A DNA stretch of 64,000 bases. Origin: Physcomitrium patens. Its lineage: Eukaryota; Streptophyta; Bryopsida; Funariales; Funariaceae. The position numbers were made by a program, and so were the translations under genes. The notes under the pieces were generated by a model. The model had not been told where the DNA came from. It did no database searches and worked only from the letters and a program-made list of their open reading frames with translations. Below are positions 1 through 64,000 of the stretch, piece by piece. The stretch's first letter is position 1; each line of letters starts with the position of its first letter. The DNA is taken from positions 23,593,244-23,657,243 of the forward strand of contig NC_037254.1 in NCBI RefSeq assembly GCF_000002425.4, written 5' to 3'.

Positions 1-1449
1 TGATTTTTCCTACACATACATAGTGGCAAATAACAACTTCAAGCAAAAATCTATAAATTCCTTCTGAAGATTTTATTCTCAATGCTCTTCTTTCTACTTG
101 ATTTGATGAATCTTTACGAGCTAAGACCAAATATTCCATTTGCCATAATCCGATTGGCATAATAACCAAATTAACAATCCATTTAAAATGAATAGTTAGA
201 GGATATGTAGGATGAAGACCATCTCGATGTTGTATATTTGAATACGCTTGACAAATTTCACATGACTCTACAAATAAGAGCACATCTTGATACATATTTC
301 TCCACCAATATCGTTCGTTAAATTTAGCAAAAGTAGTCCAAATTCCTCTATGTCCTGTCCATAAACTATCATGAAATCTTTTTAATAATTTTTGTTTCTC
401 TTTCTTATTGCCTATCACTCTTTATGGCATTCCAATTCCTTTCTTTGATCTCTTCCATAAGAATCCTTCTTGAAGCAAAAATCCATATGTCTTTTTTCTT
501 ATTTGTTTAAATTTTTTTATAGACTAATTTTGTTCCTTAGTCAAATTATTCAAGTAATGACTAATATCCAATAATTCTCCTTCATAAAATTCTTCAAGAA
601 ATAGCTTGTCTTCTTCGTTAAGATTTGATACTGAATAGAATTTTGATCAAACATCATCAATGTCTTCAACCATTTCGTCTTCTCTTTCATATCTTGCTCG
701 AGATAGCATGTTGATATTAAATTGTCTTTTCCAATAACATACTTAAATTCCGGATTTAATGACTTAATATAAGCAATCTATCTTAACATTGCAATATCTG
801 GCGTTGAACAATTAGTAATCATTCCAAGTAATGGCAAGCAATCTATTTCAATTACTACTGCTGTACCAATCAAATAATCTCTTTCAGTTTTCATAGCCGA
901 AACAACTCCCCAAAGTTTTCTTTTGACTTGCAAATATGTACGTTGATGAATACTTAAAACTTTAGTTCCAAATCAAACTGCAAATCTATTTCCATTTGAA
1001 TCATCTTGACCCACAGTCCATCCAATAGTAATAGCACTTGTATCCACTGTAAGAATTACTTATCTATTACAGTCATAATCAATTTTTTTAAAAATTGGAG
1101 GTGTTACAAATAACACCTTTAGCTTTTACATTACTTTAGTATACTTTCTTTCTCATTTAAATCGATAATCCTTACGTAATAATTCATACAATGGATCTAC
1201 TACATGAGCATAATGAGGAATCCATATACGATAAAATACACAAGCTCTTAAAAACCTACATACTTTTGTTAAAGAGTCACATGAATCTTTCATCTTTCCA
1301 ATTGCATCAACTTTGCTTGGATCTGGCTTTCTCTCATAAAACCCATACAAATTTCTAACAATAAGAACTTCTTGAATTCTAAATGTAGATTTTGTTCCTG
1401 AAAGTGTAAAATGAACGTCTTCAAGTTGAGTTAAAATCTTTTTATAATC

Positions 1450-2150
1450 TTGTATATAATCAACAATATATTTGCAACACCCCTTTTCATCTAAAGTTTC
1501 ATCTTTTTCTCCTTATTTACATCCTTTGATAAGAACATCATCTAAAAAAGACATAGTTTTTTCAAGAATGAAGTCTCTTAATATCTTGTTCATCCCATTC
1601 ATCATATATGCAACTGAGTTAGTAGCACCTTGTGGGAAAGTAATCCAAGTGGCATTCTCATAGTTGTTAGATCTCTACTCCCATGTGCAAGTTAAAATTG
1701 ATCATAATCCAAATATAAATCATCCATTGAATAAATTGCCCTTCCTGCAAATGCTTCTGCAAACTCATCTACTAAAGGTCTTATACCTGCATTTCTTATA
1801 ATTACTACATTCATTAGCTGCATATCTTGAATAAAATGTAACGATCCATTTTTCTTAGGCACCATAAATCAATGACTAGAATATGGAGTAAAAGAAGGCT
1901 CCAAAATTTTTATTCGCATCTTTTCTTTCAATAATTCCACCAATTTAGGTTAATGTGTCCTCGGCACGAGAATTGGCCTTAAGTTCTAAGGCACATAAGG
2001 TACTGTAAAGATAACCATAGGAACAACAACATTAGGATTATTACATCTTATTTCATGAGATTAAAAGGTAAATGATTTATCTCATTTCAGAAGTTTTTTT
2101 TTTTTAAATATTCAATTTCTGTTGGAAATAAAGAACCATCACATCCAATC
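1450..2150 (-). pseudogene. lineage II reverse transcriptase relic with FLDD active site
   Basis: Minus-strand RT remnant. The catalytic box reads FLDDVLIKG at about 1527-1549 instead of the usual YxDD, and the two aspartates are intact. Upstream pieces include an open stretch at 2087-2272 (KIRHQFTKETLEELKIG), typical of the pre-RT region of this lineage, and a GNASVA-type replacement of the usual MPFGL block is expected but decayed. At 1153-1350 the connection region (RFLRACVFYRIWIPHY, PLYELLRK) leads into RNase H. Frameshifts and stops mean no functional product. Identification as gypsy RT is firm; the exact clade is inference. Confidence 0.8.
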
Positions 2151-3281
2151 TTCAATTCTTCTAAAGTCTCCTTTGTAAACTGATGTCTAATCTTCTTTGG
2201 ATCTCTTAAATTCTCTTCTTTTGACTTCTTCCATTTAATCCTTAGAATCTTCTGATAAAGGTTCGACAACAAATTTTACCTTTTTATCTACTGCTTTATA
2301 TTTTGTCTCTACAATAACTTCTGATGCTTGAAAAGATTCAAATATAGTATAAACCTCCTTTGAATGAATTTTTCCAATCTTATTATTATTTCTAACTCAA
2401 TAGATGTAATTAATTCCAAAGAATCCTCTAATCCATTTTCTTCATAAACATCTAAAATCTTCTCATCATCTTCTAATATCCCTAACTTGCATAATTTCCT
2501 TTCAATATTATATAATCTTTTTCTTTCTTTTCTTTTAAAATCATCAACTTTCTTATATATAATATTTCCATTCTCAAAAATACCAATAAAACTTGCATCA
2601 AAGGTATATACATCTCATGAGAGTACCTCCTCTTTTGTACCTCCATAATCCCACTTTATAGTGGTACTTCTCCAAATTCCTTAAATTCTTCAACAATCCT
2701 TGGCAATGGTTTCTCCCTCAACCTATCTTAATTCCGTTCATAATTAGGAGGTACTGTTAGAAATTGTACAGCTTTCCTTCCATCTTTATTATGTATCCTT
2801 GTATAAACAGAACCATCGCCAAGTACTTTTGTTTCCATCCGTGTTGCCGTAATATAAGGTTGTCCTAAAATCAATGGATAAGACGTTATATCTTAAACAA
2901 AGAAATGTTATTCTATCGCAACATCTCCAATCCAAATTTTGACATCTGGACTAGCTCCATATAATTTGCCTCGTGTATTATTAGCTGCTCATATTGTCCA
3001 TCCATATTCCATATCAATTGGCCATTTCCACTTCTTATAAAGATCCTTAGACATAAGATTTATTTCACAATCATGGTCGACTAAACCAATAATTGGTTCT
3101 TCTATATTTCCTACTTTCACCAATACTTCAGTAGTTGTCCTTGCCCAATGCTTTCGAGTATAATGGCTTGAAACTTCTATTTCCTTATCACTATAATCTT
3201 CAAAACATACTCGTTGATTATACCCATTCTTTTTATTTGTTGATTTCTTGTAACCATTATCAATCTCTTCTTCATCTTTAT

Positions 3282-3286
3282 ATAAT
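3282..3286. repeat. target-site duplication ATAAT, left copy
   Basis: ATAAT lies immediately before the 5' LTR of the 3287-9620 element and is matched by ATAAT at 9621-9625, directly after the 3' LTR. Five bases is the usual length for Ty3/gypsy integrase. Confidence 0.93.
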
Positions 3287-3608
3287 TGTCACGGACATAC
3301 ATATAATTACCTATATGAATAGATAAAAGTATGTAAAAGTAGGTTAATTGTGTAATATCTTCTAAAAAAGCTTCTTAGAAGCTTCATAGACGCTGCTTTG
3401 ACTTTATAGGAGTCTATAGTTGACTTTTAGGTTAGAAACTTGGTCAACAAGTTAGCCATGTGCCACGCATGTTGGAAGCTTAAAGAACAAGCTAACTACG
3501 TGGTCCATCCATAGAAAACTTGCCTTGCAAGCAAAGGCATGTGGCCTAGAAAGTCAACATATATTGGAGGTCTTATAGAACATCGCCACGTGGCTTCTAG
3601 TTAGATAG

Positions 3609-3640
3609 TATATATAGAGGCAAGAGTGAAGCCCTCTTCA
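3609..3640 (+). promoter_or_regulatory. LTR promoter: TATA box and predicted transcription start
   Basis: TATATATA at 3609-3616 is the only strong TATA element in the second half of the LTR. Counting 31 nt from its first T gives A3640, preceded by C (a CA pyrimidine-purine initiator), which fits plant TATA-to-start spacing. RNA starting there would begin ACTCTTGTCAA, the exact complement of the primer-binding site at 3819-3829. The relic LTR at 53994-54549 keeps the same 31-nt spacing on the minus strand. The start site is predicted, not measured. Confidence 0.72.
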
Positions 3641-3646
3641 CTCTTG
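3621..3646 (+). repeat. perfect inverted repeat across the LTR start site
   Basis: CAAGAGTGAAG (3621-3631) and CTTCACTCTTG (3636-3646) are exact reverse complements separated by CCCT. The right arm covers the predicted start at 3640. The same stem with a different 4-nt loop occurs in the relic LTR at 54164-54189, and a partly decayed form lies near 56135-56160. The left arm shares CAAGAGT with the primer-binding site. Confidence 0.85.
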
Positions 3647-3818
3647 TCAACTCCTTTCTTGCTTCTAGTCTAGTTTCAAGGGTCTCTAGTTTTCTTGTAT
3701 TTTGGCAATAGCCATTCCAGTTTCTTTCTTAATATACATATTTCTATTTTGTCCTATTTCTTTTTGAAAAAAGTCTCACTTACTCTTTAGCTTTCATCGA
3801 GTTCTTGTCCCTGACAGA

Positions 3819-3829
3819 TTGACAAGAGT
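3819..3829 (+). promoter_or_regulatory. primer-binding site, candidate self-priming type
   Basis: TTGACAAGAGT begins two bases after the LTR end (CA + GA) and is the exact reverse complement of LTR bases 3640-3650, where the RNA is predicted to start. The 2-nt gap matches the two bases normally removed by integrase 3'-end processing. Tf1 of fission yeast primes minus-strand synthesis with the first 11 nt of its own mRNA paired to such a site; that this moss-type element does so is inference. A weaker tRNA-iMet-like match (TATCAGAGC, 3840-3848) lies 23 nt from the LTR. Confidence 0.7.
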
Positions 3830-4028
3830 ACACTTACAATATCAGAGCTTTGTCTTTTCTTGATTAAGAGTGGATTACCCTTTTTTCTTGATAAGACATA
3901 AGCGCATTAGAAGTTGCGGATTACCCTCTTTTAAACTGATATTGTTCTTAGTATTTTCTTTGTTATCAATTCCTCTCTTTTATTTGTTTTGAGCGTTGTT
4001 AGACATCTTCTCTTTTCTAAGTGCTACT

Positions 4029-5036
4029 ATGGCAGAGCTTGTTGAAATGAAGAGTGCAATGGCACAGATGCAAGAACAATTGAGGGAGTTAATGCTTGCG
4101 ATGCATCAACTCAATTTACCACCACAAGGAGCAACAAGAATGGTAGGAAGTGAAGATATAGAGATGATTGGGGCTGCTTCAACATCTGCACCAAACCATG
4201 TCCCTTCTCCCAGAATGGAACACCCTTCGAGTGTTAGAGAACCGAGAGTTGCCTTGCCCGAGAAGTTTGATGGTACAAGATCCAAGTTTCGAGGATTCAT
4301 CAATCAGGTCCAACTAGTGATTGAACTTCAACCCCAGAGCTATCCAACTCCAGGGTCACAAGTAAGATTCATTGGTACACTTCTTTTAGGTTCAGCATTG
4401 TCATGGTTTTCATCTTTTCTTGAACGACGAGATCCAATATTGGATAATCTGGAGGCTTTTTTGGCGGAGTTTCGATCCATGTTTGGAGAACATGATGCAA
4501 TTCGTGTTGCAACCAACAAGATCCGTATTTTGCGACAAGGCAATCAATCAGTAACATTATATGCTTCGCAATTTCGACAACTTGCAACTGATATCAAGTG
4601 GGATGATGCCGCACTTGTGAGTCAATTTCTCTACGGATTACAATATGAGGTAAAGAAATTGATGCTTAATTTACCTGATCCTCAAACATTGAGTCAAGCA
4701 ATTGACTTTGCTGTGAAGTGCGACAATCGACTTTTTGAATTTCGATCCGAGAGTCGCACAAGTGGGCCTCAACGTTACTACAATTCAATGGCAACACCGA
4801 CGTCTCCTCAACACATACCTTCGGAAGTAGAGGATATGCAAATTGATGCGGTACGTTTCAAACCTCTTACTGAGCAAGAAAAGTCTCGTCGTCGACAAGA
4901 AGGATTGTGCTTATATTGTGGAGAACCTAAGCACACTGCTCAACATTGTCCAAAGAAGCGACGTAACTACAAAATGAGGAGTACGGCTGTCAAAGAAGAC
5001 AGTATGTCGGAAAACGAGTACGTCCAGCTACAATAG
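4029..5036 (+). CDS. gag: Gag polyprotein of the lineage I chromovirus
   Basis: Encodes the capsid/nucleocapsid protein that packages element RNA. The first ATG in the frame is 4029, giving 335 residues; the frame is open further upstream (to about 3996) but has no earlier ATG. The N-terminus (MAELVEMKSAMAQMQEQL) looks coiled-coil. A retrotransposon-Gag capsid region follows (FDGTRSKFRGFINQVQ, GTLLLGSALSWF, FLYGLQYEVKKLM, LPDPQTLSQAIDFA). One CCHC zinc knuckle (CLYCGEPKHTAQHC) sits at residues 294-307. The ORF is uninterrupted, unlike pol. It ends TAG at 5034-5036. The pol frame is -1 relative to gag and is open from 4967, so the two overlap by about 70 nt. A leader of about 390 nt separates the predicted RNA start from the ATG. 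Confidence 0.93.
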   Translation: MAELVEMKSAMAQMQEQLRELMLAMHQLNLPPQGATRMVGSEDIEMIGAASTSAPNHVPSPRMEHPSSVREPRVALPEKFDGTRSKFRGFINQVQLVIELQPQSYPTPGSQVRFIGTLLLGSALSWFSSFLERRDPILDNLEAFLAEFRSMFGEHDAIRVATNKIRILRQGNQSVTLYASQFRQLATDIKWDDAALVSQFLYGLQYEVKKLMLNLPDPQTLSQAIDFAVKCDNRLFEFRSESRTSGPQRYYNSMATPTSPQHIPSEVEDMQIDAVRFKPLTEQEKSRRRQEGLCLYCGEPKHTAQHCPKKRRNYKMRSTAVKEDSMSENEYVQLQ

Positions 5037-8000
5037 GGACCGTGCGGCTGGAATCTTGTACAACTTCTAATAAAGGTCCTATCCTCTTCTCAAAACCATC
5101 TCCTTGTTTTATAATAGATGTGCGTTTAGGACCTAATAATTACAAAGCCTCTGCCTTGGTAGATTCAGGAGCCTCATCTTGTTTTTTAGATGAAGAATTT
5201 GCTAGATGTCATAGAATATCATTAATACAAAAAACTAAACCTGTACACATAGAAGTCATAGATGGTCGTCCGTTGTCTTCTGGAGATGTAACTCACGAAA
5301 CACTTCCTGTAGATGTAGTAATAAATGGTCATAGTAGTTGCGTAATTTTTAATATAATTAGATCTCCCTCTAATCCAGTAATTTTAGGCTTATCATGGTT
5401 AGAAAAGTATAATCCTCGAATAGATTGGATTTCTCGTAAACTTGATTTTCCTCAGAGCATTAGTAACAGTTCTATTAACCAAGTAAAAAACCATGAGTCT
5501 AGTATAGTAAAACTCACACCTATAGGTGCAAAAGCATTTATACACGCAGCAAAAGAAGGATCAACTTTTTCTATTTATGCTGCACCTATTTCTGAAAGCG
5601 TAAAGACTTCAAGTGGCATTCCAAGTCAATATCAGGATTATCAAGACGTTTTTGAGAAAAAGAATGCAGATATTCTTCTTGAGCATCGCCCATACGATTG
5701 TTCAATCGATCTCAAGGAAGGAACTCAGCCACCATTTGGACCAATTTACAGTATATCGCAAGATGAGTTGGCTGAACTCAAGACATATATTGACGAGAAT
5801 TTAGCGAAGAATTTCATACGCCATTCAAAATCTCCAGCAGGAGCTCCAATTTTATTCGTAAAGAAAAAAGATGGATCTTTACGAATGTGTGTTGACTATC
5901 GAGGACTCAACAAGATCACAATCAAGAACAGGTATCCATTACCTTTGATATCAGGACTCCTTGACCAGTTAAATCAAGCTAAGATCTATACAAAAATAGA
6001 TCTAAGAGGAGTATATAATCTAGTACGGATCAAAGAAGGAGATGAATGGAAGACTGCGTTTCGAACCAGGTACGGGCATTTTGAATATAATGTCATGCCT
6101 TTTGGACTCACGAATGCACCATCTGCTTTTCAACATCTCATGAATGATGTATTTCGTGAATTCTTAGACAATTTTGTCATCTGCTACCTAGACGATATCC
6201 TGATTTATTCTAAGAATGTTGAAGAACATGAAATACATGTTCGTCAAGTATTACAAAAACTCAGAGATGCAGGATTGTACGCCAAGATGGAAAAGTGTAT
6301 ATTTCACACTACTCAAGTTGACTTTTTAGGATACATCATTTCAAATGATGGTCTTATGATGGATTCTAAGAAAGTCCAAACAATCATGGATTGGAAGATT
6401 CCAAAGACTGTGAGAGATGTCCAATGTTTCTTGGGATTTGCGAATTACTATCGGATCTTCATCAAAGACTTCTCACGAGTTGCAGCTCCACTTACACGCT
6501 TGACTAGTAAAGATAAATTCCAATGGAATCAAGAAGCGGAAGCAGCATTTGAAGCCTTGAAGACATCGTTTGTCTCTCCACCAGTCTTATATCGTGTTGA
6601 TTTTTCCAAGGCATTTTTTATGGAAACAGACGCATCAGATTTTGCCTTGGGTGCAGTTTTTATCACAAATGGGAACAGATGACAAACTTCATCCGATAGC
6701 TTTTCATTCAAGAAAATTCTCAGCAGCCGAGATCAATTATGAGATCCACGATAAAGAACTTCTTGCAATCGTGGATTCCTTTCAAGAATGGCGTCATTAT
6801 CTAGAAGGTGCTTCTAGTCCAGTCACTGTGTATACAGATTACAAGAACCTCGAGTATTTCATGTCAGCACGCGTGTTGAATCGTCGTCAAGCTCGTTGGA
6901 GTATGTCTTTGTCAAGATTCGACTTCATTATCACTTATCGGCCAGGAAAACAACAAGGTTTGTCCGATGCCCTGTCTAGACGTTCTTATTTTGCACCAAA
7001 AGAAGGAGATGCAGCTTTTGAGCAACAAAGAACGGTCCTCTTGAAACCGGAGCAATTTCATCTCCGAGCAGTGAAATCAACATTGACTGTTGATTCAACT
7101 TTTCTCAAGCAAATCCAGTCCAGTATGTCCTCAGACCCTCTTGTTCATGATATCGAGAATAATTCTTCTAAGTCTCATGATTCTTCTAAGTTCGAGTTCA
7201 AGAATAATCTATTATATTTTGAAGGACGCCTATATGTTCCAGAAGGAAAAGCACGTTTGCGTGTTCTTCAAGCACGTCATGACTTTTGAGCAGCAGGGCA
7301 CTTTGGATATAATAAGACTTTGGAACTCATATCAAGAGATTTTTGGTGGCCACAAATGTGGAAGTCAGTCAAAGACTTTGTACAATCATGTGATATTTGT
7401 TCAAGATCAAAAATTCCTCGTCATCGACCTTACGGACTTCTTCAGCCATTACCTATACCAGAACAACCATGGTCTTCTGTTTCTATGGATTTCATCACAG
7501 ATCTTCCAAACTCAAGATCTTATGATTCTATATTTGTGATAGTAGATCGTTTCACCAAGATGGCACATTTTATGCCATGTACAAAATCTATCACAGGTGA
7601 AGAAACAGCTAAGCTTTTCATTGATAATATCTATCGCTATCATGGATTACCTAAAGATATCATATCGGATAGGGGAACTCAATTTGTGTCGAGATTCTGG
7701 AGGACTCTTTTCAAGATTTTAAAAGTGGACATAAAGCTATCTTCAGCTTTCCATCCTCAAACTGATGGACAAATAGAGCGCGTAAACCAAGTCTTGGAAT
7801 AGTATTTAAGGTGTACCATCAACTACCAACAAGATGATTGGACAAACCTTCTGCCATTGGCAGAGTTTGCTTATAATAATACGGTACATTCCTCCACGCA
7901 ACAAACACCTTTCTTTGCCAATTATGGCTATCATCCACGACTTGATACTTTTGATTTTTCAAAAGTTGATAATCCTGCAGCAGAAGATATGGCAAATCGG

Positions 8001-8531
8001 TTGTCAGAGTTACATGCAATAATGAAGGCGCAGTTGAAGAAAGCTCAAGAACGACAAAAGATAAATGCAGATGTATATCGTAAAGAGCAACCACAACTCA
8101 ACGTGGGTGATAAGGTATGGCTACTTCGTCGCAATATCAAGACCACTCGACCTTGTGACAAATTGGACTATCGTAGGCTTGGCCCCTTTTTTGTTTCTGA
8201 ACAGATCAACCCAGTTGCATATCGGTTACATCTACCGGAGTCAATGAAGATCCATCCTGTATTCCACGTGTCTCTTTTTGAACCATATAAGACAGTGGAT
8301 ATACAAGGAAGAAGACAAATGCCACCGCCTCCTATAGAAGTAGATAATAATGAAGAATTTGAGGTGGAAGAGATATTAGACTCAAGGCGGCGCCGAAATA
8401 AGCTGGAATATCTTGTTCATTGGTGCGGATATGATATTAGTGAGCGCACATGGGAGCCATCCAGGAATCTAGCAAATGCATCAGCTAAAGTCAAAGTTTT
8501 TCATCAACGACATCCATCAAAACCAAGATGA
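4967..8531 (+). pseudogene. pol: Pol polyprotein (protease-RT-RNase H-integrase-chromodomain) with three lesions
   Basis: The frame opens at 4967 and overlaps gag in the -1 frame; there is no ATG near 5042, where a GTG occurs. Order: aspartic protease (DSGASS, D codon 5162), RT (VDYRGLNK; YLDD box from 6185; MPFGLTNAP), RNase H (ETDASDFALG, D at 6629; DKELLAI), integrase zinc region (AAGHFGYNKT ... CDICSRSK), catalytic D7488, D7668, E7776 (35 residues between the last two), a GPF module (LGPFFVSEQ ... HPVFHVSLFEPY) and a C-terminal chromodomain (about 8352-8500: FEVEEIL, YLVHWCGY, TWEP) with F/W/Y at the cage positions. Lesions: an extra T in the T run at 6656-6660 shifts the frame inside RNase H, TGA stops it at 7287-7289, and TAG (a likely CAG-to-TAG change) at 7800-7802. 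The stop at 8529-8531 is the natural end. Confidence 0.95.
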
Positions 8532-8626
8532 AAACCTCTCTTATAAAAGAGACAAGATTGAGGCAAGATAACATTCAATTTCCTATCCTTGTTTGTAACT
8601 TCTTTGCATTTTGTGACGCTAATTAG

Positions 8627-9049
8627 ATGGAGAGCCAACAACCAGCGGATTCAACTCAAGAACCTTCGTTTGCTGACTTACCGGATGAGACATTGCGATT
8701 GTCACAACCTTCAAGACGACGCAACCGAAATGAAGACCCTTAAGAACGACATGTTCTTCCTCGAATAGATGGTGAGATACAACGCGTTTGGTATCACGAC
8801 CTTGGAAGAGATTCTCGATGTTTGGTGATATTATTGGAGATAGGAACGACTCCTGATGGTGTTTCAAATGTATTATTTGAAGGAAGTTATGAAGGCCTCA
8901 ACAGTGATCAAATAACAGGGTGGTCTTCTCGCCCTGGAATGGGACACTATCGATGGCTAAGAGGACCCATCAACTATCTTCGAAGAGAACAAAGATCAGA
9001 GTATGTAGCAAATATAATTCGCCGCATATTAGATTTTCTCAATATATAA
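8627..9049 (+). pseudogene. extra ORF between pol and the 3' LTR, unknown function, one internal stop
   Basis: Starting at ATG 8627, 95 nt after the pol stop, one frame runs for 140 codons to TAA at 9047-9049, interrupted only by TAA at 8741-8743 (CAA-to-TAA would explain it). The first 38 residues are polar with a basic patch (SQPSRRRNRNEDP). The part after the stop is a compact-looking mix (RIDGEIQRVWYHDLGRD, CLVILLEIGTTPDGV, GHYRWLRGPINYLRREQR) ending in a helical tail. I do not recognise a family. Typical chromoviruses end after the chromodomain, so this is additional coding capacity. Sense orientation, position and codon-like composition support a real gene; the internal stop and lack of homology keep confidence moderate. 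Confidence 0.6.
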
Positions 9050-9074
9050 TCACCGCTCCTCGTGGAACTCGTCC

Positions 9075-9090
9075 CTAGAAGGGGGGGTAA
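9075..9090 (+). promoter_or_regulatory. polypurine tract
   Basis: A purine-rich run with seven consecutive G (AGAAGGGGGGGTAA) ends directly against the first T of the 3' LTR at 9091. This is the expected plus-strand primer of an LTR retrotransposon. Confidence 0.9.
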
Positions 9091-9620
9091 TGTCACGGAC
9101 ATACATATAATTACCTATATGAATAGATAAAAGTATGTAAAAGTAGGTTAATTGTGTAATATCTTCTAAAAAAGCTTCTTAGAAGCTTCATAGACGCTGC
9201 TTTGACTTTATAGGAGTCTATAGTTGACTTTTAGGTTAGAAACTTGGTCAACAAGTTAGCCATGTGCCACGCATGTTGGAAGCTTAAAGAACAAGCTAAC
9301 TACGTGGTCCATCCATAGAAAACTTGCCTTGCAAGCAAAGGCATGTGGCCTAGAAAGTCAACATATATTGGAGGTCTTATAGAACATCGCCACGTGGCTT
9401 CTAGTTAGATAGTATATATAGAGGCAAGAGTGAAGCCCTCTTCACTCTTGTCAACTCCTTTCTTGCTTCTAGTCTAGTTTCAAGGGTCTCTAATTTTCTT
9501 GTATTTTGGCAATAGCCATTCCAGTTTCTTTCTTAATATACATATTTCTATTTTGTCCTATTTCTTTTTGAAAAAAGTCTCACTTACTCTTTAGCTTTCA
9601 TCGAGTTCTTGTCCCTGACA
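9091..9620 (+). repeat. 3' LTR of the lineage I chromovirus
   Basis: 530 bp, TGTCACGGAC ... CCCTGACA. Identical to 3287-3816 except A at 9493 where the 5' copy has G. Followed directly by the target duplication ATAAT (9621-9625). Confidence 0.97.
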
Positions 9621-11345
9621 ATAATCTTGCATCAATAGCATGACTTATTCTAGCTTCATCCATTAATTGTCTCTTTTGCTTAATGTTGTCAATGATAACA
9701 TCATGAAACTCCTTCTTTGCAATTCCCAAAATTTCTTTGAATGTGAATTCCACCTTAGCATTTAATATACGTTCTTTCAACACCTCTTTTAAATTTGTTG
9801 TCACTTCAGTATTAGAAAGTAGCTTATAAGTAATTGATTTGCCCTTATCTTTTGTCTCCTTTGTTTTTTCTTCTAATAATACTGAAGTATTGTTTATAGG
9901 CAATTCTTGTGAAGCCGCCTCACGAGCCTTGTCTCCTTGAGTTTACCTCTTAGAAGAATTTTCTTCTCTTGTATCATCAAAATTTTCTTGTCTCTTTTCT
10001 TCTATCAAAGATTCATGTTGACTTTTAGCAATATATGCATGAACTGAAAGAGACTCAACATGATCTTCCCAACTTGTTGTACCTTGTATTGTAGCTGCAG
10101 TCCTCAATAACGCTTCTCGAGGTAATTTTCCTTTTTGTATTGTGGAAATGGCAGAAGCCCAAAATTCACTAGTTTCTATACTTCCACCAAAGTCATCATC
10201 TACTCTAGCACCATAACTTGTACTTTTTTGTATTGCTATTCTATGTTCTATTAAATAATCTTGAATCAATGCTCTCATACCTCCTTTGCCAAAATTGGTT
10301 TGAAGAAGTTCCTTTGTATCCTTTAAAGCAATCTTTTCATCTTTTTAGTAAATAACTTCTTGCTGTACCACATTATTAAATTCACTGCAATCCTTCCTAG
10401 TATGTAAAGCGTCATCACACTAGATACATCTTTGTACATACTCTTATTTTGAAACATTCTTCAAATTGTTTGTAAAAGTATTTTCTTTAAGTCTTGCCAA
10501 TTTGATTTGAAGATCTCACATTCCACATATAATTTCTTCAATCCCCATATCTACTTTCTTTGATAAAGATGTTGAAGGTTGAACAGTAGGCATTGTTGGT
10601 CGTGTTGTATGTACTAGAATTTTATGTGCTTGTACTACTTTTAGAATATTACTCCTATCTTTCGTCCTTTCTCTTTTTAAAAGCAAATCCACTGTATTTT
10701 TAATATTTTTCTATTTTGTTGTCAATCCTTCATCTTCTTCTTTCTCTTTAAGAAGCAACTCTAATTTTTCTTGTAATTCTCCATCAGCAGCTTGAAGAAA
10801 TAATTCAACCTTGTTCGGCTCTAATGTCAATTTTTCTACCTTCGATAATTGAGAATACTGCCTCTCAAATTCTCTTAGTAGCTCTGTTGCTTATAAATTC
10901 TTATTAAGTTGCTCAATCCATTCTAGAAATAATTTCTTAGTAACATGATCAGTGTCCTCCAAGAAATATTTGTCTTTTAATGTATGTGAAAAAATCTCCC
11001 ATGAATTTCTATAATGCTCCATAATTGATGTAATATGCTCTTTTATCTCCAATATCATGGCAAGTCCAAATAATTCAACCATCTTCTTCTCAAAAACTCA
11101 ATTTAATTCCATTTCCCGAATATAACATCTTAAATACTTTGAAATATCCCTTCCATCAAATTGATCAATTTTATTGCAATACTTTAGTTGCTAAAGCTTC
11201 CTTGCGATCATTGCTTTGTGGTTGCTGTATAAATAATGATAAGGCTTGAAACATACTAGCAACAGATGGATCCATGTGTATACCTTGTCTTTTAGAAGAA
11301 ATCCCAGCAGAAGCTCTATTTGAAGCTCTTCTATTTTGAAGGAAC
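9621..11345 (-). mobile_element. Ty3/gypsy relic, lineage II: gag half
   Basis: Continuation of the relic at 1-3286, upstream in its own reading direction. Minus-strand open pieces: 9598-9903 (LKEVLKERILNAKVEF, FKEILGIAKKEFHDVIID, the linker ahead of the protease in this lineage), 9943-10278, and 10891-11082. At about 10400-10440 a nucleocapsid-type knuckle reads C-x2-C-DDAL-H-TRKD-C with a stop where a tryptophan codon (TGG to TAG) is likely. Further right are charged helical stretches. The right edge near 11345, beside a C7 run and poly-T, is not precisely defined; no LTR was recognised there. Confidence 0.72.
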
Positions 11346-11384
11346 TTGAAGCTAGCTCTCCGACCCCCCCTTAAAAAAAATCCT

Positions 11385-11385
<1 letters not shown>

Positions 11386-11415
<30 letters not shown>
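11386..11415. repeat. poly-T tract (30 T)
   Basis: An uninterrupted run of T separating the lineage II relic from the lineage III gag fragment. It could be the poly-A tail of a minus-strand retroposition or simple slippage; nothing flanking it decides. Confidence 0.9.
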
Positions 11416-11459
11416 CAACTCCATAAGGTTTTCTATTCTTCCTCCCTAGACTCGGAATT

Positions 11460-12175
11460 GGAACAATACACTATGCTTCCATGGAATTCTTGCCTCTAAG
11501 AGGATCTTTCTATGGAAAAGATGTTTCTTTGAAATGACATAGAAAACGGAATAGCTTGAAATGGAACCAAAGCCTCCGTAATCAAGACCTCATTAGGTTG
11601 CCCAACCGAGTCAGGTCTCATATTGGGTAAGAGGCCCATAACAGGACCTGGATTGGATGTCCTCGTAATTGGATCAAATTGGCCCTTTGCATCAGGCTCA
11701 CTCAAATGTTGAATTGATACTTTTTCTTTTTGTCGACTCTTGGTAAGAACGGCTTAGATATACTCCATCCAATTTACCAAAGAATCTTTAGGACCTTGAT
11801 TTATCTCCTTAATTTTTTTCTTGGCTTTAAAATTACTGATCCTGATTATTGAAATTGAACGGAGTATTGCATTGCTGATAAGTATGCCCTCATTGTTTGT
11901 AATTTCCACATATTGGCACGTAATCGTCACTGGCTCTGGGATTGGGACATTCACTAGCATAATGACCAATCTGTCAACAATAGAAACAATGAAGTGGTCT
12001 TCTTGTACTTCCATCAGTCATATTGGGTGTCTCTATTGGTATATACCTACTATGCTTGTTCCATGTAGGATTAGAAAATGATTCTGGTTGTCTCGTTGGT
12101 ACGGAGGGTACTTGGTTCAATGACGCCGATGGAGCATATTGTTGATGTCATGTACGGTGGTATAGCTTACAATGG
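11460..12175 (-). mobile_element. gag fragment of lineage III (related to 49800-50460)
   Basis: Closely similar along its length to 49815-50460 in the same orientation, including the run encoding zinc-knuckle-type cysteines and the following PGP ... RPDSV region. Minus-strand open pieces at 11496-11705 and 11754-12014 are in-frame remains. No LTR of this family flanks it. It ends abruptly near 12175, where lineage IV integrase begins, so it is a stray piece left by deletion or recombination. Confidence 0.78.
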
Positions 12176-13059
12176 GGTGACATTAACTAGCCCTTGAATA
12201 TTGGCACTAGAATTGGCTATTGTTTCTAACATTGAAGATGACTAAATATTAATAAAATCTTTTTTATTTATATTTTCATCCTATAGTCGTGTTTCAACAC
12301 GACAATATTTATATTTGAATAAATCTCTTGGAAATTGATTAGAACTCAAAAATTTTGCAATATGGTTGTACCAAGTAGGATGGACAAAAATGATAAAAAA
12401 AAAGATTCGTCTATCAAATTATCATCAATAGGTATAGGGCTTGATTTTCCTTCTAACTTTGAAAGATAATCGGCTTGGTTATATAATTTTTTAGATTTGT
12501 ATTTTACCTTGTAGTCAAATTTTCTAAGTAATAGTATCCATCAATCTATATGACCATTCAAATTTGCTTTATTGATTAGGTATTTGATGGCTATATAGTC
12601 AACAAAAAATACAACAAAATTTAATAAAAGGTAATGTTAAAATTTCTTCATAGAAAAAACCATCGCCAAGCACTTTCTTTTAGTGGTACTATAATGTTGT
12701 TTTGTCAAATTAAACTTCTTACTAGTAAATGCAAGAAGATAATATTTATGTCCACCTTCAGTTAGTTGACATAATATACTACCTAGTGCTTTAGATAAAA
12801 CATCACAATAGATGTAGAAAGGATCTCAATTAAGTGGTTTTAAAATGGAGTAGGAGCTTAATGTTGTTTTTATCCAATCAAAGGTATCTTGACACTCTTT
12901 TGTCCATTCAAACCTAACCAACTTTCTTTTGAAGTTGGTAATGAGTGAAGTTTTTGTGGCATAATTAAGAATTAATTCTCAATACCATCCAAAATATCCT
13001 AAGATTCTTTATATCCCTTTAATAGTTGTAGGAGGTTTTATTTTAAGTATGAATATTAT

Positions 13060-13761
13060 TTATCTTAGATCAAGTTTTTTTCTTTCTTTAGGAACCACAT
13101 AATCCAACAAAACCTCCTTTTGGAGTGCTAAGTATATTTTAGCAAGATTTAAAGCAATTTCGATTTTGCTACTCCTTCCTAAGGTTTCTTCTACATATTC
13201 TAAATGGTTCCTAGAATTGGATTGGGTGCTAAAATCATCTATAAACAGTATCAGAGATTTGTGGAATAAATCCAAAAAGGTAAAGATCATGGCTCTTTAG
13301 AAGACAGAAAGGGCATTACAAAGCCCAAAAGGTATGATAAAAAAAATAAAAGTATCCTAAGGAGTGGTAAAAGCTATTTTATGGCAATCTTTTGGGGCTA
13401 TGGCAATTTGATTGTAACCTGAATATCCATCCATAATAGTGTAGGTTTTGTAATCCACCACCTCATCTAGAACACTATTAATGAAAGGAAAAAAATGGTC
13501 TTTTTGGGTGTATTTGTTGAATTTTCTATAATATATGCATACTCTTAATTTACTATTCTTTTTCTTCATAAGAACCATAAGAAAGATCCAATCTATTATT
13601 TCCAATAGCTTAATAAAACCGACTTGTAACAATTTTTTCAATTCTCCCTTAACAATCAATTGGAGTTGAATGTTCATACATCTTTCCTTTTGTCTAATTA
13701 TCTTGACACCAAGAATGAGGAGAATATGGTGCTGAGCCATCTCAAGTTGTATACCCTTCAA
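13060..13761 (-). pseudogene. lineage IV reverse transcriptase relic (FIDD box)
   Basis: Two open pieces with a frameshift between them. 13357-13761 gives LRVCIYYRKFNKYTQKDHF, DGYSGYNQIAIAPKDCHK and AFTTP. 13060-13290 gives LILFIDDFSTQSNSRNHLEYV, with both catalytic aspartates kept as FIDD. The following region encodes the thumb. This is clear gypsy RT, more like Tat/Athila-type than chromoviral RT by motif style (inference). Frameshifts and in-frame stops make it non-functional. Confidence 0.85.
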
Positions 13762-14399
13762 AACTTTTATAAGATCATGTTAAAACATCATGATATTTCA
13801 TGATTAAATTACAATATTTAGAAACCTCTTCTTAGTTTAAATGACCTCTAATTTTAATAATTTTGGACTCTTCCTCTTCATGAAAAATATCTATGATTAT
13901 CCACTCAGATTCTCATACTAGAGATTATTTTGAAGAATTTTGATATCAATCTCTAGGTATAGAGGGATAACTTCATTGCCAACCAAAATTCCTGATGAAG
14001 TGTTTTGAAATTTAAGAGGTAGAATTAAGTCGTCATCTCTTTCAAGGACTCTAATTTTTTCTTCTAATGTTATATCTACCTTAATACTAATGACATGGAT
14101 TTTTTCCACTTTTGTAATATCTAATATACCTTTTAAAAATTTAATTGATTCATAAAAATTAAAATTGGAATCTAGATGATCTCTTAAAAAAAAATTTGAA
14201 TTCTCTATTATCTTTCCAATGATAAAGGTAGAGACCTAGAAATTCTATTTTCTTTGAATCTGGATCAATTGAATTGAACACCTTTGTTAAATTACCTTGT
14301 CTTTTAGATTATTGGATATCTTCCAATAAATCAATGAGATTAATTTTCTTATAATCAAAGGTAGGTTGTATAGAGATTTGGATTCTATTCTTCCATGGA

Positions 14400-14760
14400 C
14401 CAAAGGTAATGTAGGGCTTGTTGCCTCCTCAATTGACTATGGCTTCTGAATCCCTCAACAATGGCCTACTAAGCAATAAAAAAATGAAATCCTATGATGT
14501 ATGCATCTGAATGATATAATATATTAAGGCATATTCTTTTCTTCCTATTGAAGTTTTATAATTTTTAATTTGGCCTACTGGAATGGATGGACCTTGATTT
14601 GTTATCTTGATAATAAAAAGATATGGACTAGTGATATTTAGTCCTAATTTTTTCATCGTTTAGAAGGGTATGATATTTAAATCACTACCATCATCTACAA
14701 AGGTATAGGATTTTTTTTTTTTAACAATAGAAACCTCAATTTTTATTGCCTTTATCTTGT
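14400..14760 (-). pseudogene. lineage IV protease relic
   Basis: Minus-strand translation shows a retroviral-type aspartic protease remnant: a VDDGSDLNII motif (family form D-G-x-S), then a block with GLNITSP and LLLSRPLLRD. The matching copy at about 23560-23900 reads VDGESGLNIM. Frames are broken by stops. Confidence 0.65.
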
Positions 14761-15559
14761 TTTATTTAGCATATATATCTATTTTTGCTATTATTCTAAT
14801 CTTAGGTCTTTTTTGATTTTTCATAAAAATACAGGTCTTTATTACTTCCTAACCATTGAAAAAATATCCAATAATTGAGCAAAGGTAATATTAGCCTTTA
14901 ATTTGCTAAGATCATCCCATAAATTATACTTGGATGTATTAGATTCCTTTCCATCCTTGTGTTGAAGGAATTCAACTAAGAGAATTTGTGGGCCTTCTCA
15001 ATTATGATTATTTGGATCAACACTTGGCTTGTGTTCAATTCCAAGATTTTGGAAGAAAAAATCTTCTACTAAGAGATCAAATTTCTCAGATTTAGCTATT
15101 TTTTTTTTAGTTTTTTTAATTATGTCTCTCCTAACTTATTCTAAATCTAAGAAGTAAGGTGGACTCTCTAAGATATTATTTTCCTTTTTTTGATAGAGAA
15201 GTAAAGATGTAACCCTAGATCTAGTCATTATTACTAGGATTGATACTATAATTAAGCTCTTTCTCTTTGATTGATTTTTTTCAAAGTTGGATAGAATTTT
15301 GAACAAGTTTCAACTTTCCTATGAGCTAAGATGCCAATCTCACATCTTGGAACCATTGGCCATGTCTTCATTGATTAGAAGGATTTTGACCTTAATTAGG
15401 ATAGAACAAAATATATCAAGAACTAGTTTGAAGCCTACTAGATACATTATGATTTTGTCTATTTATTTCATAGCCATAATACAAGTTTGAGGGCCTTAGG
15501 TTGTTATCTATTAGAGATTGTCTTGCTCGCCTATGATTATCAAATGATTGTTGAGAATA

Positions 15560-17144
15560 ATTACCAGGTAGAGGTTCTAAGGGAACTATTCTATCTGATT
15601 TTCTACAAAATTTTGTGGGATGGTTACCACCACAATTTCTACATTTTACTTGGTTTTTAATCCAACATTAACCAAGTGAATCTTTTTTTCCATAAAATGT
15701 GTGAAATTCTATTTATTATCTTATTAGATTCATAGGACCTTGGCTTCTAGTATTAAATCCTTGTTGCCCTATATTATATCCTTGAAAGATTTTATTTTTG
15801 TATCCTAGGACATATGGATGGAAGTGTTGGTTTTTTTGGAAGAATGGAATTACAAATTTGATCCAAATGCCTTGATTGTTTACATTGAATACACCATAAT
15901 CCCATTGTATGTCTTCCTCATTCAATGGGAGGTGGAAGACGATTGGAATTAGAATTTCTAACTTGTCCAACTATTAGTTCTATAATCAACTTCATTTGAT
16001 GAGAGATTTGGATTTGAAATTATAATTGAGATGCCCTCATCTCTTTTTGTAAATCCTCCTTCTACCTATTATCTTCACTAAGATAGGTTAAAGCAAATGA
16101 AGGAGGTGGAGGCTTAATGTTTAATGATAAAGAATATGCTCCTATGGTTGTGGGAATAAAGAGAAGTTATTCATGCATTTGAGAGCTTGATACATAAGGA
16201 ATCCTAGCATGTATAGATATGAAGCTAAGGATATTATGGTCTTCTTTAGGCTATAATCTTTCATGTTCTTTGTTGATTTTTTTTACTTCCTTTGCTGCAT
16301 GTTTGACTGCTATAAGGTTCTTAGGACGTACATAAAGGATTTCTTTAATGGTTTCCTCCTTTACAAATCCTTGAATAAAGAAATACTTCAAGGTAATATC
16401 AGTGAACAAGGTTCCTACAAACCTTATTATGACTAATTTGAAATGTAAAATAAGCAATATAATGTCTTCATCCTTTCCTTGTCTAAGAGAAGATAAAGCA
16501 CTTAGGGCCGTGCTTTGTCCTACTTTAGGCCAAAATTATTTTAAAAATGTATGTTGAATCATATCTAAACTTAAGAAGGTATTAAAAGACTAGTTGCGAT
16601 ACTACTTATATGCTCCCTCTTTTAAAGTGGTTGAAAACCACACTAAATAATACCGGCCATTCATTATCTAATACATAGTAAGTCTTATTATAGAATATTC
16701 TATGTAGGTCAAAGGATCTTCATCTCTTCTACCTTTGAAAATAGGAAGATTAGGAGGCATAGGTACAGCACTAAGTCCCTCTAGAACTCGAATAGGTAAA
16801 CTTGTTAGTTAAACCAAGTGATTAATTGGTAAAGGTAGTAGTTCTTATCATTCTTCTCTATTTGGATCCATTAGTTCTTGTAGTTGAGGTGACACAACAC
16901 CCTCTTGATGTGAATTACTTTTATTATCTATCAAAGGTTTTAGAAACAAGTTTTTTGAAACTTCTTCAAGATCCTCTAAAAAAAGATCTTCAAATTCTTC
17001 AAAGAGGTTTCTAGGTGTATTTAAATCAAGTCTAGGAGTCAAAGTTCTAATGTTTAGTAAAGGAGGTCTGATAATTCTTAAAGACTCTGGATTTTCTAAT
17101 AGTTGCACTAATACGGGTCTATGGGACTTAGTAGAGCGGTCCAT
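15560..17144 (-). pseudogene. lineage IV gag relic with zinc knuckle
   Basis: 16251-16457 encodes a capsid piece (YFFIQGFVKEETIKEILYV, RPKNLIAVKHAAKEV). 16848-17144 is the N-terminal part (RPPLLNIRTLTPRLDLN, then acidic FEEFEDLFLEDLEEV). 15716-15970 is a glutamine/asparagine-rich linker. A CCHC knuckle (CRNCGGNHPTKFC) lies at about 15595-15640. Many frameshifts lie between pieces. Confidence 0.7.
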
Positions 17145-18316
17145 TAAATTGCTACGATTATGACGTTATCTCAAAAAATAAAAACTAAACCAAAAAATAA
17201 GCTAAACAAGGTAACTTGTCAAATTCAAACTTTTATTATCTTATATTCATCAACCTACATCAATCCAACTTGAAGAAGAACTCATCTAGATGCATTGCGA
17301 GCCATCTTGTCACTTGTTAACAAATCAACCTAGAAAAGTTCCAAACGATCTTTCTAATCAATCATGGACTAGATTTAAAAGGTAAGGTCACTAGTGAAGG
17401 TTCTATTCTAATCCATTATACCAAGCCCTAAAAGAAAGAATAGATGAATACCTCTTCTATTTCTCCTTCCTAGGCTCTATCTTCCAACTCCTTGCTCTTT
17501 GCTTCACATGCATATACAAAAATTTGAAATAATTGAAATAGTTCACAAATGTTAAGAAACTTGAATTATTATTTTTCCATGCCAATTTTTCTTCAACCTC
17601 CTTGCTTTTCAATCCACAATCTATATTAATTTAATAAAAATTAAAAAATTCAATTGATTATGCTAAAAAAACTTACCTTAGAATATAGCCTATGAATTAG
17701 AATTCTTTCTTTTTTCTTCCACCTCTATCTCTTCTTTCTCTTATTTTCTTCTTCTAAATAGTTTTCTTTGAATTGTTGATGAAAAAACTCTTCAAATATT
17801 TTTGAAGAATTTTTCTACACTATACCTGTGAATAAGAAGGATATAGTGGTTAAAAAGGGTGATTAAATCCTTCTACAATCAAAGAATTGCCACCAACAAG
17901 GAATTTACAATTAAATGTAAAGAGAGGATATGAAGGGTGGAGAAGGTGATTAAATCCCTTCAACCACTAGAGATGGGCAATCAACAAGGATTTGACAAAG
18001 AAAGGAAGTAATAACCCATTTTGAAGAAAAACTCTCTTTTGGTGAAGATCCTTGTCTACTCCTAATTTAATCTTAATCCTCAAAATACTTCTAAATTCTT
18101 AACTAAGCTTCTTTCTACTTTATTCTAAAATTCTTCAAGCTCCCTTTTTAATACGAGTTCCTACACAATTCAATCCACAACAATACCAAGAGATTATACT
18201 CGCATAAGATAAAACAATTTAGAAGTACACAACAATAAATAATTGCCTTCTAAGAAATCCTAAGACTTATAAGATCTCTCTCTTGGCAATTGGACCAAAA
18301 TTTGAGCTAAAATAAA

Positions 18317-18650
18317 CCTCAACTAGTTGGAAGTTTATTCTAGTTTACAATGAGTGAATTAATTTTGTGAATTTTGGTAGTTGTAACTATTAATTAAATT
18401 TGTATCAAGTCACTCTTTATTCATCTTAAATAATTCAATAAAATTCATCCATGAATAATTTCTTGTCTATGAATGAGAACTCATCCACTTCAATCAAAAT
18501 TCATCTAATCTTTTCATCCAAGTTGATTAAAGTTCATTTTTTATTAAATTTCATCCAACAATTAATATTTATCATCCGACTTCTAATGCAATCAACCCTA
18601 ATTGAGTACTTCACTTTTTAACCTAAAATTTTCTTCCGAAACTTAATTCA
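18317..18650 (-). repeat. probable LTR remnant of the lineage IV relic
   Basis: AT-rich sequence next to the degenerate primer-binding site, rich in TTCATCC-type repeats. By position it should be the 5' LTR of the minus-strand relic. I found no second copy in the window, so its far end is unknown; it may extend into or be replaced by the GC-rich block from 18650. Confidence 0.4.
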
Positions 18651-19650
18651 CCTTGCAATATGCTTCTGACCAGGGACGTTGAAGAAGTGTCCCTCTTCAC
18701 AAGACGTTCCTTCCGTTCGACCACAATCTTGCAACTCCCTTCCAATCTGCTCCAGATGAGGGGCTCTCCCTCGACCAGACAATACTGTCAAAAGAAATTG
18801 ATTTTCTCCAACGCGCCGGAAAAGCAACAATCCCAGAACACACTCGATGAAGAAGCACACACCGAGAAAATCCGAGCTCCAACCCGTAACAAAAAGCAAA
18901 GAGAAAGAAATGTGACCGGGCTGCGCACTTTGACGGACCCCGGTAGCTCCTTCCCGGAAATCCGAACCAATTTTCTTGATGTTCAGGGCGAGCGTCGCTT
19001 TGGACGTTAATACTAGGGCCTTCAGCAGACCACCGCACGCTGCTCCTTCTTCATACCAATAAATAAGATCAATTTATGTCGATCACAAGGGCCTCCTTGG
19101 TCGATCTCAGGGCAACCCTCGGCACGATCGCACACTGAAAAAACGAGAGCTTGCACGCAAGTCTTGACCGCAGCACACTCGGAAGCAAGACCGCCAACGA
19201 GAACAAAAAGTAAAATAGAATCGCCACTAACAATGCTGCAGAAGCGCCCTGAATGAGAGCGAGCAGCCCCCTCGACCTGCTTCAGAACCGCCAAAACTAC
19301 GACACAAGGTTTTCTGGCTAGTCGTCGCATACAAAGAAGACAAGAGATCCACGACGCAACCACCGGTTGTATCTCTCCTTCCTTCCGTGCCGAACAAGAA
19401 ATGTTGAACTAGCAAGCAACGGATCGACGACAACCATCGGGCTCTTTCAATGCGAAAGTAACGATAAAAATAATACAACTTAGCTGCGATGACCACGCTA
19501 ATTGCGGAGCTTTCACATCAAGCAAAATCCGCAAGAGAGGTCACTGCCCACAACAAAAATGGGAAAACCAAAAGAAAAGAAAAAAATTGTTGCACCGCTT
19601 CAAAAGATGCCTGTGGTCCTCCGACACCTAGCTGCGACTCTGATCTGGTT
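18650..19650. other. GC-rich island of unknown nature inside retrotransposon DNA
   Basis: About 1 kb of sequence near 50% GC with many intact CpGs, in sharp contrast to the AT-rich, CpG-poor surroundings. Overlapping open frames exist on both strands (for example 18660-19010 plus, 18697-19038 minus, 19022-19363 minus), which is what GC-rich DNA gives by chance. None has a recognisable domain and I support no gene. It could be an LTR body of a younger element, captured host DNA, or a promoter region. Confidence 0.5.
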
Positions 19651-19664
19651 TATTTTTTATTTTT

Positions 19665-20035
19665 TATTTTTTTTTTCTTTGATGGTGCAGCAACACAGTA
19701 TTTTTCATGATGTGAAGGAGACAATAGAACTGTTCCGGAATGATCGGAGCTTGTCCCACGCGAGAGAGAGAGAAAAAAAAAAAAAAAAAAAAAAAAAAAC
19801 ACTGAAAGATAAGTGAGACGGATCTGGGGCGACGCAGACTCGTATCGACAGAGAGGCTGCTGGAAGTTAGGAGCAACCTCTCGCCTTGTGATCATATTCT
19901 ATTTTTATTTTCTTTATTTCTTTTTTTCTTTTCTTTTTCCTTTTTGTCTTCTTTTCCTTTGTCCTTCCTTCTTTCCCGTCGTTCTCTTTCTTTTTCTTCA
20001 TTCTCCTTCTTCCTTCTTCTCTTTTCTTCTCCTTT
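19665..20035 (-). repeat. arm 1 of a dispersed inverted repeat (GC-preserved copy)
   Basis: Runs inward from a T-rich tract through CTTTGATGGTGCAGCAACAC, an A-run (about 19773-19799) and AACCTCTCGCCTTGTGATCA into a long pyrimidine tract. It matches 22681-23047 in reverse orientation. Differences are mostly C/G here versus T/A there, plus a 14-base segment (ACTCGTATCGACAG, about 19840-19853) absent from the other copy. The outer homopolymer (poly-T here, poly-A in the other copy) could be a poly-A tail, so this may be a retroposed unit on the minus strand. Confidence 0.7.
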
Positions 20036-20639
20036 TTCTCTACTATTCTTCTACTATTCTTTTATGCTTTTTACCTCTTCCATCTACTACATATAATATA
20101 TATATATATATACATAGATTTATTCCTTCTTTGACCTTGCTTCTAATTTTTATATAATTATTTATCTCTTATCATATATATATATATATATATATATTTT
20201 AGGAGCTATTAACAAATAATAATTTTTTTCTTTTTGATATCAAGACTACTTCCTTTGTAATTCCTCTACTATTAGCTAATTAGAAAAATATAGTCTTTAT
20301 AGTATTTTTCTTACTAAACTCTATCCTACATTGCATGTCCGCTACTAATAATCTATTTTCTATTTTTTCCTAAAATTCTACTACTAATCTCATAAAATTT
20401 GTATTTTAAATACAATAAGTCCAACTTTTATACTAAATATCAAGGTGGATCAATTCAATGGCTTACATCTTTTCTTTAGTGATGTGTTAATAACTACTAT
20501 TTAGTTAGAAGTCAATTGTTGTGGTCACAGAAGTTATTGCTTAAGAGCTACCATGAGCTACTTTTAAGAAGTTGATTGGAAGGATAGAAGACATTACAGT
20601 AGCAAAGTTTGATAAAGAGATTACAACATAGGAGATATG
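20036..20639. other. AT-rich spacer with (AT)n runs
   Basis: Pyrimidine-rich then AT-rich sequence with TA microsatellites at about 20096-20112 and 20175-20198. No gene, LTR or RNA recognised. Confidence 0.6.
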
Positions 20640-21245
20640 GTGGAGCTATTTTGGAAGGATGCTCAAGTGCAATACCTCTTAGATCAAATAACTACTTTGC
20701 AAAGACAAATAAAAGCTTTTAAGGCAAAGAAATTGACATCTGCAAGGTTGAAATTAAATAAGCCCAAAACATATTTTGGAACTTCAAGGCAAGAAGATGT
20801 ATGACAATGGCTCTTCAACATAAGACAATACTTCTAATTATCTGAGACAAGCACCACTCAAAGAATTATGTATGTAATTAGCTATTTGAGAAGTATGATA
20901 GTCATTTGATGGCAACATTGAGCTTAAAACTATAGAGCTCAAGTTGGATTCTTTAACTAAGAGGAGTTTGAGACCAAACTTAGGAATCAATTTCAGTCCA
21001 TCAATGCAAAAATATTAGCATGTAATTAATTGACTAATCTTATACAATCTAGTTAAGTGTAAGATTATATCTTTCAATTCAAGTCTTTATATGTCTAAAT
21101 TGGCATTGTTTCAAAGGTGGAGATGATGGATTAATTTATACAAGGATTAAAACTTATGATATAGAAATAGGTAGAATTAAAGGATCCACAAACATTTGAA
21201 GAGGTAGTTAGGATTGCAAAGAAGATCAATGCTATAGATTTCAAA
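20640..21245 (+). pseudogene. gypsy gag relic, plus strand
   Basis: Broken plus-strand Gag: a coiled-coil-like start (YLLDQITTLQRQIKAF), capsid pieces (LNKPKTYFGTSRQEDV) and the conserved end (KDPQTFEEVVRIAKKINAID, comparable to LPDPQTLSQAIDFAVKCDN of the intact Gag). It is probably the gag of the plus-strand element whose pol lies at 23160-26950, separated by the X repeat, although its capsid motif is closer to chromoviral Gag. Which of the two it belongs to is not settled. Confidence 0.6.
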
Positions 21246-21249
21246 AACC

Positions 21250-22901
21250 ATGTTGATCAGGCCAACTTGATTTCTACTTTTTAACTTTGATTGATTTTTT
21301 TTAAGTTGGTTCCAATTTTCTTTTGATTTTAGTTTGATTTCTTTTTGATAGTGACTTTTGAAGTTGATCTTATTAGTAGTAACTTTTATATATTTAGAGT
21401 CACCCTTGTTAGACATTGGTGACCCTTAAAGTTTTATTTTGGTTCTTTTATTTGGTATTTAGGACATATATTATATAAATCTTATAAAAAAAGAAGGTTG
21501 GAGAAGTATCTTGATAGCAAAAAGAGAAGTTAGGGCATCCATATGGATGAAGAAAATCTTCATTCCTATTGGCTAAAAATCATGTCCAATGGGCTTCAAA
21601 GAGGTTGTCTAAGACCTTATTAGAGATTAGGATTATTCTTTCGAGCAATTTAAACATTAGAAGCTAGGATTGACAAGTTCAAGTTTTTGACTATCATTTG
21701 GGTATTAATTTTGAGTCATTTGGAGTCTTTATGAAGGAGATATAGGCGCTTAAAGTCAAGGTGTTGGTTTTGTACCTACTGTCACTCTTTTGGATATAAC
21801 ATATTTATACAAAAAGTAATTAAAGTTCAATAATTGAGGTTAGAGAGGGAAATTTCTTGGCTATACTTTAAATATATTGATCAATGAAGTCTAAGCTGGG
21901 ATAAAGGAGATATTGGAAGTTGAAATTAGTGCTTGGAATCTAAGGAGTAGTAAGTGACCTAAATTACTAGTAGTTGTATTTTGAGCTATATTTTGTGCAA
22001 TTTGATAAGATTTTGACTAAAAAATTCTAAGAATGTGTATTTTTATGTTACTAAACTTTATATGTAAGTTTTGTAGTATTTTGGTTTTGGATTTGTAAGA
22101 TATGAAGAAAATAGTACTTGAATGCTTGTGAATTAGAATTTTAGAGAACCTGCTAGGAGTTTTAAGATACCAAACAATTGGTAGCAAATTTACAATTGAA
22201 TTTTTTTGAGGTAAAGTTTAAGAATAAATTCTATAATGTTTGTGAATTTGACAAAAATGAAATAGTTGGATTAAAAGATATGATTTTTTGAAGTTTAAAA
22301 AGAAGAAATCTTTTTTGGGAATATTATATTTAAAAAAAAATATATATAATTTGAACACATTAGACAAAATTAAGAGGTTTTTTGAAAGTCAAGACTTCAT
22401 ATATATGTTGAAGATGGATATATGGAGCTATAGTTAAATTTTGATATGAATGTAAGCTTTTGAGAGTTTATTATAGATTTTCTTTGGAATTATTGAAAAC
22501 CTAACTTATCGGCAAATGATTAGTTATGATTTGGTATAGCCAAGAATGTGAGGAAATTTCTAGATACTTTAGAAAGCCTTACATACAAACCTTCTTAAAT
22601 ATAAAAATTTTTACTAATAAAATATCTTTTTGAAAATATATTGTAATTAATCAAAAATATTATAAGATATTTTAAGATATAAGAAAAGAGAAGAAGGAAG
22701 AAGGAGAATGAAGAAAAAGAAAGAGAACGATGGGAAAGAAGGAAGGACAAAAGAAAAGAAGACAAAAAAGAAAAAGAAAAGAAAAAAAAGAAAAAAAGAA
22801 AATAAAAATAGAGAAAGTAGAATATGATCACAAGGCAAGAGGTTGCTCCTTACTTTCGGCAGCCTCTCTGCATCGCCCTAAATCCGTCTCACTTATTTTT
22901 C

Positions 22902-22935
<34 letters not shown>

Positions 22936-23155
22936 CTCTCTCTCATATGGGACAAGCTCCGATCATTTTGGAATAGTTCTATTATCTCCTTCACATCATG
23001 AAAAATACTGTGTTGCTGCACCATCAAAGAAAAAAAAAAAAAAAAAATGATATTGTAGTATTTATTTGTCTTCTACTTTAAAAGTTAAATAACTTATTGG
23101 AGCTTGGCTAATAAGTTTAAATTAAACTCTCTACAGCTAAGTACTCTATATTCTG
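21250..23155 (-). repeat. X LTR-like repeat, copy 3 (minus), with insertion
   Basis: Reverse-orientation match to 42386-43714 and 54723-55924. The 3' half (21400-21650) matches the region with the CCCATTGGGCATG and GGTCACCAATGTCT signatures. The 5' end (AACTCTCTACAGCTAAGTAC) is at about 23130-23150. Between about 22410 and 23060 it holds extra sequence including inverted-repeat arm 2. No gene recognised; short open frames here are low-complexity. Confidence 0.7.
22681..23047 (+). repeat. arm 2 of a dispersed inverted repeat (decayed copy)
   Basis: Purine-rich start, then AATATGATCACAAGGCAAGA, a T-run (about 22907-22935), GGGACAAGCTCCGATCATTT and GTTGCTGCACCATCAAAG ending in poly-A (about 23031-23047). 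Reverse complement of 19665-20035 with CpG-type transitions and a 14-base deletion. It sits inside X repeat copy 3. Confidence 0.8.
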
Positions 23156-23159
23156 AGAT

Positions 23160-26100
23160 AGAAAACCATGCAATATGACAACAACTAAATTTATGAGATT
23201 TGATCTTTTAGTAGAAGAATTATCCTTCTAAAATTTTGAGGTTGAATATGAGCCAATTATTAATCTAAATAATCGTAGTTAAAAAGATTCCAAAATTTCA
23301 AAATTTGAAATTATTCAATAATACAAGAATATAAAAGATTCTAATAAGTAAGAATATAAATTATGGAATATTTTTAGTAAATTAAAAGCTAATATTATAG
23401 TTCCTCAATTATTAGAAATTTCTCCAACGATTAAGAAGGCACTAAAAAATTGTATTTTCATGAAAAATCAAAGAAGCCCTAAAATTATGATGGTAGCAAA
23501 AATAGATATCTATACAAAATAAAGTGAAATAAAATAATTAAAATTGAGGTTTCTATTTTGGATAAAATAATTTCTTATACCATTGTAGATGGTGAAAGTG
23601 GTTTGAATATTATGCTCTTTCAAAATATGGAGAAACTAGGATTAAATATCACTAGTCCATCTCTTTTTGTTATGAAAATATCAAATCAAAGTCTATCTAT
23701 TCATGTGGGCTAAATAGAAAATTGTAAGATGTGGATTGAAGGAAAAGAATATGCCTTGCCATATCATATCATTCAAATACATACATCAAAGGATTCTTTT
23801 ATCTTATTGCTTGAAAGGCCATAGTTGAGGGATTCAAAAGCTATAATAAACTATGGAGGAAACAAGCTTGACATTATCTTTGGTCCATGGAAGAATAGTA
23901 TCAAAAATTTATATAACTTATCTTTAATTATGGAATAATTAATTCCATTGATTTGTTAGAAGATATCCAATAAAAATAAAAATAAAAAAAACAATTTAAC
24001 AAAGATGATTAATTCAATTGTTCAAGATTTAAAGAAAATAGAATGTTTAGATTTCAACCTTTATCATTAAAAAGATGATGGAAAAAAATCTTTAATACAA
24101 GAATCTGAATGAAAACTCATAGATATTTTTCATGAAAGAGAAGAGTCTAAAAAAATTAAAATTGGAGTTTATTTAAATAAAGAAGAGGTGCCTAGATATC
24201 ATAATTTGATCATAAAATACCAAGACATTTTAGCATGGTCCTATAAAGATTTGAAGGATATACCACTTGAGGTAGTTCAACACGACATTCTCTTTATTCT
24301 TTTCTTGATGCCATGACAATTAGACAATAAGAAAGATATATGAACCTTCAACTTCAATTAATTATTAAAAGAAAGTTAAAAGAATTTTTACAAACTAGTT
24401 TTATTTAGCTAGTAGAAATAATAAATTGAGTCTCTTTCATGGTCTTTGTGAAGAAAAAGAATGGTAAATTAAAAGTGTGCATAGATAATAGTAAACTCAA
24501 TGAGCACACCAAAAAAGACCACTTTCTTCGTTCTTTCATTAATAATATTTTAAATAAAGTGGCAAGTCATAAAACCTACATATTTATGGATGGATATTTG
24601 AGTTATAATCAAATTGCTATAGCCTTAGAAGATTGCCATAAAATGGCTTTCACTACTCCTTGAGGTACTTTCATTTTTTTAATCATACCTTTTGGGCTTT
24701 GTAATGCCCCTTTAGCCTTCCAACAAGCCATGACTTTTGCCTTTTCGGATTTTCTACATAAATCTATAACGGTGTTCATAAATGATTTTAGTACCCAATT
24801 CAATGCTAACAACTATCTAGAATATGTAGAAGAAACGTTAGAAAGATATAAAAAAATAGGAATTGCTTTAAATCTCGACAAAATATACTTGGTAGTTTAG
24901 AAAGAAATCTTATCAGGTTATGTGGTTTTTAAAGATGGAAAGAAATTCAACTCAAAAAAAATAGACGTCATAATTAAAATATAAACTCTTATAAATGTTA
25001 AAAGAGTAGAAATGATCTTAGAACATCTTGGATAGTAAAAAATTCATCTATTATCAACCTTAGAAGGAAGTTGGTTAAGTTTGAATGGACAAAAGAATAT
25101 TAAGATGCCTTTTATTGGATAAAAACGACATTAAGTTCATTTTTTTTTTAAATTGTCTAATTGAAATTTTTCCTTTGATATATATTGTGATACTTTATCC
25201 ATGGTAATAGATAGTATATTATGTCAACCAATAGAAAGTGAATATAAAGATTATTCTATTGAATTTGGAAGCAAAAAGTTATATACGGCAAAACAAAATT
25301 ATAGTACTAGAGAAAGAAAATGCTTAGCCATGGTCTTTTCTGTGAAGAAATTCTAACATTATCTTTTATTAAATTTCGTAGTATTTGTTGTTGACCATAT
25401 GGCCATTAAATAACTATCCAATAAAATAGATTTGAGTGGTCATACAACTTGATGGATATTATTATTAAAAAAATATAACTACAAGGTTGAACAAAAACCT
25501 AAGAAATTACATAACTAAGCCGATCATCTTTTTAGGTTAGAAAGAGAACTAAGCCCTATTCCTATTAATGACAACTTAGTAGATGAATACTTTTTTATTA
25601 TTTCTACTCATCATATTTGATACAATTACATTGCAAAAAAATTAAATTCTAATTAATTTTCAAAATGATTGGCCAAACATGAACAATGTAAGATTAAAAT
25701 TAAAAGCACTCTTTTTTTTATTGTTAAAAAATAATTATATCATTAAAGAATAGATTGTCTATCTAGACAATGTGTAAAGGTTGGTGAAGTAATAGCCATA
25801 TTAATGGCATGCCATAATAGTGCATTTAGAGGCCACTTCTGAAGTAGATTGATAGCTCAAAAAACAATGAGAGTCGGGTATTATTGGCCTATCATGTTCC
25901 AAGATGTACATGATTATACTAAAAGATGTGATGTTTGCTAATATTATGCAAAAAATGATTTGCATATGGCACTTCTTCTCTACATATCTTTACCTTTAAT
26001 TCTCTTTGAAAAATAGATGATTGATTATATAAAAGAAGTTCATCCCAATTCTTTTATAGAGATGAAATAAATAACAGTAGCCATGGAATATTTAACAAAG

Positions 26101-26950
26101 TAGACTGAAGCAAGAGTTGTCAAAACCAATGATGCTATCCATGCGGCTAATTTTATGCATGAATAAATTATTACTTGATTTGGTTGTTCTAAAATTTTAA
26201 TTAGTGATTAAAGAACATACTTCTTGAATAATATGATAGAAGAGATGATTAATAAGTTTAATATCAACCATCATATGATTACTTCCTACTATCTACAAAC
26301 TAATGGTTATACAAAAAGAGTAAACCAAATCTTAATTAATACCTAAGAAAGACAGTATAAGATTCAAAGAATAATTAAGACACAAAATTATCAGTAGCCT
26401 TGTAAGCTTATTAGACAACTTATAAGATTACAATCAAAGCCACTCCAGTTTTTTTAGTATATAGAGTAGAAGATATATTATCAATAGAATTTGAAATTAA
26501 TTTTCTAAATATAATATTATATAAAAAGTTTATAATCTAAGAATCTTTGAAGGATAGATTATGACAATTAAAAGGCTTTGATGAAATTTGAAGGAATGAG
26601 GCTCAATATATAGAAGCAATTCAAAAAAAGGAAAAAATTGCTTTTGATAAAAAATATAAAAAGAAGGCCTTAGAACTAGGGATATTAGTATTGTTATATG
26701 ATACTAAGAGAATGGATTTTCTTGGGAAATTTGATGCTTTCTAATTAGGACCTTATCATATCAAAGAGGTATTTGATAACAACTCTATATAGTTAAAAAT
26801 ATTAAATGATAAATTATTTCCAACAAAAATCCTTACGAATAGATGCAAGGAGTATAAAGTGTGAATAATTTTTTTTATAGAAGAAAAAAAAAAATTATTT
26901 ATATAAATAATTAAGGAACTAGCTAAATAAAATAGAATAATTTGAATTTC
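23160..26950 (+). mobile_element. Ty3/gypsy relic, lineage IV, plus strand (pol)
   Basis: Plus-strand homologue of 12176-17150. Protease about 23560-23900 (VDGESGLNIM); pre-RT (EVPRYHNLIIKYQDIL) about 24180-24240; RT about 24300-25100; RNase H about 25150-25560 (DTLSMVI; VDHMAIK); integrase about 25590-26450 (ACHNSAFRGHF, RCDVC, EVHPNSF, EYLTK, QTNGYTKRVNQ); integrase C-terminal region to about 26700. Nearly every line contains stops, mainly CGA/CAA/CAG/TGG turned to TGA/TAA/TAG. At the integrase end the usual E of QTNGQTERVNQ is K. Confidence 0.8.
24439..24663 (+). pseudogene. lineage IV RT fragment, first catalytic aspartate lost
   Basis: The best-preserved open piece (VFVKKKNGKLKVCIDNSKLN ... 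MDGYLSYNQIAIALEDCHK). Further on, at about 24773-24800, the active-site box reads FINDFSTQ where the minus-strand copy at 13060-13290 has FIDDFSTQ. A G-to-A change (GAT to AAT) has therefore removed a catalytic residue. Confidence 0.8.
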
Positions 26951-27064
26951 ATCAAGAAAATAGAGATTTTGACTCATCAAGAAGGCACAAACTATTCTTT
27001 ATGTGGTTCTTAGTTCTACTAGAATATTATCTCTTTTACTTCAAAGGAGTTAATAAATCCTATG

Positions 27065-27099
<35 letters not shown>

Positions 27100-27635
27100 T
27101 ATCTATTTTAAGATTTAGAAATAAGTTGGCAAATGGGCTATAAAAATAATTATGTAAGAGGTGGTCTGAGTTTGAATCTAATCCACATAGATAGCTATCT
27201 ATATGAATTAGTATTAAAATAAGAAAGTAGCTAATTTGTGAAACCTAGAGGATATGTAGGCCTCATGGCTTCCAATTTAAATTCTTTTCCTTATATAAGA
27301 ATTATATAATATCAACTTTTAGATTTTTTTATATAAAAGAATTTAATTTTTTTCTTCTTTTATTGTCTCCTTTCTTATTCTATAGATTTTCTTACTTTAT
27401 TTTATTAAATAGACTAATTTCCTCAATAATTTTTTAATTTGAGAGAAATAATACTTGACGATAGGAGTGCACTAATATTAAGCACAATCTTCTATATAAA
27501 TATTTTTCTTAGGTTCTATAGCACTACTAGTATAATCTTAATAGAATATTAAATCTGGTATGCCTAATCTTAAATAAAGACTTGTCTTTGGAACAAATGT
27601 TCTGGATTCTTTATCTTTTTGAGTTGTCTTAGATG
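26951..27635. other. AT-rich non-coding stretch with (AT)n microsatellite
   Basis: Probable 3' flank of the lineage IV relic. A TA dinucleotide run lies at about 27065-27097. tRNA-like A and B box matches occur at 27127-27137 and 27169-27179 (see findings). No coding signal. Confidence 0.55.
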
Positions 27636-28660
27636 GTCGCCATATGTGAGTCATTAAATTGACTCAATAGTTATTTTAGAGTGAAGAGATTTATTTAAAG
27701 TACTTAAAACCACAATATATGGTGCAAAGTATAGAAATCTTAAGACAAATAGAAAATTAGAATATTAGTTGTAGAATAAGAATCTTAATAAGTCTTAGAA
27801 GCAATTATCTTAGTTAATTTATTATTTTCTATTTATTATTCGGTATTGAAGATTAATTACTAAGATTAATATTTATATTGGTCTTCTATCTATACATATT
27901 ACTTATAAAAAATGTATAAATATTAGTTAGTAGTTGAAAGAAGCATAAAAAAGAATCTCATGTCTTTTTAATTATTATATAGAAAGTAAGATTTATAATA
28001 GATTTAAATTAATTTTGTTACTATAAAAATCATTAAGATAGGAAATTATAGCCTGAAAATAATATTAAAAATATAGAACCATTACAGGTATTTTAAAATT
28101 TTATTTAGAATTTATATAAAAAAGTTTAGGAATTTTTAGAACAATTTCTAAGACTTGGGTAAAAATGAGTTTTACTACTTTGGAAGCCTTTAAGAAGAAA
28201 TGGAGCAAGATTTGAAGGCCACCGAAGGCCCATAGGCTAATTGGGTGTTTTCAAATACCATGGTGAAGTCAAAAATGTAAAAAAATTGGTTTTACTAGAA
28301 GAAATTAGAAGGACCAACAGCTAGTATAGTCCTTGTAAAAAAGAAGGTATACAAGTCCTATATGGGTTGTAGCACCTTGAAGGTAGTTAGGAGGATAAGA
28401 CTAAGGCCTTGTAGCCTCTCTTAGACATCCATATACACTACTTGTAAGCCTTCATGAGGTTTGAACTCTTGATTTCTTAAGCAAGTTATCCTTGAGGTAA
28501 AAATTATTTACTTAACTTTATATTTATTTACTTGTTATTTTTAAACCTTCATAACTTATTCAAAATAATTCGGATTTAAATGTTTCTTATACCATTGGAA
28601 TTTTTTTTTAAATATAATTTTAAAAATATATCTTTTATTATTTTTATTTTTTTCATTGGA
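27636..28660 (+). repeat. repeat D, copy 1
   Basis: About 1 kb similar in the same orientation to 36064-37090. Both begin with a GAGTCAT ... TGACTC-type inverted motif and share ATATTTATATTGG, AATTTCTAAGACTT, GGCTAATTGGGTGTTT, TAGCACCTTGAAGGTAGT and ATAATTCGGATTTA. No ORF. Size and lack of coding fit a solo LTR, but clear LTR ends and target duplications were not found. Confidence 0.7.
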
Positions 28661-29401
28661 TCAAAACTAAGTAAATAAATTGTGACTAGTTTTGTAGTCT
28701 ACAATTGCTTGATTGCACTTGTTCCACTTATTTTTGTATTTTGATTCTTTATTTCTAATTCTTACTACTTCCACTTGATACCACCAATTACAAACAACTT
28801 TTAATTGAGGCCATCTTGTAATTTGGATTGACGAATAAATTTTACTTTCATAGATATTTAAACCTCATAATAAATAAATTAAGAAAGTAAGAAAAAACTT
28901 ATTTGGTCCTAATAATCTAATGCAATTTTAAAAAATTAGCTCAATAAAGAAATTTAAAATAATAGATTTTGAATACTAGAAGGTAAGTTTAAAATACTTG
29001 GTTTACATAAGAATTAGACTAATAGAGTCCAAATATTAGATAGTAAGTCAAAGATATCCAACTTAAGTAAGAACTAAATGTCTTAAAATCTGAAGTAAAA
29101 TTAATTATATAAAAAGAGTATGTGGTTGTTATTTAAAAGATATTTAATTATTAATAAGTAATTGAAGTAGTAAAAATAACTACCAACGTTCATAGTTATA
29201 AGAAGAAGAGAGAGAATAGTAATAAATAGTACTAAATATCAAAGTATAATACAAGATTAACTATTTTTTAATATGATTATTAGTACAAATATTTTCTTCA
29301 AATTGACTCAAAAAACAAAAATATTTCTAACTTATTACTTTGTCTTTTTTTTTATCTTTTTTTATCTAAGTTTAATTTTCATAATTTTTATAAAAGTTTA
29401 G
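28661..29401. other. AT-rich spacer, nothing recognised
   Basis: No ORF, repeat partner or RNA gene seen. It ends in TTTAG (29397-29401), the left target duplication of the next element. Confidence 0.6.
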
Positions 29402-30164
29402 TGTGATTGCTTGTTTTACTTATTCCAAATTAATCTAATGGAAATAAACCTGTATAGGAGGATTCGAACACAAGGAATGACTAGTTGCTTAAGCGTTCAT
29501 ATTAAGGTCATACAATCAATTACCTCCTGAATGTATCGTCTCTATTTCCAATATCTGAACACACAAGGAAACTATAATCTCCTCCTTCACCTTATCGGTC
29601 TCTTCCTTACAGCAATTCAGTCATACCAATAACTGCTATTTCTACCAATATATTCACCTTCATAATCTCTAACTATAATACTATACCCTCACAACTTTCA
29701 GCACACAATTATCCTCATTCTAATCACTAGAATTCTTCACACAGAACTATCATTCATATTACGGTGTTTTACACAAACATAGACTCATTCTCTTTGTTGA
29801 ACTACAATCAAATTTCAACATTCAATCTTTCTTCTTCTCAAATAATACCAATCACATTTCCATTCCATAATTCACTTCACAATATTCAGAAACTCTCAAT
29901 CCTCTTATTCAAAGAAAATAATAAACAAAAGAAAAGAGATAGCACCAAGCTTACTTCGGCTAACACTATCACAGCGATGGCACCCTAATTAACTTCTACA
30001 ACTCTTATATACTTTCCCATGATTCTCCAGGTTCTAACCGTAATTCTGTAATTAACCACTTTTAATAACTAAATCACTCATCCGTCTTCTTGAATTTCCT
30101 ATTATATGGACTATTAATATATTTTACCAATATCTTTTAAAAACAAATTAATATCTATTCTACA
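29402..30164 (-). repeat. 3' LTR (left) of the 29402-35457 element
   Basis: 763 bp, plus-strand ends TGTGATTGC ... ATTCTACA, preceded by TTTAG. It abuts a polypurine tract on the minus strand (AGGAGTGAGACTA, about 30165-30177). Short open frames inside are not supported. Confidence 0.92.
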
Positions 30165-30610
30165 TAGTCTCACTCCTATCTGTATAGCGTCCTCACAAAT
30201 AGTCAATTGATATCTATCTAAAAATTATCTAACAAAACTCTACAAAAATTGTAATCCCTCTGGCCTATCTAATTAATCAATTTCCATAGTATCTGTTATT
30301 GGTTCCACCGATTCCGATTCCAATTGCAAATCTTCCAATCCTTCCATTGGCTCCTACCTCAACTGAGTTGAAAAGTCTTCATTGTACTCATCCAGTACAT
30401 GGACTTGAGCATCAAGTTTCAAGATCTGGACAATCCGAAGTTTCAATTATTATTGCTACTGACTCATCCATTCTGGAATATCTTCAATCGACACTTGTGA
30501 CCGGCTCCTCACTATTAATTCTTAACTGGAACTACTACTCTCGAAAACACAAGAAATACAAGAAAATGGCACTCCAGTCAATCCAAAATAATACCACAGA
30601 ATGACTTTAA
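30165..30610 (-). pseudogene. pol C-terminal tail remnant of lineage III
   Basis: One minus-strand frame reads LKLDAQVHVLDEYNEDF and an acidic stretch (MEGLEDLQLESESVEP), homologous to the tail at 45714-45935 (LESQVWELDLLNEDLTVRL). It has stops. It lies directly downstream of a truncated RT, which shows where the internal deletion rejoined. Confidence 0.55.
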
Positions 30611-30964
30611 CCGGTGCCTCACTCCTATTTTTTTACTACTTGGTGATAATAACAATAGGTTATCCATACTATCCGTGAAAGATAATGGAAAGTAAGCTTT
30701 CTTGGTGGCCGCATTAAGTTTCCAAAAATCCTGACAAATTTGGATTTTTCCATTCTTTTTTGGCACCATCATGATTGGCGACACCCATATACTATGCGAA
30801 ACAGGATAAATAAAATCCATGTCGAGAAGTTTATCGAATTCCTCTTTCACTAAAAGGAAATATTTTGAGTTAAGCTGGTATTGTCTTTGTCGAACTGGCA
30901 TAACACCCTCCTCTAAAATAATCTGGTGCTCACACACATCAACCGGAATTCCTTTCAAATCCAC
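30611..30964 (-). pseudogene. truncated lineage III reverse transcriptase (fingers only)
   Basis: The open frame begins MDLKGIPVDVCEHQIILEEG and includes PIMMVPKKNGKIQICQDFWKL and AATKKAYFPLSFTDSMDNLL, the N-terminal RT fingers. The palm with the catalytic YxDD-type box never appears: the sequence switches to the tail region near 30611. It cannot encode an active polymerase. Confidence 0.82.
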
Positions 30965-31009
30965 ATACGACCACGTAAAGGCAGATTTGTGATAGACGAA
31001 AAACTGTTT

Positions 31010-31880
31010 TCAAGCATTCAATTCTGTACCTATAATATCGATATATATTTTAATTAGCTGTGGCATTTCATTGGTGCTCAGATTAATGGATTGACACATA
31101 GAATCTTCAACAATCTCTGATTTAATTGTCTTCTCCTGATCTGAATATCTTCTATTATTCAACATATGGGAACCACCCAAATCTGGTTCCAATGTACTCA
31201 CTCTATTGACTGCAAAATTATTCATCCATTCGGCAATAGCATGATCCGAGTTAGTTGCATCCTCTTGATGCAGTAAATATTCGCCAGGACCTCTACATTG
31301 GTAGACTCCTACCTTTGATGTTGAAGTATTTTTTCCTAACCGAAATTGCGGTGAACCTATAATATCAGCATCTTCCTCAATCGATTGACTCTCATTGTCC
31401 AATGTAAATTCTGATTCTGGCAATTGAGATTCTCCATGATATTGTACTAGATACATCTGTAGAACAATCTGGTCTCGGCCTTTTCCAATTGTCAATGTGC
31501 CTCGACTCCAATTGTTCTTAGCTTTGGCTTGATAAAGCCAAGGTCTACCCAATAAAATGGGATACGATAATATAAAACTTTGTAATTAGAATACAATATA
31601 ATCGATTTTGTATGTCAATCTCATAATTACAGTAGCAATATTTCATAAGATTCACATTGGCTTTATCTGACTATGATCTGCCATTCGCAAGTCCAATGTC
31701 ATAGGTAGCAATTGCTTTAGATCCAAATCCTCCATTGTATCTGTGTTCATTAAATTCACACTGGAGCCACCATCGACTTGTATCCCTGGAATTAAAATGC
31801 CATCGATTGATACATCGATTGTTGGTGCTCCCGGATCTGGGTTTAAGCTAACTTCATGAATTTCTTTAGTGCGGGATCTT
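31010..31880 (-). pseudogene. lineage III protease and linker
   Basis: The minus-strand protease remnant has VDGGSSVNLM (D-G-G-S variant of the D-T/S-G motif) at about 31760-31790, then LLGRPWLYQAKAKNNWSRG. 31010-31552 is an uninterrupted 180-residue stretch continuing to an acidic linker (QSIEEDADIIGSPQF) and CRGPGEYLLHQEDATNSDH, matched by CRGPGEYLVLPDVINDSDH in the other lineage III element. A stop lies between protease and linker. Confidence 0.75.
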
Positions 31881-34382
31881 CGTCATATTAGCACTGAATT
31901 CAATGTAGATCGATTTTCTGGTGCTACAACCAAAAGTTGCTTCATTATAATTGAAAGTTGAATAACATCCAAATCCTTCAGAATGTCATAGGGTTCTATA
32001 TTGAGAGTAATTTCCAATGCTCTTTTGCGTTTCATTGGTTTTGATTTTACTCCATTCGACAGCAATTCCTTCTTGGCGATTGGAATTGCCGCTGGTAACT
32101 TTGCCAACTTTTCTACCACTAAAGGTTCCTTTAATACGTAAGATCTTTTATTGGGCTGTACAGGTATTGGTAGTTGTCACTTGGGATCGTTCTTAATGGT
32201 CCTAAAAAATTGGCACATGGAACCAAATTGGGTTCCTCAGTCTGTTGAGGTCTCAATATTGGGATATGTCCTAATACTGATATTGGTTCGTTTAGCCTCA
32301 TAGACGGCACTACTTGCTCTCCTGCGATTGGTTCATCCAGGTTTTGAATTAAATTCTTATCTTTTTATTGGCCTCTGGTAAGCATTGCATTCACCACCTC
32401 GACATGATGTACTTGTGAGTCTTGTTGAACAAAGTCTTTATCCTCCGCCAATTGGCTTGTTTGCATTTGCTCGTCCCGGTTATTATAATTAAAGGGCGCA
32501 TTGCACTGCTGATAAGTGTGACCAGACTGCTTACAATTTCCACATATTGGAGCATAGTCATCATTGGCCCTTGGATTAGGATATTCACTCCCATAATGTT
32601 CAATTTTTTTGCAATGATAGCAATGAAGTGGTCTCTTGCCAACTCCTTCAGGGATATTGGGTGTCTCTACTAGTATATAACGACTAGGTCTGTTCCATGT
32701 CGGATGAGTAAAGGATTCTGATTAACCCATTGTTATTGTAGACTCTGGCATTGGCTTCGTCATGGATAGATATTGATGGTATCCTAGTTGGTTCATTGCC
32801 AATCCGTGAGTATTAGATATACCTTCTTGGTGAAATTCAGAGTTTAGAAAATTGAAATAATTCTTATTTTGTTTATTCGCTCGATTTCCATTCCAACCAA
32901 ACCTATTATTCGTTTGTACTTAATTGACATCCCACGAAATTGGTTGAGTCATTATCTGGTTACTGAGTTGTTGTTGCTTCTGTAAATTCGAACAGTTGGT
33001 GGTAATATGCTTGCCCTCGCAAAAGATACATTGTACAGTCATTTGGGGTGGTGAAGGACATTCTGTTATTAAATGACCTTGCCCCTTATAATTGCTGCAC
33101 CAAACATTGGGACGCATATTGGTTGGTTTATACCTTTTTTTTTATCCTTGTCCAGATTCACAGCCAATTCATCCATTTTTTTCATCAATGTTAACAACAA
33201 TGACTCATTGGGATCCTTTGATACCAATGTATTTGGTAATTCTTTTATAGGTATTGATTTTTCATACACAGAATAAGGTGCATATGGATGTGATGATGAT
33301 GGTGGTACAGCGTGCAATGGAACGACATCTACGATTCCCTTTGAAATTATACCATAATCATTCCTTCTCAAATAACCTTTCGATGCATCATTCTAATTTT
33401 TCATTTGATAACCTCCTTGAGATGGAATCACCGTGGCTCCAACTGTTAAGTTCTGGTCATAGTGACATTCCTCCCATACTTTTGCTCACTCAAGAGATGA
33501 TGCAATGGTGGCTGATTGGGCCTCCTTTACAAACATCTTCAATTCTAGTGGGTGTAGTCCATTAACCAATATGGACAACACAAATGATTCTAACATTTGG
33601 TTATTTGGCCATTTTCGAAGTATATCTGCTATACGACCATAATATGACTGTACCGCTTTCCCTGGTACCATTCTGCAGTTTATTAATTTTTCTCTAAGAC
33701 GATCTTCAAAACCAATTGGTCGAAAATGGGCTAAAAATTCATTTTTCAATGCCTCCTAATTAATAAATTGTCCCACACGTTGGTAGTTATACCACTCAAA
33801 CACTGTGTCTTTCAATGTCACTGGCAGCCATTGCAACCAAATATCTTCAGTTCTATCATTATTAGCTACACATGCTGTAAAAAATTGAGACAAATGTTGA
33901 TCGGGATCTGCACTCGAAAATCCTCAAAAAGTAGGTAGTGGCACGACAGTAGTCGTTCAATCGCCCACTGCATCCATTTGAACTGCAATCGGAATGGCTG
34001 GTCCTCTTGAAACCATTAAATTTCTTGTTCCGCTAAACTCCGTTTTAAAATAATCTCTGCTTTCCTTTATTCTAAATTCCGAGCTCTCAGTGCTCCTCGA
34101 TTTATTGTTATTTTTTGCAAGTAGTTTTATTGATTGAATTGTAGGTGAAAACTTCAGATTTTGAAATACAATATAGTTATCTTTATTGGCGAGCAATTTG
34201 TACCAATATGAAGAGCCACTATTGCTCGTTTCAGCAGTACCCTTTACTGAAAAAATACCCAATGGAGTACCAAATTCTTCTATGCCTCCTTCTCTTTCAG
34301 TTAATGGTCTCAAGATTTCCACTGAAATGTTAACAAAATTTCTCGCAAGTGTTCTTGGCAATTTTTTTAATGGTACATACAA
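31881..34382 (-). pseudogene. gag: lineage III gag with four zinc knuckles
   Basis: N-terminal part 33957-34382 (MYVPLKKLPRTLARNF). Capsid region 33486-33850 (WLQWLPVTLKDTVFEWYNY; FRPIGFEDRLREKL; NGLHPLELKMFVKEAQ). First knuckle pair at 32920-33117 (CSNYKGQGHLITEC with the second cysteine replaced by Y; CIFCEGKHITTNC). Second pair at about 32500-32640 (CYHCKKIEHYGSEY with the last C lost; CGNCKQSGHTYQQC). A basic C-terminal piece is at 31883-32119. Stops and frameshifts separate the pieces. Two tandem pairs of knuckles is more than the one or two common in gypsy Gag. Confidence 0.8.
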
Positions 34383-34682
34383 CTATAGAATTAATAGTTT
34401 GTCCAGTTCTTGATATGTTCGGATGCACCGATAAGCTTGCAACCATGGTTTAATCTAATTCTGTCGATGTTTCTTTTTAAGATTACATTCTTGCTCTTCT
34501 CTAAGTAAATTCTTTCTTTGCACTCTTCCCTACCTTTCTCTCAACTGATTTATTTTCTTCAATGCAATGCTCTCGTTCTTATTAAGTATAATCTTGTTTC
34601 AAACACTACTGAAATCGTCTTCTATTGCCAATTTTTTCACACGTTTGGTAATTAATTCCTAACACTCAAAGCTATTATCACT

Positions 34683-34699
34683 CCCCTGCAGCGGCACCA
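34683..34699 (-). promoter_or_regulatory. primer-binding site, tRNA-Asp-like
   Basis: Minus strand TGGTGCCGCTGCAGGGG, three bases from the LTR. It matches the plant tRNA-Asp primer-binding consensus (TGGCGCCGTTGCCGGGG) at most positions. Confidence 0.75.
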
Positions 34700-34702
34700 A
34701 AA

Positions 34703-35457
34703 TATAATTGCTCGTTTTACTTATTCCAAATTAATCTAATAAAAATAAACCCATATAAGGGGATTCGAACACAGGGAATGACTAGTTGCTTAAGCGTTCA
34801 CATTAGGGTCATACAATCAATTACCTCCTGAATGTATCATCTCTATTTCCAATATCTGAACACACAAGGAAACTATAATCTCTTCCTTCACCTTATCGGT
34901 CTCTTTCTTACAGCAATTCAATCATACCAATAACTACTATTTCTATCAATATATTCACCCTCATAATCTCCAACTGTAATACTGCGCCCTCACAGCTTTC
35001 AACACACAATTACACTCATTCCAATCACTAGAATTCTTCACACAGAACTGCCATTCACATTACGGTGTTTGATACAAACACAGACTCATTCTCTCTGCTA
35101 AACTACAATCAGATTTCAGCATTCAATCTTTTTTTTTCTCAAATAATATCAATCACATTTCCATTCCATAATTCACTTCATAATATTCAGAAACTTTCAA
35201 TCCTCTTATTCAAAGAAAATAACAAACAAAAGAAAATAGGTAACACCAAGCTTAAGCACTATCACAGCGATGGCACCTTAATTAACTTCTACAACTCCTA
35301 TATACTTTTCTCTAATTCTCCAGATTTTAACCGTAATTTTATAATTAACCACTTTTAATGACTAAATCACTCATCTATCCTCTTAAATTTCCTATTATAT
35401 GGACTATTAATATATTTTACCAATATCTTTCAAAAATGAATTAATATCTATTCTACA
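34703..35457 (-). repeat. 5' LTR (right) of the 29402-35457 element
   Basis: 755 bp. The plus-strand start TATAATTGC corresponds to TGTGATTGC in the left copy, so the terminal dinucleotide has decayed by a transition. It ends ATTCTACA, then TTTAG. Confidence 0.92.
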
Positions 35458-35589
35458 TTTAGTTATATACCATTTAACTTAAATTTATAATTTATATAAA
35501 ATTTATTTTAATATAATTATTAATTAAAAATTAAAAAATTTAATATTTATATATCAATATTTTAAAAAATAATTTACTATCAATCATAG

Positions 35590-36063
35590 ACATATATATT
35601 TATTCAAAAATTACTTATATGATTAGATAGAAATAGATAAAAGTAAATTAATTTTCAAGTATCTTCTAAACAAGCTTATTAGAAGCTTCATAGATTCAAT
35701 TTTGACTTTATATATGTTTATAGTTGATTAATAGGTTAGAAACTTAGTCAATAAATTAATTATATGTCATACGTATTAGTAACTTATGGAATAAGCTAAC
35801 TATGTAGTGCCTATATAGAAAACTTGCCTTGGAAGTTAAGATATGCGCATTGCAAAGTCAACATATGTTGAAGGTCTTATAGAACATTGCCATATAGCTT
35901 CTAGTAAGATAATATATATGGAGGCAAGAATAAATCCTTTTGTACTCTTATCAACACCTTTTTAGTCTTTAATCTCACTTTAAGGCTTTCTAATATTTTT
36001 GTTATTGGCAATAGTCATTCTAGTTCAATATATTATTATTTTTGAGTGACTTTCTAATCTTTA
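35590..36063 (+). repeat. decayed lineage I LTR, truncated
   Basis: Aligns with most of 3287-3790: TATCTTCTAAACAAGCTTATTAGAAGCTTCATAG, TTAGAAACTTAGTCAA, AGAAAACTTGCCTTG, TCTTATAGAACATTGCC and a TATATATGGAGGCAAG TATA region. Most differences are C-to-T or G-to-A. It stops at about 36063, where repeat D begins. No gag follows, so it is a solo or truncated LTR. Confidence 0.82.
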
Positions 36064-37090
36064 TGAGTAATGTAAGTCATCAAATTAACTCACTAGTTGT
36101 TTTAGGACAAAAGAATGTATATATAGTGCCAAAATTAAAATTTGTAGGTGAATATATGCTTAAAAGATATTCAATGAAGAAGAATAGTATTAGTGGAGAA
36201 GAAATAGAGTCTTAGTAAGTCTTGGAGGCAATTATTTCATTTGGTTTAGGAATTTTACTTATTGTCGAGTAGTGAGGATTAATTATTAAGGTCAATATTT
36301 ATATTGGCCTTCTATTTATACATATTACTTATAAGAAAAACTATAAATATTAATTAGTAATTAAAAGAATCATCAGAAAGAACCTCATGTTTTTTTAGTT
36401 TGTTATATAAATAGTAGGATTTATAGTAAATTTAAATTGATTTTATTACTATAAAAATCATCAAGATAAGAAATTATATTCTTAAACTAATTTTAGTATT
36501 ATAGAATTATTATAGAAATTTTAAAATTTATCTAGAATTTATTTATAATTTTTTAGGAATTTTTAGAGCAATTTCTAAGACTTAGGTAAAAATAAATTTT
36601 ACCACTTTGGGAGCCATTATGACAAAATAGAGCAAGATTTGAAAGCCACAACAGGCTTCCAGGCTAATTGGGTGTTTTTAAACACAATGATGGAGTCAAA
36701 AATTTAAAATTATGGAGTTTACTAGTAGAAAATAAGAGAACTAGTAGCTAGTGTTGTCCTTGTAAGGAGGGAGGTGCATAAGTCCTATATAGGTTGTAGC
36801 ACCTTGAAGGTAGTGAGGAAGCTAGGACTAAGGCCTCATGGCCTGTCTTAAGAACCCATATACACTACTTGTGAGTCTTGGAGAGGCTTAAAATGGTGAT
36901 CTCTTAAGCAAGTTATTCTTGAGGTAAAAAATTATTTTCTTAACTCTTCATTTATTTACTTGTTATCTTTCAAACCTTCATAACTTACTCATAATAATTC
37001 GGATTTATATGTTTCTTACACCATTGAAAAGATAAAAAAATCACCTTTTTAAAAATATATTTTTTAATTTTAAACTTCTAAAAACTTTTT
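36064..37090 (+). repeat. repeat D, copy 2
   Basis: Same-orientation match to 27636-28660. It abuts the truncated lineage I LTR on the left, so it probably inserted into or recombined with it. No coding content. Confidence 0.7.
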
Positions 37091-37249
37091 AAAAATGGCT
37101 CCAATCACCTATCTCTATGCATCAATAATATAATTATCTTATCTATGCTTCATTATAGTTAATCTTCCTCTACTAATATAGAATGTCCTTATTTTATTCT
37201 CTATGGTACCTCCAAAATATTTCTTGATAATTAATGAAGTTTTTTATAA
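37091..37249. other. short AT-rich spacer
   Basis: Possible 3' end of the lineage V relic; no LTR recognised. Confidence 0.5.
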
Positions 37250-40235
37250 GTTTTTATATTGCATCATGGATAGAATAGCCTTTTCAAAGGACTTTGTATT
37301 CAAGTTGTAGATATCTATTACCATGACAAAGGTAGCAATGCTCCAAAATGTTGTCTATTTTATACTTTTGTTGATCATCAATCACAATTGATGGTGGTTG
37401 TTGATGTTGGTCTAAACAGTGTCTTAGTTTTGTATGAAACTCTTTGAATAGCAAAACATGGAAGATCAAATAGAACCAAATATGTGGCAGAAGCTAGAAA
37501 TAGCATGCAACATCAGAAATTATTGCAAAAATTTGGAAAGGTCCGAGCCATCAAGGTATCAGCTTCCAAACTTAAATTGATATAGCAAGTAGAAAGTTAG
37601 TATTAGAAAGTAATATCTAGTCACCTTTCCGGAAGGTCTTATTTTGCTAGTGGTTATCCGCATACTGCTTCTGTCGATTCTGTACAGTTTGAAGGGGTTA
37701 GGAAGAGGACGAACTTTTTTGGAAGAATATAAGATCCTTAATTATAAGTAGATTTTAAGAAGTACAATATTATCCAAATGAAGTTAAATATAAAAGAATA
37801 GCCAAAGGCTAAGTATAAAATTTAGACTAATTTCTTTTTGATGCTAAAAAGTACCCAATTTCTAACTCAAATCTTAAATTCAAACCTTATCTTATTAAAT
37901 TACCTATAGTTTATTTACTACTTATTTAATCCAAAAAAATTTAACTTATTGAGCTTAATTCAAGCTTCAAATTTAAAAATTTTAAACTTTATGAAAAAAA
38001 AATTGAAAAAATGAGAGCCAAATTAAAATAAAAAAAAATTACTACTTACTACAATTGCTACCTTTAAAACTCCCCTTTACAAATTAGCTTAGATCTCCTT
38101 CATTATAGCTCTTCTTTTCTCTTCCTAAGGCTTCTTGAAAAGTTGATAATAAGCTCTAGCTTATTTCAAATCTTGAAAATAAAAAGAAGACAATCCAATA
38201 AATGGTATAGAAAGCACCAAACTAGTATTGAATTTTATCACTCAAAAACTCCAAAAAACCTCCATCCATAAATTCATGTGAATCTCCCTCATTATAGCTC
38301 TTCTTCTTACATAAAGTAACTTATTGAAAAACTAACAAAAAGATCTAAATTCTTTTAGAATTTAGAATAAAAAGATAAAAATTGAAGAAATACAATAGAA
38401 AATTAATTACTCTCTAAATATCTTTGATATACTTAAATTAAGTGCATCATGACAATAATATCATGCTTCTTCAAAATAGTTGTAAGCTTTTGTATAAACT
38501 ATTTCGTTGTTGGATTGTTGGTGTTAGTTGAACAATAGAGAGTTGTTGATAAATATTAAAGAAGAATGGTGAATGACTAGTACTTCCTTGAATACTTTTA
38601 TTGTAAGCAAATTACAATGGTATCAAATATTCATCTCAATCATTATAGTGAACCACCATAAATACCTAAAGCATATCTTCGAAGGTTTGATTTATACACT
38701 TACATTGTCCATCTATTCAAAAATGAAAGATTATAGATATCACAAGTTATATGTCTAATAGCTCAAACAAGGTTCAGCAAAAACTTTCCATAAAGCATAG
38801 ATTCTGATCTAAAATTATGACACAAGATAATCTATGGTGACCAAACATAGTATTAAAGAAGATCCATGCAAGTCATGGAATATCAATATTAAATTACACC
38901 ATAGTCAAGTAAAATTGCTTTAACAGTTTGTCCAAAAAGACAGCAACTATGATGTGATTATAAGGTGTCTGTAACAAATATATAATCAAGTCCATATTCC
39001 CTTCATCCCAGTATGCCATAGGTAGTGGAATTGGCTGCAATAACCTAAAAAATGTCATGTTATATACTTTATTATATTAACATGACTTGTAAGAGTATAC
39101 AAAAGCTTATATATTACGGTTCAAATCTATCCAAAATCATATTCTTGAAATTTATTCTAGAATCATTTCATGTCTTAAATGCTTAAATATTAGAATATCA
39201 TGTCTCTCTTGAAGTATGCATGTCTGGAGTATAATATTTTTACATATATAAATGTACTTTTTAAAATAGAATAAGTCATCTTTAAGACTATAATCTTGAT
39301 ATTATACATTATTCATCTTCAATTAATTTCTAACCACTTTAAAATAAGTATCTTGATGTATAGCTTTTTTCTATTCTACTTCTTTGATTAGATTTGAAAT
39401 GACACTACTAACAATAGTGATTTTTGCCTTGTCTTCCAATTTGGCCTTTAAGTCAATTTTTTATGATAAGTTGTTCAGCACAACATGTTATTGCCTTTGC
39501 TTGTATTCAAGTTGAATTTCAATAAGCTACAATTATTCTTCTCAACGAGGGTGTTGTGATTTCATATTATTTAAATATAAATTATGTAGCAGGTATTGAT
39601 GATCAATCTAAACAATCATTGGCTTTTTCAATAGATAGTATTACCACATCTTTGAGGTATATATAATTGCTAATTGTTCAAAATCATGTGTAAAATAACT
39701 GCACTTTTTTCTTCTAAGCTTATGTAATTTATATGCTATAAATTGAAGGTCTCTATCAGAGTCTTATTGAAGCACTATTGTAATAGCAAAGTCAAAAACA
39801 TCAATGTCAAGTGCACATAGAAGGTTAGGATCATACAATTATAATATTAGAGCAATAATGAGTACTTCCTTCAACCTATCAAAGGCACTTTGCTACTCCA
39901 GTTTCCATTCAACTCAGGCACCTTTCTCCAATATGCTTATCAATGAGGCAGCAATATGTACAAATTGTCAAAAAAAATGGCAATAATATTTAGCAAGGCT
40001 TAAAAAAGAGGTGACTTTAGAAGCATCCTTAGAAGTTGGTCAATCTTCCATTACTTTCATCTTATCTTGTTCCATGCACAGACCCTCAAAAGACACTACA
40101 TGCTTTAAAAAGATAACTTCTAACATCCATAGTTCACGCTTTGATTGCTTGCTAAAGAAGCAACTATTTTGTAGCTAGCATAATAATTTTCATAGGTATT
40201 ATTCATTCTCTTTAAGGATTTTATTATAAATTAGA
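37250..40235 (-). mobile_element. second chromovirus relic (lineage V, Tekay/Reina-like)
   Basis: Minus-strand pol, heavily decayed. From right to left: RT from the active-site region (YDILIYNK with one aspartate lost, about 40235-40200; FSKQSKREL; FLKHVVSFEGLCME), RNase H (about 39900-39480), integrase (zinc region about 39190-39100; MDLIIYLLQTPYNHIIV about 39030; LAWIFFNTMFGHH about 38870), GPF module (about 37560-37480) and a chromodomain remnant (37284-37469). It starts abruptly at the RT active site next to a lineage I gag-pro relic. 37570-38800 is mostly featureless decayed integrase and AT-rich DNA. Confidence 0.75.
37284..37469 (-). pseudogene. lineage V chromodomain and integrase tail
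   Basis: The open piece reads FHVLLFKEFHTKLRHCLDQH, PPSIVIDDQQKYKIDNILEH and YLQLEYKVL, matching the usual order FHVSxLK - PP(P)xxxDGxxEYEVExIL - LEYLVKWKGY of chromoviral integrase C-termini. The frame is cut before the WKGY part of the domain. Confidence 0.75.
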
Positions 40236-41410
40236 ATATCATATAACAAAAGATGGCCCTTCTTTTATTACATGCATAAAAGCTCTTGTACATATCAATA
40301 AGAATTTGAATATATTAGGCTTATCTATTTTTACTTTGCTATTAGAATTTTAGATTAAACTATAAGAAAAATTAAGGTTACAAGAAATCCAATCTATATA
40401 AAGATTATATTTTTTTAACCACAATAATCTTAAAATAATTAGATTCAAAAGAGATCTTATTATATTAAATATTACTACATTATTATAATCTTTAATTGCT
40501 ACATCTAATTGATCAATCTCATAAACAATATCTCTAGAAGATAACAAATGATCATCTATGATTTCTACATGTATGGGTTTAATTTTCTTGACTAAAGATA
40601 TTTCTTATTTTTTGACAAAGTCTTCATTTATAAAATAAGATGAGGCTCCTAATTCTAATAATATAAAGACTTTGTGATTTTTTAATCATAAATATACATC
40701 TATTATAAAATAAGGTGAAATATTTGAAGAAAAAATAAGACCTTTATTAAAAGTTGCACATAATTTCAACCACACAATCCCTATTGTAGCTAGAAAAACT
40801 CATTTTTTGATAGATTATTTTCTTTGGAAATTATGCTCTTCATTTTGTGATTGTGTTGCTTCTTTGAATAATTTTGAATAGTGTATTTAGCTTTTTCATA
40901 ATATAAGCAAAAATCTTCTTGACAACATTGAATTTTTTTCTACTTTATGAGGAGTTTAAAATGTATTGTATCAATTTGCATTAGTTTTGGCCTTAATGAA
41001 TAAGTTTCTAAAAACTTAAAAATTATCATCATTACTTAACTTTTTTTTCTTTGGCCAAGACCTTGTTCTTGACGCCTTTCAAATAATCAATTGTTGCATA
41101 TAATGGCTTGAGCAATAAATTGTTCCAAAGATTTTGCCTTTAATATTGTCAATAAAAAATCTTTGATATTATCCTTCAATCCATATCAAAATTGATAGAT
41201 AGGGGCTTTATCATTCTAGTCCATGTCACAAGCAATATTTTAGAATTTAACAATATATATGCTCGTTGACTATGATCCTTGCCATAAAGATAAAAGTTTG
41301 ATCTTTCCTACTCTTTGTCAATTATTTTCTCCAAATGTAGCCATAAACACTTCTAAGAATGAATTCAAATCATAAAGGTGTTGCAAATATTTTTTTATTA
41401 AAGATGGATT
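40236..41410 (-). mobile_element. lineage I relic Y: gag and protease only
   Basis: Minus strand: gag capsid end at about 41250-41050 (QFxYGLKDNIKDFLL, LKAKSLEQFIAQAI), a decayed knuckle region about 40900, protease about 40700-40560, and the post-protease block at 40350-40547 (FNIIRSLLNLIILRLLWLKKYNLYIDWIS, cf. the intact pol). It continues to about 40236 with the segment matching 5520-5590 of the intact element, then joins lineage V. Confidence 0.75.
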
Positions 41411-41418
41411 TGTTCTGT

Positions 41419-41706
41419 TTATTCATTAATTTGAAGATGAAAAACAAAAGTGAGCTTTATATCCATCTTTAGAATCTTGGATAGGATTCTCCAAAATCTT
41501 GATATGAATTGAATCTTCCTATCAGTTATAATATCTTTTGGTAATCCATGATAGCAATAAATATTGTCAATGAAAAGCTTAGCTATTTCTTCACCTAAAA
41601 TAGATTTTGTATATAGTAAAAAATGTGTCATTTTGGAGAAATAATCTACTATTACCAATATAGAATCATATGAACTTGAACTTAGAAGATCTGTAATAAT
41701 ATCCAT
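41419..41706 (-). pseudogene. integrase core fragment of relic X
   Basis: Open 95-residue piece: MDIITDLLSSSSYDSILVIV, AKLFIDNIYCYHGLPKDII and TDRKIQFISRFW. First and second catalytic aspartates are present, while the G of the usual DRGTQF is lost. It ends near the point where the DGQIERVNQ glutamate should appear. Very similar to 7488-7780 of the intact element. Confidence 0.85.
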
Positions 41707-42385
41707 AGAAATAGAAGACTATGATTGTTCAGATATAGGCAATGATTGAAGAAGTCCATAAGGTTGATGATGAAGAGTTTTTGATCTTGAATAAATGTCA
41801 AATGAATGTTCAAAATCTTTTACCACTTTTTACATTTGCAGCCACTCAAAATCTCTAAATATAAGCTTTAAAGTCTTATTGTATCCAAAATATCATCTTG
41901 CTAGAAAGTCATGACGTGCTTAAAGAATATATAAATGTAATTCTCTTTTTAGAATATATAAGCATCTTTTGAAGTAGATTAGGCTATTCTTGAACTCAAA
42001 TTTTAAAATATCATGAGACTTACAAGAAATATTCTTAATATCATGAACAAGAGGATTAAAGAACATACTTGATTGAATTTTTTTCACAAAGGTCAAATCA
42101 ATAGTCAATATTGATTTCATTGCTCAAAGATGAAAATGCTCTAGCTTCAAGAGGATTGTTCTTTGTTGATCAAAAGATACGTTTTTTTTTTTTGATACAA
42201 GATAAGAGCATCTAGAAAGAGCATTTAATAAACCTTCTTATTTTCTAAGTTGATATTTAATCTTGAAATCAAATCTTGATAATGACATGCTCCAACAAGC
42301 TTAGCAACGATTCAAAACATGTGCTGATGTAAAATACTTAAGATTCTTATAATCTATATTTATTATGATTAGAATACAAGCACAT

Positions 42386-43714
42386 TGTCATATGGCATGA
42401 TTTGCTATCTGAGAATACACTAGGTATGTAGCTGTAGAGAGTGTAACTTAAACCTTTATATGAATCTTGTCTTAGCTTCCAAAACTCCTTTATTTTGCAT
42501 AAAACTCAAAATATAACAAAATCCCTTCAAAACATATTTTTTCCACGAAGGGTTTTCTTTTTTTGAACTTTAGAAATTCATTACTCTTGATCTAACTATT
42601 TAATTTTTCTCAAATTTATAAAATAAGTAGATTTCATCCTTAAATTTTACCACAAAAAAAACCAATTACAAATTCACTTCCGATCTTTTGAAATCTAAGA
42701 AGCTCTAGCAGATGCTCTAAATCCTAATTTACAAGCATCCGAGCACTATTTTCTTAATATCTCAAGAATCAAATATTCAAATGTCATCAAACTTATGTAT
42801 AAAGTTTTCTAACATGAATTTACACATTTCCTGAAATTTTGAGCCAAAACCTTATCAAATTGCTCAAGATATAGCTCAAGACACAACCACTAGTAAATCG
42901 GGTCACTTACTACTCTTAGATTGCATGCGTTGAATTCAAAATCCAATAACTCCTTCAACCCAACTTGGAATCCAGCAAGCAGTATGCAAAAAGTGTAGCC
43001 ACAAAAGTACTCTCTCTAGTTGCAGTCGCCGATCCACAATTGCTATGTGTACGCGTGCGTTATGCCAAAAAGAGTGACTGTAGCTCCCAAATCAACACCT
43101 TAACTTTGAGTGCTTGTATCTCCTTCATATAAACTCCAAAACATACAAAATTTGCACCAAAACCATAGCCAAAAACCTAAACTTATTGACTCTAGCCTTC
43201 ATAGCTCGAATGGCCCCGAAAAACTAACCTTAAATCCTAATATGGCCTCGGGCAGCCTCCTCAAAGCCTATTGGTCATGATTTTTGACCAATAGGAATGG
43301 AGATTTTCATCATCCATCTCCATTCATCTATATTGGTGCCTTAATTACTCACTTTGCTTCCAAAACTCTTCTTTAATCCTTTTTCTTATAATATTTACAT
43401 AATTTATGCTCTAAACACCAAATAAAAGAACCAAAATAAGTTTTCAAAGGTCACCAATGTCTAACAAAGGTGACTCTAAATATTTAGAAGTTACTATCAA
43501 TCAAAACCAATCTTAAAAGCAATTATCAAAAGGAAATAAAAGTTATACAAATTCTATAGTAATCTTTTGAAACAAACTCTTTTCAAGATAATAATCAAAT
43601 TATATTTTAAAACCAATTAAAATCTACTAACATGGCTCTCATCATGTTACTTAATAAATTATATATTAAGTACATAATTACATTATTCTCATATAATAGC
43701 CAAAGTACAACCTA
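42386..43714 (+). repeat. X LTR-like repeat, copy 1
   Basis: About 1.33 kb inserted into the RNase H of relic X; flanking coding sequence (AGAATCTTATAATC / TTCTAGATGATGATGCCATTC) is continuous in the intact element. It begins TGTCATATGG and ends near CAAAGTACAACCTA. The flanks carry similar AAGCA/AAGCG, a possible 5-bp duplication. It holds a perfect 10-bp hairpin (43267-43276/43286-43295) built from ATTGG/CCAAT. No ORF; probably a solo LTR. Confidence 0.78.
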
Positions 43715-44282
43715 AAAGCGTTCTAGATGATGATGCCATTCTTGAAATGAATCTATAGTTATAAGAAGTTCTTTATTGTGGATCTCATAGTTAATTTTGG
43801 CTACTAAAATATTTTTGGATTAGAAAGCTATTAGACAGAGTTTATCATCTATTTCTATTTGTGACAATATTGTACCTAAAGCAAAGTTTGATGCATCTGT
43901 TTTCATAAAGAATGCCTTAAAATAGTCAATATAATATAAAATTGATGGACAAGTAAATTCTTTCTTTAAAGCAACAAATGATGCTTTGGCTTCTTTATTC
44001 CACTCAAATTTTTTTTTATAAGTCAAACATGTAAGTGAAGCTACAACTTGAAAAAAATTCTTAATAAAGATTTGATAATAATTGGCAAAGTCCCAAAAGT
44101 ATTACACATCTCTTATTATTATTAGAATCTTCTAATCTATGATAGTTTGGACCTTCTTTGGATCTATCATAAGGCCTTCATTGTAAATGATGTATCTCAA
44201 AAAGTCAAGTTGAGTAGTGTGGAATATATACTTTTCTAACTTTGCATATAATCTTGCATCTTCTAGTTTTTATAATAAACAA

Positions 44283-44745
44283 CAAAATAGCACAAAATAA
44301 GTTGACTGTACTCAAAGAGTACATTGATGAGAACTTAGCTAAGAACTTTATATACCATTCTAAAACTCCAACTGACACTCTTATCTTATTTGTGAAGAAA
44401 AAAGACAAATCTATGCAGATGTGTATAGATTATTGAGGATTCAACTAGATCACCATCAAAAATAGGTATCTTCTATCTTTGATTTTAAGAATTTTTGATC
44501 AACTAAATCAAACAAAGATCTATACAAAAATAGATCTATGAAAAGTATTTAACTTGGTTTGTATCAAAAAAAGAGATGAATAGAAGATTACTTTCCAAAC
44601 TAATATAGACATTTTGAATATAATGTTATGCCTTTTGAACTCATAAATGCACCAGTTGCTTTTCAATATCTAATGAATTATGTCTTTTGTGAGTTTTTTG
44701 ATAATTTTGTCATTTGTTATTTGGATGATATTTAAATATTTGTAA
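44283..44745 (+). pseudogene. inverted RT core inside relic X
   Basis: Plus-strand RT remnant in an otherwise minus-strand relic: LKEYIDENLAKNFIYHSKTP, LFVKKKDKSMQMCIDY, LDQLNQ and CYLDDI-type box near 44720. The minus-strand flanks hold exactly the parts that belong before (CSIDLK...PPFxPIYS, about 44760) and after (LxDARLYAKxEKYIFHT, about 44210-44275). The piece was therefore flipped in place, with loss of about 35 bp. Confidence 0.85.
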
Positions 44746-45146
44746 TAAGCTATAAATTGGTACAAATGGTGGTTGAGTTCTTTTTTGAAGATTGATGGAA
44801 CAATCAGAAGGACGATGATCCAAAAGAATATCTACATTCTTCTTTTTTAAACGTCTTAGGAATCTTGATACTCGCTAAGAATATCTCTTGATATCTTCTC
44901 AATATTAGTAATGGACGTGGCATATATAGCAAAAGATGGCCTTTCATTTGCGACATACATAAAAGCTCTCGCATACACCAATAACGGTTTAGATGTAGTA
45001 AACATATGGGTTTCTACTTACCTAGCAAGATCTTGAACCTAACTATGAAAAGAATCAAAATTGTAAGAAATCTAGTCTATCTGAGGATTATATCTTTTTA
45101 ACCATGATAATTCTAAAATAATTGGGTTAAAAAGAGACTTAATCAT

Positions 45147-45661
45147 TGTTGTTCTCATTGTGTTCAAGCTTCAATATACCAAAGCAATTGAACTAATAAA
45201 GGTGGGTTCAAACATGTGAAAAGATTAGTTATATGAATTGGGTGTGTTAGTTTCATAATTCACTATACTCTAACTATTCCGGCTTACGACTCTCACAGTC
45301 TGGCCTCCTCGGCTTACAACTCTCTTAGTTTGGCCCCTTGATTTACGACTCTCACAGTCCGGCCTCCTCGGCTTACGACTCTCTTAGTTTGGCCCCTTGG
45401 CTTACGACTCTCACAATCTAATTTCTTGGCTTACGACTCTCACAGTCTTGGTTCGATCTCCCTTTTCTCAACCTCTTTATCCTATCAAAAGATGGACCGT
45501 CAGCCAACAGATTCCAAAGGTTATGACCCTTTGAATTCTTAACCATTTGTTCCACTAACAACCTACTGTTACCAACTAAACTGCCTAACCATAAGTCTAA
45601 TTCTCAAGGTTTTCAATAACCAACCAGTAACTTATCACAAAATTTATTTACCTATTCTACA
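45147..45661 (-). repeat. 3' LTR (left) of the 45147-52385 element
   Basis: 515 bp, plus-strand ends TGTTGTTCTC ... ATTCTACA. The minus-strand polypurine tract (GGAGTGGGGCTA) lies at 45662-45674. Contains six tandem units at 45281-45452. Confidence 0.92.
45281..45452. repeat. tandem repeat in LTR, six units of about 29 bp
   Basis: Units begin GGCTTACGACTCTC(A/T)(C/T)A and alternate CACAGTCTGGCCTCCT with TTAGTTTGGCCCCTT, suggesting a higher-order two-unit repeat. The partner LTR has three units (52093-52178). Confidence 0.92.
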
Positions 45662-45699
45662 TAGCCCCACTCCTAATTGTGCAGTGCCCTTACAAACAT

Positions 45700-46330
45700 T
45701 ATTTAGCCTCAACTTATAAAGACGTAGCACCATTGGCTTCTTCAATCAATGGCATTGATTTACTACCCTTTAAATTGGTGACCTTCTCCTCTACTACATC
45801 TTCATTGTCTACCTTGATGTTGGATGGTTCTCCATCCAAACGCACCGTTAGATCTTCATTCAATAAATCCAATTCCCATACCTGAGACTCAAGACCGAAG
45901 TTTGATTGTCGCGCTCCTCCAACATCTTCTGCCATTCTTCTGTTGGTTTCAAAGGTATCTCCGAAGGTATTGTTTTTAAAACTCGCATATTGGTCCGCAC
46001 TAAATTATTGGCCTCCTTCTCTAATGCTGCTAGTTTAGTCTACAACATTGTAACCTCTATTTGCAGCCGCTCTTGCCATTCCTTCCAATCGGTCTCCATC
46101 CTTACTTTCTCAGACACCATGTTCGCCATCTTGTCATTTTCCTCCATCCACTTCTCCTTAACCACAAAAGAAAACATGATGCTTCTCAAGAGTCCCCCTC
46201 CTACTTCTTACTATGGTCCAATCAATTGGATCGATTCTCTCTTTTGTAACAGAAAACTCATCCTAGATTTATGTATAGTAAAGTTTAAGCCAATTTCCAT
46301 TGATTTATGTCGTAAATTTAGTACCTATAA
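45700..46330 (-). pseudogene. lineage III pol C-terminal tail with coiled coil
   Basis: Two frames: about 46160-45910 reads KVRMETDWKEWQERLQIEV, KLAALEKEANNLVRTNMRVL and EEWQKMLEERDNQ, a heptad-like coiled coil. 45714-45935 reads LESQVWELDLLNEDLTVRL then an acidic end. A frameshift separates them. A homologous tail remains in the 29402 element. Function unknown; such an extension after integrase is not standard. Confidence 0.6.
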
Positions 46331-47222
46331 AATCTTCCAATTACACTAAACTATTTGGAAATCCGTCAATAACTCGATATGGCCCATGCCATCGAACTTG
46401 AAATTTTCTTAGAAATTTTTTTAATCGACTATCATAAAGAAGTATCAAATCATTTGGCATAAAAGCCTTTGGTGTAAGCTTACTATCATAATAAGTCTTT
46501 CTTCATTTTTGTATAGTTTCCATTATCATTAATGCATTGGCTCTAATTTCATCTAATTTTTCTAATTCTTCTAAACGGTGTCATAATGAATCATGATCTT
46601 TCAATCTATTATCTATAGCAATTCATAAACTTTGGACTTCCAATTCAATAGGTAATATTGCTTCCTGGCCATAAACCAATTGAAAAGGGATAGCATTAGT
46701 AGTAACTTTATACGCAGTACGGTATGCCCATAAAGCTGCGAACAACTTAGTGTTCCAATCTATTCTCGCTCCTGAAACAGTTTTTGTTAAGATTTTATAA
46801 AAAATTCCATTAGTCTTTTTTGTTTGTCCATTGGCTCTAGGGTGGTACGGTATACTCTTACGATGTTTTATCTCGTATTTAGTCGTAAGTACTTCAATTG
46901 TATTATTTATAAAATGGGTTTCTCAATCATTGAGCAATTCTCATGGACAACCGAACTGTGTAATAATATTTTCATACAAAAAGGTTGATACTGTATTTGC
47001 ACTATCGGTTTTCATAGCTATAGCTTTAGTCCATTTTATTACGTAATCCGTTGCTACCAGTATATACCAATTTGGTCCATTTCTCGAAGCTCGTATAATT
47101 GGTCCTACAAAATCCATTCCCCATTTTTCAAAAGGTGCTTGAGCCAGAATTGGTACCAATAGCATTGCTAAAGTTCTAGTAGGTCGACTCATTCTCTGGC
47201 ATTGATCACAATGACGGTATCG
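46331..47222 (-). pseudogene. lineage III integrase core and C-terminal domain
   Basis: 47192-46941 is open: MSRPTRTLAMLLVPILAQAP, FEKWGMDFVGPIIRAS, ATDYVIKWTKAIAMKTDSAN, ENIITQFGCP. The frame continues with stops through a DRG-box remnant (about 46920, aspartate kept) and HPRANGQTKKTNG (about 46815-46850), where the catalytic glutamate is replaced by lysine (GAA to AAA). Then come YRTAYKVTTNAIPFQLVYGQ (about 46720-46660) and a basic C-terminal part to 46331. This copy cannot catalyse integration. Confidence 0.85.
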
Positions 47223-48480
47223 AGGTAGAGAGAGTTTGCCTCAAGAAAACGTTGGACTTTTGGTTGTCACTAATTATTCAATTAAGCTTGAAAATAAGGA
47301 AAGCCTTAGGTTTATATATAAATTTTCTCTTTTTGAGAAATTACACCAAATATACAAATCTCAAGTAACCAACAACATCCAAAATATGATAAAATCCTCT
47401 AAAACCTTGTATATTCTTATGTGGAGATTTTTTCGAACTTCAACACCTCATATCTCCTAATCCGATCATCAAAACAAACTCAAATTTTATATGAAGTACT
47501 GATATATTTTTATTAACTTCTACAACAATTTTCAACTACAAATTCGTTATCAATCTTGAGATATCTTGAAAACCCTAAAAGTCGCTTCAAACCCTTGTCT
47601 TTATATACCTATATGCAATTTTCTTCATATCTCATAAAAAATAAGCTTAATTGCCACAAAATTTGTATGTATAGCTTTTCAACATAAATTGTTACATTCT
47701 CCAAAAAGTTTGAGCCAAAAATTTGTAAGAAAACTCAAGTTATGGCTCCAACCATTACTATAAATAAAACCACTTACTTACTGCCTTTGATTTGAAAGAG
47801 CCGCCTTTAATTCCTTATAATTCCTTCATTTGAACTCCAAAAGCAAAAAGTTTTTTATAAAAGATGTAGGCCTTAAAATCGCCGTTCTAGTTGCACCTTC
47901 CGATCTTCAAAAGCTGCTGTAAAACTTCTCATATCCTCAAAAGAGTAAGAGTATATCTTAAAATTAATACCTTAACTTCAAACGGCTATAACTTCTTTCT
48001 CCTAACTCCAAATCCTCTAATTTTTGTACACAAATTGTACTCCAAATCCTAAACTTTATAATCATAGCTTGTAATCTCCGAATGTCTTCTTTGAAGTCGC
48101 CAAAAATCCTTCTTAAGGTCGGAGGCAGCCTCCTCAAAGCCCATTGGGCATGGTATTCGATCAATAGGGATGAAGTTCCTCATTCCTTGCCTTCATCCGA
48201 CCATGCCTTGCTTTTATCCCTCCCAATAAGCCTCTTACGAGTTAAGATTATCATCCTTAGGCTTCCACCTTCTCCCAAGGCTTCATACTAAACATTTATG
48301 TCCTATATATATATATATATATATATTAAATATAAAAATCAAAAAAAATAAAGAAACAAAGTAAAATTTCTTATACCAACTCCTTTTAATTTAATCTACT
48401 AGCCACTCTAACACACAATTAGATTTATTAAAATATAATATGTTTTAAATAATTTTTACATACTATAAGCATTTACACTA
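47223..48480 (+). repeat. X-related repeat, copy 4 (diverged), nested in integrase
   Basis: Lies between the integrase zinc region (about 48481) and the RYRHCDQCQRM part (about 47220). It shares with X the TCATATCTCC block, ATCTTGAGATATCTTG, GAGCCAAAA, GGCAGCCTCCTCAAAGCCCA and TTGGGCATGG signatures, but is considerably diverged and lacks the first 45 or so bases. A TA microsatellite lies at 48306-48327. No gene. Confidence 0.65.
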
Positions 48481-49474
48481 CAACAATGGATAAATTGGTA
48501 GGTATCTGCAAACATTATTAGCCACCAATAACCAGCCTGTAAATCTTTATGAGCTGTGCTCTCCCTCGTAAAATATTCACCACAACTATTTAAGTGGCAA
48601 CCTTTCAATATAGTACTCACTTCACTCTGATAAATACGACGTCGTAAAACTCCATCTTTATCTTTTATATTGTCATAAATCTGAATGATTTGGAGAGCCT
48701 TCCCTGTACTTAAATTAATTGGTTGATATCATGGAATTTCAAGAGTCTTTGGAATAATGTTTTGTTCAATTCCAAAATCTTTCATAAAATCCAATACATG
48801 AGAACTTTTCAACTCCAGTTCCATAGCACTAACGTGATTAACATCCTGTAAATTCATACAATATGCAATCATATGATCAGAATCATTAATAACATCTGGA
48901 AGAACTAAGTACTCTCCTGGTCCCCTACACTGATAATTCATTCTAATGCGCTCGACAACTTTCCTTGTATCAGCATAAATTGGGTCAGGTGCACCAATTT
49001 CTTCTTCTATAGACTCATCTTCACAATCGGACGTGAATTTTGAACTGAAAAATTGAGTTTCTCCGTGATATTGAACAAGATATATTTGAAACACAATTTT
49101 ATCATTACCTTTTCAATTTTCAATGTACTACAGCCCTAGTCATTTCGAGCTTTAGCTTGATACAACCACGGTTGCTCCAATAAAATTGGGTATGACAATA
49201 TAGAGTTTTGCAATTGAAAAATAATATAATCAATTTTGTAGGTAATCCCCACAATTATTGTATCAATACTTCATAAAATACCCATAGGTTTAACTCGATT
49301 TGAGTCAACCATTCTCAAAATTACTATAGTAGGTAATAAGTGATCCAATCCCAACTCCTCTATTGTAGCAATATTCATAAGATTTATATTAGATCCTCTG
49401 TGTACTTGTACTCCCAATAATAACACTCCATCAATTGAGACATCAATCGTTGGTGCACCCGGATTGGGATTCAA
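48481..49474 (-). pseudogene. lineage III protease-linker joined directly to integrase zinc region
   Basis: 49271-49474: protease piece with VHRGSNINLM where the family has VDGGS, so the catalytic aspartate is lost. 48729-49094: acidic linker (SIEEEIGAPDPIYAD; CRGPGEYLVLPDVINDSDH). 48728-48481: ALQIIQIYDNIKDKDGVLRRR, LKGCHLNSCGEYF and LQAGYWW, the integrase N-terminal HHCC-like region. The linker runs into integrase with no RT or RNase H between. Confidence 0.8.
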
Positions 49475-51720
49475 ACTTACTTCTCAGATTTTTTTATTTC
49501 GAGATTTGCAACGAATTAATGAAGAATTCAAGGTAGTTTGGCACTCAAGTGCTATCGCCAATAGTTGCTTCATAGAGATCGTGGACTATATGGTGTCCAA
49601 ATCTTTTAGAATATCATATGGTTCTATATTAGTGGTAATTCCCAATGTCTATTTCTTCTTCTCAGTCCTAGATACGGACATAGGTAAATTGATTTTCTCT
49701 ATATTAGAAATTGGTAAAGCTACTAGAACTCAATTTGATGGAGCTTGTAAAATTGGTTCTTTCAACGGATAAGATTGTTCTCCCAATTGGTCTGATATCG
49801 GTTCTTTAAAATTTATGCCTTTGAGAGGATCTTTCTACGGAAAGGACGTTTTTTGAAACTGTATAGAAAATAAAATAACTTTAAATAGAACCAAAGCCTC
49901 CATAATCGATACCTCATTAAGATGCACAACCGATTCAGGTCTTATACTGAGTAAGGGGCCTATGTCAGGACCTGGATTGGATATCTCCGTAATTAGGTCA
50001 AATTGGTCCTTCGTTGTAAGATCACCCAAATATTGAATCGGTCCTTTCTCCTTTTGTCGACTTCTTGTAAGAATGGCTTGGATATATTCCACCCAATTTA
50101 TTGGAGAATCTTGAGGTCCTTGATTTATTTCCTCCATTTTTACTTGGCTTTGGATCTGCTGATCTCGATTATTGAAATTGAACGGAGCATTACATTGCTG
50201 ATAAGTGTGTCTCGACTGCTTGCAATTCTCACATACTAGTACGTAATCATCACTGGCTCTGGGATTGGAACATTCACTAACATAATGACCAATCTGTCTG
50301 CAACGAAAACAATGAAGTGGTCTTCTTACACCTCCATCCGACATATTGGGTGATTTTATTGGTATATACCTACTAGACTTGTTCCATGTAGGATTAGAAA
50401 ATGATCCTGGTTGTTCCATTGGTATGGAGGGTACTTGGTTCGATGACGCACGTAGAGCATATTGCTGATACTTCTGCTACTCCTTCCCATAGTTCTAGGG
50501 GTTTGATGCACACCCTTCATTAAAATTGGAACTTTGAAAGTTATTGAATGTTTATTTTTTTCGATTAGATTGATTTCCATTCTATCCATATGTATTTTCC
50601 ATTTGAACTTGATTGACTTTCTACTAAGTCGATGGAATCATGGTTTGATTACTAAATTATTATTGCCTTTGTAAATGCCATCAATTTTGGGTAAGGTGCT
50701 TTCCTCTGCAAAATGTACATTGAACACCCGTTTGTCTAGGTGATGGACATTCCGTATCAAAATGACCTTATTCCTTACAATTATTACACCATACATTAGG
50801 TCTCGTATTAGAAGGCTTATGTCATTTTTTCTTATCTTTAGTCAAATTCACAGCCAATTCTTCCATCTTCTTTATTAGATTTAATAACAAGGCTTCATTT
50901 AGATCTTTAACAGTTATATTTGTGAACAACTCCAGTTGTTGATAGGTTGGCGATGTAAAATAAGGTGTCATCTTTATTGGTGCTATTGTTTAGAGTGGAG
51001 TAGTATTAATTGATTGTTGCAACATAACATTCTTCACATTGGAGGCAGCCATTTGTGGATAATTATCCATTGAGACATTTCTCGGTTGTATTTGTTGGCT
51101 TCCTGAACTTGGAATTATCATGGCCCCCACTGTTAATAATTGGTCATAATGACATTCTTCCCACACCTTTGCTTGTGCCAATGATGCCTCTACCATAGCT
51201 AGTTGAGCCTCTTTTACAAACATTTTCAATTGTGATGGATGCAAACCATTGATTAATATCAACAATATAAATACCTCTGGCATTTGATTATTTGATCATT
51301 TACATAGTATATCTATGACCCAGCCATAATAGGACTCTATTGATTCCCTCGCAAATATCTTGTTATTCATAAAACTTTCTCAAAGCCGATCTTCAAATCC
51401 AATTGGTCTAAAATAGGTTAGGAAGGCATTCCTTAAGGCCTTCCAATTGAGAAATCTATCCATTGGTTGCCGATTATACCATTCAAAAGCTATATCTTTT
51501 AAAGTTTTTGGCAACCATCTCAACCAAATGTCTTCAGTTCTACCATTATTAGCCACGTAGGCTATCAAAAATTGAGATATATGGTGATCGAGATCAGAAC
51601 TCAGTCAGCCACTAAAAGTAGGTAAAGGTGCCACGCTTGTAAATTAGTCTCCTACTGCTCCTATTTGTACTACAATTGGTACTTCTGACACTCTCGCAGC
51701 CATTGGTGTTATGACTAGTC
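49475..51720 (-). pseudogene. gag: lineage III gag, second element, four zinc knuckles
   Basis: Capsid region 51700-51380 (WLRWLPKTLKDIAFEWYNR; YFRPIGFEDRL) and 51283-50990 (INGLHPSQLKMFVKEAQ). First knuckle pair at about 50830-50690 (CNNCKE*GHFDTEC; CTFCRGKH with last C lost). Second pair at 50370-50200 (CFRCRQIGHYVSEC intact; CENCKQSRHTYQQC intact). 49835-50419 is open for 194 residues, ending with a region matched by the fragment at 11460-12175. Several stops overall. Confidence 0.8.
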
Positions 51721-51939
51721 TCTTTGCTATTTGAATTTGAATTTTTCTTCCTTTGGTTTTACTTAGACCTACAATTTCTTTTTTTCGTTCCCATAGGAGA
51801 TTTCTTATGTGTAATTGCTCTTATCTTTCTTTCGATGGTCAATTAATTCTTTGATAATCTTTTCCTTTATGATTATCACTCATAATCTTTTATTCTTCCT
51901 ATACAATTAATTTCTAACATTTCATATTGTTATCATTTT

Positions 51940-51955
51940 CCTGGCAACGGCACCA
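51940..51955 (-). promoter_or_regulatory. primer-binding site, tRNA-Asp-like
   Basis: Minus strand TGGTGCCGTTGCCAGG, three bases from the LTR. Close to the plant tRNA-Asp consensus apart from C-to-T/G-to-A changes. Confidence 0.82.
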
Positions 51956-51958
51956 AAA

Positions 51959-52385
51959 TGTTGTTCTCATTGTGTTCAAGCTTCAATATATCAAAGCAAT
52001 TGAATTAATAAAGATGGGTTTGAACACGAGAAAAGACTAGTTATATGAATTCGATCTATTAGTGTCACAATTGACTATACTCTGACTATCCCGGCTTACG
52101 ACTCTCACAATCTGTCCCTCCTTGACTTACGACTCTCATAGTCTGGCCCCTTGACTTACGACTCTCACAGTCTGGCCTCGATCTCTCTTTTCTCAACCTC
52201 TTTATCCTACCAAAAGATAGACCGTCTGCTAGCAGATTGCAAAGGTTATGACCCTTTGAATCCTTAATCATTTATTTTACTAACAATCTACTGTTACCAA
52301 CTAAACTGCCTAATCATAAGTCTAATTCTCAAGGTTGTCAATAACCAACCAGTGCTCATCACAAAATTTATTTACTTATTTTATA
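51959..52385 (-). repeat. 5' LTR (right) of the 45147-52385 element
   Basis: 427 bp, plus-strand start TGTTGTTCTC; the end TTATTTTATA corresponds to CTATTCTACA in the other copy (terminal CA decayed to TA). Three tandem units at 52093-52178. Followed by ATCAT. Confidence 0.92.
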
Positions 52386-53993
52386 ATCATATTAAATATT
52401 ATTAAACTATTATGACCACTAGTTACTACTTCTACAGGAATAGTTTCATGTGTAACATCTCCAAAAGACAATAAATATCCATCTATTATTTCTACATGTA
52501 TAGGTTTGATTTTCTTAACTAAGGATATATCTTATTTTTTGACAAAGTCTTCAACTATAAAAATAGGATGAGATTTTTAAATCCAACAAGGCTAAGATTT
52601 TGTGATTTTTCAATCTTAAACAAACTTCTATTGTAAAACAAGGTGAGGGATTGGAAGAGAGAATATGACCTATATTAGATATTGTACATGATTCTAGCCA
52701 CTTGGTCTCTATTATAGCTAGAGCAATTTATTTTTCAACACATTGTCTTCTTTGATAATCGTACTTCTCATTTTATAATTATATTATTTCTTTAGATAAT
52801 ATTGAGTAATGTGGTTATTTTCTATTCAAAATAAACATAAGCCCTCTTAACATCATCAACTCTTTTTCTTCTATATGATGGATTTAAAATGTACTGTATC
52901 AATTTGTATTGATTTTGGCCTTGATGAATAAGTTTTTGAAAACTTAGGATCTGCCATCATTATTTGATTTATTCTTTTTTATCCATATCTTTCTTCTTGA
53001 CATCTTTGAAATAATTGATTGTTACATACAATGGCTTGAGCAATAAATTGTTTCAAAGATTCTATCTTGAACATTATCAGTAATAAGTATTTGATATTAT
53101 CTTTCAATCCATATCAAAATTGATTGATAAGGGCTTTGTCATTCAAGTCCATGTCGCAAGCAAGATTTTGGGATTTAGCAGCATATATGGTAGCTGACCG
53201 TGATCCTTTCCATAAAAATAAGAGCTTGGTCTTTGCTACTCTTTCTTGATCACTTTCTTTGAATATGGCCGTAAAGACTTCTATGGGTGAATTCAATCAT
53301 AAAAGAGTCATAAATCTTTTTCTATTAAAGGTGTAAATGAAGAGAAAGCACTTCCTTATAGAAGTACACCTATGAATCCAACTTGAATAAATCCATTGAA
53401 GTATTGGAAAGGATGTAGTCTTAAACAAAGCTTTACTTGTTGCAAAAATCCTCAAAATTTTGATCTTGTTCCATCAAACTTCTCAAGCATATTAATCATT
53501 TTCCTTATCATGCTTGTAGAAGAAAAATTCCCTAGATTTGATTGTGAGGTTGATCTACTTACTTTTTTCAAGTGCACAATTTCTTATTGTATACTTTGAA
53601 TTTCTTCCATATGCATAGGTATAATACCTCCATGATTCACATTGGAAATACGTGAGACTTTTACTCTTAGAGAGTTGACAAGCTCATGAAGATTTATAAT
53701 AGTTATAAATCTATTTTTACTTTCGTTAAAAGTAACAGCTATAATTTCTCTCTCTATAGACAACTCAAACAAATTCAAATAGTTAAATTAGAAGAAGGTA
53801 ATCTGCAGCCTCTAATAAAAATTTCTACAAAGAGGGATAATCCACTCTCTTTAAGAAAAAAATTAGTGTTAGAAAATAAGATTTTTTTTAAAAAGTGGAT
53901 TATCCGTAACCTTTAAAATACAACAATAGAAGTGAAGTAATCAACTCACTTCTAAAATAAGATAGAAATAGTATATTAGCATTCTTGTCAAAC
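52386..53993 (-). mobile_element. lineage I relic X, right part: protease, gag, leader, primer-binding site
   Basis: Continues relic X after the lineage III insertion. Protease about 52650-52400, gag about 53790-52800 (53114-53296: SRSATIYAAKSQNLACDMDL, NDKALINQF; 53440-53480 matches KFDGTRSKFRGF). Then a leader and TTGACAAGAAT on the minus strand at 53981-53991, two bases from the LTR. One G-to-A change separates this from the intact primer-binding site at 3819-3829. Confidence 0.82.
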
Positions 53994-54549
53994 TATCAAG
54001 GACATAAATCTCAAAGAAAGAAAATCCTCAATATACTCTTATGTCACTGAAAAGAACTAAAAAGTCACTCAAAAATGATATAATATTGAACTAGAATGGC
54101 TATTGCAAAAAACAAGAAGACAAGAAAGTCTTAGAATAAGACTAAAGACTAGAAAGGCATTGACAAGAGTGAAGAAGGCTTCACTCTTGCCTCTATATAT
54201 ACTCTCTAACTAGGAGCTATATGGCAATATTCTATAGGACCTCTAATATGTGTTGACTTTGCTAGCCACATGTCTTAACTTGTAAGACAAGTTATCTATA
54301 TATATATATATATCACATAGTTAGCTTGTTTTATAAGCTACTATACGGAATTAACTTGTTCTACAAGCTATCAATACCTAGTTAACTTATTAACTAGGTT
54401 TTTAATCTACAAATACATCTAAAGTCAAAATTATGTCTATATAGCTTCTAGAAAGCTTTTCTAAAAGATTTTATGAAATTAATATATATTTATCTACTTC
54501 TACCTAATCATATAAGTAATTATTGGAATAAATGTACATATCCGTGATA
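53994..54549 (-). repeat. 5' LTR of relic X (minus strand)
   Basis: Reverse-orientation lineage I LTR with both termini decayed (TA...TA instead of TG...CA). It keeps TATATATA at 54194-54201, the start motif ACTCTTGTCAA (minus strand, 54170-54160) 31 nt away, and the 11-bp stem 54164-54174/54179-54189. A TA microsatellite lies at about 54296-54314. Confidence 0.88.
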
Positions 54550-54587
54550 CTATTTTTCATAGAATTCTTTTTTAGAAAAAAAAATAT

Positions 54588-56330
54588 TATCATAGACATA
54601 CTAATTTATTCCAATAATTACATATATGATTAGATATAAGTAGATAAAAATAGATTAGTTTTAGAATATCTTCTAAAAAATCTTTCTGAAAGCTTTATAG
54701 ATTTAGTTTTGACTTCACATGTTATAATGTAGTGTAATTTATAATCTAGAAATACATTACGTATCTAGCTGTAGAGAATTTAGCTTTAACCTACTAACTA
54801 AGCTTTAATAAGTGATTTTTTCTATCTTTAACTTATATTCAATGTCTTTGCTCCCAAAAACTCTTCACTTTATATAAAATGTTCAAATTCTAGAAAAACC
54901 TTTCAAAACTTATTTTTTTGGCAAAAAATTTCTTCTTCTTGAATTTTAGAAATTCATATCTCTTCGTCTAATCATTCAATTTTTCTAAAATCTTATATAG
55001 TATAGCTATTACTCTTAAGCTTTACTAAAAATAAAATAAACCGTAAAATCATTATCAATCTTTTGATATCTTAGAAATCCTAGCAAGTAGTCTAAATCCT
55101 ATCTTACAAGTATTAGAGCACTATTTTCTTCATATCTCAAAAATCCAAAATTCAAATTCCACAAAATTTGTGTACAAAATTAATTAACATAATTATAAAA
55201 ATTCTTGAAAATTTTGAGCCAAAATCTTGTCAAATTGCTCAAAATTTAACCCAAAATACAACCACTAGTGAATCTAGTCACTTACTACTCTTACATTTGC
55301 AAGCATTGACTTCAACTTCCAATATCTCCTTTATCTTAACTTGGAATCCATCAAATAGTATACCGAAATTGTAGCCAAAAAAATGATCTCTTCAATCCCG
55401 GTCACCGATCTTTTATTACTTTTTGTATGCACACGTTATGTCCAAAAGAGTGACAATAGATACAAAATCAACACCTTAACTTTTAGTGTCCATATTTCTT
55501 TCATATAAATTCCAAATCACATAAAATTTACACCAAAATTATAGCCAAAAACCTAAAATTTTTAAATCTAGCCTCCAAAGCTCAAATGGCTTCAAAAGAG
55601 TAACCCTAATTCCTAAAAAGGCCTCGGACAGCCTCCTTGAAGCCCATTGGGCATGATTTTTAGCCAATAGGAATAGAGATTTTCATCATCTATCTCCATT
55701 CATCTATATGGATGCCCTAACTTTTCTTTTTGCTACCAAGATCCTTCTCCAATCCTTTTTCTTATAAGATTTATATAATATAGGTCCTAAACATCAAATA
55801 AAAGAAACAAAATAAGATTTTAAGGGTCACCAATGTCTACCATGGGTGATTTTAAATATGTAAAAGTAACTATTAACCATATAAACACAATATTTTCATA
55901 TGATAGCCAAACTACAACATGATAACATGTTTATAGTTGATTCATAGATTAGAAACTTAGTCAATAAATTAATCACATATCATACATATTGATAACTTAT
56001 AAAACAAGCTAATTATATGGCACACATAGAAAACTTCCCTTATAAGTTAAAATATGTGCCTTGCAAAGTCTATACATATTAAAGGTCATGTAGAACATTG
56101 TTACATAGCTTTTAGTGACATAGTAAATATGAAAGAAAGAGTAAAGCTTTCTTCACTCTTATCAATGCCTTTTTAGTCTTTAGTCTTGTTTCAAGCCTTT
56201 CTAGTCTTATTTTTTTTTAGCAATAGCCATTTCATTTCAATATATTAGCATCTTTGAGTGACTTTCTAATCTTTTCAAGTGATAGAAGAGTGTATTGAAT
56301 TTTCTTTCTTTGAGATTCATATCCTTGACA
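54588..56330 (+). repeat. decayed lineage I LTR (plus), split by an X LTR
   Basis: Starts TATCATAGACATAC (cf. TGTCACGGACATAC) 38 bp from the head of the minus-strand LTR, and ends ATCCTTGACA at 56330. It is interrupted by X copy 2 (54723-55924). No primer-binding site or gag follows 56330, so it is a solo or 3' LTR. Confidence 0.85.
54723..55924 (+). repeat. X LTR-like repeat, copy 2, with ACATGT duplication
   Basis: 1202 bp beginning TATAATGTAGTG and ending CAACATGATA, which are imperfect inverted ends (TGTCATGT...ACATGACA type, decayed). ACATGT occurs on both sides (54717-54722 and 55925-55930), giving a 5-6-bp target duplication within the lineage I LTR. No internal coding region, so it is a solo LTR; the parent element was not identified here. 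Confidence 0.82.
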
Positions 56331-57080
56331 CTATCTAATGTTGATTTAAGATAATCAAGTAGCCTTTCCCAAATTAAAACTTAATTTAGATAGAATCTTG
56401 TAACTTCCTAAATTTTGGACATGATTATATTTAAAGTATTAGAATTGGAATTTTTGATCCAATATATAATAAATTTTATTTTTTTTGTAATAAATAATGT
56501 AAAATATTAATTTTAATGGTTCTACTAACTGATTTGCTATCCAATTGGTATAAAATCTAAGATTAACAACCTCCAATCTTTTTTTAGGATATTCTATAAT
56601 TGAATAAATTCACAATTAAAATTGATTATTACTTGTGAACAACTGCTTTGTATAGTACAATCTTCCATAGAAGTTTGAAGAAGATTCAATAAATATACCA
56701 TAAACAAGGATAAAAGAAAAAATAAATAATTAATAAAAAAATATATGTGAATCTTTTCAACACAAGTTTTGGTGAAATTCAAGTGTTGACTTGTTTTGGA
56801 TCCTTTTCACTTACCGTCTGTTACAAACTGTCCTAGATCTAGAGAGACAGCCTGGGATAGATCTTAACATGCTGGGGTACTATGGAGATTCATGAAGTCA
56901 CAAAGATTCATCTATTAAGGAATCCAGCAGTAGGAAGTGAATGTAAACATGGGGCAATTCTAATACTCTGCTCATGCACATCGATACTGAATATTCTATG
57001 CAGGCAATGTTACAGCGTTGCCTTGAGCCACTTTTTTGAACTTCCATATGTGATCTCTCTTGGAACAATGACAACACTTC
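56331..57080. other. transition from repeats to genic DNA, no gene seen
   Basis: AT-rich to about 56800, then GC and CpG content rise. No repeat partner in the window and no convincing ORF. Confidence 0.6.
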
Positions 57081-57600
57081 TCCGAGTTTGGTAAGAAATA
57101 TTTTATTCTTTTTTAAGAATAATCATAACAGTGGATTGGATACACTCCTCAGCGTCCTCACGGGATCACGAAAGAGAGATCAATTCAATCTTTCTTTGGC
57201 CGACGTTACTCATCCAGTCGAAATGCAACCCACGCTTCGATGCATTTCAGTGCCCATTGCAGCCAGGCATGCTTTCACCCGCACCGCTCGTTATAAACCT
57301 CTAGACCAGCACCAGTCCGAGAATTCTCATTGCAATCCCTCGTAGCAGCACATGAAATCGTGAGATACATTCAAAATATGTAATGCAACTCGACATCTCA
57401 GTCACAAAGGAAGGATCTTTTCACATCGTCGTGAAATTACGGCTGATGGTTTGGTGGATTGTTGACTCCGGACAGTAGGAAGATAGAAAAAGAAACGGCC
57501 TAGATGTGGGAGCCAGGGCACCACTTGGGGTCAAGGCAGGAGCCAACCTCCTGTGGAAATAAAGATACTGAACGGATCTCACCGAGGGTTAAGTAACCCC

Positions 57601-58056
57601 TCAGGGCTCTAAGGAACGACGGGAGAAACCTGTTTTATCGGAGTCAGTAATCTGCACCCAACAAAGAGGTTGACCGCCCAACGACATGTGGTGAATCTTC
57701 GACTGCAAAGAAGGGATCAACTGCTGTAGCGAGGTGATCTCCCGCTGCAAGGGCGGCGGAATCTCGAGCTCCCTGGCCAACAGTTGATGGCAAGTAGCAT
57801 CTACGGTATCACGACGCTTTTGCCCTTTGCCAGGAACGACTGCGCGCCGGAGTTGAAGATGTGCGGGCTTCCGGACACATCTCGTCGGAGTTCCTCTTCG
57901 TGACCCGACGCATTTAGCGGCCACGGTAAAAAGGAATCCCACTGTTGTGACGCAGACTAGCTGGGGAATTTCTTCGCAGTGTGTGGGTGCATTGTTAGAG
58001 CTTAGGAATGGATGCATCATGCAGGGGATTTCAATTTTATCCTTGATGTGGCGCAC
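57601..58056 (-). CDS. possible hypothetical ORF, 151 residues
   Basis: A minus-strand frame in the GC-richer genic zone, ATG to stop, basic and cysteine-containing, with a leucine/glutamine-rich C-terminal part (PPLQREITSLQQLIPSLQSK). I recognise no domain, and ORFs of this size arise by chance at this composition. It could be an exon of a gene transcribed away from PHT1, or spurious. Reported for completeness. Confidence 0.2.
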   Translation of the reverse strand: MRHIKDKIEIPCMMHPFLSSNNAPTHCEEIPQLVCVTTVGFLFTVAAKCVGSRRGTPTRCVRKPAHLQLRRAVVPGKGQKRRDTVDATCHQLLARELEIPPPLQREITSLQQLIPSLQSKIHHMSLGGQPLCWVQITDSDKTGFSRRSLEP

Positions 58057-58439
58057 TGCCTCCCGACCGCAATTTTATCTTTATTTTATTCATTTTCGGG
58101 GGTTGGATGGGATTGTTAATCCAGCGAGGTGTTCGGCGATCTGGATCCGCTTGGTTCTTCATGCCCACCTCCAAAACTGGCATTTATATTTTTGTGTTTA
58201 TTCCCTCTTTCATTCAAAGAAGGTAATCATTGTTGTTATTATTATTGTTTTAACACAAAAATGAGGTATACCTGATGCTTATATCATGAAAATTAGAGAA
58301 CAGAGCAGAGCAACTTCTATCCGTACACCTTCCCTCGAGGCAGATACAAGAGCGGCTAGACTGAATATTAAAAGTTTAACTAGACATCACAAGATTAAAT
58401 GTTCTCTCTCTGTCTCACTCTCTCTCTCTTACACACACA

Positions 58440-58477
<38 letters not shown>

Positions 58478-59582
58478 ATGCACGGTTTTTCCATTTGAAA
58501 TTTTGAAAGTCATCGATCGTCCAGGTAAGCTATTAAAGACGTTACATGACAGAGATGAAGCTTTTGGTGCAAACACTGTTGTTTGAGATTGTTCAATTGT
58601 GCAAGACTTGTTTAACAATTATGGATGTATTCCATTCAAAGTTATTTATTTCACGACGGATTTCAAACACCCAAGCTGCTGCTGAACATGGCCATGCCTC
58701 CATAGTAGACCACCCTTATGGAGAAAAATGTCAATAGCAGCGAAAGTACCGCAAGTTGACTCGAAAAGGGTGGCGGCGCTTTCGACGAGCTTGCTCTGCA
58801 CAAAAAATAGCTGCTGTTGAAAAGTAAGGAATTAAAATATTTCCTATTTTCACCTCTGGGGTTGTCGGGGCAGAGCATCGCGTTACTGTAGCTAATGATT
58901 CGTCTCCCTCTTAATATTTTTAAAGCATATAGTCTTTTGCACGCCGCGAGGTTCATCTGTGTGACAAGGAGCTCTTTGTTTTGCCAGTCTCGCTGCTTGA
59001 CATTCTTGTGTTGGTTGTGATCGAAGCCCATTTTCGCTTCTCAGCTCCGAATGTGGTTGCGTGCTGGACACAGACCGGTAGATGGGTTTGAGATAAGTCT
59101 TGACTGCATGATGCAAGCGGAGTTGGCAATGGTCAGGAGTAACGTATTGGATTCGGTTGCGACGCCACTGCTGAAGGCATAAATTTCTGGGCGACGCTTC
59201 ATGCTTCTCTGGTACCACTCAAAACCTAACTCGTTAGACAAGTGAACGCTTCAATGATTGTAGTCTAATCTGTATGCAGGCAAGATGGGGTTTGTATACA
59301 ATTGGATCACAAGAAACCCAGCTTGCGATGATGTCTGAACCATGTTGTCTGTTCTTTCAAAACTTTTCGATCCGCATGGAATTCCCCATAGTGCGGAGGT
59401 CTCACAAGTGGGCATACGTACCTAACGATAATGGCAATCTGGATGTTGCGCTTTTGCAGAAGGTGGAAGTAGCGGCACTATGAAACTGGTCTTGAGTTGG
59501 ATACGTAAGGAATTAGGCGATGCAGAAGTGAGTATTTTACTGCGCTTTCAGTAGAACAAGCGCGTTTCTAAACGCCGGCACA
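58057..59582. other. PHT1 upstream region with compound microsatellite
   Basis: Single-copy-looking sequence. A compound CT/CA/TG/TA microsatellite lies at about 58408-58474. Short minus-strand frames (58663-59031, 58892-59218) have no recognisable domain. Near 59540-59551 a pyrimidine tract ending in TTTCAG could be the 3' splice site of a 5'-UTR intron of the transporter gene (inference). No phosphate-response P1BS motif was found in the 350 bp before the ATG. Confidence 0.5.
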
Positions 59583-61357
59583 ATGGGTGGCCCTGATGTG
59601 ATTCTTTCCTCTCTCGACAGAGCTAAGACGCAATGGTACCATTTCACAACAATCATCATCGCTGGTATGGGATTCTTCACCGACGCTTACGACCTCTTTG
59701 TCATTTCCACCGTTACTCGCCTACTCGGGCGCATCTACTACACGGATTATTCTGGTCCAGCCCCGCACTTCCCTGGAACACTTCCTGCGAATGTCGCCGG
59801 AGCTGTGAACGGTGTGGCACTTTGCGGGACTTTGGTGGGACAGCTCGTGTTTGGATGGCTTGGTGATAAGCTCGGGCGCAAGAAGGTGTATGGATGGACG
59901 CTTCTGCTCATGATCATCACCTCCATTGCGTCCGCCATGTCGTTTGGGTCAACCGCGAAAGCGGTGATGACTACACTCTGTTTCTTCCGGTTCTGGCTTG
60001 GAGTGGGTATTGGTGGGGATTACCCTCTCTCAGCAACAATTATGTCGGAGTATGCGAATCAGAAGACGCGCGGAGCATTCATTGCCGCCGTGTTCGCTAT
60101 GCAGGGCATGGGAATATTGGGTGGGGCGACAATGTCCATCATCGTGAGTGTCATTTTTCGGAATGCATTGCACAATTTCTCGTTCGACGACGGCAATGTT
60201 TTGTCAACGCCACCTGAAGCAGATTACGTATGGCGAATCATCCTCGCAGCGGGTGCGATCCCCGCAGCTTTGACCTTCTATTTCCGCATGAAGATGCCTG
60301 AGACAGCTCGGTACACTGTTTTGGTGGCGAAGAACAACAAGCAGGCTGCTCTCGACATGGGCCGCGTGTTGCAAGTGGACTTCACTGGCGCTGTCGATCT
60401 CACCTCTACAGCTTCCGGTAAGTCGAACTTTTCTCCTCTATATTCCGAAACTGTCCTCACTTTGAGCTCTTTCTAGTTTGATGTCTGAACAATTCTGTCG
60501 AGTCTGACACTACTCGATTTTTTTCAAAAGCGCGACGGGAGTATGGGTTATGGTCGAGGGAGTTCCTGAAACATCACGGCATCCAGCTGCTGGGGTGTAC
60601 CAGCACATGGTTCTTGCTTGATATTGCCTTCTATTCACAGAATCTATTCCAGAAGGACATCTTCTCCTCTATCGGCTGGCTCCCGGCTGCCAGAAAAATG
60701 AGCGCCTTGGAAGAGGTTTTTCAAATCTCCCGAGCGCAAGCTTTGATCGCCTTGGTCTCTACTGTTCCAGGCTACTGGGCGACGGTGGTGCTCGTAGACG
60801 TGATCGGTCGCTGGGTGATCCAAATGGTCGGCTTCTTCTTCATGACATTGTTCATGTTGATTTTAACCTTACAATACTATGCTCTGCGCGGAGACCCTTG
60901 CAATGATGCTCAGTTTTGTGGAGGAAACCACACAGCCTTCCTAACTCTCTATTCCCTCACCTTCTTCTTCGCCAACTTCGGCCCTAATGTGACCACCTTC
61001 ATCATTCCCGCTGAGCTCTTCCCTGCAAGGCTGAGATCAACTTGCCACGGTATTTCAGCTGCAGCAGGGAAAGCTGGTGCTATAGTAGGCGCATTTGGTT
61101 TCTTGTACGCTGCTCAGAGCCAGGTACAAGGAAAGCAAGACAAAGGCTATCCCACCGGAATCGGATTGAAGAACTCTTTCTTGCTGCTGACAGTCATAAA
61201 TGCTGCGGGCTTCTTCTGCACTTTCCTCGTCCCGGAAACAAATGGCCGATCTCTGGAAGACCTTTCGGGGGAGAATTCAGAGCAGCCACCAGCTGACGTC
61301 GCGCTTCAAGCTGCATACAGTGCACCCTACAGGGTAAAGCCGCCGTGTAATTTCTAG
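59583..61357 (+). CDS. PHT1: PHT1-family inorganic phosphate:H+ symporter (two exons)
   Basis: Plasma-membrane MFS transporter importing phosphate with protons. Exon 1 is 59583-60417, intron 60418-60530, exon 2 60531-61357, together 553 residues, the usual PHT1 length. The ATG sits in a strong context (ACAATGG). N-terminus [20 protein letters not shown] then [11 protein letters not shown] motif [11 protein letters not shown] at residues 91-101; the family signature [13 protein letters not shown] at 144-156; then [13 protein letters not shown]. The intron interrupts an alanine codon (residue 279) in the central cytoplasmic loop. After it come [37 protein letters not shown], the alanine/glycine-rich late helix and [15 protein letters not shown]. 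About 12 membrane segments are expected. No frameshift or stop; it appears functional and is the only clear host gene here. Confidence 0.97.
60418..60530 (+). other. PHT1 intron, phase 1, 113 bp
   Basis: 5' site CCG|GTAAGT, 3' site TTTTTTTCAAAAG|CG. Joining 60417 to 60531 restores the reading frame and the conserved protein across the loop; both flanking frames close within the intron. Confidence 0.93.
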
Positions 61358-62579
61358 GGTCTGAACTTAGAAAGAGTTAGTTCATCACGACTTTGTGGCC
61401 AGGCCTTCATCCTGAAGAGGCTGAGAGTTGCTGATGGTGTTAGCAAGTTAGGTTGTATACAGTCCACTATTGCTATTCTTACTTTATTTCAAAATTTTCG
61501 GCAGGTGCTTTTCAATAGCAGCTGATTAACCGCAGTTTAGAGCTCCCGCTGAACGGGTGAAAACTTCTGCTTCAATGCAGGTTTAGGGTTACAATATGGA
61601 GATGGTAAGCAAGCCTTGATTCATTTCCTCTACTGAGCGTGGACGACGATGTTGCGTAGCGTGTATTTCAAGTGCGTAATAAGTAAACTCTCTTCCAGAC
61701 ATTGCATGGAATTGGCTTCTCTTCTTGTGAATTGACTTGTATCGAATGAACTAGCCAACCTATTCTTTCTGCACGGCCCGTTGGTTTCCATGCTTTACGG
61801 CATCGTGCGCTCTTTTTACAGTAGTTTTGTTTTGCTAATTGGTTTCCCTGTCCGCTGCGGGGTTAGGTCACATTCTTAACTAGCTGCTACACCTGCCTCA
61901 CTTGCTGCAGGAGTTCTTCGTTAATGTTTGCAAGCTCTGCCCGGCCTCAACAACTGAGTTCACCATTTTCACTCGCCTGGTTAGCCAAGGAGTATTTCGA
62001 GTTCGACGACACCACCAGAATGAACGTGCTTCTTTTGTGACCCTCTCCAGTAATTACACTGCTGTTGAGTTGCGTCCCCGGAGTGTCTGTAATAGGTAGT
62101 AAGTATTCTTCGTGTGTTATACAACTACCTCAAATGCGTTCAACTTGTGACCTTGTCTCATCTTACAAGAACGCGCTGAACAAAGATTCGATGTCGGAAT
62201 TCATATTACATCGTGAGTCTCATGCTCCAGCCTGCGCAACACAGCCATTTCAAGCGAAACAGAACAAAATCAGAGTAAAACGAATTCTGCTCAGACTTGT
62301 CTAGCGCAGTTGGATATGAAATGTCGATTCGGGAAGAATCTTCATCCTTGTTTTGTCACATTCATTTTCTGTGATAGCAAGGTCTCGCTACCCCGGTATC
62401 CGTAACTAGTGTGTAAACCTGAATAGTGCATATTCCTAATTAGTATGATACAAGCTCTCTAGCTGCAATACACACTACTCGTGGAATAATAAAAAATAAA
62501 AAACGTCAAAATTACTTGCGAGCATCTCTGCCAGCTTGGTTATAGCAATCTCATCTTGATATAGGGAAAACAAACAATT
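61358..62579. other. PHT1 downstream region, no gene seen
   Basis: Probable 3' UTR and intergenic DNA of moderate GC. AATAAAAAATAAAA-type signals lie near 62485-62500. Short frames (61902-62099, 62065-62304) have no recognisable domain. Confidence 0.55.
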
Positions 62580-62935
62580 TTACAGAAAAAGCACCCGTCG
62601 GCAAGTAGGGAGTGTGACAAGAGATTGATAATAGCAGGGATGGCGAAGGAAGTGGCTCCGACTCTCAACATTTTGGCATGATTTATAAAAAAAGAGTGGC
62701 CAGATGATCGAGGGGATGATGATCGAGGTGATGGACGGCACGATGATTGAGGTGACTAGGACGAGGGCGGGATTGTAGGCGCGACCAGACGGCCTCCTCC
62801 AATGTGAGAGGTGAAGTAGATGGAGACGGGCGACGAAGAGAATGTGACGGAGGCAGTGGGAAGTGATGTGTTTCACGGCAGTCTAGTAAAGGTAGTGGGA
62901 GTGGGGCGACGCTCAATTCCATCCTGATAATGGAA
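62580..62935. repeat. repeat E, copy 1 (GC-preserved)
   Basis: Contains GATGATCGAGGTGATGG-type tandem motifs (about 62702-62755), then GGTGAAGTAGATGGAGACGG and GTGATGTGTTTCACGG. Aligns in the same orientation with 63660-64000, where most C/G differences are T/A. Open minus-strand frames across it are probably by-products of the GAT repeats. Confidence 0.65.
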
Positions 62936-63659
62936 CAATAAACAATTTTACACAAAAATTATCAAACAATCCACACCAAACAACACAAATTCAAATAAAA
63001 AACAAAGAAACTCATCTAGCATGCTTTCAAATCCATGAATGCATTCATACTTCAAAATAAAATTAAGAGTTGAAGTAAGTGGTGATGAAACCACTCACAC
63101 ATCATAAAGTGCTACAACGTCCTTGCTTAATTGAGCTACAATTATGTCTTACCTCTTAAAATCAGCAACTTTGAAGCTCGATTGGTTAAGCATGTCTCAA
63201 CGATGCCTACAAAAGGTCAACAAATGAAAAATTCATATTAGATCACTTAGAGAAAAAATCACATTTGATCATTCATAGATTTGATCATTTATAGATCATT
63301 CAGAGAAAAAAATGATCTATAAATCACAATACTGCATATTACAATACTTAAAGAAAAAATAGTCTATAAATCTTACAGCTGGATCATCATTGTCATCTTT
63401 TCTCTGAAGTTTTTGCCTTATGTTGCTACATGGTGGGCTGTTAAATTAATCTTAATATTTAAGTTGCAAGATGACAGCTCTCAATTTTTGTGCCTTTGTA
63501 TTTTGATGCACAAGTATAAATTGAAAATAAAACAAGGAAAAAAAGAAAGGAGGCAAATTTCTTCACTTTCTACAAGAACAACCCATATTTAAAAGAAATT
63601 TTTTACCAGAGTAGTGAATTCATCAAATTTGATATCTTGCTTGGCCATTGCAAGGTAAT
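62936..63659. other. AT-rich spacer between repeat E copies
   Basis: Contains short internal repeats (GATCATTTATAGATCATTCAG region, 63240-63370). No gene seen. Confidence 0.5.
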
Positions 63660-64000
63660 ATTACAAAATAGACAATTTTAAAGATTTGGACATAATTTAT
63701 AAAAATAATTACCAAATATTTGAAGGCATAATGATCAAGGTCATAGTAGGAATAATGATTAAGATGATAGAAGATACAATGATCAAGGTGACTATAATGA
63801 GAGCAAAAGTATGGTGCAATCAAACAATTACCTCTGATGTTAGAGGTTTAGTAGATGGAGACAAGTAACAAAGATAATATAATACAAGCAATGGAAGTAA
63901 TGAAGACAAAAGAAGTGATAGTAATAGAGGTAATATGTTTCATAGTATCAATGGAAGTGAGAGTAGAAGTAGAGCAACATTCAATGATTGAGCTTAAAGG
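63660..64000. repeat. repeat E, copy 2 (AT-decayed)
   Basis: Counterpart of 62580-62935: ATAATGATCAAGGT and AATGATTAAGATGATAG motifs, TTAGTAGATGGAGACAAG and GTAATATGTTTCATAG. Runs to the window edge. Confidence 0.65.

Follow-up and report, generated by a model that had tools for sequence, protein, structure and literature searches.

How does a retrotransposon of a moss prime its reverse transcription, with a tRNA or with the 5' end of its own RNA? This question is raised by an LTR element in the window, as we call the whole stretch of 64,000 nucleotides from Physcomitrium patens that was analysed. The original prediction was that the element self-primes as Tf1 does instead of using a tRNA. 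Our analysis agrees with this view: an exact complement of the PBS where the RNA 5' end is predicted, compensatory changes in a related family (X) and the lack of any TGG beyond the LTR before position 3871 make it, judged from sequence, very probable that this chromovirus uses the initial 11 nt of its RNA as the primer of reverse transcription. The LTRs and the leader comprise the following features.

3282–3286, plus strand: left copy of the target-site duplication ATAAT (right copy at 9621–9625)
3287–3816, plus strand: 5' LTR, TGTCACGGAC...CCTGACA, 530 bp
3609–3616, plus strand: TATA box TATATATA, beginning 31 nt upstream of the primer
3619–3631, plus strand: left arm (13 bp) of a hairpin predicted by folding, co-varying with primer and PBS
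3636–3648, plus strand: right arm of the hairpin, containing primer nt 1–9
3640–3650, plus strand: candidate self-primer ACTCTTGTCAA, the 11 nt with which the RNA is predicted to begin
3819–3829, plus strand: primer-binding site (PBS), TTGACAAGAGT, exact complement of 3640–3650
3837–3848, plus strand: tRNA-type segment CAATATCAGAGC, with 9 of the 12 letters of the plant tRNA-type PBS TGGTATCAGAGC
9091–9620, plus strand: 3' LTR, 530 bp, with a primer copy inside at 9444–9454

Between the LTRs lies a coding region in several pieces.

4029–5036, plus strand: gag (Retrotrans_gag and Ty3_capsid), an open frame with the stop TAG
5042–6682, plus strand: first pol piece with protease, reverse transcriptase and the start of RNase H, in a frame different from that of gag
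6561–7289, plus strand: open piece with the remaining RNase H, in a further frame relative to the first pol piece
7290–7802, plus strand: pol piece with the integrase zinc finger and core, bounded by two in-frame stops
7803–8531, plus strand: pol piece with the integrase C-terminal SH3 domain (Tf2-1-like) and a chromodomain

The Pfam matches to gag, protease, reverse transcriptase, RNase H, integrase, the Tf2-1-like SH3 domain and Chromo give the Ty3/gypsy order PR-RT-RH-INT plus a chromodomain, as in chromoviruses. The copy in the window is broken by a shift of the pol frame near 6.6 kb and by two in-frame stop codons, the last bases of which are 7289 and 7802. Pol has an open frame from 4967 onward, with an overlap of 70 nt with gag, which is read in a different frame (window 4967–5042), and the same offset between gag and pol is found in a relative, C, where the gag match extends to 40784 and the pol match begins at 40775. 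An extra, interrupted reading frame at 8625–9049, between pol and the 3' LTR, gave no Pfam match at E 0.01. The two LTRs differ at a single position (3689/9493), which together with ATAAT at both ends indicates a recent insertion. Copies of the window family in its own genome are numerous; a 261-bp core was 100% identical (rounded) in all 40 copies that were scored among 1132 first-look candidates. The claim that the host is a plant was likewise borne out, since a phosphate transporter encoded at 59583–61357 (two open frames joined) matches P. patens, a moss, with 99% identity over 100% of the query. A fungal source of the DNA, which its AT-richness and the gag had at first suggested, is rejected by this match. 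The window element is a young, high-copy chromovirus of P. patens, probably Tcn1-like.

The proposed primer and its binding site are exact reverse complements, as had been claimed: direct comparison gives 11 of 11 pairs, and the complementarity stops there, with the flanking base unpaired on either side. The LTR ends at 3816, as defined by the bounds 3287–3816 and 9091–9620, both flanked by ATAAT, and the PBS therefore follows after a spacer of two bases, GA at 3817–3818. The box TATATATA begins at 3609, so that A3640 lies 31 nt after its start, and the preceding base 3639 is a C; from the TATA spacing, A3640 or a base within a few positions of it is the likely transcription start. In the RNA predicted to begin at 3640, the primer pairs with the PBS in both the minimum-free-energy and the centroid structure (P=0.95). 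The leader RNA as a whole barely exceeds shuffled sequences in folding, with z of -1.46 for 196 nt and -0.39 for 221 nt. Loss of complementarity in other recent copies would have spoken against self-priming; 11 of 11 pairs are retained in each of the 28 distinct window-family copies compared (97–100% identical), these copies having been selected by similarity (29 rows, one of which, L005, is the window element itself).

More diverged relatives were compared as well. Both LTR and leader were available for 11 units, comprising the window family and the relative sets Q (L030/L012), B (window 54548–53900, L021, L023, L016, L009) and X (L018, L033, L010, L028). Units lacking the LTR or the leader were kept outside this count (window 35590–36100 and 55929–56360, L017:6890-6300, L013:6210-6660, L031:1985-2260), as were additional fragments from L011, L012:5432-5687, L016 and L024. 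Q, with 73% identity to the window LTR, has identical 11-mers that pair at 11 of 11 positions. The B unit within the window has these features.

53981–53991, minus strand: PBS of relative B, TTGACAAGAAT, paired at 10 of 11 positions
54160–54170, minus strand: self-primer of relative B, ACTCTTGTCAA, 31 nt past its TATA box at 54201

The primer letters are unchanged in three of the five B units, which form 8 to 10 of 11 Watson-Crick pairs with up to two G-U pairs and at most one mismatch. X_L018, which was read as two stretches about 1.7 kb apart, has an LTR pair of 93% identity flanked by CTGCC on both sides; it shares 46% identity with the window element in gag and 69% in the compared part of pol, and the LTRs of the two can be aligned in short blocks only. 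Its primer is AGTCTCGACAA and its PBS TTGTCGAGACT. This primer departs from that of the window element at nt 2, 6 and 8, and all three PBS partners have changed to match, an outcome with a chance of 1 in 4455 given three changes in the PBS. The compensation at all three changed positions is seen in X_L018 and in X_L033, both of which pair at 11 of 11 positions (10 in X_L010, 8 in X_L028), and in X_L018 the pairing runs one base longer, to 12. Accordingly, the co-variation proposed as a check on the original prediction was found in a related family of the same genome. Across the 11 units, Watson-Crick pairing is complete in four and amounts to 8 to 10 positions in seven; at least one true mismatch between primer and PBS occurs in 6 of the 11, and the units that bear mismatches look decayed in our reading. 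The TATA box precedes the primer by 31 nt in five units and by 32 nt in four, whereas two B units have distances of 29 and 38. When loci were scanned de novo for a TATA box, a primer and a complementary site, 155 places emerged against 47 in a reversed control, numbers that are only roughly comparable as duplicates were removed differently. Most of these places were A-family copies or AT-rich stretches, X_L010 being the sole new family member recognized by eye.

Further remains of related elements were noted in the window. At 54415–54722 two B-type LTRs stand head to head, their repeat arms 22 nt apart, one of them being interrupted at about 54721–55928 by sequence that is also present around 42385–43220. 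At 38678–45146 two related chromovirus remains lie end to end, pol of one, partly inverted, followed by gag-pol of the other, with no LTR match between the joined remains.

The predicted start lies within a second complementary structure. A hairpin, GGCAAGAGTGAAG-CCCT-CTTCACTCTTGTC (3619–3648), spans it and folds with z of -5.1 against 200 shuffles; when the LTR was shuffled 500 times by mononucleotides, two of the shuffles contained a stem of at least 13. In X_L018, the left-arm bases opposite primer nt 2, 6 and 8, the same three primer positions, have changed too, and hence the stem is again 13/13, with one G-U. Among the 11 units the hairpin is free of mismatches in four and has 1 to 4 in seven. 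The effect of the start site was scanned by predicted folding at 37 C of RNA without protein. The probability that the primer pairs with the PBS was 0.00 for all five tested starts from 3600 to 3620, rose from 0.29 at 3622 through 0.43 at 3624 to 0.88 at 3626, was 0.95 for six tested starts from 3628 to 3641, and was 0.92 at 3642 and 0.13 at 3644. In B the pairing switches likewise, from 0.00 to 0.77–0.93. In X it switches from 0.00 to 0.91–0.94, with 0.73, 0.39 and 0.00 for starts at primer nt 1, 2 and 3, respectively. The primer copy of the 3' LTR is predicted to be held in the hairpin with P of 0.94–0.98 in the window element and 0.96–0.99 in X. As the predicted start lies inside the 13-bp hairpin, a correctly started RNA would lack the left arm and expose the primer. 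In this folding model, the hairpin might plausibly serve as a gate that admits the 5' primer copy and not the 3' copy.

The main alternative to such a gate is a role at the level of DNA. The inverted repeat at the start could be a promoter palindrome bound by protein, its match with the primer being a by-product. It does lie directly 3' of the TATA box and is among the LTR segments with the highest conservation (in B, 30 of 31 positions are kept). A binding site, however, should keep its sequence, whereas between the window element and X_L018 three positions differ in both arms and the distant PBS has changed with them, and we therefore consider a mere palindrome rather unlikely.

Based on these findings, self-priming may be envisaged as follows. 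Transcription would start at A3640 or a few bases to either side, and the RNA 5' end, ACUCUUGUCAA, would pair with UUGACAAGAGU just beyond the LTR. In Tf1, RNase H cuts after nt 11; for the window element we infer that its own RNase H would likewise cleave after nt 11, and the released 11-mer would then be extended into U5. The primer copy of the 3' LTR and RNAs started upstream would remain folded.

A third element of the leader complicates this picture. Downstream of the PBS, the core TATCAGAGC (3840–3848) occurs in the window element and likewise in X_L018 and X_L033, and a variant with T for C, TATTAGAGC, in Q and X_L010. The core is thus kept in 5 of the 11 units (one each from the window family and Q, three from X), and the segment was not found in any of the five B units nor in X_L028. 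The tRNA that matches the complete segment TGGTATCAGAGC is presumably the initiator tRNA-Met. All 12 letters of TGGTATCAGAGC, which the available text of two papers describes as the PBS of plant elements with complementarity to a tRNA (PMC7215508, PMC2576258), are present in a single unit, X_L018, where (L018:2495-2463, minus strand) the self-priming site is followed by a gap of 10 nt and then by the complete TGGTATCAGAGC. A chance origin of TATCAGAGC, as suggested by B with 4 of 9 letters kept, is contradicted by its presence in Q and X copies. Both 3' LTRs that were read (window and X_L018) end well upstream of the segment, and it is therefore probably not the site in use. It might be a relic of a primer switch or an auxiliary tRNA contact. 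Further downstream, a leader motif, TGGATTACCC / GCGGATTACCC, is repeated at 3871–3926, and partly altered versions occur in the X and Q leaders.

If the segment is a relic, an ancestor primed by tRNA-Met would have turned to self-priming, with an LTR about 20 bases shorter, when sequence at the U5 end became complementary to the RNA start, a scenario compatible with self-priming of the present element. The order of LTR end, self-priming site and tRNA-type site fits such a history; it is seen in X_L018 and also, though the letters have changed, in X_L033, X_L010, Q and the window element. Against it, all 12 letters survive in 1 of 11 units only, and the 9-nt core may serve another function of the leader. 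In addition, Tf1/sushi relatives outside plants are reported, in the text available, to be self-primed (PMC6317226), so that a tRNA ancestry would have to be local or gained by exchange. On balance, we regard a relic as possible and somewhat doubtful.

That initiator tRNA-Met is still used on TATCAGAGC, alone or beside self-priming, is far less probable. The published role of TGGTATCAGAGC, its full 12/12 match in X_L018 and the maintenance of the core across families with barely alignable LTRs would favour such use. The window element, however, has CAA where the CCA end of a tRNA requires TGG, and from the end of the LTR up to 4030 TGG occurs once, at 3871, so that the PBS from 3819 onward shows no complement to a tRNA 3' end, a match to which would have contradicted the original prediction. 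Moreover, if priming took place at the downstream segment, the LTR should extend as far as that site, but it ends 20 nt short of it, and the 3' LTRs of the two elements read terminate in ...TGACA, followed by flank with matching duplications. The absence of the segment from the B units and X_L028 adds to these objections, and we hold tRNA priming to be very unlikely. Finally, complementarity by mere chance is hardly credible: when the LTR was shuffled 20,000 times by dinucleotides, 96 of the shuffles (about 0.5%) yielded a complement of at least 11 nt to any place of the LTR within 30 nt past it, but for one site with seven permitted partner starts the chance of an 11-nt match is about 3e-6 (base composition), and the location at the predicted start, the conservation in B and Q and the compensatory change in X all argue against it.

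Self-priming by the RNA 5' end thus stands as the best explanation. Beyond it, a wider reading may be put forward tentatively, as possible and short of probable: the self-primer would be gated by the start site, 9 nt of it having the hairpin arm and the PBS as mutually exclusive, co-evolving partners, and the leaders would record a switch between tRNA priming and self-priming. To our knowledge, the Tf1 model leaves open how the 5' primer copy is chosen over the 3' copy; a hairpin that senses the start site, if true, would explain why the former is used and not its identical counterpart. The tRNA-type remnant is relevant to the way in which retroelements change their primer.

With the original prediction went the statement that no described plant case was known, and here it fails. 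According to the available text of Neumann et al. 2019, self-priming is predicted for the majority of plant Tcn1 chromoviruses, from mosses and club-mosses, in which tRNA sites are missing (PMC6317226). So far, plant self-priming is in that account a prediction from complementarity (PMC6317226). What is added here is compensatory evolution in a plant host, a co-varying hairpin at the start and the tRNA-type remnant. Within the accessible portions of the open-licence literature on self-priming in plants and chromoviruses, we found no mention of a hairpin straddling the start or of paired self- and tRNA-type sites. With primer and PBS co-varying between a young, high-copy family and a second family of the same laboratory moss, a testable plant case is at hand.

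The assignment as Tcn1-like rests on a split in a reverse transcriptase tree, the moss host and the chromodomain. The tree was unrooted and had 94 rows, the window element and 93 of 120 matches listed. A branch of length 0.75 (SH-aLRT 99) divides it into a side with the window element, 8 amphibian and 79 further rows and a side with 4 angiosperm and 2 Closterium rows; no row was labelled Tcn1, Tf1, sushi, Tekay, CRM, Reina or Galadriel. The host is a moss, and plant members of Tcn1 come from mosses or club-mosses. A scan of viral contigs for the reverse transcriptase found no relative. The chromodomain aligns with that of CDYL as a Group I domain, with F (for Y), W and Y at what we take to be the positions of the aromatic cage in the CDYL alignment. 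In this it resembles Tcn1 elements, of which 95% are stated to have an aromatic-cage chromodomain (PMC6317226).

Within the plant Tcn1 clade, PpatensLTR of Physcomitrella shares its host with the window element, and P. patens elements were placed in this clade by Novikova et al. 2010 (PMC2864245). SM-Tcn1 of Selaginella has gag and pol in separate reading frames, as does the window element, but differs in that the text available for it reports neither a tRNA nor a self-priming site (PMC2864245). The start hairpin and the tRNA-type segment of the window element go without mention in the excerpts on this clade. In fungi, Tcn1 of Cryptococcus has been proposed to self-prime, Tf1 being the founding case (PMC7175516). 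Tj1 of S. japonicus resembles the window element in a PBS complementary to the RNA 5' end (PMC4600332), and Tf1 of Schizosaccharomyces pombe and Tj1 have the chromodomain in common with it (PMC10085805). The 'pretzel' of Tf1 consists of three duplexes around the PBS (PMC10085805); further duplexes of this type are weak in the window element (5–7 bp at best), and B has longer ones that overlap each other. For Tf1 and Tj1, too, a hairpin straddling the start is not mentioned in the passages at hand. Vertebrate elements of sushi type differ from the window element in the kingdom of their hosts, yet rows from Leptobrachium, Pleurodeles and Phyllobates, which we take to be sushi/V-clade elements, fall on its side of the reverse transcriptase tree. 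Among plants, the TAR lineage of Ty1/copia (Houba, Osr-1) is also predicted to self-prime and belongs to another superfamily (PMC6317226). In the same host there is RLG1, a gypsy element with a chromodomain, described as the most abundant transposable element of P. patens and as expressed in protonema (PMC7466625). RLG1 and the window family are both of high copy number, and the two are probably the same; an element so placed would be one that is transcribed in its moss host.
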